Assembly: GCA_947184155.2 (NCBI GenBank)
Contig: CAMXCT020001835.1
Span: forward strand, 462,001-526,000
Length of the DNA stretch: 64,000 nt
Reading direction: 5' to 3'
Source of the DNA: Cladocopium goreaui
Taxonomy: Eukaryota; Sar; Dinophyceae; Suessiales; Symbiodiniaceae
Made by a program: the position numbers and the translations under genes. Positions 1-64,000 of this stretch are shown piece by piece. The notes below the pieces were generated by a model, which worked only from the letters and a program-made list of their open reading frames with translations, was not told the origin of the DNA and ran no database searches. Numbering within the stretch: position 1 is the stretch's first letter; each line of letters opens with the position of its first letter.

Positions 1-1335
1 CATGGCGATCTGCATTTCACAGAACATTGATCTTTGCCTGATGTGCTAAATCATTTGAGGTCCAAGTATCCTAGTTATGAAGCAGTATAACCCAGTGAAT
101 GCACCAACTTCAATCATAAATCATACGCCTGAAATGGTTTCTTTTCGGAACTATGACAAGTTCTGAATTATCATAGTTCACTCCTAGGACTAACACTACT
201 GATGGCCTTGGCTGCCAGGTCCATATCAATCCTCTGTGCTTTAAGAAAGAACATGCACGAACTGCCCGGATAGAATCCTAAATCTTACTGGGTTTTACCT
301 AACCAGTTGTGCAAGTCAAGGTGATAATGTGACTGGTAGGCACCATTCCCCACAACATGTCGAAACATGAGTAACATGAGACATGAGATGAACAAGACAT
401 AACAAGACGCAGTACCAGAACTGGACACAGCGCCCTTCTGTTGGTGCCATGTTTTTTTTTAGCGCGGGTGCACTGTGGAAACCATCATCTTTACAGGGAC
501 AAGTTTTAAAACCAGTCTGCTGAAACCAGCACTGTACCCAGGCCTTCCAAAAGATACTGCGCAGTGTTGGTTGTAGTGAAACCACCATTGGTTTCCATAC
601 TTTTTCGAAATTAACTGAAGTGCTAACTGAAGTTCTTGCATTTGTCTTGGCCAAGGCAGCTTTTTTTTGGCAACTCTCAGGTAGACTGATCTGGCAATAG
701 GAAATCTTTATTTCAAATCAGAACATCAAAAAATCATCTATATAAATGAACAAATTCTATATAAATATCTACAAATCATTCGAACATATCCAGCCGTGCA
801 GGTTGACCTTTGCTATTGAAACATCCTCGGTTTCCTTGTATCTTGTTGACATGATGACATGTCAAAGTCCCGTGTCTTACTGAAGTAAACCTTAGACATG
901 GATGCTCTTAAAGGTCTCTTCCCCAGCATTTACAGCTGCAGGGATGCTCTGCATCCTTCGTCCTCCTCTGACGTGGAGGAACTGGTTGAGTCCATGCGCG
1001 AAACTCAACGTTCGATTGGAATGGTTCCCAAAGGTGTCTTCCAAGCCGATCCTGAGTTGGTCGCAATTTCAGGTGCTTCACATCTGGAGGTACCGAAATT
1101 GTTTTTAAGCTCCATGAAAGGCACAATTTGTAGGGAATACCCAGCCCAATATACTTGGCTGTTGAAGTAGTCTCTGGGCCACTCCATCCTATTTGTCGGG
1201 ACGGAGCAAATCCAACCAAAATATAATGGCACTTCCAGTCTTGGTCGATCAAATAGAACAGCCGTGAATTAGATGGTCAAGAAACTCGAAATAGCCATGA
1301 ATTAGCCCATGATGTCCAGAATGGTCAACATCTTT
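1..1335. other. No supported gene
   Basis: Single-copy-looking AT-moderate DNA downstream of the GH18 gene. A plus-strand open frame at 898-1170 (90 codons) exists, but I could not find splice partners or a recognisable domain, so it is not called. Confidence 0.3.
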
Positions 1336-4300
1336 TCATCTCTTTCCGATCTTTTTCCAAAAAAAACACCAAGAAAAATCGTTGAACTCGCCATCCAGAT
1401 TCATCCAAAAGGAATAGCCCCTGGGCCTCTCAACTTCCTTCGCAGCTTGGTACGCTGCTGCCAATTGTTCTGGCCAAAAAAAGGCCCACTTGGGAGGTGA
1501 GCCCCAGCTGACGCCCAGCAAGAGTTTGGAATGGGGAACTTGGATCTTCACATCACCTGCTGTGAAAACATGGACTGTTTGATCGAGGATATCAATGGCT
1601 ATAGTAAGTCCAAAAAATTGTTGGGAAGTGTGGGGATGAGTTGCATGAGACTACCAAGAACAAGGATTTTATGGGGTGTAAATCGACCACAATGGCTATA
1701 TATGTATATAGGGATATAATTGGTACTGGTATGTTAAGGATATAAAGAGATCAATCAGGCCCCTGGTCATCCCACCATCATTTTTATGGGATTCCTTAGC
1801 ATTCCTTCTATCGAGGGGAAACAAACTTGCCATCGCTGCGCAAAAAGAAAAAGTAGTTTACCAGCAACACATAAAATACATCCGCAACAATTGGTGATAT
1901 AACATGATATAACTAACCAATTATTTGGTAAACTCAACGTTTAGTAATAGTAAACCCAATGGTTTAGGAGACCTCGAATGGTGGGGATGGTTTGTGGTTC
2001 CGCCCCTTTCTGGTTAAATTGGGGGTGAGGGTGGTACATTACTAGGCTTCCAACATTAGCACAATTATCATATCCCTTTGACAATCTAAGGTGGCAGACA
2101 GGACAAATAACCTGTTGTGTGTCCATAGATAGGTGATTTTCTCACATATTCACATGTTCGCAACACAAAATAGGATATCCCAGTGTCATTGGCTTGATTG
2201 CTGCACCGGCCAGGCTGTCTTTCTCATGTTTTTGGGGGTCAACAGTTTCTTAGATCTAACAATTGAGCCACCATGGTTGACCCCATTTTTTGGGGTTGAC
2301 CAGCAATGACCCAGTTCCGGGCATGTGCCACACCTTGCAATGGAAGAGATGGGTCATCGAAATGAATGGTCCATCCATTGAGGAACTGTGCTGCATAGCT
2401 TTGCAGATACTCTTCCTCGCTGATGCCGCTGTGCAAAGCTTGCATGGCTGGTGCGTAGCTTTCATAGAGCTGGATGGTGACCAAATCCTGGCCACTCGCT
2501 ACACATGGAATTATCAACAAAATATGAATAATCCAGTTGATAATGTGCTAAATGCGGATTGCTTACTATAAAACTATATTAACCATAATGGACAAAACTA
2601 TATATATATATGCATACGGCCCATCTCCCATCTCCCTGCCATTTCTTTGCTCCCTGCCATTTGATCATCTTACCACGGAGAAGTTTGTGAACTGAAATAA
2701 AATGAAGGAAGGCGAAAAAAGGAAGTTTCCTAAACAGTCCCGGATCTTCGGAACATGGGGGACAATATAAATAATTATATATCATATATATATATATATA
2801 TATATCATATCATATTGACATATTTGAATACATTATTTAATGTTCCAATGTAATTTAAATATTTACATCACCATCATGGGGGGCACTAATGTTGACCTCC
2901 AAGTCGTCAACTCTCCTTTTCGAAACCAAGATTCAAAAGTTCCCTCGGGGGCTGCAGCCCACCAATAGGCATAGCAATTTCTGCCGCGGTAGAAGAAATC
3001 TGGATGATAGTCCTGATGTCCATTCCATGGTCAACCACACAGGTTTCACATGTTCAACATGATTCTTGAACCGAAAGATTGGTGCTGTGGGGCCCACTCG
3101 AAAAAAACAAATGTTTTAATATGCTGGCCACTTTGTTTTTTTTTAAAAAACAGAAAAATATAAAGAACAGAAAAATAAGATTCACCCGTCCTCATTGGAA
3201 TTGTTCAGGAAACGGTTAAACTTTGATGTGGTCACATCAAAATACGTCTGTGCCGGTGCCATGGTCACCAAATATCCCGCTTTTTTGGCAAACGAAGACA
3301 TATCAACGACCAGCTGCATGCATGCTGAGCTGAAGACGTTGTAGCGGCTTTGGGTCCAATCGTTTCCTTCCAGGTCCCAGTCGAAACCGTCAAAAGGTAG
3401 GGCTAAGCCTGGCCGACTCATCAATTTCTCGGCCCCAAGATGCCCCAAGTGGTTGTTTTCGGAGGCGTGCTGATAAATAACCTGGTAGTTTTGGGCGTTT
3501 TTTGGGTATTTTAGTCGTGGGTGGGGTGGGGTGGGGTGGGGTGGGGTGACCTTTTCGGATCTCTGTTCACATGTCTATATGATTATATGATGTGTCAATA
3601 TATTCGCGCATATATAATATAATATATTATATATTAAATATAATATGTATATAATATATTATATTTATTTGATATTATCTATTATATATCGTATATTAAA
3701 AAAATAAATAAATTATATATTAAATATTTTAATATAATATATTTAATATAATATATTAAGTATAATATTTAATATATATTATGTTATATTATATTATCTT
3801 ATATTATATTAAATTATAATATATATATATACTGTATATATATACATTAAATTAAATCATATTAAATTACATTAAATTATATTAAAATAAATTAAATTAT
3901 ATTACCTTATATTATACTATATATATATACATTATATCTTATATATTATATATTGTATATTATATATATATATTTATTTTATATTATATATTCTATATTA
4001 AATATAATATATCATATATATATTATTATATATTATATATTATGTATTGTATATTATATATTATATATTATATATTATATATTATATATTATATATATTA
4101 TATTATATATAATATTATATTATATATAATATTATATTATATATATATATATATGTGTGTGTGTTACGTGGTATAAAACCTGGTTCTATAAAACCTGGCT
4201 GATTGAGTTGGACGGGTTTCCCAAAAAAGGTCAGGCAGAGGTCTGATCCGGGGCATGGAACTCATAGGAACTCAGGGCATAAAATCACCACATGGAAACC

Positions 4301-5549
4301 CAATTCTTGGATGTTGAAAGCTCCAAAACAATCATGTCCGTTTGGTAAAAATAGGTTTGGGCCGGGAGCTGGTTAATCCCATCTATCATCATAGAAACCT
4401 GTTGTTATTTTGGGGTAGTTACCTTGAGAAACCCCTCCAAAAAAATCAACCAACCAAATGGGAATATATGTTACCAATATATGGTTAATATATGGTTAAT
4501 ATATGGTTAACATATGGTTAACATATGGTTAATATATGGTTAATATATGGTTAATATATGGTTAATATATGGTTAATATATGGTTAATGATGGTTAATAA
4601 TAATATCTAGTTGGTGGTTTCAACCTACCCCTCTGAAAAATCATGGAGTGAAAGTCAGTTGGGATGATGACATTCCCGATGGAAAGTCATAAAATTCATG
4701 TTCCAAAGCACCAACCAGATCACCATGATTGCTGGTATAACAATCATTTTTTTTGGTGGGTTAGGTTCCAATGTTTGCCAGTGGATGTGCAGCCTTTGCC
4801 GGTGAAACTCACATTGTTTGGATCTACTACAATCCCTTCCCCCGTTCATTTTAAACACCCCCAAAAAAATGGTTTAGTACAGGATGCAACACGTATTTCG
4901 GACATTTTGGGACAATTGTGGGGGTGTTTGATATTAAGCACATGAAATTAGTTGAATGATGTTTTTCATGGGATCTGTCGCAACCACCAGTAGATGATGC
5001 GTTCAGTTGCCGGCCTTGATTCCAAGTGTGCCAGGCATGAAACCACTCCTCTCCCGTAAAGCTGGTGTCAGGATGAGGACCATTCCACCCACCAATGGTG
5101 ATGAGGTGTCTGGTGTCGAGGTCCTGAGTTTAATCCACGTGTAAAACAACATGTGAAAATTGTGAAAATATGACTTTTAGTGGGGTATGTGGTGTTTATA
5201 CCCTCATACCACATCTACATCAAACCACAGACACAATTAAAATCTGCATGGCTGAACTCCATCCGGCTTCTTTTGCTTCAATGCTCTTCCGCACGCGTGC
5301 CACGCAGTCGAGATCTGGCAAAGGCCCTGCAACTTGGGGCTTACCATCCACTTTCAGAAGACTGGAAGCGAACCAAAAGATCACATTGACACCTCTCTCC
5401 ACGGCCAGCAGAGTTTGACTTTCATTGCACCTCCCCCAATTTTGCCAGGCAGCAATAATGGGGCCCTCCGGAAGGGAATGGTGGACAACATTAGAGGCAG
5501 CAAGGATAGAACAGGCCAACAGTGTACCAAGTAGACTTAAAACCGGCAT
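1336..5549 (-). CDS. Secreted GH18 chitinase-like glycoside hydrolase, six exons
   Basis: Glycoside hydrolase family 18 enzyme, expected to cleave beta-1,4-GlcNAc polymers outside the cell. Exons on the minus strand: E1 5549 to about 5250 (ATG, hydrophobic signal peptide MPVLSLLGTLLACSILAAS, first strand IIAAWQNWG); E2 5123-5015 (ITIGGWNGPHPDTSF, the SxGG-type motif); E3 3408-3191 (DGFDWDLEG, the DxxDxDxE catalytic motif, then TMAPAQTYFD); E4 3012 to about 2940 (NCYAYWWAA); E5 2487-2301 (VTIQLYES, holding the substrate Tyr); E6 1556-1336 (RGYSFWMNLDG, last strand). Total about 360 residues, normal for the family. E2/E3 join in phase 1 with a GC donor (CAAG|GCC); E3/E4 join in phase 0 with a GA donor (GAG|GAC); E5/E6 use GT. 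The ends of E1 and E4, and whether E6 runs to its stop at 1336, are unresolved. The GH18 call is firm from four family motifs in the right order. Confidence 0.82.
3191..3408 (-). CDS. GH18 catalytic exon (exon 3)
   Basis: This exon carries the diagnostic catalytic signature DGFDWDLEG, in which the Glu is the general acid and the last Asp assists the substrate-assisted mechanism known for GH18. It also encodes the following strand MAPAQTYFD. It begins with 2 nt completing a Gly codon from exon 2 (phase 1) and ends in phase 0 at GAG|GACGGG, so the donor would be GA, a type known in dinoflagellates. A canonical GT lies 5 nt further on (GACGG|GTGAAT), but it would not keep the frame into the next exon. 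Confidence 0.8.
3518..3548 (+). repeat. (GGGGT)n tract
   Basis: Five G-runs spaced by single T (GGGTGGGGTGGGG...) inside the GH18 intron between exons 2 and 3. It fits the sequence rule for an intramolecular G-quadruplex. Confidence 0.6.
3595..4155. repeat. Long TA-rich low-complexity block in GH18 intron
   Basis: About 560 bp made almost only of A and T, with many ATATTATAT and TATATTAAAT variants, ending in (GT)n. It lies within intron 2 of the GH18 gene. No coding content. Confidence 0.85.
4479..4598. repeat. 11-bp tandem repeat GGTTAATATAT
   Basis: Around ten direct copies of an 11-bp unit (GGTTAATATAT, some with C for T), directly next to a copy of the GTTGGTGG MITE. Confidence 0.8.
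4607..4718. mobile_element. MITE family B, copy 1 (CTGGTTGGTGG termini)
   Basis: About 110 bp with inverted ends: the left reads CTAGTTGGTGGTTTCAACC and the right ends GCACCAACCAG. Copies at 7234 and 13645 share the internal CCTACCCCTCTGAAAAAT part. Non-coding, so a miniature inverted-repeat element. Confidence 0.6.
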
Positions 5550-5940
5550 CTCGTTGGACGCTTGAATCCACTTGAATCCACTTGAACCACTTGAGCTACA
5601 GTTTCTGCATCTGCCCTGAAAGAAGTCATGCAAATCAATATCCAGAATTCAGCAGATCAGCCATATATATATAATATAATAACTACGAGTAATTTAGTGG
5701 ATTTGCTTCTAGAACAAAGCTTGTCAGCAAGTGACAATATACCCAACTGGACAAACTTGAGGAACTGCTCAAATAGACTTCTACGTGTGTCACCAGTGTG
5801 TTGACCCAACTAATATCTACGAGTGTATATATATATATATACCTTACAAAATACAAACCATGTATACATTTATAATATCACATAAATGTAGCTATATAAT
5901 TTGTTTTATAATATTCTATATAGGTAATTAAACAGTAATA

Positions 5941-6054
5941 TACACCCTCTGGTTATTTAACATAACCATGGCAAATCACCATTTATAGATGGTTTACCGT
6001 TCTTAATCGCATGGTGGATCTTTCCATGGCTATGTTAAATAACCAGAGGGTGTA
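5941..6054. mobile_element. Palindromic MITE family A, copy 1
   Basis: Starts TACACCCTCTGGTTATTTAA and ends with its inverted complement, a 24-bp perfect terminal inverted repeat. The whole 114-bp unit is a near palindrome. One of eight relatives in this window (see 9725, 22246, 42863). Confidence 0.8.
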
Positions 6055-6699
6055 TATATATATATATATATAACTGGGTAACTTATAATATTTCACTAAC
6101 CTGAATTAAGGCCCATTTGGGGATGACTTCCCTTAATAACTATGATTCCAGTGAGGTCGCAGTGAGGTCGTTATAATTTAACCAGATATGTTATAAACCA
6201 TATAAACCATATCACGTTGAACACCTTCGTGTGAGTATCGGTTTGTATCGGAATCAATGGATCTGAAAAAAAAATCCGTCTGAGGTCCCATCTGGATTGC
6301 CATCCCACTGGTCCTTCATGCCCACGCGCATTTGCAGGCCCGTCCTGTACATCCAATTGATCCGTCGAAAATCCGATTTTTTCATCTGGAAATCATCGAA
6401 AAATCATCCAAAAGTTTCGAGATGGGAAATGATGGGAGGCACCAAAAAAAGTCTTTACCCTTAGATAGAAGGATCAATATATATATATATATTTATATTT
6501 ATAAATAGGGCCTATAATCTTACCTGCAAACCTTTGAAAAATACCAAGGTTGAAGTGGTTTGACTAACAAAATCATTGGGTACTCAACCAGCACAAAATG
6601 GGGATTGATCCATTTGTCTCCGGGAAATTTGGGCACTGTCCATTTGGAATACAATGCTGTGCTGAAACATAGTTCTTCAGGGAGATTCCATATAAAATA

Positions 6700-6731
<32 letters not shown>

Positions 6732-6859
6732 CATACATTACATTACATTACATTACATTACATCACATCACATCACATCACATCACACCACATCACATCA
6801 CATCACATCACATTACATTACATACATACATATACATATGTACATACTTGTCTACATGC

Positions 6860-6894
<35 letters not shown>

Positions 6895-7233
6895 GATATG
6901 TATGGCACCTAATTGGATCCTTGGACGTTCTCAAACATCCTCAAAGCAATTCCAGGGCTTGTGTTGGGGTCTTGATGCCAGCCACAAATCCCATTTCTTC
7001 TGCGCTGAGTGCAGTGCTTGGTAAATGTGGGATTGTCCTTGGCCGCGACAAGTGGAGATGGAACGCGGAAAAAAATGTGGCACAGTAAACACCACGCAGT
7101 TTGCAAATATTGACAGTCATGAAAGATATGACTCCAACGACACAATGTTGTACGCATAGTCAAAGATGGTATGTCAATCATGGCAAGATGACATATTTCT
7201 GACCAGGCACAAAATGGTGTTCCACGACTTGAT

Positions 7234-7334
7234 CTGGTTGGTGGTTGACCTACCCCTCTGAAAAATATTAGTCAAATGGGAGTATTGTTCCCAAAATATG
7301 GAAAAATAAAAAATGTTCCAAACCACCAACCAGT
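7234..7334. mobile_element. MITE family B, copy 2
   Basis: Begins CTGGTTGGTGGTTGACC and ends CAAACCACCAACCAG; the inner part has CTGAAAAATATTAGTCAA as in the copy at 13645. About 100 bp, no ORF. Confidence 0.65.
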
Positions 7335-7945
7335 GATGGACATGAGATTCGTGAAACACTCACAGTGTTTCCCAGCGCCAATTCGGGGTGCTTGTCAAAT
7401 GAAGCCAAAAAGTTCCTGTCCATTTTCCATACCCAATCAGCCCATTGACCAATAAATCACCAGGTAATGCTTGGTCAAAGAACTGTAATCTGAAGGTTAT
7501 TTATTATAATAAGCCATGCATAAAGAAAGTTATGCCACCCAAAGGCGTTTCAGATAATGACCAACTGTAATCTCAACATTCCTGCATGTTTGATCTCAAC
7601 AAAAAGGCTGCATACATCTCGGGAACAATCCCAAACCTGTGACTAAAATTATCCTATGGGACCTCTTCCCAGGGATGTTGGCCATCGAGAAGTTGTAATT
7701 CACAATTTAACACGTTTCCAAAAACAATAAACTTCGAGTAGAAATCTGGCAGATGACACAACAATATAAAACAATCATCGAAGTCCAAGTATAACATCAT
7801 CTTCTGGCAGCTCCCCTCAGGAACAAATCTGGCTGTATCCAAGCTGCAGTTCGCGGGTAGATTCGGACCTGCCAGGAACGTCATTCCCAAAATGATCGGA
7901 TCATGTGTGTTTTTCATGTGTGTTTCAGCGACCAGAATAAACCAC

Positions 7946-8053
7946 TACCCTCTGGTAAACAAACAGTTTGCTATTGAACATGGTGATTTATAGTGGATTT
8001 ACCCATTGAAAATGGTGATTTTCCATAGTTATGTAAACGTTTACCAGAGGGTA
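7946..8053. mobile_element. Palindromic MITE family A, copy 2
   Basis: TACCCTCTGGTAAAC at the left, GTTTACCAGAGGGTA at the right. The inside keeps the family pattern GGTGATTTATAGTGG / CCATTGAAAATGG. Flanking TA fits a TA target duplication. Confidence 0.8.
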
Positions 8054-8126
8054 ACCACAACATGCAGCTCCGGAATCAGGTCCAGCAACTCGCTCAGGAT
8101 GTTCCCAAGATCACGACACGATTTAC

Positions 8127-8221
8127 CCCATCCCAGCCATCAACAGCAGGATCCACACCACTTGGGATCCACACCACTGCCATGGGAATCAAAGTTCCAA
8201 GGTCTACTCGCCACCAGGGCT
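8127..8221 (-). CDS. Exon with fucolectin / F5/8 type C-like motif
   Basis: A 95-bp minus-strand exon read between an AG acceptor (GGCAG|AGCC) and a GT donor (ATGGG|GTAAAT). It encodes PWWRVDLGTLIPMAVVWIP, a close match to the PWWxVDLG...I..V.I signature of fucolectin/F5/8C carbohydrate-binding domains, which bind sugars on secreted or surface proteins. The rest of the domain must lie in neighbouring exons that I could not delimit. It could belong to the cysteine-rich gene upstream on the same strand. The motif is clear; the gene model is not. Confidence 0.5.
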
Positions 8222-9513
8222 CTGCCTTCACGTTGAAATCACCATGATTCCAATTTTTCAGCGTCTCAAGTTGTGTTGCTTTATCAACTTCACTAAAAAA
8301 TTCACCCTTCAGGGGGATGAAGCATTATTTAGCCATATTCAACACTGACAAAATGATGCTTAACATGTTAATCTTGTTAATAACGTTTGAAAGCTCCTGA
8401 AAACTGAAATAAAGAGAGTCCCACTAACTGCTACTGGGTACCCTTCGGAAAACGCACCAACAGCACTGCAAATTGATCAACCCAAAAAATCGGTTGAACA
8501 CGTTCTCCCACCCACCTGGATAATGGCATATCCATACGCGGTCGACGTCAGAATATGTTGCGGTAGTAGCCCGGTACAAAATGGGATGGCAATTGTAAGT
8601 AGGATTGAAATTACCATTACATCTCGGAGTTGTTGTCCTTATTTTTGACACAGACTCCACCGTGGATTTGTACTGCCAACAGCACAGGCGAAGATTACAT
8701 CCATATCTATTCCCCTGATATTGTTGGTTAAAATCAACTCATCTCACCCTTACGGTACTTACGGTCTACCATGGCTTACCCAATCACCTGCTTCCAGTAA
8801 CCCCTGACCGGGCGACCTGCCAATCGGTGATGGCGCAGCCTGCTGAAAAATAGAGGTGGCCACCTGTAGCGCTTGGATGATGCCAAAGGTTTTTGGGTGG
8901 TTTTTGGTGGGGAAAATGAGATTTGAAAACTCCAAGAAATGCGGATTTTATTTCTGATTTAACTAACTTCTGGGGCTTAATTAATGTTCATCAACCATAT
9001 TTTACATGCATGTAATGAGAGATAAACTGGGAAAATTATGACGATTATATATATATATGGGGATTTAAGCAACAATGAATTGCTTAAGCAACACTAAACT
9101 GGACCAAACTGGGATTTACAGTAACTGGAAACACATGGAATTTGGAATTTAGCCCAGTCGGGTTTGTCTCAATCAGCCATGAGGTGAAATTGAGGTACGT
9201 ACCAAAGTCTGAGTCCTACCCACGTGTTGTTGGAAAGATTTCACCATCATATGATCAAGCCGGTCAGATGTTCGCTGGTCTCTGCTGAATGGGCTACCTG
9301 TAAATGCCTTTGCCGACCGCCTAGCCAGTGTGAGGCATCATCGGGCAGAAATGGTGTACTTCCAATCTTTGTCAGCCAGTATTTTTGCCCAAACGCACAG
9401 CTATCTCGATGCTGAACAGTAACAACACAGGAACATGTCATCTGTGCGATTCTGCTGAATGACAAACATCTTCACTTCGAGATGGAGTTTGGTTTCCAAA
9501 CTCACAGTATCAA

Positions 9514-9612
9514 ATGGGTCAAAACCCTGGTACCCTGTAGTTCAAACCAAAATAGCTAGTAGTTATGGATGTTCATCCACACACTATGGTATGATTCTAG
9601 GCATTACGTACA
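9514..9612. repeat. Dispersed repeat family C, copy 1
   Basis: Starts GGGTCAAAACCCTGGTACC, includes TATGGATGTTCATCC and ends near a GGCATTACG variant of the family's TAGGTATTGATCCATA. Related to copies at 10861 and 63660. Confidence 0.6.
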
Positions 9613-9724
9613 TCCCCACAAGTTGTCACCAATACATCACCACCTTGTTGCTGAGTCATCACCGTTCAATCAAGTTCACAAAAAAAAATCCTGCTGAACC
9701 CACCTGGCTAAATCACCGTTAGAG

Positions 9725-9829
9725 TACCCTCTGGTAAACTAACATAGCTATGGAAAATCACCATTTTCAATGGGAAAACTCACTATAAATGGGCAATTTT
9801 CAATAGCTATGTTAGTTTACCAGAAGGTA
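9725..9829. mobile_element. Palindromic MITE family A, copy 3
   Basis: TACCCTCTGGTAAACTAACA ... TGTTAGTTTACCAGAAGGTA, 105 bp, one mismatch in the outer inverted repeat (AGAAGG for AGAGGG). Non-coding. Confidence 0.8.
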
Positions 9830-10860
9830 ATCACCATGAAATGCCACACCTGTATCTCCATCCACCGCTTTGTCCGCCGTGGTGACCGCTCCCTCAAGGA
9901 AGACGGAAGAGGACATTTTCGCCTTCGAACGGGAATTCGATGGTGACTTAACCAGGAAACATGGTGACTAAATGGATTTAATGGTGACTTAATGGTGACT
10001 TAATGGTGAAATAATGGTGATTTAGCCAATCAAGATGGTGATTTAATGGTAATGTTTCAGTATAACGTGCTTAATCATCCAATAATTAGTTTCATAATTT
10101 TCATAGGGAAACACCCAGTTAGTACATAACATCCCCTTATAACTGGTGTAAAAAATAGAGCCTGATTAGTTGGGCAGTTGGCCATTTGGGGATGATTTCA
10201 CCGTTGAAAAACTAACGATCCTAGGCCTTGGCCAACAGTTGAACTGTTGTGAGGTCGTTCTAACTCGTCCAAAGAGCTAGTTCTAGTCTAAGTTCTACTC
10301 TGAGTTCTACTTAGTCTAGATAAGTTCTACTCGAAGTTCTACCATGGTGCTAACATCTATGCCACATCAAGCACCAGTGCACCAGTTGCCGAGACACGTC
10401 TTTGAAGGTGGCTGGATTGGATGATGAGCCTGCCGCCCAACCGTGACGCCGTGACTGGACCCCGTTTATCACTTCACACCGGGGTAAGCCCAAAATAGAA
10501 AAGTTGGGAAAATGACCAAGCCTATCTTTTGTGACTGTAGATCCAATACATGTCCCAACAGTTTGGGGGAGTATTTACCAGCAGATTCCTTTGGCGATTT
10601 CCATCTGGGAATGTAAATCCATCCACTGTCTGTTGGTGCAATCGGAGTTTGATCAACTGCAATCAGGTCGTAGCTGAGGCAAAGACATGTCTGCAACCAG
10701 TGAGTTTTGGGTCAGAAATAGCTGAACCAGATTGTATGAAATTAGCAAGCCACAACAGCCACTTCTTGCTGCAGTACGTCAAGTAATTCCCTGGTACATC
10801 CCTGGTGCATCATGCATCTTTAGACGGAAAGAGATGCATCCGAAACCATGGTATATGGGG

Positions 10861-10960
10861 ATGGGTCAAAACCCTGGTACCTAGTGAACCCCAAGTCATA
10901 GCTGGGATTTATGGATGTTCATCCCACTAAACATGGTATTTTCATAGGTATTGATCCATA
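10861..10960. repeat. Dispersed repeat family C, copy 2
   Basis: GGGTCAAAACCCTGGTACCT, then AGTGAACCCCAA, GGATGTTCATCCCACTAAA and GGTATTGATCCATA. Nearly the same as the copy at 63660, 53 kb away. Family ends are not obviously inverted repeats. Confidence 0.7.
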
Positions 10961-11155
10961 CCTATATTTTTTACCAACGTTCTTCTCCCGGTGCCCTGGC
11001 GCTTGGTGATTCTTTTTTGTGCCTCGAATCTCTTCGGCACATGCCCTGAACAAAGCGATCCTGGCGGCCAATCTCCCAGGTCACCCAGATAGCAACATCT
11101 TAGGAACTGAAAACATCTGGAATATGAACTGGAATATTCAGTTGACCATCCTGTG

Positions 11156-11186
<31 letters not shown>

Positions 11187-13644
11187 GTATATGTATATAT
11201 ATATATGTATATTAACTAAATAGCATATATTCATCAGTTAACATCTACCATATACTGGAAGATTAACTGATGGATGAAAAATCAGCATATGAACTTACAC
11301 ATTGAATGATAAATCTACCAACCATATGTGGTACATATGAACTGATATCCCGTTGCCATGTTGCCAGTGGGTCTATATTTAAAATAGCAATTTACCCACA
11401 GTTTACCACAGTTTACCCGCTACCGAATCATTTAATTCCGAATAAACGGAGGTATTGCTATTCAAATGCCATAAACAATATACTTGATATGTAATATTGG
11501 TATATTGGTATATTGCTATTCTCATGGCAGTTCAATATGGTATAAACAATTCAAAAGGGGTATACCGGTATATTGCTATTCTTATACCGTGTAATACCGG
11601 TATACCAATATACCCCTTTTGTGGAGAGGCCAATCAACAACTGATAAGTATTGCCGGGTATTGCTTTAAAACTCTCTAGTGAGGTAATCGGTAGACTGGG
11701 TAGACGACTGGGTGGGGCCCAACAATTGATTCACAGGATGGACTTTTGAACACTCCCCAAGCCATGGAAGTTATCTCATGCAGGTCCAAAGATGGTTGCT
11801 TAGCATACCCAAATACTAGGGGATACTGGCGTGCGTTGGTTAGTCAATTTTGTTTGTTTCATGGGACAAGATTGATCATGGTCACTTCTGGGTCAAATAT
11901 CGACAAACAACGTCAAATAAATGACAATCAGGTAGTGGTTTCATAGAATATGGATACCCCAAACCATTGGTTTTCCTATTGATAATAACAAATGTTGGAT
12001 GATTTTAGGGTACCCCATCTGGAAACCTGCACATTTCTTCATCCAATCTATCGTCTCACCTGAAAGCTGCACATGACTAGTTGATAGGTTTGCCTAGGGG
12101 TTAATGTCACAATCCCCAATAACCAGGTAGTATATATAACTCCTTGTAACCAATCACCACGGGTATTTCAACTAAGTTCAGTTTAACAATCTGAGTTGTT
12201 AGGTCATTCATTCTCGGGGATGGTTTCCCCTTACCAGCATTCCCAACGTTTTCCCAATGTTCCTTGACATGGGTCATGGAAATCATGATTAATGATTAAT
12301 AGGTGGTATAAACCACTTTCCAAATCACCGTAAATAGGTAGTAAAACTATTATAACTATAGTTCCCCTACTAACCAGAGTCATATTTTTCATGTGGGAAA
12401 AACCATGCCATTTGCACCATCCCTCAGTCATCACCATACCATTCCCAAATCAGATCATGGCCGTCATGGGGAACCAAAGCCGGATGGGAACGGATCAAAA
12501 CCTGTCAGCTACGGTGACATGTGGTACCTGGTACCGTTGCTACCTTTGATCGACAGTCATGAAACAAACACATGAACAATGAGGAACACCATTACTAAAC
12601 CTTGAATTTTGGGATAAATATAATAAAAACATAATATATATATATATATAATAATGATAATAATAATAAATGATAATATATATATATATACTAATAATAT
12701 ATATATATATATATATACACATATGATATATATATATATATATTCACAATATATTAGATATATTCCATTTTGAACAAACAAAAACACGAAGAATCACCGA
12801 GCGAACAAGCTCCTCCAAATGACGTGTATCGCCTTGGGCGATCGCCATGGAGGTCGAAGCGAAGCAAGCGAAGCCATCCAGCGAAATGGCTGGTGTTCCC
12901 CAACAAACACGGCTGGATCAACGATTCGAAATCTGAAAGAAACTTGTTGAAACACTTGTTTGTTCAAGTTTCAATGTTAGAAACAAACAGGGAAAATAAG
13001 AATGGACACAAACAAAATGAAGAATTCAGGCTTCTTCAGTGACGCATTTTTTCATGGGCTCAAAGTGACTTGTTTGGAGCTGGTACAGCAATTCTTCAAA
13101 ATCAATTTCTACGATGTCCAAACGTCTTCCGCTTTGAGTTGGCCTTTCGTCATCCTCGAAACATCCTGGTGATTTTCTTGTGGCTTGTCGATGGTTGCAG
13201 GTCTCCTACTGGACGCCACTGGTTTCACCATGTTTCACCATTGACCATTTTCATCTTGTGGCTGCCGGCGAGACGAAACAAGTCGATGATTCGAAGCGAA
13301 AAACAATCAGGCAGTGGTCCAAATTCTTTTAATGGAGATGGATAAAATCATCAAAACCTATCCTATGAATCCTATGATATTTTGGAGGCATGACCCTCCA
13401 TCAACCAGCAATTCCGACGTTTTAACCCACAACCATGGAGAAAATTCCCCAGGCCCGTGCATGTTTTGGTTCTCCGCAACCCCATAGAGGGGCGAGTTGC
13501 AAAGTCATAGCGAGTCTCAAGTATCAAAGGCTTGACCGTCTATGTACAGCTTGCCGGTACGGGTTTTCCCGGTTGCTTTCATTTACAGTACAACTGGGTC
13601 TGTCTGGACATGAAGAGAAAGGAGAAAGCACATGAAAACACAAA

Positions 13645-13752
13645 CTGGTTGGTGGTTTCAATCATCTTGAAAAATATTAGTCAATGGGAAGGATGATTAT
13701 CCCATGCCATATACTATGGAAACATACAAAATGTTTGAAACCACCATGATTG
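13645..13752. mobile_element. MITE family B, copy 3
   Basis: Begins CTGGTTGGTGGTTTCAA, shares GAAAAATATTAGTCAATGGG with copy 2, and ends GTTTGAAACCACCA. The outer end is diverged. Confidence 0.6.
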
Positions 13753-14983
13753 GACAAACCCAGAGGAGTATGGATCAAATTTGGGTATCCCAAAAGTGGC
13801 CCTATCTCCTGACATGTTTTCCGTGTGAGAGGAGGAATGCATCTTTGTCAGTCCTCATGTGAGCAGTGCCCCTCTTCACCTTCTGTTCTCCGGATGTACT
13901 GGATAACAATGATGGTAAAAACATGTAATAACAATGTCAATGAAAGATAATAAAACCACTTTTAAACCAATTAGAACAACGTTTCACTTCACCATCAACC
14001 ACCATGAACTGGACACTGGTGACACTTGACACTGCTCAGGTCCCGACGGTCCCGACTAGAAGAGTTCTAAAGACTGCAGCGACACCGATGACACCATCGA
14101 TAGCTCCGTTGAATCCAAGAGTTCTTGCAACCGCGTCTGGCATGAAGCCGTGATACTGTCCTTGGCTTTTTGACTAGTGGGATTGTTCATAACAACTAGC
14201 AACTTATGTTATTCGTTTTAATATGTGTTTTAGTATATGGTTTACTGATGATATTCTCAATTTTGTGAAATGATTAATTTTGTTATTAGCAAACCCACCC
14301 CAAACCCACAAACACACCATCTTCTCGATCCAGGTTCCAAAGAAGTGGATGATAAAGCGTCTTCGACTTGCTTCCGATCTGCTTCCACGAGGAAAATTTC
14401 AAAGTTGAAGCTTTGCACCCTGACAGGGCTATATTTAACGCATGTAATTCAGGAAATCACAGAAATTAAACAAGGTTTAAGATGATGTTTCAAACTTATT
14501 TTCTGGATTCAATGGTCAAACCACTCTTCTTCAACAAGGTACTTCGACCCCACTGTGTATACAAGCCTTACGCAATCCGTTCATAACCCCCATGGGTAGA
14601 ATTCAGATCATACGAAATCTACATCTGATCCCCACCTGGACCAAAAAAAAACATGATTTTCCATTTTTTTCAATTTACCATGATTTACCCCATCATAATC
14701 CCTATTTGTATCCCCGTTGTTCCTATGATCATCATGTTCCCACTCTTCATCCCATCCCATCCGAAAAATCTCCATAAAACCTGTTTCAAATCCCCAACAC
14801 TCAGATACTGCTCATCATTTTTCCACATGTTCTCCTAATTTCTCCTGATTTTCTCAGGTTTTTCTATATGTTTCTATATTTTTCATGGGTTTTTCCATGC
14901 CCAACTGGTTGGTTTCCCCGTTTTTTCCGGCGTTTTCGGGGGCACCTCAGGCGTCGCCCCGGCGGCGGCGGTGGCAGCTCCAC

Positions 14984-15090
14984 CTTCACCGCGGCGGCGC
15001 TGACGCCGGCGGCCGCCGCCAGCGAGGACTGCAGCGCCAGAATCAGCGGCTGCTCCAAGGTGTCGTCGGGGATGTTGATGTCCAAGGATC
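14984..15090 (-). CDS. Exon of unknown minus-strand gene
   Basis: GC-rich exon bounded by CCAG|GATCC and GTGAAG|GTGGAG. It starts with 2 nt of a split codon and reads SLDINIPDDTLEQPLILALQ followed by an alanine-rich helix (SSLAAAAGVSAAAVKV). The GC content and codon use contrast sharply with the AT-rich flanks, which supports coding. I do not recognise the family. It may belong to the same gene as the cysteine-rich exons at 17.9-22.0 kb. Confidence 0.5.
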
Positions 15091-16020
15091 CTGGTCATCC
15101 AACGATCCATCGAATAGCAAAAAATAGTATAAAATTACTTTACTTCGAGTATAAATTAGTTTATAGAATAATCATATTCTAATAGTATATCTTAGTAAAT
15201 AGTAGAATATGATAATAGGGCAATAATAGTATGGAGTATATAATATCGATATTCTAATAGTTCCTAATAGCAATCATATTCTAATAGTATATATTAGTAC
15301 ATTGTAGTATATGATAATAGTGCAATGATAGTATGGAGTATATAATATCCATATTCTAATAGTTCCTAATAGCAATCATATTCTAATAGTATATATTAGT
15401 ACATAGTAGTATATGATAATAGTGCAATGATAGTATGGAGTATATAATATCCATATTCTAATAATAATCAAATCCTAATAGTATATATTAGTATATGATA
15501 GTATTTGATAATAATACAGTAATAGTATGGAGTATATAATATCCATATTCTAATAGTAATCATATTCTAGTAGCATATGATAGTATATAATCCATATGAT
15601 AGTATATAATCCATCGAATATTAAATTGAATTGATGATTTTATAATAGTATATAATAGTATTTATTAGTGTATGATAGAAAATGATAATAGTGCAAGAAT
15701 AGTATGGAGTATACAATATCCATATTCTAATAGTAATCATATTCTAATAGTATATATTAGTATATGATAGTAGATGAAAATAATACAAAAATAGTATATA
15801 ATAATGAAGTGTATTACAGGGAGGGGACTGTTGTGAGCGGCAGAAAAATGGTATATAAGAGTAAATAATAGTATATAATAGTATATAGTAGTATATGATA
15901 ATAGTACAATAATAGTATGGCGTATATAAAATCCATAGTGAGCACCATATAATAATAATCACCGATAATAATACAGTAATATTATATAACGGAGTATAAT
16001 AGTAGATAATAACATGGTAT
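15091..16020. repeat. AT-rich minisatellite, period about 92-102 bp
   Basis: Repeating unit with the landmarks TCATATTCTAATAGTATATA, TAGTATATGATAATAGTGCAA and AGTATGGAGTATATAATATCC. Copies start near 15171, 15273, 15374, 15467, 15559 and 15736, with decay toward 16000. Non-coding. Confidence 0.8.
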
Positions 16021-17870
16021 CATCCAACAATATCTGATTATATTCAATAATAATGGTTATGTCATGATCATTAGTGGTATTGCTAGTATAATATTATTGA
16101 ATATGATCCATAATAATAGTAAATGATCATTATAATTGATATTCAATAAGAAAAATAGTATACAATCCATATCACCATTATCAATAATGATCCATTGAAT
16201 ATAATTATTGAATATAAAATAATTGAATATATTTATTGAAAATAAAATTATATATTATTATAATACAATATAGTCCATATAATAGTATTTTATGTTATAT
16301 AATACATCCATTTAATATATCATTATAAAATGGTATATCATAATAGGGGCTATATACCATATATAGTATTATATAAACATAAAAACCATCATGATATTGA
16401 TAGTATGACAATGGTATATTGTGTCTATATGCTAGAATATACACGTATAATATTGATAATCAATATCAGCAAAAGTTTATATACATATTTTATCACTGGT
16501 ACTATGGTACATAGTCCATATAAAAGTATATTATGGTAAATTATTCTATTCAAAAATGGTATATTCAATGTAGGCCGATGATGATATATTGATATATTAT
16601 TATATTCAATGGATTATGTTCTTATTAATAATCCAGAATACATATTAATTTATATATATAATGAATTATATTCTATGATTATACGGATTATTCATTGAAT
16701 ACAATCTATTATAATGGATCTACATGCCAAGGATATATGGTGAGAAAGGGAAATGGGGAATGGCCCTATTATACGGTAATATATCATAAAAATCCGTGAA
16801 TAATCAGTTATTTCTATGATTAAAATGGATTCTATGGTATTATAATGTTAAGTTTTTGGACAACAGATTGGCCCAAGGGAACATATCAGACGGAAACCAG
16901 AATTTTATTTTACTAATTGTTGGTGGTTCCTGCAAATTGTCTGATCATCCACTTCTAGGAGGTATTGTGAAAAATAGGTGGTTAATAGAATGTTGACCAT
17001 ACCAATGCAATCTGATGGTTAATGCTGTTATAACATCTATAGTCATTTATGTATATATATATATATGTTAAATATGATAAAAGCAAACACATATAATGTT
17101 TGTTGCGGGGATACCCCCAATATGTTTTTTTCGTCGTGTGGATACAACGGAAATATAAAATGCTTTTGACCAAGAACAGTTTGGGGGGTATAGTGATACA
17201 CAACATTGAACAACATGGTGGTATGATGAACAATTTAAGGGCATCCTATCCCCGGGAAGTTGCGGAAGTTGTAAGTGTGAAACACACATATTGACAGGGA
17301 TAAAGGTTACACCATTTGATGAATGATGTCCACAGGTCCTGCTTTGGATAAAACCGGATAGATGATATGTGAAAACAAAAATAATAGATTTATTATACTT
17401 CTGACAACCGGAACAAACTAGGAATATAGCAACCAAAATAGAAATAATTCCTGGGAGTAGCTGAAATACAAAACAACTGGGATATAAGAAGAAGAACCAA
17501 ACGTTAAAACACCCCCAATGACTTAGACTTGGGTGGGAGCAACACCATCCCCAAGTGAAGCATTGGGTTCACCACATTAGTTGACTGGTACCATGAAATC
17601 TCCCATGAGTCTTAGCTTTAGGTCAAAGGGGGTGGGAGATAGGAGGCCCCATCAACTGCAGTATGATATTCATCAAATACATCCCTTCCGAAACCATGGT
17701 TTACTATTGGATTCATATATGAATTTTGGAGTCAGATGTCGGGGGTATATAACATTTGGGAATGCCCCAATGTTCAGCAATTTTTGCCCGCCACCCACTG
17801 GTAGGCATGGTAAAACTGTAGGTGGCTACACTCCAAATCCCCATCTCTCCGCTCCTGGAAGTGTTGGGAC
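16021..17870. other. AT-rich non-coding stretch
   Basis: About 1.8 kb of A/T-rich sequence continuing from the minisatellite, with short TATTGAATATAAT-type repetition. Minus-strand frames at 16982-17436 are open but show no boundary evidence. Nothing else seen. Confidence 0.4.
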
Positions 17871-20800
17871 CTCTCCACGACAAGCGTAGGCGTTCTCAAT
17901 CAACACGCAGTCGCGCAGCTCGTCGCACGTGATACCCTGCGGCTGTGGACACGCCGAATTCGTCTTGCCGCGATCGCAGCTGCAGGTCGTTGGACCTTAG
18001 TCCGTTGGTTCAAGGGCCATGAATAACACCTTGGTCATTGGATCATCGTCGCAAAATGGGGGTTCCTTTGAAAGAAAAAGTATGTGATACAACTAAATTC
18101 AACACTTCAGCTGTGATACGGGGATGGTTGGTAAAAATGATAAAGATCAAAGTCGTTTAGCACCCAAGATCACCGTCACAAAACTTGGCCCATGACTGGC
18201 CACCCACAAATTGCTGGCCAGGTGACAAAAGAACTCGAGGGTTTTGAAGTCCCAGCCCAGGGCAGAACTCCATTCGGTACATTCACCTTGGAAGCAGCAG
18301 GGGCCCTGCTGCTATTTTTTAGTGAAATGTTGGGGGAGATAGTCATCCCAGTTCTTGGGATGGGGAAAAACCAAAAAATCATCAAGCAAGTGCAGATGAT
18401 GCGTTGATTTACCCAATCATAGATATCTTGTACCATATTATACCAGCAATCATATCATTGTTTATAATTGTTTATACACATAACAAGTCTAAAACAAAAA
18501 CTTCATGAAACCACTCTGAAGTCACCCCACGTGATGTTCTGCGCTGACAGGTTGTTCCCAAAGTCGCAACCATGATCCCACATTGCCTTCACATAGACGG
18601 TAAAACTGGAAAAAACACCAAGCGCTAAATCATGATGATTTCTTATCTTGTGTTTGCCTCACAAATGACAAGACAAACAATTGGGCATCCAGCTTCTTCT
18701 CAACACTTTGTGTACCGATTGAACTATTGAACATCACGCAATGTTTCAGTTGTGGCGTTCCTCTCCTTGATACTCCTGTTGTCGGCCAGTGATGTGGGTA
18801 GAATTCGTTTTTTTGTGGATGGGCATTCCGTTTCTGCATTTTGGTTATGATCTGGTAAACTAACATAGCTATTGAAAATTGCCATTTATAGTGGATTTTC
18901 CCATTAAAAATGGTGGTTTTCAATAGCTATGTTAAATTACCAGAGGGTATGATCTATAATTCCGATCTTGTAAAATCTTGTAAACACATTCTTAAATCCT
19001 GTCAGGCTGCGATGTATCCCATTCCTATTTGATGGTTGGATTCCCCCATTTTTGTTGGGATCATCCTTGGGTATTTTGTTTCCTTGCTGATTCATGGATT
19101 GTAAATTAATCCCAGTTTTGTTCGGTGAAAACCAAGTCTTGTTTGTACCATTCATGGCTCTGGATGACTAGAATAGATCACAAAAAGTTCGGCTATTTGG
19201 GGATCCCCTACCTAACCATGTTTTGCAGTGACGTGGCAGCGTGGTCTTTCAAGTCTACCCACAGGGGACAAAATGAGCACATCATTTGAGCACATCGCTT
19301 GAGCAGTCTTCAAAAAACCTTTGCACACCCGAACTAATCATCCACCAACAGGGGTTCAACGCAGCCACTGCTCCTCTCTCCATCACCCCTTTATTCTCTG
19401 GTGCCTGTGCCAGCAGCAAAGACTCATTCTGTCCAAGTAAAATTCTACTGGGTGTCTCCCCGAACGTACGAAGCTTGCTGATCCAACCTGGGTGCTGTTA
19501 AACCATTGACCCCTCCTTGAAGAATCTCAGCAAAAAACAATAATGGTACATAAACACATGTACATATAGATGTGTGTGGAACAGGAATAAATAACCATGT
19601 AATCAAAATTAATTAAACATCAATTTTGGGTGGTACTGTACCTAGTTTCAAACAAACCCCCATGCATCTAATCATGGGGTTGTCAATGGTTTCAGCCTGC
19701 TTCTGTTCATTTGACCCCAAGGAAACCACATAATGTGATCCTCATCCCCTGGTTTTCAAACGGAAAGAAAGCAGGTTTTACACATGGGTCGAGTCACAGG
19801 GTCCCCGGTCCCCCAACAAAATTCGAGGCTTGGCATATTGCCAAAAAACCATCAAATCACCATCAATCCACTGTATTGACATGTCTTGACCCATATCCAC
19901 CATACCCATCCAACCACCTAGCAACTGATCCAAGGTCCAAATTGCCTCAGCTCCTCCGCGGATTTTTCCTCACAGGTGGCACTTTGTACAGCCGCTTTGA
20001 ACTTGGCGGAGCTTTGACACGGACGATTGCGGCCATAGGGGCAGCCCTGCACGTGCACAAAGGCGCCTCCGGGGTCTGAGCATCCACACGTTTCGGAGCA
20101 AAGCATTCGAGTTAGAAAACCTGGAGCTGTGGCTTCCCCGGATGAGTCCCCTGTGACTAATTAGATACAAAATCTGAAGGACTGACACAAATTGCGGATT
20201 ATCCACATATCATTCCCCAAAAGTTGAACCACAAATCAAAGGTATGCCGTTTGGTTTTCCTGGTGGGTTCGCCGATTTGGAAAAAACTCCGAAGATATAC
20301 ATCTCCAGCCATTGGCCAGAAACCTTGCCCGCCATCCACTTCCCACTCGGGCATCTTCGAGATGGAGTCACAGAATGGCAGAACATCTGCGCAACTTGCA
20401 ATGCTCTGGTTGTTGAGACTATCTCGCAGAAGGTTCAACATGGGTCCAGTAGTTGCAAGATCTTCACAGTAGGGGTTTCCTCGCGGACGTCAACTAGGTC
20501 ATGTGGAGCAACCACCGACAAAAACTGGACTTTTGCCCTCTGGTAATTAAAACATAGCCATGGGAAATCGCCAATGTCGAATGGGATAACAGAATTTAAG
20601 AGCTGTTTTACCCTGAACAATATGGAAAATCAACCATTTCCCCAGGAAATGATGTGGATTCTCCTGCCAGATTTGGATTTAAAACACATAATTAGGTTCC
20701 CAGGTTCCCCAATTCTACCTCATGATTAATCACCATATTGTCTTTGTCAGATCCATCTTTACCCCCTGGTAAATGTTTACACAACTATGGAACATCACCA

Positions 20801-22035
20801 CTTTTAATGGGGAAATCCACTGTTTCTATAGCCATGTTCAATAGATGTTTTTGTTTACCAGAGGATATGCTTCACTGTCCAAACTCGTCCTTGATCCACC
20901 AACTCATCCAAGCTCATCGTTTCGCTGTCGGTCAACCTGGTGACATCCGAGTGCCACAGTCCCAGCTCCGCCGTCTGCAACTGCGCCGGATCCAAGGCAA
21001 TGGCTTCGCTGATGCCGCGGAGTTGTAAACTTCCGGTGGAATTCTCCCAACCATCTCCTGGTGGGGTTCTTGGCCACCATGTCTTGAAAAAAAACGTTGG
21101 GGAGAAACAAGAACTTCATCTATTGGGGATGGAACATATATAAGTGAAACAACCCTACGTCCAGATGAGTTTGAACTCAATCACAGAAGATGAATTTGAA
21201 CTCAATCACAGGTGTGTCTCAACTGCAACACAGAAACAGACCAAAAAACACATCTTGTACTGTAATCATTGGGTATTCTGCATCACATCTCCACAATTTC
21301 AACCAAAACATCCTCACATGTCGAAGAAATTTAAATACAGATGAATCTTACCTCGGTCATAGAGGTTATTAGATCCCATATGTAAAACAAATAAAACTCC
21401 ACTGAACAATGAAAAAAAATCAGCATTACCCCAATTAATTGTCTGCATTTTGTTTAAATGACGTCCCTGTCCCCACAATTTCAACAACAAATGCATGGGA
21501 AGCTGGGATTTGTGGATGTTGACCTCCCAAAAAATAGTTTTTATAGGTATTGACACATAATCCAAAGTTATATCTATAAAGTCCCACACTGCAAGTTTCG
21601 TTCATTGAATTTATTCTTGGGACCAATCGCTCATAGGATATATCTCCCATTAAATCACCTCATCACTAAGATGTCACGATTGAATCACGGCTCTAATTGG
21701 TTCAACCACCGCTTAACCTGGTTGAACCATCTTTTTCGTTGGTGAAATCACCATTGAATCACAATTTTAGCTGCGTAAACCACCTTTTCTGTTCGCAAAA
21801 TCGAAAACCACCACTTTTGTTTGTTAATTGCCACCCCAGGACAGGAAGAAAACACGTCTCCTTGCGTCCGCGCAAAGTGCACGACGTGTCGCTTGTCCAC
21901 GCTCCACACAAAACCCAGATGTCCACCACACAAATCGCTGTAAACTGCCCCGAGGTCTTGGACCATCGGCGCCAGCATCGTCAAGTAGACCCAGATGGCA
22001 ATGACAGGTCTCAGCGTTGTGAAGGTGGGAAGCAA
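17871..22035 (-). CDS. Multi-exon cysteine-rich gene (partial model)
   Basis: Minus-strand exons inferred from AG|G boundaries and phase: 22035-21835 (IAIWVYLTMLAPMVQDLG, possible membrane segment); 21057-20890; 20479-20324 (NPYCEDLATTGPMLNLLRDS, then a C..C motif); 20120-19974 (CSETCGCSDPGGAF, GCPYGRNRPCQSS); 19487 to about 19300 (FGETPSRILLGQNESLLLAQ); 18286-18180 (ECTEWSSALGWDFKTLEFFC); 17995-17871 (TTCSCDRGKTNSACPQPQG). A further exon near 18608-18515 is likely, its frame uncertain. Exons 21057-20890, 20479-20324 and 20120-19974 each start with 2 nt and end with 1 nt of a codon: symmetric phase 1, typical of extracellular cassette proteins. The 20890 donor would be GA (CAAG|GAC). Cysteine content suggests a secreted or surface protein. 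Family not recognised; one gene or two is unresolved. Confidence 0.5.
18846..18949. mobile_element. Palindromic MITE family A, copy 4
   Basis: The right end CCAGAGGGTA is intact. The left end has decayed to TATGATCTGGTAAAC. Inside it still reads CATAGCTATTGAAAA on both arms. Confidence 0.75.
19974..20120 (-). CDS. Cysteine-rich phase-1 cassette exon
   Basis: 147-bp exon between CTCCAG|GTTTTC and CACCT|GTGAGG, a strong GT donor. It encodes about 49 residues with the spacing CxxxCxC...C...C (CSETCGC, GCPYGRNRPC). Both boundaries are phase 1, so the exon can be skipped or duplicated without breaking the frame. Its base composition is clearly richer in GC than the flanking introns. Confidence 0.6.
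20324..20479 (-). CDS. Cysteine-containing phase-1 cassette exon
   Basis: 156-bp exon between CGCGAG|GAAACC and GGCAAG|GTTTCT, with both ends phase 1. It reads NPYCEDLATTGPMLNLLRDS and then SIASCADVLPFCDSISKMPE. Four cysteines and balanced codon use support coding. No known domain recognised. Confidence 0.6.
20535..20590. mobile_element. Palindromic MITE family A, truncated copy 5
   Basis: Only the left arm is recognisable (CCCTCTGGTAATTAAAACAT then CATGGGAAATCGCC); the right arm is missing. Confidence 0.55.
20760..20866. mobile_element. Palindromic MITE family A, copy 6
   Basis: TACCCCCTGGTAAATGTTTA ... TTTGTTTACCAGAGGATA. It sits about 24 bp downstream of the splice donor of the exon at 20890-21057 on the minus strand. 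Confidence 0.75.
20890..21057 (-). CDS. Exon with GA-type splice donor
   Basis: 168-bp exon starting CACCAG|GAGATGG and ending CAAG|GACGAG. Reads ISEAIALDPAQLQTAELGLW then SDVTRLTDSETMSLDELVDQ. No GT donor keeps phase, whereas the AG|GA boundary gives a phase-1 to phase-1 exon that fits the next one downstream. Confidence 0.5.
21835..22035 (-). CDS. Exon with possible membrane segment
   Basis: 201-bp phase-0 exon from CCCCAG|TTGCTT to CCTGGG|GTGGCA. Contains PVIAIWVYLTMLAPMV, hydrophobic enough for a membrane helix or signal anchor, followed by GFVWSVDKRHVVHFARTQGD. It is the most upstream supported exon of the 17.9-22.0 kb set. Confidence 0.5.
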
Positions 22036-22245
22036 CTGGGGAAAGGCGCAATAGTATACCCCAATTGACATGAATTGGGTGAATAAGAAGATTGGTTGAT
22101 ATGAACTGATATAAATTGATATTCATACATATATATATATATTGGTTGATAGTTGGTTTATTAAATTCATACTCGTCAATCAATGCATAACCATTCAAGT
22201 CAATCCCATTAACTAGTAGTGTGCCCAATTGACAAACATTGGTAT

Positions 22246-22361
22246 TACCCTCTGGTAACTTAACATAGCTATGGAAAATTGCAAATTTACAGATGATTTT
22301 CCCATTAAAACTTCCATTTATAATGGATTTTCCATAGCTATGTTAAATTACCAGAGGGTTA
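22246..22361. mobile_element. Palindromic MITE family A, copy 7
   Basis: TACCCTCTGGTAACTTAACA ... TGTTAAATTACCAGAGGGTTA, 116 bp, arms highly complementary (CATAGCTATGGAAAAT present on both). Confidence 0.8.
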
Positions 22362-22525
22362 TTGGGGCTAATACTAAGACAACTTTCCCCAAAAAGAGTA
22401 TAAACCAGTCAGGGCCCACAAAAAAACATGGCCAACCTGGGTCATTGATCCAACAAACAAGGGGGGGCCTGAGAACCCAAAAGCAAAACGACAGCAAACA
22501 AATTTGAGTAATACTGATAATTGGT

Positions 22526-22609
22526 TTATTTCTTTTTCGCCTCTTGCCAGCTTCTTTTTAGAAGATGAACATTATGGACGCATTCACTGCAAATTTCATT
22601 TTTCCCCAC
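22526..22609 (-). CDS. Possible terminal exon of an unknown gene
   Basis: 84 bp from GGCAG|GTGGGG to a TAA stop; encodes NEICSECVHNVHLLKRSWQE and a lysine tail. The phase-0 start and the CxxC motif suggest a last exon, but no upstream exon was found in the repeats above 22.6 kb, so this may be chance. Confidence 0.3.
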   Translation of the reverse strand: MGKNEICSECVHNVHLLKRSWQEAKKK

Positions 22610-22730
22610 CTGCCAGGTGAGGGTTGTTAGATTTTATCAGAGTTGTTCTCGGGGTCAACGCCCCGAGGCGGGCGTGGTTTTTTCCACGTTTGTGCTCTTT
22701 GGCAGTATACGTGTTTAACGCTCTTGCCGA

Positions 22731-22990
22731 CTGTAAGATGACGCTACCGAAGACACGTTGCCCAACTCTGTTGCTGACGTCTTGCTACTTTGACCGGGAG
22801 GGGGGGTGGGGGGGGATGATAACGTTCCTTTCGACTGTAAGATGACGCTACCGAAGACACGTTGCCCAACTTTGTTGCTGACGTCTTGCTACCTTGACCG
22901 GGAGGGGGGGTGGGGGGGTGGGGTGGGGATGATAACGTTCCTTTCGACTGTAAGATGACGCTACCGAAGACACGTTGCCCAACTTTGCTA
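22731..22990. repeat. Tandem duplication, about 2.3 copies of 104-113 bp
   Basis: The unit begins CTGTAAGATGACGCTACCGA and ends with a G-rich tract and GATAACGTTCCTTTCGA. Copies start at 22731, 22835 and 22948; unit length differs by the G-tract. Confidence 0.85.
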
Positions 22991-23304
22991 GGTTCATTTA
23001 CAACATACATTTATCAAAACGCGTGTTTTTATATACATGTATGTTTACATGTTTATATATATATATATATGTGTGTAAAGGGTATTTAAAATATCTATGT
23101 ATTCATGTCTCAAGCAGATGTTGCGGAATTGCAAAAGTTTTTTTTTGCATTTTGACATCTTGCAGCAAACGTCAAAACATCATAGATCACAAGCATAAAA
23201 CACTGCAAATTACAGTGTAAAAAGGTGATTTTTGATTCAATCACCAAGTACACAATTGTAGAAAACCCACACCCGCCTCAAGGCGGTGTTCCCTTGTTCT
23301 CCTC

Positions 23305-23870
23305 GGCTAGCTGTCCTCCTCGTCCTCGTCCTCCTCCTCCTCCTCGTCCTCCGCCTTCTCCTCCTCCTCTGCCTCCTCCTCCAGTTTCTCCTCGATCATG
23401 TCTGCATCAACTTCCACCTCAACTTCCGCCTTGCCAACTCTTCGCCAAGCTCTTTGCCAACTTCCCAGCTCAGTGCACCGGTGGACCTCAACCTGGGACC
23501 AAACCAGCTCAGTGTGCACCGCTGGACCTCAACCTGGGGATCTGCCCAGCTCAGTGTGCATCGCTGGACCTCAACCTGGGACCTTCCCAGCTCAGTGTGC
23601 ACCGCTGGACCTCAACCTGGGACCTTCCCAGCTCAGTGTGCACTGCTGGACCTCAACGGCCAGATAGAATACCAGAAGATATGCCAGATAGAGTGTTAGA
23701 AGATATGTCAGATAGAATGCCAGAAGATATGCCAGAACATATTGCAGAAGATATGCCAGATAGAGTGTTAGAAGATATGCCAGAAGATATGCCAGGTAGA
23801 ATGCCAGAAGATATGCTAGATAAAATGCCAGAAGATATGTGAGATAGAATGCCAGAAGATTTGCCAGTAA
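23305..23870 (+). repeat. Compound minisatellite (CTC-rich, 41-bp and 24-bp units)
   Basis: CTCCTCCTCGT-type tract (23305-23400), then five copies of a 41-bp unit (CAGCTCAGTGTGCACCGCTG GACC...) to about 23660, then a GCCAGAAGATATGCCAGATAG unit array to 23870. A 205-codon plus-strand frame runs through all three. Its composition changes abruptly with the repeat type, so I read it as a product of the repeats. Confidence 0.75.
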
Positions 23871-24014
23871 CAAAACGTATAAAAATGTCATGGTGGGGAT
23901 AACTCGAAGTAAAGTAATTTCAGCTCTGCGCGGAAACATTGAGTGACAGTGTGCAATAGCCAAGCAAGCTCATTTGAGCACGGTCATGCGACGGCGGCTG
24001 ATTTCCAAATCAAC

Positions 24015-24222
24015 CTCTCCTTTCCTTTCCCTTCCTTTCCTTCCTTTCCCGTCCTTTCCCTTCCTTTCCCTTCCTTTTCCGTCCTTTCCCTTCCTTTCCC
24101 TTTCTTTCCCTTTCTTTCCCTTCCTTTCCCTTTCTTTCCGTTCCTTTCCCGTCCTTTCCATTCCTTTCCCTTCCTTTCCCTTCCTGTCCCTTCCGTTCCC
24201 TTCCTTTCCCTGTCTTTCCCGA
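24015..24222 (+). repeat. Polypyrimidine tract (TTCCCTTCCTT)n
   Basis: About 200 bp of CCTTTCCCTT repeats with almost no purines on the plus strand. The same unit recurs at 28980-29500. Confidence 0.85.
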
Positions 24223-24898
24223 AGCAAGGGTTCCCGTTGTCCAACCGTCCGCAACCACTCGCAACCGTCCGCGCGATTGCTATTTGGCCGTGCCTCTGGT
24301 AAGTTCTCCAGAAGGGCTAATTTTTGCGTTTCGCGTGGCAGGCGTGGCACTTCGTGACATTCAGACGTGTTTTGTAACGTGTCGAAAGTCATTTTGTGTG
24401 GCAGGCGCACTACTTTTGCGACGTTTTCAGAAGATGCGTTGCAGTTTTCGTGGCCGGCGCAGCACTTTGGACGTGTCCATCGTCATTTTGCGTAGCAGGC
24501 GCAGCACTTTAGACGCGTCGTGTTGCGTGTTTTTTACGAATCGCATTGGCAGGGCTGCGTCAAGTGGCGACAAGGTGCAGATTCCGTGGCAGACGTGGCA
24601 TTTTGTGAGATGTGCTGAAAATTGACGGAAGCCTCCCACGAAACATCGATTTTGAGGTAGCAAATTTCAAGGCTCGTACGAAAACTCGCAGGAAAACGTC
24701 AATTTTGAAGCTATATACAAAGTGTGAAAATTGGAGGAAGTCTCGCACGAAAGGCTCGTTTTGATGCTCCCACATCTCTCGTCTCAAGTCTCTGGTTTTC
24801 CTGTAGCGTCGCCGTGTCTATGGGGGAAGCTGCAAAATCTCTCCTTTTCGAAGGTTTCCAAGCAGGTTGTCATATCGTTTTGCGTGGCAAGGGTGGCA

Positions 24899-26283
24899 CT
24901 TTACACTCTACACTCCACCACACTCTACACTTTGCACACTCCTCACTCTACACTCCACCACACTCTACACTTTGCACACTCCTCACTCCACACTTTAAAT
25001 TAACACTCCACAATTTACACTTTACACTCCTCACTCCACACTCTACACTTTACACTTTCCACTCCCCCTTCACACTCTACACTTTACACTCTACACTCCA
25101 CAATTTACACTTTGGACTCCACACTTTAAACTTTGCACTCCACACTTTACACTCCTACACACTCCTACACACTCCACACTCTACACCCCACACTCCACCA
25201 CACTCCACACTCTACACCCCACACCACACTCCACACTTTACACTCCACACTCCACAAACTACACTTTCCACTCCACACTCCACACTCCACACCTTACACT
25301 CCACACTCCTCACTCCACAATTTACACTTTACACTCCTCACTCCACACTCTACACTTTACACTTTGCACTTTGCACTCCTCACTCCACACTTTACACTCC
25401 ACACTTTACTCTCCACACTCCGCACTCTACACTTTACGCTGTACACTTTACACTCTACACTCCACACTTTACATGTTTGACTCCTCACTCCACACTTTAC
25501 ATTTTACACTCCTCACTCCACACTTTACACTCCACACTCCACACTCTACACTTTCCACTCCACACTTCACACTCTGCACTTTCCACTCCACACTTCACAC
25601 TCTGCACTTTCCACTCCACACTCCACACTCTACACTTTACACTCCATACTCTTCACTTTACATTTTTCACTCCAGACTTTACATCTTACACTCCTCACTC
25701 CACGCTTTACACCCCACACTCCACACTTCCCACTTTACACTCCACACTCTACACTTTACACTCCACACTTTACACTCCACACTCCTCACTTTATACTCCA
25801 CACTCCACACTCTACAGTTTCCACTCCACACTCTACACTTTACACTCCTCACTCCTCACTCCACACTTTATACTTTACACGCCACACTTTACAGTTTGCA
25901 CTTTACACTCCTCACTCAACACTTTACACTCCACACTCCACACTTTACACTCCACACTCCACACTCTACACTTTACACTCTACACTTTACACTCTACACT
26001 CCACACTCCACACTTTACACTCCACGCTTTCCTCTCCACGCTTTGGACTCCACACTTTACACTCCACACTTTACACTCCACACTTTTACGCTCCACACTC
26101 CACAGTCTACACTTTACACTCCACACTCTACACTCCACACTCCACACTTTACCCACTGCACACTCCACACTCCTCACTCCACACTCCTCACTCCACACTT
26201 TACACTCCACACTTCCCACTTTACACTCCACACACTACACTTTACACTCCACACTCCACACTTTACACTCCACACTGCAGACT
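24899..26283 (+). repeat. CACTCYACACTTTACACTCCA minisatellite, about 1.4 kb
   Basis: Continuous degenerate array of CACTCCACACT / TTTACACTC units about 11-12 bp long. Both strands lack stops over long distances, which creates open frames of 653 codons (plus) and others. Residue usage is limited to a few amino acids (H, T, L, S, P), so none is called as a gene. Confidence 0.85.
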
Positions 26284-26404
26284 GGTAACAGGGGAAGTAT
26301 GTATATACAAGACTGTTCAAATAAACTATTGCAGAAAAGTGTTCTGAGTGACTGCATATCCATTAACGTACGTGTGAGCATTCGGGTTCGTGGGCTGCAT
26401 CTTG

Positions 26405-28978
26405 TTCTTCTCCCCGCCTGTTTCCAGCCACTCCCTTGCACCCACGCCGTCCGCAGCCGTCCGCGCCATTCTCCGCACCCATTTCCCGTCCGCAGCCAGC
26501 CGTCCGCGCAGCCAAGCTCGCTCATCTCCAGCGGCTTCTTCTCCCAACCCATTTCCAGCCACTCCCTTGCACCCACGCCGTCCGCAGCCGTCCGCGCAAT
26601 TCTCCCCACCCATTTGCAGTCCGCAGCCAAGCTCGCTCATCACCAGCGGCTTCTTCTCCCGAACCATTTCCAGCCACTCCCTTGACCCACGCCGTCCGCA
26701 GCGGTCCGCGCAATTCTCCGCACCCATTTGCCGTCCGCAGCCGTCCGCGCAGCCACGCTCGCTCATCCCCAGCGGCTTCTTCTCCCCACGCATTTCCACC
26801 CACTCCCTCGCACCCACGCCGTCCGCCCACCCATTTCCAGCCACTCCCTGGCACCCACGCCGTCCGCAGGCGTCCGCGCAATTCTCCCCACCCATTTGCC
26901 GTCCGCAGCCGCCGCGCAGCCAAGCTCGCTGATCTCCAGCGGCTTCTTCTCCCCACCCATTTCCAGCCACCCCGTTGCACCCACGCAGTCCGCAGCCCTC
27001 CGCGCAATTCTCCGCACCCATTTCCCGTCCGCAGCCGTCCGCGCAGCCAAGCTCGCTGATCTCCAGCGGCTTCTTCTCCCCACCCATTTCCAGCCACTCC
27101 GTTGCACGCACGCCGTCCGCAGCCGTCCGCCAATTCTCCGCGGCCATTTCCCGTCCGCAGCCGTCCGCGCAGCCAAGGTCGCTCATCTCCACCGGCTTCT
27201 TCTCCCAACCCATTTACAGCCACTCCCTGGCACCCACGCCGTCCGCAGCCGTCCCCACCCATTTGCCGTCCGCAGCCGTCCGCGCAGCCAAGCTCGCCCA
27301 TCCCCAGCGGCTTCTTCTCCCGACCCTCCCTGCACCCACGCCGTCCGCAGCCGTCCGCGCAATTCTTNNNNNNNNNNNNNNNNNNNNNNNNNNNNNNNNN
27401 NNNNNNNNNNNNNNNNNNNNNNNNNNNNNNNNNNNNNNNNNNNNNNNNNNNNNNNNNNNNNNNNNNNCTCCGCACCCATTTGCCGTCCGCAGCCGTCCGC
27501 GCAGCCAAGCTCGCTCATCACCAGCGGCTTCTTCTCCCACCCATTTCCAGCCACTCCGTTGCACCTACGCCGTCCGCAGCCATCCGCGCAGTTCTCCGAA
27601 CCCATTTGCCGTCCGCAGCCGTCCGCGCAGCCAAGGTCGCTCATCACCAGCGGCTTCTTCTCCCCACCCATTTCCAGCCACTCCGTTTCACCCACGCCGT
27701 CCGCAGCCATCCGCGCAGTTCTCCGCACCCATTTGCCGTCCGCAGGCGTCCGCGCAGCCAAGGTCGCTCATCACCAGCGGCTTCCTTCTCCCCACCCATT
27801 CCAGCCCCCCCTTGTCACCCACGAAAAGCCGCCGCGGGAAGCCGTCCTCTGCAGTTCTCTCCGCCCCCATTTGCCGTCCGCAACCGTCCGCGCAGCCAAG
27901 CTCGCTCATCACCAGCGGCTTCTTCTCCCCACCCATTTCCAGCCACCCCCTTGCACCCACGCCATCCGCAGCCGTCCGCGCAGTTCTCCGCACCCATTTG
28001 CCGTCTGCAGCCGTCCGCGCAGCCAAGGTCGCTCATCACCAGGCTTCTTCTCCCCATCCATTTCCAGCCACTCCGTTGCACCCACATCCATCCTCATCAG
28101 CCGTCCTTCTAGCAGTTTTCTCCTCCCGCACCCATTTGCCGTCCGCAGCCGTCCGCGCAGCCAAGGTCGCTCATCACCAGCGGCTTCTTCTCCCCACCCA
28201 TTTCCAGCCACCCCCTTGCACCCACGCCTTCCGCAGCCATCCGCGCAGTTCTCCGCACCCATTTGCCGTCCGCAGCCGTCCGCGCAGCCAAGGTCGCTCA
28301 TCACCAGCGGCTTCTTCTCTCCACCCATTTCCAGCCCCCCCCTTGCACCCACGCCGTCCGCAGCCGTCCGCGCAGTTCTCCGCACCCATTTGCCGTCCGC
28401 AGCCGTCCGCGCAGCCAAGGTCGCTCATCACCAGCCGCTTCTTCTCCCCACCCATTTCCAGCCACTCCGTTGCACCCACGCCGTCCGCAGCCGTCCACGC
28501 AGTTCTCCGCACCCATTTGCCGTCCGCAGCCGTCCGCGCAGCCAAGGTCGCTCATCACCAGCGGCTTCTTCTCTCCACCCATTTCCAGCCACCTCCTTGC
28601 ACCCACGCCGTCCGCAGCCGTCCGCGCAGTTCTCCGCACCCATTTGCCGTCCGCAGCCGTCCGCGCAGCCAAGGTCGCTCATCACCAGCGGCTTCTTCTC
28701 CCCACCCACTCCGTTGCACCCACGCCGTCCGCAGCCGTCCACGCAGTTCTCCGCACCCATTTGCCGTCCACAGCCGTCCGCGCAGCCACGCTCGCTCATC
28801 ACCAATCCATTTCCAGCCACGCCGTTGCACTCGCGCCATCCACAACCGTCCGCGCACTTCTCCGCGCCCATTCCCCGTCCGCAGCCGTCCGCGCAGCCAA
28901 GCTCGCTCATCACCAGCGGCTTCTTCTCCCCACCCATTTCCAGCCACTCCCTTGCACCCAGGCATCCGCAGCCGTCCG
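26405..28978. repeat. 127-bp satellite, about 20 copies
   Basis: Unit landmarks: CACCCATTTCCAGCCACTCC, TTGCACCCACGCCGTCCGCA, CGCGCAGCCAAGGTCGCTCA, GCGGCTTCTTCTCCCC. Spacing between successive copies near 28305, 28432, 28559 and 28686 is 127 bp. The unit has no stop in any plus-strand frame, so overlapping open frames of more than 900 codons arise without coding meaning. Confidence 0.9.
27368..27467. other. Assembly gap (100 N)
   Basis: Exactly 100 N inside the 127-bp satellite, so the true copy number of the array is unknown. Confidence 0.99.
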
Positions 28979-28979
28979 C

Positions 28980-29500
28980 TCCATTCCTTTCCCTTCCTTT
29001 CCCATCCTTTTCCGTTCCTTTCCCATCCTTTCCCTTCCTTTCCCTTCCTTTCCCATCCTTTCCCTTCCTTTCCCTTCCTTTCCCTTCCTTTCCCTTCCTT
29101 TCCCTTCCTTTCCCTTCCCTTTTCCTTCCTTTCCTATCCTTTCCCTTCCTTTCCCTTCCTGTCCCTTCCTTTCCCTTCCTGTCCCTTCCTTTCCCATCCT
29201 TTCCCTTCCTTTCCCTTCCTTTCCCATCCTTTCCCTTCCTTTCCCTTCCTTTCCCTTCCTTTCCCTTCCTTTCCCTTCCTTTCCCTTCCTTTCCTTCCTT
29301 TCCCTTCCTTTTTCCTTCCTTTTTCCTTCCTTTCCTTCCTTTCCTTCCTTTTTCCTTCGTTTCCCTTCCTTTCCCTTCCTTTCCCTTCCTGTCCCTTCCT
29401 TTCCCTTCCTGTCCCTTCCTTTCCCTTCCTTTCCCTTCCTTTCCCTTCCTTTCCCTTCCTTTCCTTTCCTTTCCCTTCCTTTCCTTTCCTTTCCTTTCCC
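28980..29500 (+). repeat. Polypyrimidine tract (CCCTTCCTTT)n
   Basis: About 520 bp of the 10-bp unit CCCTTCCTTT, same type as 24015-24222, abutting the 127-bp satellite. It can form triplex-type structures in principle. Confidence 0.9.
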
Positions 29501-29844
29501 TTGCACCCACGCCGTCCGCACACCACCGTTCGAGCCAGGTCGCTCCCCCACGCGGTTAAACAACTAAACGAGAACCCAAGCATCGAAGATGCTTTTGGGA
29601 ACAAGATAGTCTGGTTTTATCGGAATTTGCAAGACACCCATGCATTGAACTGGAAACTGCTGGATATTTTTTCCCTGCACGCCATCTGAACTTCAATGCA
29701 GTCTTATGTCCGTGCAAAATAGAATCGAATCTATCAATCCACATTAACCCAGCATACAACCCCAATAGCAAAGTTTCACATCTCCGTTGATGCCAATTTG
29801 GTATTGTCCGGGGAATCATTTTATTCAAAAAAATGCCGTTTCTT

Positions 29845-30262
29845 CAATACCACCAAAACACCACCGGAACACCGCCAAAACACCACAGAAACACCACAAA
29901 ACATGAGCAAGACTCAAAACATCACCGAACACCGTCAAGACTTAAGGACACACCGCCAAAGTGCCACCAAGACGCCAACGACCACCGAAACACAATTGAG
30001 AGACCACCAAGACACCAGCAGGAGGACAGTCACCATCAACCATCAGGACTGACCTCATCAGGAATTCCCGAAAGGGCCCGCGATGGGCTTTTGTTTTCCC
30101 AAAAAGTTGTTGCCAGCACATTTTGTCATAATATTATTTTCCCATCACCATCATCACAACACCGTCAGTACAGACATCCACCATCATCAGAACACCATCG
30201 TCATCACCGTCATCATCGTCATCACCGTCATCATCACCAAGTTCTTCTTCATCTTCATTTTC

Positions 30263-30294
<32 letters not shown>

Positions 30295-30535
30295 CATCCT
30301 CATCATCATCATCATCACCATCACCATCATCATCATCATCATCACCATCACCATCACCATCATCATCATCATCATTTTCTTCAATTTCGTCATCAGCATG
30401 TTTCCTTTTTCACCAACCATTCCCATACAATCATCATCATCATCATCAACAACAACAACAATAGCAGTAGTCATCATCATCATCGTCGTCATCATCATCA
30501 TCATTTTCTTCTTTTTCTTTTTCTTCTTCAACATC
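29845..30535 (+). repeat. CACCACC-type minisatellite and (CAT)n microsatellite
   Basis: ACACCACCGAA-like units at 29845-30030, then (CAT/CAC)n from about 30140 to 30510. The poly-His and poly-Met open frames here are repeat artefacts. Confidence 0.85.
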
Positions 30536-30899
30536 CATCCTCACTTTAATACGTCTCAAAAATGAAATTTATGTATACAGGTGTGGATGCAAGCATGAAT
30601 CTTACTGACAGGCGTTTAGGTGCAGATTCAAAGACGCAGGTTGACAGAATCTTCTTTAACACAGCTACCAAACGAATATATGCCATACGCAGGTGTCGTG
30701 CGGAAGATATATAGATGCAGGCGGAATCGTTTTTATGTAAACGAGAAGTGGATATATGCAGGTGTGAAGTGGCAAATGTAAAGACGCAGGTGGAAATCAA
30801 TTTCTTACAGACATTTACAATCAACCTTGATTGTTTCTAACTTTTCTCTTCGAGCGGCAGGGCTGCGGCAGCCTGGTTTGATGTCCACGAAACGAAACC

Positions 30900-32290
30900 C
30901 GTTCGCACGAAATGTCGATCGTCATACGTTGAAGTCAAATTGCAATGTGGGTTTGTCCTGGGCCAGCCCTTTCCCACGAAACGCGTCTTGACCATCAAAA
31001 GCTGTGGTGAAACTGTGATTTTGCATATGCTTGCTGAACTCTTTGCGCCATACGCGTGTCCGCCACAGGAAATAATTCAGTAGTATGTCTGTGTGAAAAT
31101 GCCCGTAGCTAAAAACCCTTCGTGCACATGCATTCCTTTGTAAAAGCACCCCTGTTTGTTTTGGTTTTTGTGTAAAATTGCTCACAATAAAATCATCTCT
31201 CTGTAAAAGTATTTGTGTGTAAAAATGCATTTCTCTCTGTGCAAAGGTGTCTCCGTGTAAAAATATCTCTGTGTAAAAGCATGTATGATCAAAGGCATCC
31301 CTCTGACAGAGCATGCGTGTAAAGAAAACGCGCGCAAAATGAACACCGCCGTGTAAAAGTATTTGCATGTAAACGTGCCTGCCACTGTGTGTCAAAGTGC
31401 CTCTGTGTAAAAGTGCTTGCGTGTAAAGGAATCTCAGCGTAAAAGAATCTGTGCGTAAAGCACTGTGTACTGTAGACGGATTAACATGTAAAAGCACCTG
31501 TGTAAAAGCATCCCTGTGTAAAGGTACCTGCGTTAGCAAAATCATCTCTGTGTGAAAGTATTTGTATCTAAAAGCACCCGTGTGTAAAAGCATCTCTGTG
31601 TTGAAAGTATCTCTGTGTTGAAAGTATCTCTGTGTAAGAGCACCTGCAAGTAGAAGCATCCCTTTGTAAAACCATCTCTCTGCGTAAAACCATCCCTGCG
31701 TGAAGGCCCCTCCCTGTGTAGAAGCCCTTGTATGTGAACGCATCTCTCTGAAACTTGTTTCCCACATGGTTTGAACCCTCCACAAATCCTGTTTCCAGCC
31801 TCACCCATGTAAGAGTACCTCTTCCTAGATGCGTCCTATATAGTCTAAAAGCACCTGTGTGTAAAAGCCTCTCTCCGTAAAAGTATCCATGCAAAAATCC
31901 TTTTTGTAAAAGTATATGTGTCTAAAAAGACGCCTTTGTACAAAAGTTTTTCTGTGTGAAGAACATCTCTGCGTAAGGTATTTAATGCCAGGGAGTAAAA
32001 TCTTCTGTGTGCAAAAGCTAACTTGTGTCAAAAGAAACCCTGTGTAAACGCACGTGCGTGTAAACGCACTCCTCTGTAAAAGCAGCGCTGTGTACAGGCA
32101 TCTGCGTGTAGAAGTGCACACGCGTCTGTGTGCAAAAGTTTTTTTCGTATAAAAGCATCCCTGTGTAAAAACACCTGCACATGAAGGTATTTGCGTGTAA
32201 AACCATCCCTGGGTAAAAGCATGTGAATATGTAAATGCCTGTGTGAAAACATGTCTTTGTGAAAGCACCTCTGTGTGAAAGAATCGGTGT
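30900..32290 (-). repeat. Degenerate 24-30-bp repeat (GTGTAAAAGCATCTCT)
   Basis: Plus-strand units GTGTAAAAGCATCTCTGT vary widely over about 1.3 kb. On the minus strand they give a repeated peptide pattern FYTQ-LLHRDAFTQ across frames of 287, 191 and 192 codons. The same peptide motif appears in several frames, which argues for a decayed minisatellite rather than a gene. Confidence 0.6.
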
Positions 32291-32319
32291 ACCATATGTT
32301 GGTCGTTGGCTGTTAGAAT

Positions 32320-33060
32320 CTCTAAGCTGCGTAGTATCTGCCGCAAAATTGCTCGGTATTTGCAGCATTCTGCAGCTAGCACCCGTACATTGCATGGCAT
32401 GATGCAACATCAGTTCATTGCACGGAGCTCTGCCATCGGGTAATATTTGCAGCAATGCAGTGCAAAGCTGACATCGGCAAATTGCATGACAGCTGCAAGA
32501 TATGGGATCATATCTGCAAACTGTGCTGTGATGTTCACGGCGCTCTGAAGCAAAAAATCTGGACACTGTAGAATGTTCGCAGTTTTTAAAAACCAAAAAC
32601 TATTACCTGCACAGTATGTGCAGCATACTGGTGCAATTTTTAGTGCATCGCATAGTTTTTGCAGTATTTGCAACTATCACTGGTAAACCGCATGGCACGC
32701 GCAGCATTTTGAAATTGACGTCTGTCACTTGGATGCTATTTTTACGGCTTTCTGAAGCTCAAACCTGCAAGTGGACGGTGTTCGCAACATCTTGAAATTA
32801 TCATCTGCAGATTGCACAACGTGGCATGGCGCTTGCAGCGTGTTGCCGCTAACATCTGTAAACTGCACGGTCTTTGCCACATGTTGAACCAACATTTGCA
32901 AATTGCTTGGGACCTGCAACGTGCACGCAGCATTTTGGAGCTAGGCCTTCGTTTCTTTCTTCCTGCCGTCCTCCTTCCTTCCGTCCTTCCCTCCCTCCCT
33001 CTTTCTTTCCCTTCCTCCTGTCGGGATTATGTCCTTCTTTCTTTTCCTGTCGTTTTTCTA
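32320..33060. repeat. GCAGCATTTTGCAA-type degenerate repeat and CT tract
   Basis: TTGCAAATTGCATGGC/TGCAGCATTTTG-like words recur every 60-80 bp to about 32940, followed by a CTTTCTTCCTTCC tract. No supported gene. Confidence 0.5.
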
Positions 33061-33295
33061 TTCTAATACCTTTTCCCTTTGATAAATTTGCGCGAGGGTC
33101 TCGGTGCAAGTGTAGCATGCCACAGGTATGTCAACTCCTCTGATGAGGTGAGCAGCCCACTGCCCTGGTTGCTGCATGGACTGAGGCAATGTCCGCAGTT
33201 GCTTCGGTAGAAGCATCATAATTTGTCCGTAAGCTACTTCATAACATACGTCAACATCCATCCCTCCCCCCAACTTCAACTCAAATCTGCAAACG

Positions 33296-33432
33296 CAAGG
33301 TCGTCGTCACATCGTCATCGTCTTCGTTGTCGTCATCGTCATGGTCCTCCTCCTCATCCTCATCATCATCATCATCATCATGATGACCATCATCATCAAC
33401 AACAACATCATCAATAGCAGTAGTCAGTCATC

Positions 33433-33463
<31 letters not shown>

Positions 33464-33627
33464 CCATCATCCTCCTCATCAACATCCTCCTCCTCATCAT
33501 CATAGTCACCATTATCATCATCATCATCATCATCACCATCATCATCATCGTCATCATCGTCACATCATCATCATCGTCGTCATCATCATCGTCATCATCG
33601 TCATCATCGTCGTCATCGTCGTCATCG

Positions 33628-33665
<38 letters not shown>

Positions 33666-33747
33666 TTCATCATCTTCATCATCATCATCATAGTCACCAT
33701 CATCATCCGCGTTGTCGTCGTCGTCGCCGTCGTCGCCGTCGTCGTCA
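33296..33747 (+). repeat. (CAT/CGT)n trinucleotide array
   Basis: About 450 bp of CATCATCAT and CGTCGTCAT. The open frames are mono-residue runs. Confidence 0.9.
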
Positions 33748-33879
33748 TGACAACAGCATGCAACCGTTGAAGACTACCTGGGGCATGGCACAACCAACGG
33801 ACCACCAACACAACGGCCCCGACACCAACACAACGCCACCAAGATACGACCAAGACACCGTGAACACCTTGAACATCTT

Positions 33880-34425
33880 GAATCAACATGGAAGCCATGA
33901 GACACCACCATGGCAAGACACCACCGAGACCAGCGACACCACCGAGAAATCATCAACGCACCACCGAAACACCAACACGACCGAGACCCCACCGAGACAC
34001 CACCAAGACACCACCGAGGCAGCACCAAGACACTACCGAGACACCACGGACACCACCGAGATACCACCGACACACCACCGAGACACCACGGACACCACCG
34101 AGACACCACCGAGACACCGTGGACGCCACCGAGACACCACCGAGACACCACCCCACCGAGACATGGTCGAGACACCACCGAAACACCACATGAAGACACC
34201 ACATGAAGACACCACCAAGACACCACGGACACCACCGAGACACCACCGAGACACCACCGAGACACCACCAAGACCCCACCGAGAGACCACCAAGACAGCA
34301 CCGAGAAACCACCGAGACTCCACCGAGACACCACCAAAACCGCCAAAACACCAATGAGACATCACCGAGACACCCGAGACCCCCGAGACACCCGAGACCC
34401 CACACCCACCGAGACACCGCCCAGG
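33880..34425 (+). repeat. ACACCACCGAG minisatellite
   Basis: About 50 units of an 11-bp repeat ACACCACCGAG with small variants (GAGACACCACC). It is stop-free in several frames on both strands. Confidence 0.85.
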
Positions 34426-34739
34426 CCGGCAGCCGTAAACCCGACGGCGCCCATCCGCCTTCATGTAGAGTTAACAACCCCAAGCTATCGCTATTGGAGA
34501 ATAATCAACACATATATGTGTATAGTATATATATAATATATAATTATAATATATATATATATAATATATATATACATAATATGTATAGATCTGCGATCTG
34601 TTGGCTCCCAGACGCAGGCACCTTGAAGGAAATGAAGAGTATCAGTAATGCCAGCTGTCTTCCAGCCATCATCGCAGATGCAGTTTTCATATTCTGGATC
34701 TTGGTGCCTTTGAGGCAGGCTGGCTAAGCTCCACCCAAA

Positions 34740-35010
34740 GACAAAACCGTTCCATATGTCCGGTATGCCTAAAGACAAAAAGAGATTTTGGACAAACGCT
34801 CCAAGCGACCCATGGGCACAATTAATCGACGTGTTCACTGCGCTCGTCAGGCTTGCTACACCCAAAAAAAGGGCAACAGGATGCGTCGTAGACATTATCA
34901 ATGGCCTGGCAATGATGTCAAGCGGAAGATCTATTTGTTCAAAGATCCAAAGGGAAAGGACTCAACTGGGCAGCTGATGTTTTCTAACCTTCCTCCCCAG
35001 GCCTCCTAGG
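34740..35010 (+). CDS. Possible plus-strand exon, unknown
   Basis: A plus-strand frame reads KRPMGTINRRVHCARQACYT, MRRRHYQWPGNDVKRKIYLF and DPKGKDSTGQLMFSNLPPQ before a CAG|GCCTCC boundary. Basic, with CxxxxC. Codon use is plausible and it would be the only plus-strand exon in the window. No domain recognised and no partner exon proven. Confidence 0.25.
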
Positions 35011-36950
35011 TGCAAACAGCCGGAGGCAATAAATCGGAGAAGCAGCATGGGGATCAGTTTCTCTGCAACATATCTCGCATCAGTTTCTCACCATTCTCAC
35101 CATGCACTCTTCCCTTACAAATAGCACATGTCTGCGCATCTCATTTAATATCAGTGAATCATGGATCGACCTGCATCATATCCGTGTGACTTTCCGAACA
35201 TTCACTAAATCAGCAACATGTAGCACGTATTGAAGGATCTTAGAGCCAAAGCAGCATCGGCCAACGCATCCCAAGCTGAAACCGAAGCGTCAGGCTGCAG
35301 AGTGATCCTTGATGCATCCTTTCATTATTCTTACATTGACATCCTGCAAAGACCCAAATCACCTGACTTTGTGCATCCACATGTTCTTCGATTCAGCAGC
35401 CTCCCCAGACTCTGAATGTGGAAGCTAAGTCAGCGGCTTGCGATGCAAAGGGAACTTTCGCGCTCCTTTGCTCAAGCAGCTATCTAGGAATCAAAAGACT
35501 TCATTTGAAACAGTTGACACCTTGCGAATCCCTTGGAATCGCTCAACCGAACTGTCAACTAAGAACAAAAATGATAGAAATGAAACTACTTGGCCCAGCG
35601 CCTGAGCAAGGTTGGAGGTTGACTTGATGGCTCCTCACAATTACAAGAACATACAAGCGTATCACAAGAACCTCATGGTACTGTCTGCAGCAAGCACAGG
35701 ACACTGGTGGAAGGCATTGGGACGACTCCAAAGCAACAAAGGTTGCATGGGTGCGTGCATCCCCTGACTTCCCACAATGGATTTATCCTGCCGAATCCTG
35801 CCCGTTAAACAGATTAAACAGATTTAAACAGCACATACAGAATGCACAAGGGTCCTCCCAAAGCGCATTGAGCACACCGCCAGTGGGACTCCTGTGGCAA
35901 CATCAAGCGATGACCTCTGAAAATCGCGTCCCCGTGCTCCCGCCTTGCCTGGGCCTTGAGCATGTCTCCTGAGGTCCAGCAAAGATAGACCATGCATGAA
36001 CATGATATGAACATGATATGAACATGATATGAACATGATAATCATGATATGGGACCATATCATGCCATATCTATGTCAAGTTCATCGAGTTTATCAACGT
36101 GATCGATTTGGCTTCAGTGAACCAAGAAGATAAACGACAAAATGACGGAGCCGGAGTCCTGCTCAAAGGAAAAGGGCAGTGGTGGCATGGCAGCCTCACA
36201 GTCACTGACTCATGGCAGTGATTTTGATTCGACAGCTTTCACAAAATCTTCAAACTATTAAGGTCCTCTCCTTGACCGCCTATACAACCTCTCCTTTAGT
36301 TGCCACTTATAAAGGTCTCTGATTCCACAAGTGTTCCCTGCAGGCAGTTTTCCTGATAGGCAATGACTCTAGTCAAGTACTGCAAACAAATCTAGTCACA
36401 GTTCTCCCAGAGGCCCACAGGGTCGCGCCTGCCGTTCTAATCTGTCTTTGCTCTGCCGCAGTTCCTCTAGAGCTGCACGGAGCTCTCCAATGGTGGCCTC
36501 ATGTCGCAGATGTTGAGACATGCCGGACAGTTCTCTGAAAATGAAGGCAATAGAAACCCTTGAAAAACATCTCAGGGCCAGTCCTCACCATTTGTCCTGG
36601 CAGCAATATTGGTAAAATCAACGCTGCGGAAATCCGGGGGTTCTTTTGCGCACTCGTTAGTCTCATGCACCAGTGCACTGCCACCCCTCTAAGCAAGTTT
36701 CATCCTCAGACTCCCCAGACATTCACTTTCCCAATAGTTCGAACCTATTCAGTTTGTGCTGACTTGTTAGTAGTCATGTCAAGTCATGTCCCTGAACACA
36801 GCGTTCGCTTGTGGCACTTTGCGGCACTCCTCAACTCCGCCAACATCTTCTGCAGCTCAGTCGGCACCGACCTTCGTTCCACGGAAGAACATCAAGACCC
36901 AAAGGCCAATGCTTTCAGCATCCTGCAAGTAAAATTGTGTGGCAATTCTT
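35011..36950. other. No firm gene
   Basis: Several open stretches on both strands. One candidate minus exon at about 35850-35965 reads MLKAQARREHGDAIFRGHRL and ESHWRCAQCALGG, just after CTCAG-type DNA. Splice sites were not fixed. A short ATGATATGAAC tandem repeat is at 35997-36040. Confidence 0.3.
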
Positions 36951-37039
36951 TGGTTTCAAAGTGTCTTCAGCTTTGAGCTTGGAAATCGATTTTTTATGTA
37001 AATAAAACAGAACAACAAAACAACAATGAACAACACTCT

Positions 37040-38137
37040 ATCCCTCATGAAGCCGGGTGACTGCTGCTCTGCCGCTTGCTGGGCCTGCTGCCCCTGCTGT
37101 TGTTGTGCCTGCTGCTGCACCTGTAGCTGTAGCTGATGCACTTGCTGTTCAAGCAGCTGCTGGACCTGCTGTTGCTGGAATTGCTGCCTTTGATCCTGCC
37201 ACCAATCACATGGAATTCAAATCAAACACCGCAGGTTTATGCCAAATCAAAGTTCTGAAAGGAAGTACCTCCAGTCCTTCCAAGGTAACAAGTACATACA
37301 AGTACAAGATAGTATAAGTATATACGCGGTCCTGTTGTATTTGCTGCCGCTGTTGATCGTGCATTTGTCGTCTCTCCGCAGCCAGCTCCGCCCGTAGTTG
37401 TTCCAGCAACGATCGCCTCAAAGTAAGTAAGATTCATGAAAGATTCATTACCGTAGAAACCAGTGAAGTCATCTGAAGTCAACATCCTACCGGAACCCGG
37501 TATCACATAGGATGGCATATGGATCATATGGTGATGTGATGTGATCGTCACCGATCACAACCATGGTCAATCACTGAGCTGGAGCACTGAGAGGGCTGTG
37601 GTGTCTCCACACTCTTCCCTGCATCTTTGAAAGGGAACAACTCAGACATGTAGGATCCTAACGGTGATTGGAGCAAGAAAATTTGCTGCCTTTTGAGGGC
37701 TTTTTGCCACAAAAACGGTACATATCTATTTTATTGAGGATCCACTTTTGCAAATACTGAAGCCGTGAGTCAAAGAAATGCTGAACACATGCATTGAGCT
37801 TTCCGCAGAAGAAGTGCATTTGAAATTGCAATAATTGGCAGGGTTCGCAGGGTCTCCCATCATTCAATATGTCATGACCTTTTCTTGGCATCAAGCACCT
37901 GCTGGTGATCAATCTGCCTTGACTAATCTGCTGCTGCAATTGCTGTAGCTGCTGCTGCATCAAATGCAGACCCTCTTGAAGTTGTTGCCTGACAGGCCAA
38001 GGAGACATCAGTGGCATAGTCCTTTGGCATTTGTTGACCCCAGCAAGGCCTCTCTCGCACATACTGTTCTTGCTGTTCTGCCCAGCTTTGGGGGCGTTCA
38101 AATAACTGGCGGAAGGCCATGGGCAGCACGGATGCTA
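37040..38137 (-). CDS. Glutamine-rich coiled-coil exons of unknown gene
   Basis: Four minus-strand exons: about 38137-38050 (FRQLFERPQSWAEQQEQYVR), 37988-37918 (QQLQEGLHLMQQQLQQLQQQ), 37416-37332 (SLLEQLRAELAAERRQMHDQ) and 37195 to about 37040 (QQQQVQQLLEQQVHQLQLQV). The first two join in phase 2 across a GC-AG intron (GAGAG|GCCTTG ... GTCAG|GCAACA). The last two join in phase 0 across a GA-AG intron (CAACAG|GACCGC ... GGCAG|GATCAA). At least one exon between 37918 and 37416 is missing, since the phases there do not match. The heptad-like Gln/Leu/Glu pattern suggests a coiled coil or scaffold region; no enzymatic role is visible. Probably part of the larger gene that continues to 45.4 kb. Confidence 0.5.
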
Positions 38138-39049
38138 GAGAGTCCTTGAAAGGAATCAGGCCAATCTATCATGCCATGCTTTGGAATCATTGAATTGTCA
38201 GCAAATGTGGATGGTCCGGATGGTTTGTTGGACTCCAAATCTGACCCACTTTGCGTCCTGCAACACCTGATCACTTCGCCGAGGTTCACGGCCTTGGTGA
38301 TCACACTGCGAGCGGATGCATCCCAACCGACTCATGTCTAGGTGCCCGACTGGACCCCCAGCCCTCTGGTGGACCGCCACCGAAGTTGATGTTGACCTTG
38401 ACAGTGACAACTCAATCGTGGCCACTGCCAGAAAGAAACATCTTTGAGAAGTAAAAATGGCAAGTTCTTCCCAGCAGTTCCATGTATCTTTGCAAGCCAG
38501 AACCTCACCCTGTAACAGCCTGTAACATCTTTCACCAGGCATCCCAGCCAAAGGCTTGTTCAAAAAATCTGGTGGCGCTGGCGGGGCCTGTGGTGAGGCC
38601 TCTGCCAGGTTTCAAGATCTGCAAAAACATCAATGAGGAGCCGGAGTTTCGCGCCTGCAGGTGTTCGGATGGAAATGGTAAAGGAGGAGGCGGTTCCAAC
38701 TGCCTTGGCAACACATCCGATCATTAAAAAAAGAGGACTGGAAACTCTGCCAAAAGCATCCAAAAGCGCTTTAGTCTGTTAAAATTCGCCTAGGATGAAC
38801 CCCCCCGGCCAGCAAAACAGCACCGTGCTGAAAAGAATGCGTACTAGTTGATGAAACTTGGAACCGTGCTGCTGTGCTACCTCCATCTTGTCTTTGGTAT
38901 CCGCTGTATCATCTAGCAGAAGTTCTTTCTCATCCTCTTCAAGCGGTCCTTTTGGCATCAAACACGCTGGCAGCAGACTTCATAATATGCCAAATAACTC
39001 AATGATATCAATGATGCCGGCATTGATGCAGTCCAAAAGAATGCCGAGG

Positions 39050-39440
39050 CCTGGTGGCAGGGAAGTCAAAGGCCCATCCATCAAGGCAAACTGTTCTGGT
39101 CGATCATCGCTGAGGATTGCCTCAGCTGCAGTCACTCACGTCTCCCTTGTAGAAACAAGCTTGTAGCTGGCAGAACAACGAATCCTTTGACCCCGGCAGA
39201 CAAATAATTCATAATCTCAGTGTTCTCTTGCTCTGCACGCCGCTTGGAGTCCTTTCAGCAGTTCGTTGTTTTATTTCACTTGCCATCACTCCAATCTTAG
39301 ACAAGACTGAGCAAGTGCGCTCACTCTCACAGGCAAAGTCCTTGGCATCCTCGAGCTCTTGATACAAACTGGCCTTACACTTCCAAGTTGGATCAGCACG
39401 AACAAGCACAAAATAATGCAACAACTGTTGACATTTTTCA
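39050..39440 (-). CDS. Exons of unknown minus-strand gene
   Basis: Two coding-like stretches. About 39440-39218 reads KCQQLLHYFVLVRADPTWKC and DAKDFACESERTCSVLSKIG. About 39128-39050 (CTGCAG|CTGAGG to CCACCAG|GCCTCG) reads DRPEQFALMDGPLTSLPPG. The residue mix looks like a globular protein, with several Cys. Exact ends of the first are uncertain and the family is not recognised. Confidence 0.4.
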
Positions 39441-40120
39441 GGCTGTGATCTCAATCAAGTTCCCGCACAACTTGCGCTTGTAGCTTCCGTGGCAGCTGTC
39501 GGAAATCATCATGAATGGTTGAACCAGCCCCGCCTTACAGTCCGTTCCAGTCTGTGCTATCTGTGCAATCTGTGCTATCTGAAAATGGGACTTAGTCCAG
39601 GTCCATCTTTCCCACTCGGCTCATCTGCCTGAGATCACAGTTGCGCCACTGTCGACTCCTTAAGTCTCACATGCTGATCACTGTCGAATCAACAGACTGC
39701 ACCTCACCATTGCGCAGGCAAATTTGGCTGAGCCTGACAAAAGAACTGTTCAACCCGTTCTTTGGCCAGGGTCTAGAGTCCAGAGTCTAGTGTATAAATA
39801 CACTAGTCACTAGTCACTAGTTGCTAGATACAAAATCATTGAAAATCCACATCTGCCAGGCCTGTGCGGTGCAAAATTCACCTGGGGCTTGGCAGGCCTT
39901 GGTTTCCAAGCTCACTTCGCTCAGCATTTCGAAGCGGCGCCACCGGCATCCTGAGGTCCTGAGGTCCTGAGGTCCCAGCTCCAAGGACCGTGGCTGCGAC
40001 AGCGGATGCGTCTCTGTCCTTCGATTCGTCTCATTTCATGATGGTCTTTGATGAAACATGGATGAAACACTGGATGTTGATTGGGAATGATTGGGAATGA
40101 TTGGGATGTTGGTGATTCAC

Positions 40121-40297
40121 AGGAGAAATCTCCAGCATCAAACAGCTGAGATTTTGATTCGAGCCCTTTGATGCAAACCAAACAGAGAAGATCGTCAAAA
40201 GGCTGGGCTTCTGACTGGAGCTGCTCCTTACACATGTCGCCAGCATCAACACAGCTCAAGCTTTCACCCAATGACTCGCCTACCCGCGATGTGAATC
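40121..40297 (-). CDS. Phase-1 exon of unknown gene
   Basis: 177 bp between GCAAG|GATTCA and CTCCT|GTGAAT, symmetric phase 1. Encodes SRVGESLGESLSCVDAGDMC and FDDLLCLVCIKGLESKSQLF. Four cysteines, no recognised domain. Same strand and boundary style as the exons at 43594 and 45300. Confidence 0.5.
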
Positions 40298-42862
40298 CTT
40301 GCTTATCTTGCTTGATTTGAAGGGATAGCATTCTGTTCGCCCAGTGCTACTTGTTGGCGAATTGCTTGGCACCAGGCCCGAATACCAGCGAAACTTGATC
40401 TCCGCCGCTCCTGACAATTGGACAGTACAAATTAGAAGGAAGATATAATATTTCAAATATATAATTATAGAAGACATGTGAAGACATGCTGCAGAAGGCT
40501 CTCACTGTCCTGCGGCGCTGGCACAAGCTCCTGTTATTGATAGAGCTGCTAAATCACTGAAACTCAGAGCGGCTATGGAACCATAGAGGCTTCTCGACAT
40601 GCATTCACAATCTGCTAGGCAGAAAGCGAAGTGTGAAATGTGTTTCTTTGTATCCTTACAGACTGAGTTCGAAATTCTAATATTCCACTCTGTAGTGGCT
40701 TCAATATTGCAGCAACACTTGAACTTCACAGACGCAAAGTAGACAAATGCGGGTGCCATCGCACCTGACTTTCGGCAACTGGGGCCACTGTAGCCAGCCT
40801 ACGGGCAGTTCCACAAATCTGCTGCACGACTTGGTCAGCCTAGTCGAAAGGTCGTCTGGCCTCGTTTCTGCCGGACCATGGCTGGTTGCCTCCCAGCAAA
40901 GCACAGTGACAACAGAAGGTTCTGCTTGGGCTGCCCGCACCTCTGATCCTCCAGTGACCTGTCGCACAGAAGACACCAGACTGGTCACCAAACCTCCATG
41001 ACTTGTAATCCTCGACTTCACTGGGATGCGATGCCTCGAGGTCCGTTCGAGGCGTAAGAAGGGAGAGAGCCTCTGTTCTTGCAGACCTTAGTCAAGTTGT
41101 ATCAAGCCTATGAGATCTTATGAGTAATAACAAATATAAAAATGTCAATTGAAGGATCCTTGCACTGCACCTCATGACTTCAATATCTGCCATTCTAGGT
41201 CGGGATTTACCACAGCCTGGCAAACTCGTCTCAATCCTGCTGTGTCCCGCACTCTGGTGCAGCACCTCAGAATTTGCATAAATCCAGGAAATCCTGAACA
41301 TTGGATTCACTGGATCAATTACTGGATATTCAAGTTTTCAACACTTGAGTACGTGCAGCGCAAACATTGCCCATTTTGTTTGAGTTTGCAACTTCCCACG
41401 TCCTGCACCAGAGACTACACACTCTCTCACATTTGCCCCATCTTTCTGTTGGCCGAACTTGGAGGAGTTTTGAACCACTGATCTTTGAACCATTTTCTCT
41501 AACACTCACGAAACTGACTGCCAATCCGATTGCAAGCCGGAAATGATTCAATCGATCCATGGAAGCACAAAGCAACTGCTGTTCATCCAAGCCTGAACCG
41601 GAGATGCGTCAAATGGCAGCGCTACAATCGCCTGCCATATAAAGGACGTGTCCTTGGCTTCATCATGTCGGAGTACCACCATGGTAGGATGACAGGAGAG
41701 CCAACTTACCAACATGATGAAAGATAGCTGCCCCTAACGTTTGAGCTCAGCTGTCTCGACAGCAAACAGCCAACCACTGGGCCAAAACCGCCAACAGCAT
41801 CTGGCCTCCTGGTCTTCTGAGGGACCTGAGGGCACTAGGCACAAAGTCCTAAACATTGTGAGGGGCACCCACATGGCATGTTTCAGTTTCTTCAGTAGGT
41901 GGAACAAACACAATTGAGCTCAAAACGTTGCACCGCGACATCATCTTGACTAAAGGTCAAGGTAGGCAATACTGTGTCTGAACCTGGGAAGATTGACTCT
42001 TTTGTCTGAAGCATTGAATCTGTCCTGCTGATATGTGCTTATTTTTTGAAACCGACAGCTACATATTTGACTATTTAAGAACGTTGATAGACCCCTCCAC
42101 GCAGGCGCACACACGCAAGTAATCACTCGTCATCTCACTGGGTCATCCACTATCATAGCATATCATCGCCATAGCATAGCTGAGAACCAGCCGAGCTTTC
42201 GCAACTGCATGTCTTATGTGACGTGCAAAGTCTGAGAACACAACACGGTAGTGCCAGGCGCTGCGACTCCTTCCAGGTGTCTGAGAAAGACGGCGCCACT
42301 TGTTGTATAGCGGCTGTATTGGTTGATGCTGTTTCCTTTGCTTCACAAACAGCTTTGTTGAAACACAGCACATAGGCAAGTCCGTCCTCTTGAGACGTAT
42401 TGGCTGTAGTGGACAGCATCGAGGGCAACTCCAGTGCCTTCTGGGCCTTAGAACATCTCTAAATCTTGAAAAGAAAACCAAGCACAATCAAAAAGAGCTT
42501 CTATGATGTCAACCATACAATTGTGCAGTTTCAGATCTTTGGTTGCAAACAGATGCACTTTCGCTGCCCCAGGCTTGCCTACAGTCAGTGTCACTGAATA
42601 CTTTTGGTATTTTTTTTGGCAGTGCCTTGAGAGAGATACAACTTTATCCTTCCCTGGTCTAGGCTAGATTTGAGAACCTGAAGCTGTTCGGCAAAGTGCA
42701 ATGTCAACTGCCTCTCTGGCGGATTTCCTCTTGCAGACCTAGCCCAGCTGTTGGAGGTCCTGTATCAACTCTTATATTAGGGGATTTCTTAAAATGGAGG
42801 ATCCCCAAAATCATAGCTTTCAATCGGTTTCAATATACTGTAGATGTTTAGATGATTTGGGG

Positions 42863-42968
42863 TACCCTCTGGTAAATCAACATAGCTATGGAAAATCACC
42901 ATTTTTAATGGGTAAATCCACTATAAATGGCCATTTTCCATAGCTATGTTTGACATAACCAGAGGGTA
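42863..42968. mobile_element. Palindromic MITE family A, copy 8
   Basis: TACCCTCTGGTAAATCAACA ... CATAACCAGAGGGTA, 106 bp. It lies between exons of the 36.9-45.4 kb gene set, 20 kb from the other copies. Confidence 0.8.
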
Positions 42969-43593
42969 CCCCAATTTCAGAAACCGTTCCACTGGAGCCA
43001 AACAAGTCTGCACCACGGGATCAAAGGCAATCCACCTGACCATCCCACGGCTGCTGATAACATTGGCAATGGATCCTACAAACCATCTGGTTGCCATGAT
43101 GATCATGAAATATCATGAACATCATTACCAATCATGGTCCCCATGGTCATTGAATCATTGCACTCATTGCACTATCATTCCATCATATTCCTGACATTGA
43201 GTCAGGCCCACCTGATGGATCCTGTTGCTGTACCACCTCAGGCAAAACCGGCGGAGGAGGCACCTCGGTATAGCCGAGGTAGCCACCAGGTGGCGCGCTT
43301 GCGGCCATCACTGGCCGAGGATGTCTCTGAAGTTTCCTGTTTCATTCTGTTTCCATATTCTAAAGCATCTGGTCCGAACATATCCAAAGAGGTGCATTAG
43401 CTGCCTGGGGTAACCTACGGCGGGAATGACATCATCGCTGAACCAGTTCTCCGGTGGAGAGTACCTGGCAGTTGTCTGTCTCTGCGTTTGAAAGAATTTC
43501 TTCTTGACTGCTGTGAAGTCACTCTACGGCCATGCAGATGGTTTCATATAATCTGGGTGTCCCAAGCTTCATTTCACGCGAATCGTCTCTCAC

Positions 43594-43833
43594 CTGGCAG
43601 GGCAGTATATCCTCTCGCATGGCGACAGAAGTCCAAGTCTGGAAGCGGATTTTGCAGCTCAAAGACCGGTGTGTTTTTGGAGATGACACACTTCATTGTG
43701 ATAATTGCTCTACCGGGCACATTCTTGATCAGCTTTGCATTGTCAGCTTGCAAAACGATTTCCCAGCTGGCAACTGCCCATTCTCCCTGATCGGAGGACC
43801 GAAGACCGTTTAAGTTTGTAAATCTTACAAAAC
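43594..43833 (-). CDS. Phase-1 exon of unknown gene, 80 residues
   Basis: 240 bp from GAGACAG|GTTTTG to TGCCAG|GTGAGA, both ends phase 1 and both splice sites strong. Reads GEWAVASWEIVLQADNAKLI, NVPGRAIITMKCVISKNTPV, FELQNPLPDLDFCRHARGYT: a globular, beta-rich looking segment. Not recognised. One of the best-supported host exons here. Confidence 0.6.
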
Positions 43834-44835
43834 CTGTCTCCACGGCAAGACAGCAGGGCCTCGATTATCTGAAGTGCTGCAGGTTCCGCCTCTGAGACAG
43901 GCAGTGCAGCAAGCATCGAACCCCATCAATGTGTCAACAGGATTATCTGGTGTGTGTGTGTGTGAATGTTCAATGTTGTATATGTGTATGTGCATCTGTT
44001 TGTACATGTTTATATGTATTTTGATTTTATATACTCATATTACATGTTACATAGTCATGTTATTTTTATGTGTAGCATACAATATATGATATATACAGTA
44101 TATATATATATGTGACTTTACTTCTGGATCTGTCGCACCTTGTCCTCTTCATTGTGCATCGGAATGACTTCATCTTCCAAAGCCATGTTCTCTGCATGCA
44201 CAACATCACTGGGCTCCGCCTGTACAGGGATGAAAAAAAAACTACCTGTAGATACTACAGTGCTACTTTATGTTCTTTTGATTCTGAACTCCCCAAGTCT
44301 GCAAAACCAGAGATTGCGTGAGATTGCAGTAGCTGTACTTTCCAAGGTCTGTGATGACAACGCTGTCAAACAGTCACGGCAGAGCACTTTCCCCACCTGC
44401 CCCACCTCTTTCAGAATTCTTGGGGGCTCATCGTCTTGCTCTACTGGTTCCTCTGGCCTTTGGAACCACCTTGGTGCAAAAGCGCAGACCAAATTTTGCT
44501 TGGAGAATAACCCATAGGACCACTGGCCCATACTTGTGTAACTGGTGACAGCTAGAAACAAACCCCAGTCTGTTGCTGCAAATCGAACATGATGGAACTG
44601 CAAAACCTCGGGCTCACACGTTTTGTCGGCAGGCTCATCATCCTGTCAAAAAAGAGGCATGGAAAAGGTCCCTTCGTCAAGGCCAAAGTTGTGCGGCAAG
44701 GGAGATCGGGGAGATTTGATCGTCTTTGTATCTAGTGTTTGACATCAGCGTAGCTGCTACAGTAAAAGGTAGGCTTGGGACGGCTTGGGCTTCACAACAT
44801 AGCTCAAAAGTTCGACAGAATCAGCATAGTCAAGC

Positions 44836-45377
44836 CTCTGAATCAGTGGCTTCAGTGATGATCACCGACTGCACTGCTGTGGCTTGTGCTTCAATTGGTT
44901 CTGTTCGTGGGAGTTCTGTCACCGGCACTGTGGGCTCTATGGGATCTGCAACCTCTATGACTCTCTGTGGTGTCACAGCTGGTGGCAGGGATTCAGCCAT
45001 GGCAAATGCTGAAGTTTCCGTCGGAGCTTTGGGATCTATTGGAGCCATTGGATCCACTGAATCTAGTGGCAGATCGTCTTCAGGCAGCATCTCTTCAGTC
45101 ATAGATTCAACTGTGTCCTCTATGGCCGGGGCTGCCATGGTTTCCACCAGCGCCGCCACTGCTGTGTCTTCTTTCACCATTTCAAGTCCGTCCCGTCTAG
45201 AATGCTGAACCTGGAGAACATGGATGATGCACGGGAGAAGATTCTCAATGAGCTGCAAAGGAACAATATGGAACAATGTTTATCTCAATCCTTCCCTGCC
45301 TTTGGAAGACAAATGTCTGGCCACGGTTCTGGAGGTGGCTGCAACAACCGGAGGCCGTGCAGGGCTTCGGCTGGGTC
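44836..45377 (-). CDS. Two 5'-side exons of unknown gene (acidic linker)
   Basis: Exon 45377-45300 (TGAAG|GACCCA to CCAAAG|GCAGGG, phase 1 both ends, GC donor) reads RSPARPPVVAATSRTVARHL. Exon 45210-44836 (CTCCAG|GTTCAG to CAGAG|GCTTGA, phase 0, GC donor) is an acidic Pro/Glu/Ala region, for example EMLPEDDLPLDSVDPMAPID. A further stretch at about 44590-44290 reads EPVEQDDEPPRILKEVGQVG and may follow. The two exon phases do not match directly, so an exon between them is missing or these are separate genes. No domain recognised. Confidence 0.4.
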
Positions 45378-45577
45378 CTTCAGAGATACGCATGATACAC
45401 CAAATAGGTAATGCCGCTTGCAGCAAAGTGTGTATTACTTGAGGCCGGGGATGACGAAAGCTAGCGGGGTAGGAGAAAGAAGGAAGGGAAGAGGTGAGTT
45501 GCGGAGGGACTGTCATCATCGTGTCGCGGCATTGTTCGTCCCAACGAGGATGCAACAATGATATATGATATATGATA

Positions 45578-45665
45578 TATAACAATGATGTCCTTGGGGA
45601 GCCCCGGAATACTTGCTAAAGCAAGAAGACTCTAGCGAGCTGACGCTACCTTTCGTGATAATGCC
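45578..45665 (+). repeat. Dispersed repeat B, left copy
   Basis: About 88 bp matching 61888-61975 in the same orientation: GATGTCCTTG, GGAATACTTGCTAAAGCAAG, AAGACTC, AGCTGACGCTA. It lies outside the copia LTRs, so it is host or older-element sequence that was duplicated before copia inserted. Confidence 0.75.
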
Positions 45666-45697
45666 AACAATTGCCAATAATGATGAAATGTAAGTGA

Positions 45698-45832
45698 ATA
45701 ACGATGATGATGATGATGATGACGACGATGACGATGACGATGACGAGGACGAGGACGATGACGATGACGATGACGAGGACGATGATGATGATGATGATGA
45801 CGATGACGAGGACGATGGCGAGGACGATGGCA

Positions 45833-45872
<40 letters not shown>

Positions 45873-46166
45873 CGATGAGGATGACGATGACGATGATGAT
45901 GATGATGATGACGTGATGGTGATGGTGATGGTGATGATGATGATGATGTGATGATGATGATGATGATGATGACGACGATGACGATGACGATGACGATGAT
46001 GATGATGATGACGACGACGACGATGATGACGATGATGATGATGACGTGATGGTGATGTGATGTGGTGGTGATGTGGTGGTGATGTGATGGTGATGGTGAT
46101 GGTTGGTGATGGTGGGTGGTGGTGTGGTGGTGTGGTGGTGGGGGGGGGAGGGGGGGGGGGAGGGGG
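45698..46166 (+). repeat. (GAT/GAC)n microsatellite ending in a poly-G tract
   Basis: GATGATGAC-type array to about 46040, GGTGATGTG variants to 46135, then a nearly pure G run to 46166. The copia element inserted in this G tract. Poly-Asp open frames are artefacts. Confidence 0.9.
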
Positions 46167-46364
46167 GAAGAGGGGCCCTAGCGTCTACTTCAAGATCAGC
46201 TAAGGCGTCTTCCCCAATGACAGCACTTGTTTTACTCAGCCTGTTGCCGGTCTGTGCTTGTCTACAGGGTTACTCTATATACCTCTTGAGCCTTGAAGGG
46301 CGCATATAAATGTGCTCAATACTCATGCATGTACCTATGTAGGTATTAGGTCGAAACAAAAACA
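46167..46364 (-). repeat. 3' LTR of copia element
   Basis: 198 bp, same sequence as the 5' LTR but lacking 4 bp (TCTT) in the hairpin loop and with one extra G. The outer end runs into the poly-G target. Confidence 0.92.
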
Positions 46365-46381
46365 CAGGCACAAATTCAAAA
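46365..46381 (+). repeat. 17-bp direct repeat, left copy
   Basis: CAGGCACAAATTCAAAA, immediately next to the 3' LTR boundary. Exact match to 52652-52668. Confidence 0.9.
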
Positions 46382-47021
46382 GCAATGAGTAGAGCACTAC
46401 GCCTTGCCGTACCCAATTGGTATTAAGAGTATCTTCCTGACTTCTCTACACAATGGCAAATAGCAAAAGAAACCGGAGTTACGCAGTGGCTTCGAATTGA
46501 AAAACACGTGAAAGCAGCGAATGTCCTAAGGACATGTCGAAAAAGAACAGCGGATTCGCTAATTTTTCCAGTAGCGACCAATGGTGCTTCGCGCACGGTC
46601 TCTCCATAGGCAAAATGCCTTGCTCTACCGGTGAAAGTTCGAATTGAAAAGTTCGGGTTCGCAAGATTCAGAAATTCAGGTCATACGAAAAACAATTGAC
46701 CAAATCACGAAATAAACGGAAATAGCGGATCTCCAAAGTTGCTCATTCAAGCAAACAATGGACTGAAATCGAAGTTGGTAATTTTTGGAGTTCGCTCCAT
46801 TCGGAGTGGTCTGCTCGCCGGATGGTTCATGGAGATAAATGTATATAGTATCTCTATTTACAAGAGTCTCTATTTTACATTAAATTGAAGTTCAGACACT
46901 TGTGGCATTATCTCTATCTAAAAGAGTATATGCCATTTGTGTGAAATAAGTTGAACGCACAGAAAAACTGTACACGGCCTCTCATGCTGTGTTATCTTCA
47001 TTTAAAGAAGTATACACTCAC
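46382..47021 (-). other. 3' untranslated part of the ORF2 segment
   Basis: 640 bp after the ORF2 stop. Holds three spaced imperfect hairpins (about 46852-46872, 46908-46928, 46992-47012) of the form TATC-CTCT-loop-AGAG-TATA, the third with CTTC/GAAG. No poly(A) signal or tail at the junction with the 17-bp repeat. Confidence 0.6.
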
Positions 47022-50000
47022 TCATAGCCAAAAGCTTGATCTCCATGGTCTGGACGAAGAAGATGAGGATCCACCCCACTCTGTGTTGCCCTGATACGTT
47101 GATGCTTGATCTTCATATGCCTTTCTCTTTTTCTCCTTCTGTCTTTCCTTTCTTGTATCAGCATACTGCTTCTTCTTGTAGGCCTGTTTGTAATGATGTC
47201 GTTCATTCCATGACATATCAGAAGGATCAAGATGGATAAGAATTGGATTATGAGCATCGCGATCATTTGGGGCAACCATGAAGATGTTGTGATCACCATG
47301 TAAGCAAGTTTCATTTACCTTGAAGTAAAATTCACCCACATAGTTCATGTGATCTTCATCCTCAAAGTCTTCTGGGTGTTCCTCACACATCAAACGTGAA
47401 TGACCCCACTCAACAACTGTTAACATACAACAATCACCTTTACCATTTGTCTTGTTCATGAGCTCGTCGGTGTATGTTGCTGTTGTAATGCCATCCAAGT
47501 GCGTTGCAAGAAAATCCAAGTCACGATAACTGCAAGAAATGAAATGCTTGACCCTGATTGGAGGGCAAGATGAATCAAAATACTTGCGCATGGCTTGTGT
47601 TGCAACACCTACCATTCTGTTGATCCAGAATTGGATAAGGCTGTGTTGGTATGTAGGGACACCTGGAGATTTTGGTGTGCTGTAATAGCATGCCTTGTTT
47701 CCATCACCTGCGATGAAGTCAACTTGATATCTGGCACACTCAAAAGCCATAACAGCTAAGCACTCACCAACAATCCCAGCAGAGTCTGATGCATACTTCT
47801 GTCCGACGTGATAAACGCACACACGTGTCATTCTCATCCTAGCTCTTGTCAAGTCAACAATCTCATCTGTATCTCGATCCTTTGTCTTTCCCCAAGATAC
47901 TTCAAAGATTGCCCATGAGACTTGTCGAACTCGTGTGTCGTTGTCATCTGTGTGATATCCAGCAATTTGCTTGATATAGCCATCCTTTCCAAGGCGAGCT
48001 GCCACCATCAAGTCATGATAGTCATTGAAGCAAGTTTTAAAGTCAACCTCGTTGAGTCTTTCTCTGTGAGGATACAATGAACCAGCCTCGCAATTCATGA
48101 AAAGATGTCCTCCAAAGTTCTTGATGACATTGATGAAGTAATTGTTGAACTGTGATTTGTTTTCATCAAATTTTTCATGATCCTCATCGATGGTGTAGTC
48201 AATGTGTGGAATGAATTGTTGAAATCTTTCTGGAACCGGGCATTTTTCAAATCTGTTTCTGCACCAGTTTCCCAAATTCCAAAACATTGCTGTTATCTGT
48301 GGAGAGGATCTGTATGGAAATTCAGCATCCTTGTACGTTGGGTCTGATAGGCCTCCACCTAAATACCTGTAAGCCAAGCTATGCAAGATCATACAGTAGG
48401 GCAAGACCTTGTGGTCCTCAACGTAATCTTGGAGTACCCTTGTGAGATTTCCAAAATCGTCATCAATCCTCTTTTCTGCTTCTTTTGAGGATCTTTCTGC
48501 TTTGTCTTGATGAAGAGGATGCATCCTAGGATCACTACAACCATATTCAATGCGCTGATTGAGTTCTTGTAATTCTAGTTGTGGATTTTGATCCTTGTGT
48601 CTGGCAATGTACTCAACCATCAACTGGTCATCTGTAAGATGGTACCAATAATCTTGATGTGGAGACATGGTCTTCCTGTACTTGACATGCCAAAACATGT
48701 GTCGATGCTTCGAAGACGCTGGATAACCTTTGTTGTAAAATCCTGCCCATTCACCATGGTAATCATCTGAAAAACAATCCTTCAATTTTCGAAAAACTGA
48801 ATCATCTTCGTTTCCAGTTATATCTTGACCATAGTAAAGTCGAATTGCAGGTTTCACTTCAGGAGCTGTCTCATCATCTTGAATGTCTGTTTTCTTCTCC
48901 CCTGATTCCTCCTTTTCTGAGGAGCGTTCAGGTGGAGCTGATTCCTCCTTCTCTGAAGAGCCTTCAGCTGGGACATGTGGCTCCTGTGTGTCTTTTTCTT
49001 CTTCTTTTTCTTCGACAGCAATCTCCTCTTCTTCATCCTCTTCTTTCTCTTGTCGTTCTTCTGGTTTGACAAAACTGTCCTTGATCTTTTGTTGAACATT
49101 CTGATTGCACATACTGATCCATTTCAATGTACACTCAACCAATTTGTCATCATCAGTTTCCAAAACGATATGCTTGTCCTCAATGTTCAAACTTTCAATA
49201 GTATGTTTGTACTCAGGATCACCTGCGCCTGGTCTTTGAAGATCTGGAAGAGGAGTGTCTGGATCATCGTCCACCAAATCAGGATCCTCTGCTCCAAAGA
49301 AATTTTCTGCGCCAAGGTGTTCATTCTCCCTGAGAACTTGGTCAATATCCAGTTTGAACTCATGATACATGTCGTAACAGATCTCATAACCCATCATAGG
49401 TGCATACTGCTCCATAAATGTTGAAAAGGAAGCATCTGATAATGCCGACATCATCAGCCATAATGAGAAGAAGCTTATGTCACCACGTTCAAGGGGTTGA
49501 CCTCCTTCAAGATCATCTCCTGTGAGGATTGATTGGCCTGCAAGTGTAATATCCTGTAGGATCCTCCTGTGCTCTGGTTTGAGTTGCCTGACTAAAAACA
49601 GTCCCTGTCGATCTTCCATATTTCTTCGAGGATTTGCATCTGGTAATACCTCATCTTCTTGTTGTGGTTGTGTTTCCTCTCTTTCTTGAGAGCATACACC
49701 TTCTTCCTCTCTTTCCTGAGAGCCTGATGCCTTTTCCTCCTCTTTCCTGACAAAAACTTGTAGTCTTGGCAAAAACTCCAAATCATCTTCAGCATCATCA
49801 TCATCGTGATCTTCCATGTCCACATTCTGTTGCTCTGATTCTGGGATGTGAGCAATCTTGTCCTTTCCAGCTACCCAGATGTAGCCATCGAGCTTTGTAG
49901 ATGTGTGGAAGTCACCTGAACCGCATTCCCTGACCTTTGTCCTTGCTCTTGCAGATTGATGGAATGCTTCATGCTGAAAGAATTGATTGTAGGCATGTTC

Positions 50001-52607
50001 AACAAAGAATCTGTAGGATTGAGCTGTCAATTCCTTTCTGCTATCCACAAATTGTCGAAGCTTGTTCAGAGCAAAAACTGTGAAATGGCTGAAGCTAGCA
50101 GGTGCTTCATCTTCATACAGATCGATTGCCATGATCATCATTTTTGTGGAAAACGAGAAATGCCGTTCAGGTTCAGGGATGACTGTTTTCTTGTTCATGG
50201 GAACTGTAATTCCTTGGATAGTCATGTCATACCCATGTGTGTTCAACTCCAGTGCATCCAAAATGTTACCATCACGGTCCTTCTTTCTCTTGCAGAAATC
50301 TCCCCAGAGTTTGTTGTTCTCTCTAATGAACTGATCAAGATGCTTGGTGTAAAAGACAAAGACTGCTTCTGAGAGATACTCCATGTCCTTCTGTATTGCT
50401 AAGTCTCTTTCGTATAGCAAGAACTTCTCTCTCCATTCGTCTCTGTTGATACTGTGTCTGTCTTCCCAACCTGTTGGGGCAACTTGACCTCGCATCCAGT
50501 CTGTCCAATATTGTCGACAAGAGTTCATGTAACCTTCCATGGCGTCAATGTCTCTTTCTCGATGGAAGTGTGCCAACATGCGTCCAATCTCCCAAGCTCT
50601 TGTGAAGAGTAAGCATAGATGTCCTGTCCATGGTAATTTCTCCCAATCTGAGCGAGTGATCGATTGTCTACGAAGTGCTATCTTTTGTGAAGAGAGTAGT
50701 AGGTTCCATTCACGCAGAACTATCACTTTTTCTCCTGAGGAGTTCTTGATGAGTTCACCGCTCTCTTCTCTTGCACAGACAATTCCTGCCTCATACAGGA
50801 CCCAGGGATTCGATGCAGAAATTGAACTTTTGGTAGCCTGTTCTACCACAGGGTCTACGATATCATCTGGTGGATCTTCTGCTTCCCAGAGATTGACAGC
50901 CTCTTCACCCATTGGGTCGTCATGGACGTCCACTGATGGCTCCTCTTGTTGATTGTCTTGAGCATCTTGTTGAGGATCATCATGTTGTGGTGATTCTGGA
51001 CTTCCTGATGAGGAGCGTTGTTGCTCCCATACATCTTGAGGTTCCTCTCTTTCTTGAGAGCGTCCTCTTCTTGATGGTTGTTCATATGGATTTTCCATGG
51101 TTTCATCAGCCTGCGCAGATACCTCTCTTTCTTGAGAGCCTTCTGCTGCAGCACCATAGATTGATTCCACAACCGGGTCAAAGTCATTCTCGTTGCATAG
51201 TGGTGTACCAAAAACCAATCTTCCATAGTTTTGTGGAACCTGTTGACCCATGAACTCCCATGCTGTGATTCTGACTTCCTCAGGAATGTCTTGTCCAGGA
51301 ATAAATGTTGGACCTTTCTCCTTCATGACATGGTTCCATGTTGTGTTGGTGTGCCATGAACCACCTGTAACCGATGGAGGTAGAGAGTGACCACGTCCTT
51401 GATGAACAACGTTGCATGCAATGGTAGGGAGTTGTTCCTTGACGTGGAGGTACTGGAAAGGAATGTCACCATGAAATAAAATGACACCATTCTTTGTCAG
51501 ATAGAGTTGGTTGTCCACAATAAAACTTGGATCCAACACGAGGTACACTGATCGCCTATAGTTTCTTGGAGGCTTCGTGCCCTCTGCCATCCTTATGTAG
51601 CCCTGACCATTGTCATTGTGATACATGAAGTGAACTGCATCCCTTCTGCCTTTTCCACTTCCTTTCACCAAGGTCTTCAGGCCTGATTGTTGAATGGAAT
51701 CTAAATTCACGTAATCAGTGACATGAAAAATCCAGCCCAAACTCATAGCCTCATCATATGTCAGTTGGTGGTGTGCCACAGTGGGATCGACAACTTGGTT
51801 GCTATGTCCTTGAAAAGCACCAAGACGAACGTCGAATGGATACTCTGCCATTGAGCTATATGGGTACCACTGCCATCTCATGGAGATCTCAACAAAGAAA
51901 CGTTGTTTTGGATTACACAGTAACATAGCAGCAAAATCTGCTCCAGACATGTGATATTCCTTTGGATTGTCTCCTTGCATCTGATCAAACAGTAAGGAAA
52001 TGTTCATAGCTCCACTGGCAGTGAATAACGTTTTGTCTCTGCAATGTCTCAACACATTGGATAGCCTCTTGCTACATGACATATAATAACTTCTCCTTGA
52101 TGAGCTAGTCATGTCCACGTGGAAATCATTGCATCGTTCATCAAACCAGTTTTCTTCTGCCTGAGTTGTAAAGCCACAGAGATACTTCAGAAAACTTGAA
52201 GTCCATTTCAAAGATTCATCAAATTCTCCATGACTAGTTCCCCAGTGCAAAATCCAAGCTATTGCGTCCATGAACATTTCATGTCTGTCAGTTGGTCTCA
52301 TGTTGTGTGGACCCATCAATGTATGTAAATTGCGCTCTCTCTTCTTCCTCACTTGCTCGTGAGCCTGAAACCAATCTGTTTGGCGCCTGTAATCATAGCA
52401 AAATGATAAATGATCCTCATCGGGCAATGTCGATGGTGTTCGAAATTGGTCAGCTGGGATTTCCTCTGATCTTCTCAGAGCATATCCATCAGCTGAATGT
52501 CTTCGACTAAAATCATAGCCTTGATGTTCTTGACCTCGAGTGTTCGATTGTGCCTGATCACTAGATGCTGCGGCTGAGGCCCTGTTCCACCGGCTAGAGC
52601 TCGACAT
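47022..52607 (-). CDS. ORF2: Tpt1/KptA-like RNA 2'-phosphotransferase plus EEP-like nuclease
   Basis: About 1860 codons from ATG at 52607; the frame is open upstream to 52658 but lacks another ATG. Residues about 180-385 match Tpt1/KptA, the NAD-dependent enzyme that removes RNA 2'-phosphates: SKRLSNVLRHC (R187-H188), VRLGAFQGHS (R261, H268), GWIFHVTDY (H295, where the family has HGT), GRRDAVHFM (Arg near 321), VYLVLDPSFIV and LTKNGVILFHGDIPFQYL. The catalytic Arg-His-Arg-Arg set appears present. Residues about 440-620 and 930-1290 are acidic, disordered linkers with SQERE/SSEKEE motifs. About 1437-1700 resembles an endonuclease/exonuclease/phosphatase fold: AMFWNLGNW (Asn), FMNCEAGSL (Glu), FIAGDGNKA (Asp-Asn), VVEWGHSRL (His). 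Basic C-terminus. No reverse transcriptase. Same strand as pol, in the place where some elements carry an extra ORF. Tpt1 call good; EEP call moderate; any role in the element is inferred. Confidence 0.75.
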   Translation of the reverse strand: MSSSSRWNRASAAASSDQAQSNTRGQEHQGYDFSRRHSADGYALRRSEEIPADQFRTPSTLPDEDHLSFCYDYRRQTDWFQAHEQVRKKRERNLHTLMGPHNMRPTDRHEMFMDAIAWILHWGTSHGEFDESLKWTSSFLKYLCGFTTQAEENWFDERCNDFHVDMTSSSRRSYYMSCSKRLSNVLRHCRDKTLFTASGAMNISLLFDQMQGDNPKEYHMSGADFAAMLLCNPKQRFFVEISMRWQWYPYSSMAEYPFDVRLGAFQGHSNQVVDPTVAHHQLTYDEAMSLGWIFHVTDYVNLDSIQQSGLKTLVKGSGKGRRDAVHFMYHNDNGQGYIRMAEGTKPPRNYRRSVYLVLDPSFIVDNQLYLTKNGVILFHGDIPFQYLHVKEQLPTIACNVVHQGRGHSLPPSVTGGSWHTNTTWNHVMKEKGPTFIPGQDIPEEVRITAWEFMGQQVPQNYGRLVFGTPLCNENDFDPVVESIYGAAAEGSQEREVSAQADETMENPYEQPSRRGRSQEREEPQDVWEQQRSSSGSPESPQHDDPQQDAQDNQQEEPSVDVHDDPMGEEAVNLWEAEDPPDDIVDPVVEQATKSSISASNPWVLYEAGIVCAREESGELIKNSSGEKVIVLREWNLLLSSQKIALRRQSITRSDWEKLPWTGHLCLLFTRAWEIGRMLAHFHRERDIDAMEGYMNSCRQYWTDWMRGQVAPTGWEDRHSINRDEWREKFLLYERDLAIQKDMEYLSEAVFVFYTKHLDQFIRENNKLWGDFCKRKKDRDGNILDALELNTHGYDMTIQGITVPMNKKTVIPEPERHFSFSTKMMIMAIDLYEDEAPASFSHFTVFALNKLRQFVDSRKELTAQSYRFFVEHAYNQFFQHEAFHQSARARTKVRECGSGDFHTSTKLDGYIWVAGKDKIAHIPESEQQNVDMEDHDDDDAEDDLEFLPRLQVFVRKEEEKASGSQEREEEGVCSQEREETQPQQEDEVLPDANPRRNMEDRQGLFLVRQLKPEHRRILQDITLAGQSILTGDDLEGGQPLERGDISFFSLWLMMSALSDASFSTFMEQYAPMMGYEICYDMYHEFKLDIDQVLRENEHLGAENFFGAEDPDLVDDDPDTPLPDLQRPGAGDPEYKHTIESLNIEDKHIVLETDDDKLVECTLKWISMCNQNVQQKIKDSFVKPEERQEKEEDEEEEIAVEEKEEEKDTQEPHVPAEGSSEKEESAPPERSSEKEESGEKKTDIQDDETAPEVKPAIRLYYGQDITGNEDDSVFRKLKDCFSDDYHGEWAGFYNKGYPASSKHRHMFWHVKYRKTMSPHQDYWYHLTDDQLMVEYIARHKDQNPQLELQELNQRIEYGCSDPRMHPLHQDKAERSSKEAEKRIDDDFGNLTRVLQDYVEDHKVLPYCMILHSLAYRYLGGGLSDPTYKDAEFPYRSSPQITAMFWNLGNWCRNRFEKCPVPERFQQFIPHIDYTIDEDHEKFDENKSQFNNYFINVIKNFGGHLFMNCEAGSLYPHRERLNEVDFKTCFNDYHDLMVAARLGKDGYIKQIAGYHTDDNDTRVRQVSWAIFEVSWGKTKDRDTDEIVDLTRARMRMTRVCVYHVGQKYASDSAGIVGECLAVMAFECARYQVDFIAGDGNKACYYSTPKSPGVPTYQHSLIQFWINRMVGVATQAMRKYFDSSCPPIRVKHFISCSYRDLDFLATHLDGITTATYTDELMNKTNGKGDCCMLTVVEWGHSRLMCEEHPEDFEDEDHMNYVGEFYFKVNETCLHGDHNIFMVAPNDRDAHNPILIHLDPSDMSWNERHHYKQAYKKKQYADTRKERQKEKKRKAYEDQASTYQGNTEWGGSSSSSSRPWRSSFWL
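51045..51060 (+). repeat. Mini-hairpin type element (representative of 11)
   Basis: TTC-CTCTC-TTTCTT-GAGAG-C. The same 16-nt architecture, always preceded by CCTC and followed by GAGC on the plus strand, occurs at 48909, 48945, 49677, 49707, 51123, 52348 and 52464 (ORF2) and at 54326, 58658 and 59705 (Gag-Pol). A shortened form lies in the 5' LTR at 61772. The two inner stem bases change in a paired way: TC/GA, CT/AG, AC/GT, TA/TA, TG/CA. Confidence 0.7.
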
Positions 52608-52651
52608 GTTGAAGAAACAGTGCGATCCTCGAGACTCTGCCTTTTGAGCCG

Positions 52652-52668
52652 CAGGCACAAATTCAAAA
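52652..52668 (+). repeat. 17-bp direct repeat, right copy
   Basis: CAGGCACAAATTCAAAA, 6 bp downstream (element sense) of the RNase H tail stop at 52674-52676. Confidence 0.9.
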
Positions 52669-52673
52669 AATAG

Positions 52674-52934
52674 TCAAGAATCCCTCAAGGTGTCACCTAA
52701 CAGAAATACATCATGTCTGAAATCAACATGACTGCAAACTGTTGGCAACCATGACCTGAGGTAAGCCTTGTGTTCCAGTAATGATCTGAATGGTGGATGA
52801 GCATCAACTTCCTTAAGAACACCTTGTCGAACAGCATCAATAAGATTCTGAGGATTGGCAGACTTCTTGGTCAAACAATCGGCTAAACACCATTGAGTTC
52901 TGATATGTGACAAGTCAGCAATGAACCTGAACAT
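52674..52934 (-). pseudogene. Frameshifted C-terminal RNase H tail of pol
   Basis: Out of frame with the main polyprotein by one base. Reads SHIRTQWCLADCLTKKSANP, the standard copia C-terminal RNase H motif (HxxT...LADxLTK), and ends LRDS-stop at 52674. The main frame leaves this homology at about 52924-52930, where a single-base loss explains both frames. It is a mutation or assembly error; the break would remove the end of RNase H from this copy. Confidence 0.8.
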
Positions 52935-55900
52935 GCTTCTTTCCTAAGCATCTGAATCATATGAATGGTCTCTTGTTGTTCAGGAACATGAGTAGTGCTG
53001 GCAGTAGTCACAAGATTGTTTGCATCAGTCCTCATATGAATCTCACTTGAAAGTCCAGTGATGTCCTTGATCAGTCCTCTCAACATTTGACATGTACCAT
53101 AACACTTCATGAGTGCATACAACTCTGCAACAGTTGTGCTCAACGTGGTACGTTTGATTTTGGTTGATTCAAAGAAAATAAGAGAACCTCTGGTGTTTTT
53201 GCTCTTTTCCTTTCTCGGTTCAGCCATGAAAATAACCATTGCGCGCTGTGAAGATTTATCGCTGTTGTTCCTAAACGCTGCATCTGGCATTGCAACTAAT
53301 CTAGGATCACCTTGAAGTGGCCAGAACATAAGTTCCATCGGGTCACCTACAATTTGCCTACAAAGTTTGTTCAGCGTTTTGCAATCACCTATGGTGGGGG
53401 AAGCAGCGGCAGAAGCACAACGTGAAAACTGATAACACGACTGAAATTGAGTTCTTGATTGTAACCAATTGATACTACCTAAGAGTGATCTATAGGCAGT
53501 GTGGAGATCCTTGTCACATTTGTCTTCATCCTTCAACCCTTTTGGTATGACAACCTCAGTAAGTTCACTGACGCAAAGTGATTGTTCAACAGTGATGTGT
53601 GATTTCTTCTTGGTCTTTTCATCAATGATCCATTTCACACGTTGACCAGTGAACATCAAATCATTCACATCTTCATGACCAATCTTGAATTGTGACTTGA
53701 CAACTTTCTTGAACTTCTCCAGAAACTCTGGAGTTCCAGTAATGAACAAGTCGTCAACATGCAAACAACACATGCCAATAGGTTTTCTTCCCTTGGCATT
53801 ACTGCCATTCACAGGGTCCATGAAGTGTTCCAAGAGTTGTTCAACAATCTCAGGTGTCAACTGTGGTGTCGTGGCAAGATAAGTACGCTCTGAAGGTAAG
53901 AAGACTGAAACAAGTACTTCAGCTTCTTCTTCCAAACTTATGGAAACATTGTCCTTGTTCATGTCATGATTCATCTCAAGCAACCACCAAACTCCTTTCC
54001 TCTTCACAATAGAAGTTCTCAAGTGAAACTTCTTTCGATCATAATGTGAATCAGGAGTTCTCAAAGCTTTTGCACGATAGGCAACTTGAGCATGACCATT
54101 TTCAAAAGGATACCAACCAGACTTGTGTTCAACAGATTCCAAAAACTTCAACAAAGTTTCATCAACAACAGGAGTCCAAGCACAATCTTCAACCTTCTTC
54201 TCCTTGAACTCTTTCCTCTGTTTCCACGTTTGGGTTTGTTGATAGCAAGCTGAAAACAATCTTTCTTCAACCAGAAGAGACTTATGAACTTCCTCAGCAA
54301 TGTCGGAGGATTCATCACGCGTTTCCTCACCGTCTTGTGAGCTTACGTAGTATGTCACAGGTGCTGGTTCTGTTGCCTCAGAGTCAGCAAAGCTAACCTG
54401 TTTTGGCTCCTTAAAAGCACCATCATAGCATACATATGTACACCTGTCAGCTCTTGTTGGTTGAATACCAAGCGAAATCAGAAATTTGTCAAGGCGGTTC
54501 CACCATCTACGTGGTGCGTCCGCAAGTCCATAGACGGAACGAGTGCACAAACCAACCAAGTAAGGAGGCAAACCAATGTCAGTAGGCAACTGAACATGGA
54601 TAACGCGGCGGTCTAAGTCGTATGTTTCCCCCTGAAGGAAGGCAGTTTTCAAGTCTAAATGGAGTAAATCCCAGTACATCGAGGCTGCATGCTGAGATGC
54701 CACACGAAAACCATACCTGGTAGCAGTAGGACTGTCAGTCTGTAAGTCATACTTTTGAGCATCTTGAAAGCCTCTACATACCCATCTAGCCTTGAACTTC
54801 TTGAACTGTCCATCCTTATCAACCTTGATTGTAAGCACCCATCTGCCAGTGACATAGTTATCAATCTTATGACGTCTCTTGTCTCTGAAAGTCATGGCAG
54901 TGAAATCCAGAAAACTTCTGAATTCTTCAAGCTTGGCTTGTTTGATCTCCTTAGCATACTTTCTCAAGACTTCTTGAGTGATAACTGATTCTGCCTTTGG
55001 CTGCTTCTTTCCATTCTTGGCAAGATACTGTTCAAACTGTTTGAATCCAGTAACATCGTATGAACCAAACTCAGGTGCAGCTTGGACCTTTGGTCCTAAA
55101 GGAACGAAAACAGTACCATCAACATCGACAAAATGAGAGTGGTCTGATGTGTAAGGTTCAGTGTCCACATCTTCTTCCTGAAGCTGAGCAATGTCATCCT
55201 CAGTCAAAACAGGAGTGTCGTCTGTTTCATATGGTTCTGTTTCATCATCATCATGTTGTGATGATACCAATTCTGGTGTTCCTTGTGAAGACTGCTGTTG
55301 CGCTGGCTGCGCAAAGTCACCTGGCGTAAACGATGTTGGTGTAGTAGTAGGCAATGGAATTGTATTATCATGTGAACTTGAGGCAGTAGGATCATGTAAA
55401 GGTCCTTCATCTTCATCTTCATGAGGTTTCTGAGTAGGAACTGAAATTGGCTGAACATGACCTGGTAATTGAACCTTTGGCCTCTTGATAATCACCTTTG
55501 CCTTTGCCTTTGGTAAAGCATCAGTAGAATCAGTTGAGATCTGTCTCTGTTTCCTTTGAACTCTGATAGGCTCTGACGTTGGATCAGGTCCTGGTGGAGA
55601 ATCGTCATCTTGTCCAGGATCAGCAATCTCTTCGATTGGAATGTCAGGATTGGAAAACGGAGTTGATGGTGAACTTGGTTGATGTGTTTCCCCCGAGTCC
55701 TGTATTCCTGGCATATCCAAATCATCATCAGGTGGTGGTCCATAATCATCTGGAATGATGTACTCTTGATCATCATCATCACCTGGATCAGGTCCAGTAT
55801 TGTAATCAGGTTGATTATCATCATCCAGAGGATCATCTGGTTCATCACCACTCAACATCTCATCATCATTTGGTGGAACATCACCATGCTGATCTGGATG

Positions 55901-58900
55901 AATGGGATCGTCACCATTTGGTGGAGTGCTACTTGAACTAGGAGGATCTTCAACTCTCCTTTTGATAGCACCAGTCGTTTCTCGTGAAAAGACGATCATA
56001 CTCCATTCATGGATTTTGAACTGTTCATGATGTGGATACAACTGTGACACAAACATGAAGTAAACATGATCATAGTCACCAGGTTTCCAAATGAGTAAGA
56101 CAGCATCTTCAGGATGTTGAAACAAAGGATTCACTCTTCCATAAGTTCCTCTGAACACACTGCAATCTTCAAAGTACATTTGAGGCAATGTCTTCTTTCT
56201 GACATCTTGAAGTCCAGGAATCAGTTCAATGATTCTGGGGTCAGTTGATTCTCTGACACTAGCCTCTGTACTCCTTGGCAACTGATCAATCTTCCTCAAT
56301 GTTTGAACAAGTAACTGAGTGGTAAACCTCTGTGGAAGAATGTGCTTCAACGGCACTGGAATCGAGGTCTCAACATTATGCAAGTCTTGCAACAAACATG
56401 AGCACTCAGGTTCACGGTCCAAAAACATTGAAGTGCCACACAATGCTCCATCATCAAAATGTTCCAACAGATCTTCAAACAAGAAACATTGTCTCATGTT
56501 CTGCAAAGGTACAAGTTGTGTGAACTGCGCAATGAATGAACACAAGTGAGATGGTAAGACCTTCCATTGTGGATCATTCCAAAGCTTCCCTTCTCTATTG
56601 AAGGCATGCTGTGGTTCCAACATGTCAAAGTCTTCATCATGATTGTAATACACACGCAAGTTCTTGATTGAAGGATCACAACGACAGTAATTTGTCATGT
56701 CAAGGTTGAAACAACCAATGTGATACTTGATTCTGTCCTTCTGAAATTTCTTCCAAGCCAAAAACTGAGCAAATCCTGAATCAGGTGGTGCAATCACCAA
56801 GAAACCTTTTCCTCGGTCAGCTTGCCATTTCATCACATCAAGGCAAAACTTGAATACCGAGTATTTCCAGGAATTTGGTGAAGGATTTGTGATCAACACG
56901 TATTCAGGATCAAGCTTCTCAAGTTGTTTCCAAACTTGGTTTTGTTTCTTTTTACTGTTGAAACTCCAACCATGCTTGTGGTCAATGGGTTCACCAACCT
57001 TCATGTTCAATCGTGCCATGTGCCAACTAAGACCAGTGTTGCTACTGAAAAGTTCCACAACATCACACTTGCCAGTTTGACAGAACCAGTGAGCTTGTTC
57101 ACCTAAGTAGGCTTCAGCATATTCAGCTATGTCTGGTTCATAGTCATCTTCATCTTCAACTGCAAGTGGAACAGGTTCTGATGTGTCAAGTCCAGGAACA
57201 GCAACATCATGCCATTCATCATGGTCACGTCTCACCTTCGATTGATTAACACGCATGACTGCGTTGTCAACATGAACATTGACCATAGCACCTTCCTGAG
57301 AGATAACAGTACCTCTGATCCATCTTTCCTTCTTCCATGCCTTTGAAGCAATAGCATTAGCATTGACAGGGGAACTCCAAACGAAAACCTTGTCACCTGG
57401 TTTGTAAGGTCCATCTGATGGCATTGTTCGTTTGGCCATGTCATGTCTGAGGTCAGCAGCTTGTCTGGCTTCCTGATGTGCCCTCAGCGCTAACCTTTGC
57501 AACTCGAGTTGTGTTTTGTCTTCAGGTAAAGGATCAACACTAAGTTGAGCAGGATCAGAAGTCTCAATATCCAGAAGATCTGGTGGTCTTCTACCAGTGG
57601 CAATTTCCAAAGGAGAATAACCACTAACAGTGAGTTGAGTGTTTCTGGCCCAAACAGTACGCTTCACAGCTTCTCTGATGGTGATTCCTTTGAACCTATC
57701 ATCTTCAAGGTTCTTGGACATGATTTGCCATTGTCGTTTGAAAAGTCTAACAGCTGATTCAGCTCTGTTAGGCCATGGGGTTCTTGAACCACAGGGACAT
57801 TCTTTGATACCATGAGTTCGGTAATAAGTCAGAAAGTCTTCTTGAAAGAAAGCTTCATCACCCACGATGGCTTTAGGCATACAATTGTGTTCATCACTCC
57901 ACAACCTTAGAGCCTGAATGGTCTCCTTGTTGTTCAGTGAGTTTTGTGCCGTAGCCCAAAGTAAGTTGGTTGCACCATCAAGAACAAGCAACACCATGTA
58001 CTTGTTCTTCCTCAACTGAATTTCAGCATGATCAACAAAGATAACATCTCCAAAGTTGGTGGATCGTATGCCTGAAATTCTGGCTCGCGGCGGTGGTGCA
58101 ATTGAAGTACTACACACACGACACTTGTTGTACATCTCCTCATACTTCTGATAAACAGAGTCAGGAAGTCCTAACATGGAAGTCCTTCGTCTGAATTGAG
58201 TAGGAGACATGTGATAGTGTTTAATGTGAAGCTTGTAAAGTTCCACACTATCCTCCAGTTTCCTGAGCATCTTTCTGTATGCTGGTGTCATGGCTTGCAC
58301 TTCACTACCAGGCAGTGGAATCGAAACTCGCCTAGGCTCAAGAGCATCACTACCTAGTTTCTCAACTTGACTTTCTGAATCTTGCTTACCACGGTTGCGC
58401 GCAGGTGCAGAATGTTTTGGTTCAATGACTTGAGGTTCATCTGAATCAATCTTGTCCAAACCTAATTCCCTAGCTACCTTGTCAAGCTCATCTTCTTCAT
58501 CAAGCTTGGGATAGGAGACAACAACCTTCTTTCTTGATGAACCTGATTGAGAGTCATCGACAACTTGAGGTTTCTGCTTACCTACGTGTCTTTTGGCTGC
58601 AGGTGGACCTACCTCAATCTTTTTCGAGCCTGGTCCATTTGAAATCGGTTTGCCTTCCTCCTTCTTTAAGGAGCTTGGCTTCTTCTTCTGTACACCTGAT
58701 GGCACTGAAGAGGCTGACTCAGGGTGAAAAAGATCATCAATGTTTCCACGAAAGGGCTTTGCACGATCAATGTCACTTCTGACAATGTCATCTGGGATCA
58801 CGTAGTCCTCGTTGATCTTGTAGATGGTCTTGCCCTTCCAGAACTCTTCACTCTGTTCAGAAAACCTCTTCTTCTCAGTGCGCCAGTTGTCCTTGTGAAG

Positions 58901-61597
58901 AACCTTCTTCTTGCTCTTCTGGAATTCAATGTGGGTTTCTCTCTCATCAAGAAGTTGATCTTTTGGAATTGGAGTTTTCTCTGATCGAGTCATCTCATGT
59001 AAGTTCATTCTCTTGTCCTTGTGGTGCCTGATGAGTTCACGACGTAGTGGATCAACCTGCCAGTAGTCACCAGTCACCAAAGCTTCTCCTTCATGATCAT
59101 CTTGTTTGACAGCAATCTGACTGTACTCAAAGTGATCGTGTTGTGAATAGAAACTTTTGACTTGTGGAGTCTTGAAATGAACTTGGCTCATGTACCATGC
59201 TACATCTTGTAGGTCGAGAATGAGATGAGTACTAATGGCTGTCCTCAAAACCATTTTTCTCATGCCAATACGTGCACAGGACAAATAAGCCTTCTCTGGA
59301 GTAAGTTCAAATTGAAATCCAAGGTTTCTCATCTGTGGAAGTGACATCAACAATGGGACATCACCTTCTTCGACAATGTCGAATTCTGTAAACTGAGTGT
59401 TCCATCCATGATCATACATGAATATCACGAGCTTCTCAGTACATTTTGATTGTTGTGAGTTTGCAAAGAAGAATCTTGAACTTGTTGGCTGAATTTCATA
59501 CCAGAGTCCACTGTTGGGATGTGAGTCAACATATCTGCAAAATGCTTCAACTGCTCGTCGAGAGCCCATAGCTCTTGTGCATCCAAGATCCAGAATACAC
59601 ACAGTTGGTGGTGCAGAATTCTCTGTGTGAAAAGCTAGTCCATTCTCACATGCCAGATCAGTTTGTACAGTATGAAATGAAAAAGCACTCTGCTGTGATG
59701 GTTCCTCTATCTCTGTAGAGCATCCATGTGAAAACAATGATGTGCCTTCTGCCAATGGCTTCCATGAAGCCTCACCTTCTTGAAGACCAACTTGCCTGGG
59801 CACTACAGCTGGACGTTGTTGTACACCTTGTCGTAGTGCACCAACTTCTCCAACCAGAACAGGGAATCTCTTCATTTCTCTCCTGTTTTGATGTGCTCTT
59901 GCATCACGTTGGTTCTGTCCTCCACGACGAGTGCGTCGTTGTTCATCTTGTGCTGAATACGTGGATGTCAAAACATCAACACGAGCTGGCTCTGTCTCTG
60001 CAACATCAACACGTGCTGGTTCAGTTGTTCCAAATGAAAAGAAACCATGACCAGAACTTGAAGCTGCAGAAGAATAATGAGCTTGTTGAGTTTGTTGATT
60101 CTGTATGGCAGGAGCTGATGTGGTCTGAGGTTGAACATAGTTCGACTTGCCTTTTCCATCTCCTGGCTTTCCTCCTTTTCCATCATCATCCTTGCCTTTC
60201 TTGCCTTTCTTTCCTTTTCCTTTTCCTTTTCCTTTCCTCTGGAAATATCCATACTCATCCATGTAGTATGAATCATCATAGGCCCAATAGCCTTCATTCC
60301 AGGTTTGATCATCGGCCCAATAGCCGTCATAGTTTTCATTCCATTCATCATCTTGCCATTCATCTTCATAACCTTCTTCACTCACCATGTGAGAGCGGCC
60401 TTTCTTTCTTCCTTTTCCTCGGCCTTTTCCTTTTCTTGATCTGAAGAATCTTCGTCCTCCTCTGCCTTTTCCTTTTCCTTTTCTCTTTCCTTTACCTTTG
60501 CCTCGTCTGATGTATTTGCCTTGGAACCTTCTCTGATACCATGTGAAGTTGGCGTCATCATAAACCCAGAAAACATCTTCTAAAGCATCCAGGAATCCTT
60601 CTGCGCCGTCTTCTTCATCTTCGGCCCAATAGCCGTCGGTTCCTTCTAATTCACCTTCATCCAGTACGAGGAAAGATCTTCTCTGTGCCATGCCAGAGGG
60701 TTGCATCAATGGATTGTCAACTGCTGTTTTGGTAGTGCAAAACATTTCCAAGAACAGGTCACGTAGTTCTTGAATGCTGTATCGATCGAGAGTTCGTCCA
60801 CGATGTGTCATGATACTTGTGAGTGTGTTTCTTTGATCTTGACTCAGGTCAGCTAGACTTACAAAAATCAATGCTAGCAAATTTTCACCCAGTGGGAATG
60901 CTTGTCGCTGTGCTTCTCTACGATTTTCCTGAAATAGTCTGAATGCCGCTAGTGCCAGTTCATCTGTCCAAGGAACAGCTACATGGGGTGTTCCTGAGGC
61001 TGCTGCTACTTCAGCTCTCTCTTGTTGATCTCGTTCATGTTCTTGACGTCGTTGTTGAACAAACAGGATTGCTTCAGGACTAGTCACTGTTACTTCTGGA
61101 AGTAAATCCATCCAAGACTCAATAAGTCTATTGCCAGTGAGTTGAAATCTAGTCATCCACTTCTGAAGATCCATGGTTCCTCTGTTGAACTTCATGAACT
61201 GCATGAAACGGTATAAGAACACGTTCTGGGCACCTTTGATGAAATGAGGTCGTAGAAATCTTTTAAAATAAGCCACTCCTTCATAGGGATCCCTGAGTAA
61301 TTCTCTATCCAATAGCCTCTTGTATTGTTGAGCATCTCCTTCCAGTCTGTTGCGCAATGCTGGACCACGTTTCTCTGGTTCTAACTCCGTAATGTCACAC
61401 CAGTCATCAATTGCATCCTCAAAAGCAAAGAAGCTGGTTCGCCCATCATAGGCTGGAGCAACCTTTGTGGTCATCTGTTGCGTCATATGAATCTGTGTTT
61501 GCTGGGGTGCTCTTCTCATTGCATAAGAGTCATATTGGTTCCATTCATTTGCATCGACAATGTCGAAGTCATCATCATCATAGCCATGGCTTGCCAT
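52883..61597 (-). CDS. Copia Gag-Pol polyprotein (Gag, PR, IN, RT, RNase H)
   Basis: 2904-codon frame with ATG at 61597, 40 bp after the primer site. Residues 1-360: Gag-like helical region. About 362-402 and 451-484: very basic KGKGKRKGKG tracts in place of a CCHC zinc knuckle. Around 670: protease, ILDLGCTRAMGS, with Leu after the catalytic Asp. About 1124-1159: integrase HHCC zinc finger (HYHMSPTQF ... CRVC). Catalytic D near 1189 (FVDHAEI), D near 1246 (VGDEAFF) and E near 1279 (NRAESAV). RT: LDLKTAFLQG with D2315 and LHVDDLFITG with D2615-D2616 (His for the usual Tyr). RNase H: D near 2772 (MPDAAF), E near 2823 (TVAELYAL), D near 2857. About 300 residues separate the two RT aspartate motifs, far more than usual. 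The frame ends early at 52883 by frameshift. It replicates the element by reverse transcription and integration. Confidence 0.93.
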   Translation of the reverse strand: MASHGYDDDDFDIVDANEWNQYDSYAMRRAPQQTQIHMTQQMTTKVAPAYDGRTSFFAFEDAIDDWCDITELEPEKRGPALRNRLEGDAQQYKRLLDRELLRDPYEGVAYFKRFLRPHFIKGAQNVFLYRFMQFMKFNRGTMDLQKWMTRFQLTGNRLIESWMDLLPEVTVTSPEAILFVQQRRQEHERDQQERAEVAAASGTPHVAVPWTDELALAAFRLFQENRREAQRQAFPLGENLLALIFVSLADLSQDQRNTLTSIMTHRGRTLDRYSIQELRDLFLEMFCTTKTAVDNPLMQPSGMAQRRSFLVLDEGELEGTDGYWAEDEEDGAEGFLDALEDVFWVYDDANFTWYQRRFQGKYIRRGKGKGKRKGKGKGRGGRRFFRSRKGKGRGKGRKKGRSHMVSEEGYEDEWQDDEWNENYDGYWADDQTWNEGYWAYDDSYYMDEYGYFQRKGKGKGKGKKGKKGKDDDGKGGKPGDGKGKSNYVQPQTTSAPAIQNQQTQQAHYSSAASSSGHGFFSFGTTEPARVDVAETEPARVDVLTSTYSAQDEQRRTRRGGQNQRDARAHQNRREMKRFPVLVGEVGALRQGVQQRPAVVPRQVGLQEGEASWKPLAEGTSLFSHGCSTEIEEPSQQSAFSFHTVQTDLACENGLAFHTENSAPPTVCILDLGCTRAMGSRRAVEAFCRYVDSHPNSGLWYEIQPTSSRFFFANSQQSKCTEKLVIFMYDHGWNTQFTEFDIVEEGDVPLLMSLPQMRNLGFQFELTPEKAYLSCARIGMRKMVLRTAISTHLILDLQDVAWYMSQVHFKTPQVKSFYSQHDHFEYSQIAVKQDDHEGEALVTGDYWQVDPLRRELIRHHKDKRMNLHEMTRSEKTPIPKDQLLDERETHIEFQKSKKKVLHKDNWRTEKKRFSEQSEEFWKGKTIYKINEDYVIPDDIVRSDIDRAKPFRGNIDDLFHPESASSVPSGVQKKKPSSLKKEEGKPISNGPGSKKIEVGPPAAKRHVGKQKPQVVDDSQSGSSRKKVVVSYPKLDEEDELDKVARELGLDKIDSDEPQVIEPKHSAPARNRGKQDSESQVEKLGSDALEPRRVSIPLPGSEVQAMTPAYRKMLRKLEDSVELYKLHIKHYHMSPTQFRRRTSMLGLPDSVYQKYEEMYNKCRVCSTSIAPPPRARISGIRSTNFGDVIFVDHAEIQLRKNKYMVLLVLDGATNLLWATAQNSLNNKETIQALRLWSDEHNCMPKAIVGDEAFFQEDFLTYYRTHGIKECPCGSRTPWPNRAESAVRLFKRQWQIMSKNLEDDRFKGITIREAVKRTVWARNTQLTVSGYSPLEIATGRRPPDLLDIETSDPAQLSVDPLPEDKTQLELQRLALRAHQEARQAADLRHDMAKRTMPSDGPYKPGDKVFVWSSPVNANAIASKAWKKERWIRGTVISQEGAMVNVHVDNAVMRVNQSKVRRDHDEWHDVAVPGLDTSEPVPLAVEDEDDYEPDIAEYAEAYLGEQAHWFCQTGKCDVVELFSSNTGLSWHMARLNMKVGEPIDHKHGWSFNSKKKQNQVWKQLEKLDPEYVLITNPSPNSWKYSVFKFCLDVMKWQADRGKGFLVIAPPDSGFAQFLAWKKFQKDRIKYHIGCFNLDMTNYCRCDPSIKNLRVYYNHDEDFDMLEPQHAFNREGKLWNDPQWKVLPSHLCSFIAQFTQLVPLQNMRQCFLFEDLLEHFDDGALCGTSMFLDREPECSCLLQDLHNVETSIPVPLKHILPQRFTTQLLVQTLRKIDQLPRSTEASVRESTDPRIIELIPGLQDVRKKTLPQMYFEDCSVFRGTYGRVNPLFQHPEDAVLLIWKPGDYDHVYFMFVSQLYPHHEQFKIHEWSMIVFSRETTGAIKRRVEDPPSSSSTPPNGDDPIHPDQHGDVPPNDDEMLSGDEPDDPLDDDNQPDYNTGPDPGDDDDQEYIIPDDYGPPPDDDLDMPGIQDSGETHQPSSPSTPFSNPDIPIEEIADPGQDDDSPPGPDPTSEPIRVQRKQRQISTDSTDALPKAKAKVIIKRPKVQLPGHVQPISVPTQKPHEDEDEGPLHDPTASSSHDNTIPLPTTTPTSFTPGDFAQPAQQQSSQGTPELVSSQHDDDETEPYETDDTPVLTEDDIAQLQEEDVDTEPYTSDHSHFVDVDGTVFVPLGPKVQAAPEFGSYDVTGFKQFEQYLAKNGKKQPKAESVITQEVLRKYAKEIKQAKLEEFRSFLDFTAMTFRDKRRHKIDNYVTGRWVLTIKVDKDGQFKKFKARWVCRGFQDAQKYDLQTDSPTATRYGFRVASQHAASMYWDLLHLDLKTAFLQGETYDLDRRVIHVQLPTDIGLPPYLVGLCTRSVYGLADAPRRWWNRLDKFLISLGIQPTRADRCTYVCYDGAFKEPKQVSFADSEATEPAPVTYYVSSQDGEETRDESSDIAEEVHKSLLVEERLFSACYQQTQTWKQRKEFKEKKVEDCAWTPVVDETLLKFLESVEHKSGWYPFENGHAQVAYRAKALRTPDSHYDRKKFHLRTSIVKRKGVWWLLEMNHDMNKDNVSISLEEEAEVLVSVFLPSERTYLATTPQLTPEIVEQLLEHFMDPVNGSNAKGRKPIGMCCLHVDDLFITGTPEFLEKFKKVVKSQFKIGHEDVNDLMFTGQRVKWIIDEKTKKKSHITVEQSLCVSELTEVVIPKGLKDEDKCDKDLHTAYRSLLGSINWLQSRTQFQSCYQFSRCASAAASPTIGDCKTLNKLCRQIVGDPMELMFWPLQGDPRLVAMPDAAFRNNSDKSSQRAMVIFMAEPRKEKSKNTRGSLIFFESTKIKRTTLSTTVAELYALMKCYGTCQMLRGLIKDITGLSSEIHMRTDANNLVTTASTTHVPEQQETIHMIQMLRKEACSGSLLTCHISELNGV

Positions 61598-61637
61598 TTC
61601 TTGGGCTCTACCTGGAGCTCACCCTCAATGAGGGATC

Positions 61638-61653
61638 ACTGCTCCGCTACCAC
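61638..61653 (-). promoter_or_regulatory. Primer binding site (initiator tRNA-Met type)
   Basis: In element orientation TGGTAGCGGAGCAGTG, 2 nt after the 5' LTR. It resembles the TGGTATCAGAGC site that many plant copia elements use with initiator tRNA-Met. The position relative to the LTR is exactly as expected for reverse-transcription priming. Confidence 0.75.
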
Positions 61654-61655
61654 TT

Positions 61656-61856
61656 GAAGAGGGGCCCTAGCGTCTACTTCAAGATCAGCTAAGGCGTCTT
61701 CCCCAATGACAGCACTTGTTTTACTCAGCCTGTTGCCGGTCTGTGCTTGTCTACAGGGTTACTCTATATACCTCTTTCTTGAGCCTTGAAGGCGCATATA
61801 AATGTGCTCAATACTCATGCATGTACCTATGTAGGTATTAGGTCGAAACAAAAACA
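61656..61856 (-). repeat. 5' LTR of copia element
   Basis: 201 bp; in element orientation it starts TGTTTTTGTTTCGACC and ends GGGCCCCTCTTC. Contains a TTTATATGCG TATA-like site and the mini-hairpin core CTC-TTTCTT-GAG at 61772-61783. Matches 46167-46364 apart from a 4-bp and a 1-bp indel. Confidence 0.92.
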
Positions 61857-62484
61857 GGGGGGGGGTCCCCCCCTTTCGCGTGAAAAATCACGTGATGTCC
61901 TTGAGCAGCCCCCGGAATACTTGCTAAAGCAAGAAGACTCCAGCTAGCTGACGCTAGCTTTTGTGAATAGACTAGGTGTCCAAGAATCTTGAAGAATCTT
62001 CGAGAATCATCAACACAGAACAAAAGTGTGTGAAACACAAACCCGTTGAGTTTTGACCCTTGAGGCCCTTGCTTCTAAGGTTATCAAAAACTTCAAGCAT
62101 ATCAGGCCACAAACCACACTGGCGTCCAGGGAGAGGAAGTGATCCACAAATTCCAATGGCCCCTCAGCTGTGCAGAGGTAACAATCCAATCATGGTAAAT
62201 CGCCGGAGAAAACGACTCTACGAGCCTATGCTGTGCTCTGAGGTCGCTGCCACGGGTTGTTCTGCCAGATCCTGTCAACTGGTCTTGGGTTCATGATGGT
62301 TCATGATTTGAAGCACTTTTCCATCATCAAACATCAAAGCACGTGTCAAAATCACCGCAAAACCCACCTCTGAGACATCATCCGATTGCTCAAAACAGTC
62401 ACCATAAGTCGCCCACCTGAGGCTCTCAGTTCAAAATCCAATTTCCGTCTATGAAAACACGCACACAGACTCACACAATGTGCA
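61857..62484. other. Flank of copia insertion, no gene
   Basis: Starts with the G-run and its complementary C-run (GGGGGTCCCCCC), then repeat B (61888-61975). The rest has a plus-strand open frame at 62060-62296 without support. Nothing else seen. Confidence 0.4.
61888..61975 (+). repeat. Dispersed repeat B, right copy
   Basis: Same unit as 45578-45665 with about ten differences; located 32 bp outside the right LTR. Confidence 0.75.
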
Positions 62485-63175
62485 CTACGTACGGATTGCA
62501 CTTTCAGAAAATCTTGGTGTGACAGCTTGGTATGATCTCTGAGCAGTCTGCGAAGCTGCCAAAGCCGCTTCAAAGTCTTTTCGAGTGATCCCCTGCACAG
62601 CGCATGCATCAGCGGACCCTTCATAGCAAACGTAAACGCAGTAATTAAAGACTTCGTTATCGCAGCTCTGAGTCAGAAAGTGTTTAAGCAGTTCATAATC
62701 TGAGCTGAACCTGTTCGTCTTCTCTTTGGCTCTGGACCTGCATTCACTTCAACACACATCTAGGAAAGACTTTGAAGGAGTTGTCCGCAAACCCAGAGAC
62801 GGCACGCAGTCCCATGGTGCTAAGCGGTGGTCACGACTGGAGACTGCACCTGGTCAAAAATAAACTCCAAGAACTTCTCTGCCTGCATTCTGTCATCTTC
62901 CTCAGTGCGTCAGTGCACTCTAAAATGGTTGCACCAGCTTGAACAGCAGTGTGTCACTCTTGAGCTTCCTACTTGTATCTTGAACGGCTGTACCTGCTCA
63001 CAGCTGCCAGCACTTCTTTCATGTCAAGTCTGTGAAGGCCAGCAAAATTGCGCTTGTTCACTATTTTTGCACTTTTTACTGTAACGAGGGCTGCCCAGCA
63101 GGACCCAGCCGATGGGCCAAGTGCGCCGCTGGCAGAGGCAGACTGCTGTTCATCTCTGCTCTTTAAATTGCCATC
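62485..63175 (-). CDS. 3' exons of an unknown minus-strand gene
   Basis: Three exons: 63175-63002 (CTTAAG|GATGGC to GCAGCT|GTGAGC, phase 0) reading AKIVNKRNFAGLHRLDMKEV; 62900-62850 (ACTGAG|GAAGAT to GACCAG|GTGCAG, phase 0) reading EDDRMQAEKFLEFIFDQ; and 62710-62485 (AACAG|GTTCAG to a TAG stop, entering in phase 2) reading YELLKHFLTQSCDNEVFNYC, YEGSADACAVQGITRKDFEA and ending SESAIRT. The last junction is out of phase, so a small exon between 62850 and 62710 is probably missing. A possible upstream exon at about 63560-63447 reads ALLLLHPLDAKIQRCEMDLE. Not recognised; helical, cytosolic-looking. Base composition and phases make coding likely. Confidence 0.5.
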
Positions 63176-63659
63176 CTTAAGCGGAAACCTTTGTCCGAGC
63201 AAGTCAGGCATCGGGGCGCAGCCAAAACACGGCACGAAAGTAGGGATAGAGAAACGGTCTGCGTTGTGCACCGTTACGGAGCAACTGTGGCCTTGTTCAA
63301 ATGATGAACAAACGGAAGGCTATTCATCGATAAACCCAGGGTTCAATAAGAAAAGAAAGGCAAAATCGGCAAAATGTTGAGGAAGTTTTGAATCTGTCTT
63401 TTCCGAGTCACTCCATTTGTATCCACTTGTCATCCTTATCGCGTTTTGGCTTTCGCATGCTTCCATCTCCAAATCCATCTCGCAACGTTGAATCTTGGCG
63501 TCCAGCGGATGCAGCAACAACAGAGCTTCACGACAAGCTTTGGAATGAGCCAAGCTGACAGAACCAACCACAATGGCAAGGTGATGGCGATCCTAAGCTG
63601 CGAAACAGGACAAAATAAAATCTATTCTTTGACAAGATGCATCCCTCTTTAGCAGGGGA

Positions 63660-63753
63660 TGGGGTCAAAACCCTGGTACCTAGTGAACCCCAAAATAGCG
63701 GGTAAATGGATGTTCATCCCACTAAAAATGGTATGTATAGGTATTGATCCATA
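63660..63753. repeat. Dispersed repeat family C, copy 3
   Basis: GGGGTCAAAACCCTGGTACC ... GGATGTTCATCCCACTAAA ... GGTATTGATCCATAG. A partial fourth relative is at about 21497-21560 (TGTGGATGTTGACCTCCC then TAGGTATTGACACAT). Confidence 0.7.
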
Positions 63754-64000
63754 GCCAGCATTCTTTGGCTCTGTTTGCAGACAAATTGCATATCTAGTAC
63801 CGCTCGAGCCATCCGCATGTGGGCTATCTGGTTGGTATGGGGAAATGACGAGCGAGCAAGCGAGCTAGCAAGCTGTGGATCAACTTCCAGAAAATCCAAA
63901 AGAGGGGGCCTTGGTGGAGCAGACTAGTGGAGCAGTTTGATACTCTGTGCCTGTACATCTCTGTGAGAAAAAATTATATAAGTCGTCAAAGGCATCGGCT
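63754..64000. other. No gene seen
   Basis: Downstream of the family C repeat, the sequence has a short GAGCGAGCAAGCGAGC run at about 63850 and no supported exon. Confidence 0.4.

Follow-up and report, generated by a model that had tools for sequence, protein, structure and literature searches.

A Tpt1-like domain behind pol in a copia-type retrotransposon of the dinoflagellate Cladocopium goreaui

Introduction

Retroelements are known to encode gag, protease, reverse transcriptase (RT), RNase H and integrase, and occasionally a methyltransferase. The locus considered here raises the question of whether an RNA-processing enzyme can also belong to such an element and, if so, what it might do there. 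In the window (the whole stretch of 64,000 nucleotides of Cladocopium goreaui DNA that was analysed), a copia-type LTR element of about 15.7 kb on the minus strand encloses a gag-pol ORF and a second long frame, ORF2. A preliminary description had read a Tpt1-like RNA 2'-phosphotransferase and an EEP-like nuclease in ORF2, and had proposed that they form an RNA- or DNA-end-processing pair carried by a retrotransposon. The analyses presented here support that proposal, given that the Tpt1 active site is apparently intact, that ORF2 is linked to pol and that it is under selection.

Element structure

The element is of Ty1/copia type, with LTRs at both ends and a copia RT. Its features, in the order in which they are encoded, are as follows.

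61656..61856, minus strand: 5' LTR, TG start, about 200 bp; direct repeat with 46167-46364
61637..61652, minus strand: putative primer binding site TGGTAGCGGAGCAGTG, read from the sequence just inside the 5' LTR
52883..61597, minus strand: gag-pol ORF, 2904 aa; RVT_2 (PF07727) at E 1.8e-17, over the Pfam cut-off
within gag-pol: gag-like part with basic G/K-rich stretches (motif reading, no Pfam match)
gag-pol residue 667 onward: protease-like DLGCTRAMG (motif reading, no Pfam match)
gag-pol D1189/D1247/E1280: integrase-like, upstream of the RT (motif reading, no Pfam integrase match)
gag-pol from about residue 1511: degenerate methyltransferase-like segment (motif reading, no Pfam match)
gag-pol residues 2249-2394 (RVT_2) and from 2613 (HVDD): copia RT (Pfam and motif reading)
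end of gag-pol: RNase H-like part (motif reading, no Pfam match)
52671..52676, minus strand: TGA CTA in the ORF2 frame, between the pol tail and ORF2; read-through type context
47022..52658, minus strand: ORF2, 1878 aa; Tpt1, acidic linker, middle region, linker, EEP-like domain
51474..52079, minus strand: Tpt1/KptA-like RNA 2'-phosphotransferase domain, ORF2 residues 194-395 (PF01885, Foldseek, catalytic residues)
49887..50810, minus strand: middle region, ORF2 residues about 617-924; colinear in a second lineage at 23% identity (blastp against P0013 and P0025)
47202..48338, minus strand: EEP-like domain, ORF2 residues about 1441-1819; WN, CEA, GDGN and GHS motifs
46167..46364, minus strand: 3' LTR; direct repeat of 198 bp against 201 bp at 61656-61856

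Direct repeats on both flanks and RVT_2 in the upstream ORF confirm the placement described earlier: ORF2 has pol on one side and the 3' LTR on the other, all in the same orientation. The two LTRs of the window copy differ solely by two small indels. Both LTRs are also present in copies C646 and C2446, where the LTR ends in CA; the C646 pair is identical across the 193 bp compared, the C2446 pair differs, and in a further copy, C77, just the 5' LTR end was recovered with the probes used. The putative primer binding site would pair with a tRNA whose 3' end has the form CTCCGCTACCA. A primer-site-like TGGTAGCGGAGC follows the 5' LTR in three copies (window, C646 and C2446), and in the latter two it starts two bases past the CA end of the LTR. 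In the candidate integrase triad, the D-to-E spacing is slightly under the 35 of the D,D-35-E integrase signature.

Like other Ty1/copia elements, this one has short LTRs and a candidate PBS, and its RVT_2 shares a single frame with stretches that resemble a protease, an integrase and an RNase H. Unlike them, it reaches about 15.7 kb and carries an extension of 1.9 kilo-residues behind a UGA CUA stop.

ORF2 and its junction with pol

ORF2 is open for 1878 codons from a GTG and for 1861 codons from the ATG at 52607; the single uninterrupted frame of about 1860 codons reported earlier was correct in strand, frame and coordinates. The reported position behind pol holds, with one correction: most copies have ORF2 as a continuation of the pol frame after a TGA CTA. 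Among 25 scored copies, the junction could be read in 22 and was not found in three; TGA CTA stands in frame ahead of ORF2 at 18 of the 22 readable junctions, and the other four junctions are out of frame. No further stop occurs in up to 110 codons before the TGA in 16 of the 18 in-frame copies. The exceptions are L008 and the window copy, whose pol frame closes about 69 codons ahead of the junction TGA. In the relative P0004, W replaces the stop, and pol and ORF2 form a single open frame.

UGA CUA is the high-read-through consensus of human genes (PMC4359377). Given this known context, the in-frame TGA CTA of most copies and the P0004 fusion, ORF2 is probably made as an infrequent extension at the C-terminus of Gag-Pol, with read-through inferred from the context of the stop. 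Alternatively, ORF2 could start separately at the ATG at 52607, for instance after trans-splicing. The P0004 fusion and the in-frame TGA CTA weaken the case for a separate gene.

Copies and relatives

A search of the C. goreaui genome (a 1.166-Gb assembly in 6202 contigs) with ORF2 gave 3806 first-look candidates, of which 25, including the window copy, were scored. These are 97-100% identical across residues 1-1877 or 1-1878. Stop-free frames are found in 22 of them, and the other three have one TAA each. So many near-identical and mostly stop-free copies argue that ORF2 is not a chance frame. Pooled pN/pS is 0.22 for ORF2, 0.27 for its Tpt1 part and 0.33 for its EEP part, as obtained by simple pair counting, not maximum likelihood, on the eight best-scoring copies including the window, a non-random sample. 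ORF2 is under purifying selection.

Pol lies directly upstream of ORF2 in seven of these eight copies. The copy L004, whose start is 109 bases away from a contig end, retains 36 codons of the pol tail ahead of its ORF2; downstream of it come another pol tail and then the start of a second ORF2. The near-identical copies, the linkage to pol and the mostly non-cellular type of the PF01885 places in this genome (see below) led us to reject an ordinary host gene as the identity of ORF2.

From databases, 44 related proteins were fetched, of which P0008-P0044 form a second lineage that is about 30% identical to the window protein in the EEP part and 30-33% in Tpt1. One of its members, P0040, comes from Durusdinium trenchii. 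A precomputed Tpt1 domain is present in 29 of the 37 second-lineage proteins, and the order Tpt1, middle region, EEP is conserved in the two that were compared (P0013 and P0025). When P0013 was searched against the C. goreaui genome, all 26 scored places (of 1508 candidates) had the same three regions in the same order. The order of Tpt1, middle and EEP-like regions is old. In P0038, an RNase H-like stretch that is 82% identical to the window pol over 227 residues is joined to a second-lineage ORF2. This fusion apparently arose via internal deletion, and a chimera of two elements is possible. Since it joins a window-like RNase H to a second-lineage ORF2, a place behind copia pol is probable for the second lineage too.

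The Tpt1 domain

Tpt1 strips the 2'-phosphate that is left by yeast- or plant-type ligation. The Tpt1 motif series noticed near the N-terminus of ORF2 proved to coincide with a PF01885 match over residues 194-395 (E 8.8e-9; score 36.1 bits, over the cut-off of 26). Residues 95-445 were modelled from a 12-row alignment; the model has a mean pLDDT of 60 and is uneven, ten-residue blocks scoring 70-82 in the N-lobe and 44-92 in the NAD lobe. All 19 Foldseek hits to this model at E<=1e-3 are Tpt1/KptA (190 hits at E<=10). Profile and predicted structure agree on the family. Identity to solved Tpt1 chains is 16-23%, and alignment to them shows that the window domain carries insertions.

Alignment with Clostridium, yeast and mammalian stretches (Clostridium numbering) indicates that the window domain retains the equivalents of S10, K11, R18, H19, K66, R68, H101, T103, I111, R121 and R139. 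Every catalytic residue that was compared is kept, including the NAD+ pocket residues. Among these, R18, H19, R68 and R121 form the R-H-R-R tetrad that holds the junction 2'- and 3'-phosphates, and our numbering agrees with the residues named in that study (PMC6333775). The H-H-V triad described for TRPT1 (the ART triad; PMC7955679) is likewise retained. The Arg before QGHS was considered as the third tetrad Arg, which would then be lost in the window; this was ruled out, since the alignment to solved Tpt1s puts the tetrad Arg in KxRF, where the window retains it. The yeast Tpt1 chain has C ahead of ATQGHS.

Conservation was followed in the 32 of the 44 database relatives that carry a precomputed PF01885 label, chosen by that label and not by motif; three belong to the window lineage and 29, many of them near copies, to the second. 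R18, H19, K66 and R68 are invariant in 31 of 31 labelled proteins, the remaining one, P0041, starting within the domain and so not reaching them; H101, T103, R121 and R139, together with the further His and the Val of the H-H-V triad, are kept in 32 of 32. S10 is kept in eight and K11 in three, most of the second lineage being without both. By profile, alignment and model, residues 194-395 are a Tpt1/KptA domain whose active site is apparently intact.

The C-terminal domain

The N, E, GDGN and GHS series reported near the C-terminus is present, and its motifs are kept in the relatives of ORF2; the EEP identity drawn from it is supported, not proven. The usual final EEP motif is SDH. Here the last motif is GHS (EWGHS), with G where SDH has D. 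In hhalign, the WN, E and GD-N motifs are in register with EEPs of the same genome at a score of 22.4, against 10.2-15.5 in 10 column shuffles, with an E of just 0.035; an earlier hhalign alignment of this part matched the WN motif and nothing more. VIA-align lists EEP enzymes in at least 45 of 50 rows, the best of which belong to the CCR4/Nocturnin/PDE12/ANGEL2 branch.

Pfam gave no PF03372 match in ORF2 at E<=1; five relatives searched at E<=10 and five others searched at E<=1 likewise gave no EEP match. Foldseek returned nothing at E<=1e-3 for the EEP model (pLDDT 39), acetyl-CoA carboxylases being prominent among the weak rows. A PDB sequence search gave no match with the EEP alignment and, with ORF2, five hits that are all at E>1 and spurious. 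An IMG/VR scan with the same alignment yielded 68 stretches, none of which was confirmed. An NCBIfam match of this part to MoaE (E 0.00097, but 18.7 bits where the cut-off is 175) was taken as spurious. Like the CCR4/Nocturnin/PDE12/ANGEL2 enzymes, which fill the best VIA-align rows, the domain has WN, E and GD-N in this order; it differs from them in having no significant sequence match, GHS for SDH and a fusion to Tpt1. An EEP fold is therefore plausible, not proven.

Tpt1 in other retroelements

Tpt1 does lie inside a copia element, as had been claimed, but it is not peculiar to this one, since a second copia type and a DIRS-like type also carry it. A PF01885 search of the same genome gave 1496 first-look candidates, and all 150 places that were scored are above the cut-off. 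Only three of the 150 (L009, L010 and L011, 174-180 bits) are strong matches of cellular type; L009 is possibly a host gene, and the neighbours of L010 and L011 look bacterial.

A group of 22 places (L012-L033) scores 92-101 bits in frames of up to 2760 codons, with an RNase H-like stretch upstream of Tpt1 in the places that were read. Its long database relatives P0047 and P0053 also have an RT-like stretch with MDD, and Pfam found nothing besides Tpt1 in the eight of these proteins that were scanned. Motif reading and a resemblance to the published SymbioDIRS suggest that this group is DIRS-like. Many other PF01885 places are found in frames reaching 4039 codons. Two of them that were read, C5803 and C2768 (frames of 4026 and 3924 codons), represent another copia type with a CCCH-finger gag, an RNase H-like part and Tpt1; RVT_2 matches are weak (E 0.0077 and 1.5e-4, neither reaching the Pfam cut-off), and no EEP part is recognisable. 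Among group B domains, the one that was aligned (L034) has G at the H19 equivalent and is missing the second ART His.

A Tpt1 tree of 22 rows, including seven DIRS-like loci out of 22, a single row of group B and four second-lineage proteins, places the DIRS-like Tpt1 beside eukaryotic cellular Tpt1 (97/97). The copia Tpt1 is placed elsewhere (95/97), with group B joining it (85/85). In AU tests, a single clade of the ORF2-type copia and DIRS-like rows received p 0.0435 and a single clade of all elements p 0.086, both on a tree with long branches. Two or more captures of Tpt1 by retroelements are suggested, not shown, by the tree and these tests.

Discussion

Our preferred reading, to which we give about an even chance, is that this is a high-copy copia-type element whose polyprotein carries, as a C-terminal extension, a module that heals RNA ends during reverse transcription. 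In this scenario, read-through of the UGA CUA stop, as its context suggests, would make the ORF2 module together with Pol, and the module would be packaged and travel with the reverse transcriptase. The Tpt1 domain would use NAD+ to strip 2'-phosphates from RNA, presumably at junctions where a yeast- or plant-type ligase has re-sealed cut element RNA or the tRNA primer. The EEP domain, like CCR4, ANGEL2 and PDE12, might trim or dephosphorylate RNA ends that carry a 2',3'-cyclic phosphate or 3' tails. ANGEL2, a CCR4-type EEP, removes 2',3'-cyclic phosphate via a 2'-phosphate, and both anti-transposon mRNA cutting with re-ligation and pro-transposon RNA ligation in LINE-1 have been described (PMC13247085). 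Because Tpt1 clears 2'-phosphates and an ANGEL2-type EEP clears 2',3'-cyclic phosphates, the pair could allow a broken template or primer to be copied.

The recurrence of Tpt1 behind pol in the other copia type and in the DIRS-like type leads us to a broader suggestion, which we hold more tentatively: RNA repair may be a recurrent, possibly required third enzymatic arm of dinoflagellate retrotransposition. Two copia types and a DIRS-like type would have acquired Tpt1 in or behind Pol, probably on more than one occasion, the reason being regular 2'-phosphate or cyclic-phosphate damage in their RNAs or primers that brings RT to a halt. An apparently intact Tpt1 behind Pol suggests that copying RNA into DNA sometimes needs an RNA-mending step of its own. 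If so, RNA-end healing would belong to some retrotransposition cycles, and these elements would offer a handle on the roles of Tpt1 outside tRNA splicing and on whether reverse transcription in cells is blocked by 2'-phosphates.

The domain shares with the cellular Tpt1/KptA of yeast, mammals and Clostridium the profile, the predicted fold, the R-H-R-R tetrad, the NAD+ pocket residues and the H-H-V triad. It differs from them in lying within a retrotransposon, in its insertions and in its fusion with a middle region and an EEP-like part. KptA domains are described from a Beihai picorna-like virus, a Botrylloides leachii nidovirus, jumbo phages and Bodo saltans mimivirus, and the RNA viruses place theirs inside the polyprotein (PMC9503650). 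Those are likewise KptA domains in selfish elements, but in RNA or DNA viruses, whereas here they are found in LTR and DIRS-like retrotransposons; the word 'retrotransposon' is absent from the main text of that paper. Retrotransposons thus join phages and RNA viruses as carriers of KptA.

SymbioDIRS-Dnmt3 and SymbioLINE-Dnmt (de Mendoza 2018; PMC5890265) are also dinoflagellate retrotransposons of high copy number with a host-type nucleic-acid enzyme in or beside Pol. Their cargo is a cytosine methyltransferase in a DIRS or LINE element, and that of the window is Tpt1 in a copia element; the same paper states that copia lack DNMT, and 'phosphotransferase' is absent from its main text. Whereas SymbioDIRS-Dnmt3 is marked by split A-B-A-B repeats, a tyrosine recombinase and a DNMT, the window element has plain LTRs and RVT_2, and Pfam gave no DNMT or recombinase profile. 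Among openly licensed papers, none was found that describes Tpt1 or KptA as part of a retrotransposon. An LTR retrotransposon with this class of cargo is apparently unreported, the nearest precedents being viral and phage KptA and the dinoflagellate DNMT elements.

Other functions of the module have to be weighed. The best of these, although we consider it unlikely, is that Tpt1 acts as a nucleic-acid ADP-ribosyltransferase, with ADP-ribose caps protecting or marking the phosphate ends of element cDNA or RNA and the EEP domain removing or trimming them. In favour of such a role, solved KptA structures bound to 5'-p-ADPR-DNA and to DNA plus NAD+ (9lda, 9ld6) are among the structural matches of the Tpt1 model. 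However, the whole 2'-phosphotransferase tetrad and the compared NAD+ pocket residues are retained, which gives no sign that the second chemical step was lost.

It is slightly less probable still that the module is aimed at the host, either disarming or repairing RNA damage inflicted by an anti-transposon response or altering host RNA. ORF2 diverges fast (about 30% identity between lineages, with the active site fixed) relative to the 82% of the RNase H in P0038, which speaks for this reading. A cleavage-and-ligation defence against transposons exists in animals (PMC13247085), and the KptA of phages and viral polyproteins has been interpreted as RNA repair (PMC9503650). However, P0038 looks internally deleted or chimeric, and its pol may therefore not be the true partner of its ORF2. 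Placement behind pol in several kinds of element also favours action in the particle. We know of no cleavage-and-ligation defence against transposons in dinoflagellates.

We think it improbable that the Tpt1 and EEP-like parts are enzymatically dead and have become RNA-binding or structural components of Gag-Pol. The EEP part without the D of SDH, the insertions in the window Tpt1 and the residues lost in the group B domain would fit such a loss, but the catalytic residues are invariant over the 32 labelled proteins from two old lineages. Capture of host genes by retroelements occurs, and ORF2 might thus be a passenger, a host gene fragment that was caught and amplified with no role. The DNMT elements provide examples of such capture (PMC5890265). 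The pN/pS of 0.22, the long open frames of the scored copies, the same domain order in two old lineages and the presence of Tpt1 in several kinds of element make a mere passenger very improbable. We give equally little credence to the EEP domain being an APE-like integration nuclease that opens the target and replaces or helps the integrase, although EEP endonucleases do open target DNA for LINEs and the flanks of the three insertions that were read all lie in C-runs, a possible target preference.

Tpt1 domains in other retrotransposons of the genome

In a second copia type, found at loci L034/L035 and L076/L077, a gag with a CCCH zinc finger, a C-terminal Tpt1 and, after the Tpt1, a CxxC finger-like stretch share a single frame of about 4000 codons. 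His19 is absent from the Tpt1 of L034. Loci L012-L033 are frames that we read from motifs as DIRS-like, with an RNase H-like stretch and a Tpt1 domain that clusters with eukaryotic cellular Tpt1. They may represent the published SymbioDIRS type, with its Tpt1 so far unreported.

Other PF01885 loci (L010, L011, L056, L057) lie on contigs G000:C1 (more than 7 megabases) and C5523, which look bacterial from their gene neighbours.

Methyltransferase-like segment and ORF2 divergence

52883-61597 (-), pol, residues ~1511-1580: methyltransferase-like segment, degenerate (motif reading)

By motif reading, this segment sits between the integrase-like part and the RT; its motifs are CDVVELF... and ITNPSPNSW. 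By motif resemblance it looks like a degenerate cytosine methyltransferase; Pfam gave no match for it. A similar segment, with PC (ASLPCVGGSPWG), occurs in both elements of the second copia type that were read. According to de Mendoza 2018 (PMC5890265), DNMT is missing from copia elements.

The RNase H-like part of the database relative P0038 is 82% identical to the window's pol, and the ORF2 of the window lineage and that of the second lineage are about 30% identical (P0038 was also compared with P0025, of the second lineage). Provided that P0038 derives from one element, these sequences suggest that ORF2 evolves fast or was exchanged. L004 (G000:C752:1-7242) lies at a contig end; behind its full ORF2 come the tail of a further pol and then the first part of a second ORF2, reflecting either tandem copies or an assembly effect.

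Insertion sites and surroundings

46130-46166 and 61857-61886: C-run flanks of the element (sequence read)
23200-30600 and 45664-46090: long simple-repeat-like arrays
~27.2-27.5 kb: run of N

C-runs (poly-C or C-rich repeats) flank all three insertions whose flanks were read (window, C646 and C2446), and may reflect a target preference of the element. The arrays comprise TTCACTCTACACTCC-like units, repeats coding FPFLSLPFPS, and CCA/CAT repeats.

The LTR (46167-46364, 61656-61856) contains AAGGCTCAAG, which resembles the dinoflagellate spliced leader at its 3' end; a similar GGCTCAAAAGG lies just upstream of the ORF2 ATG at 52607.
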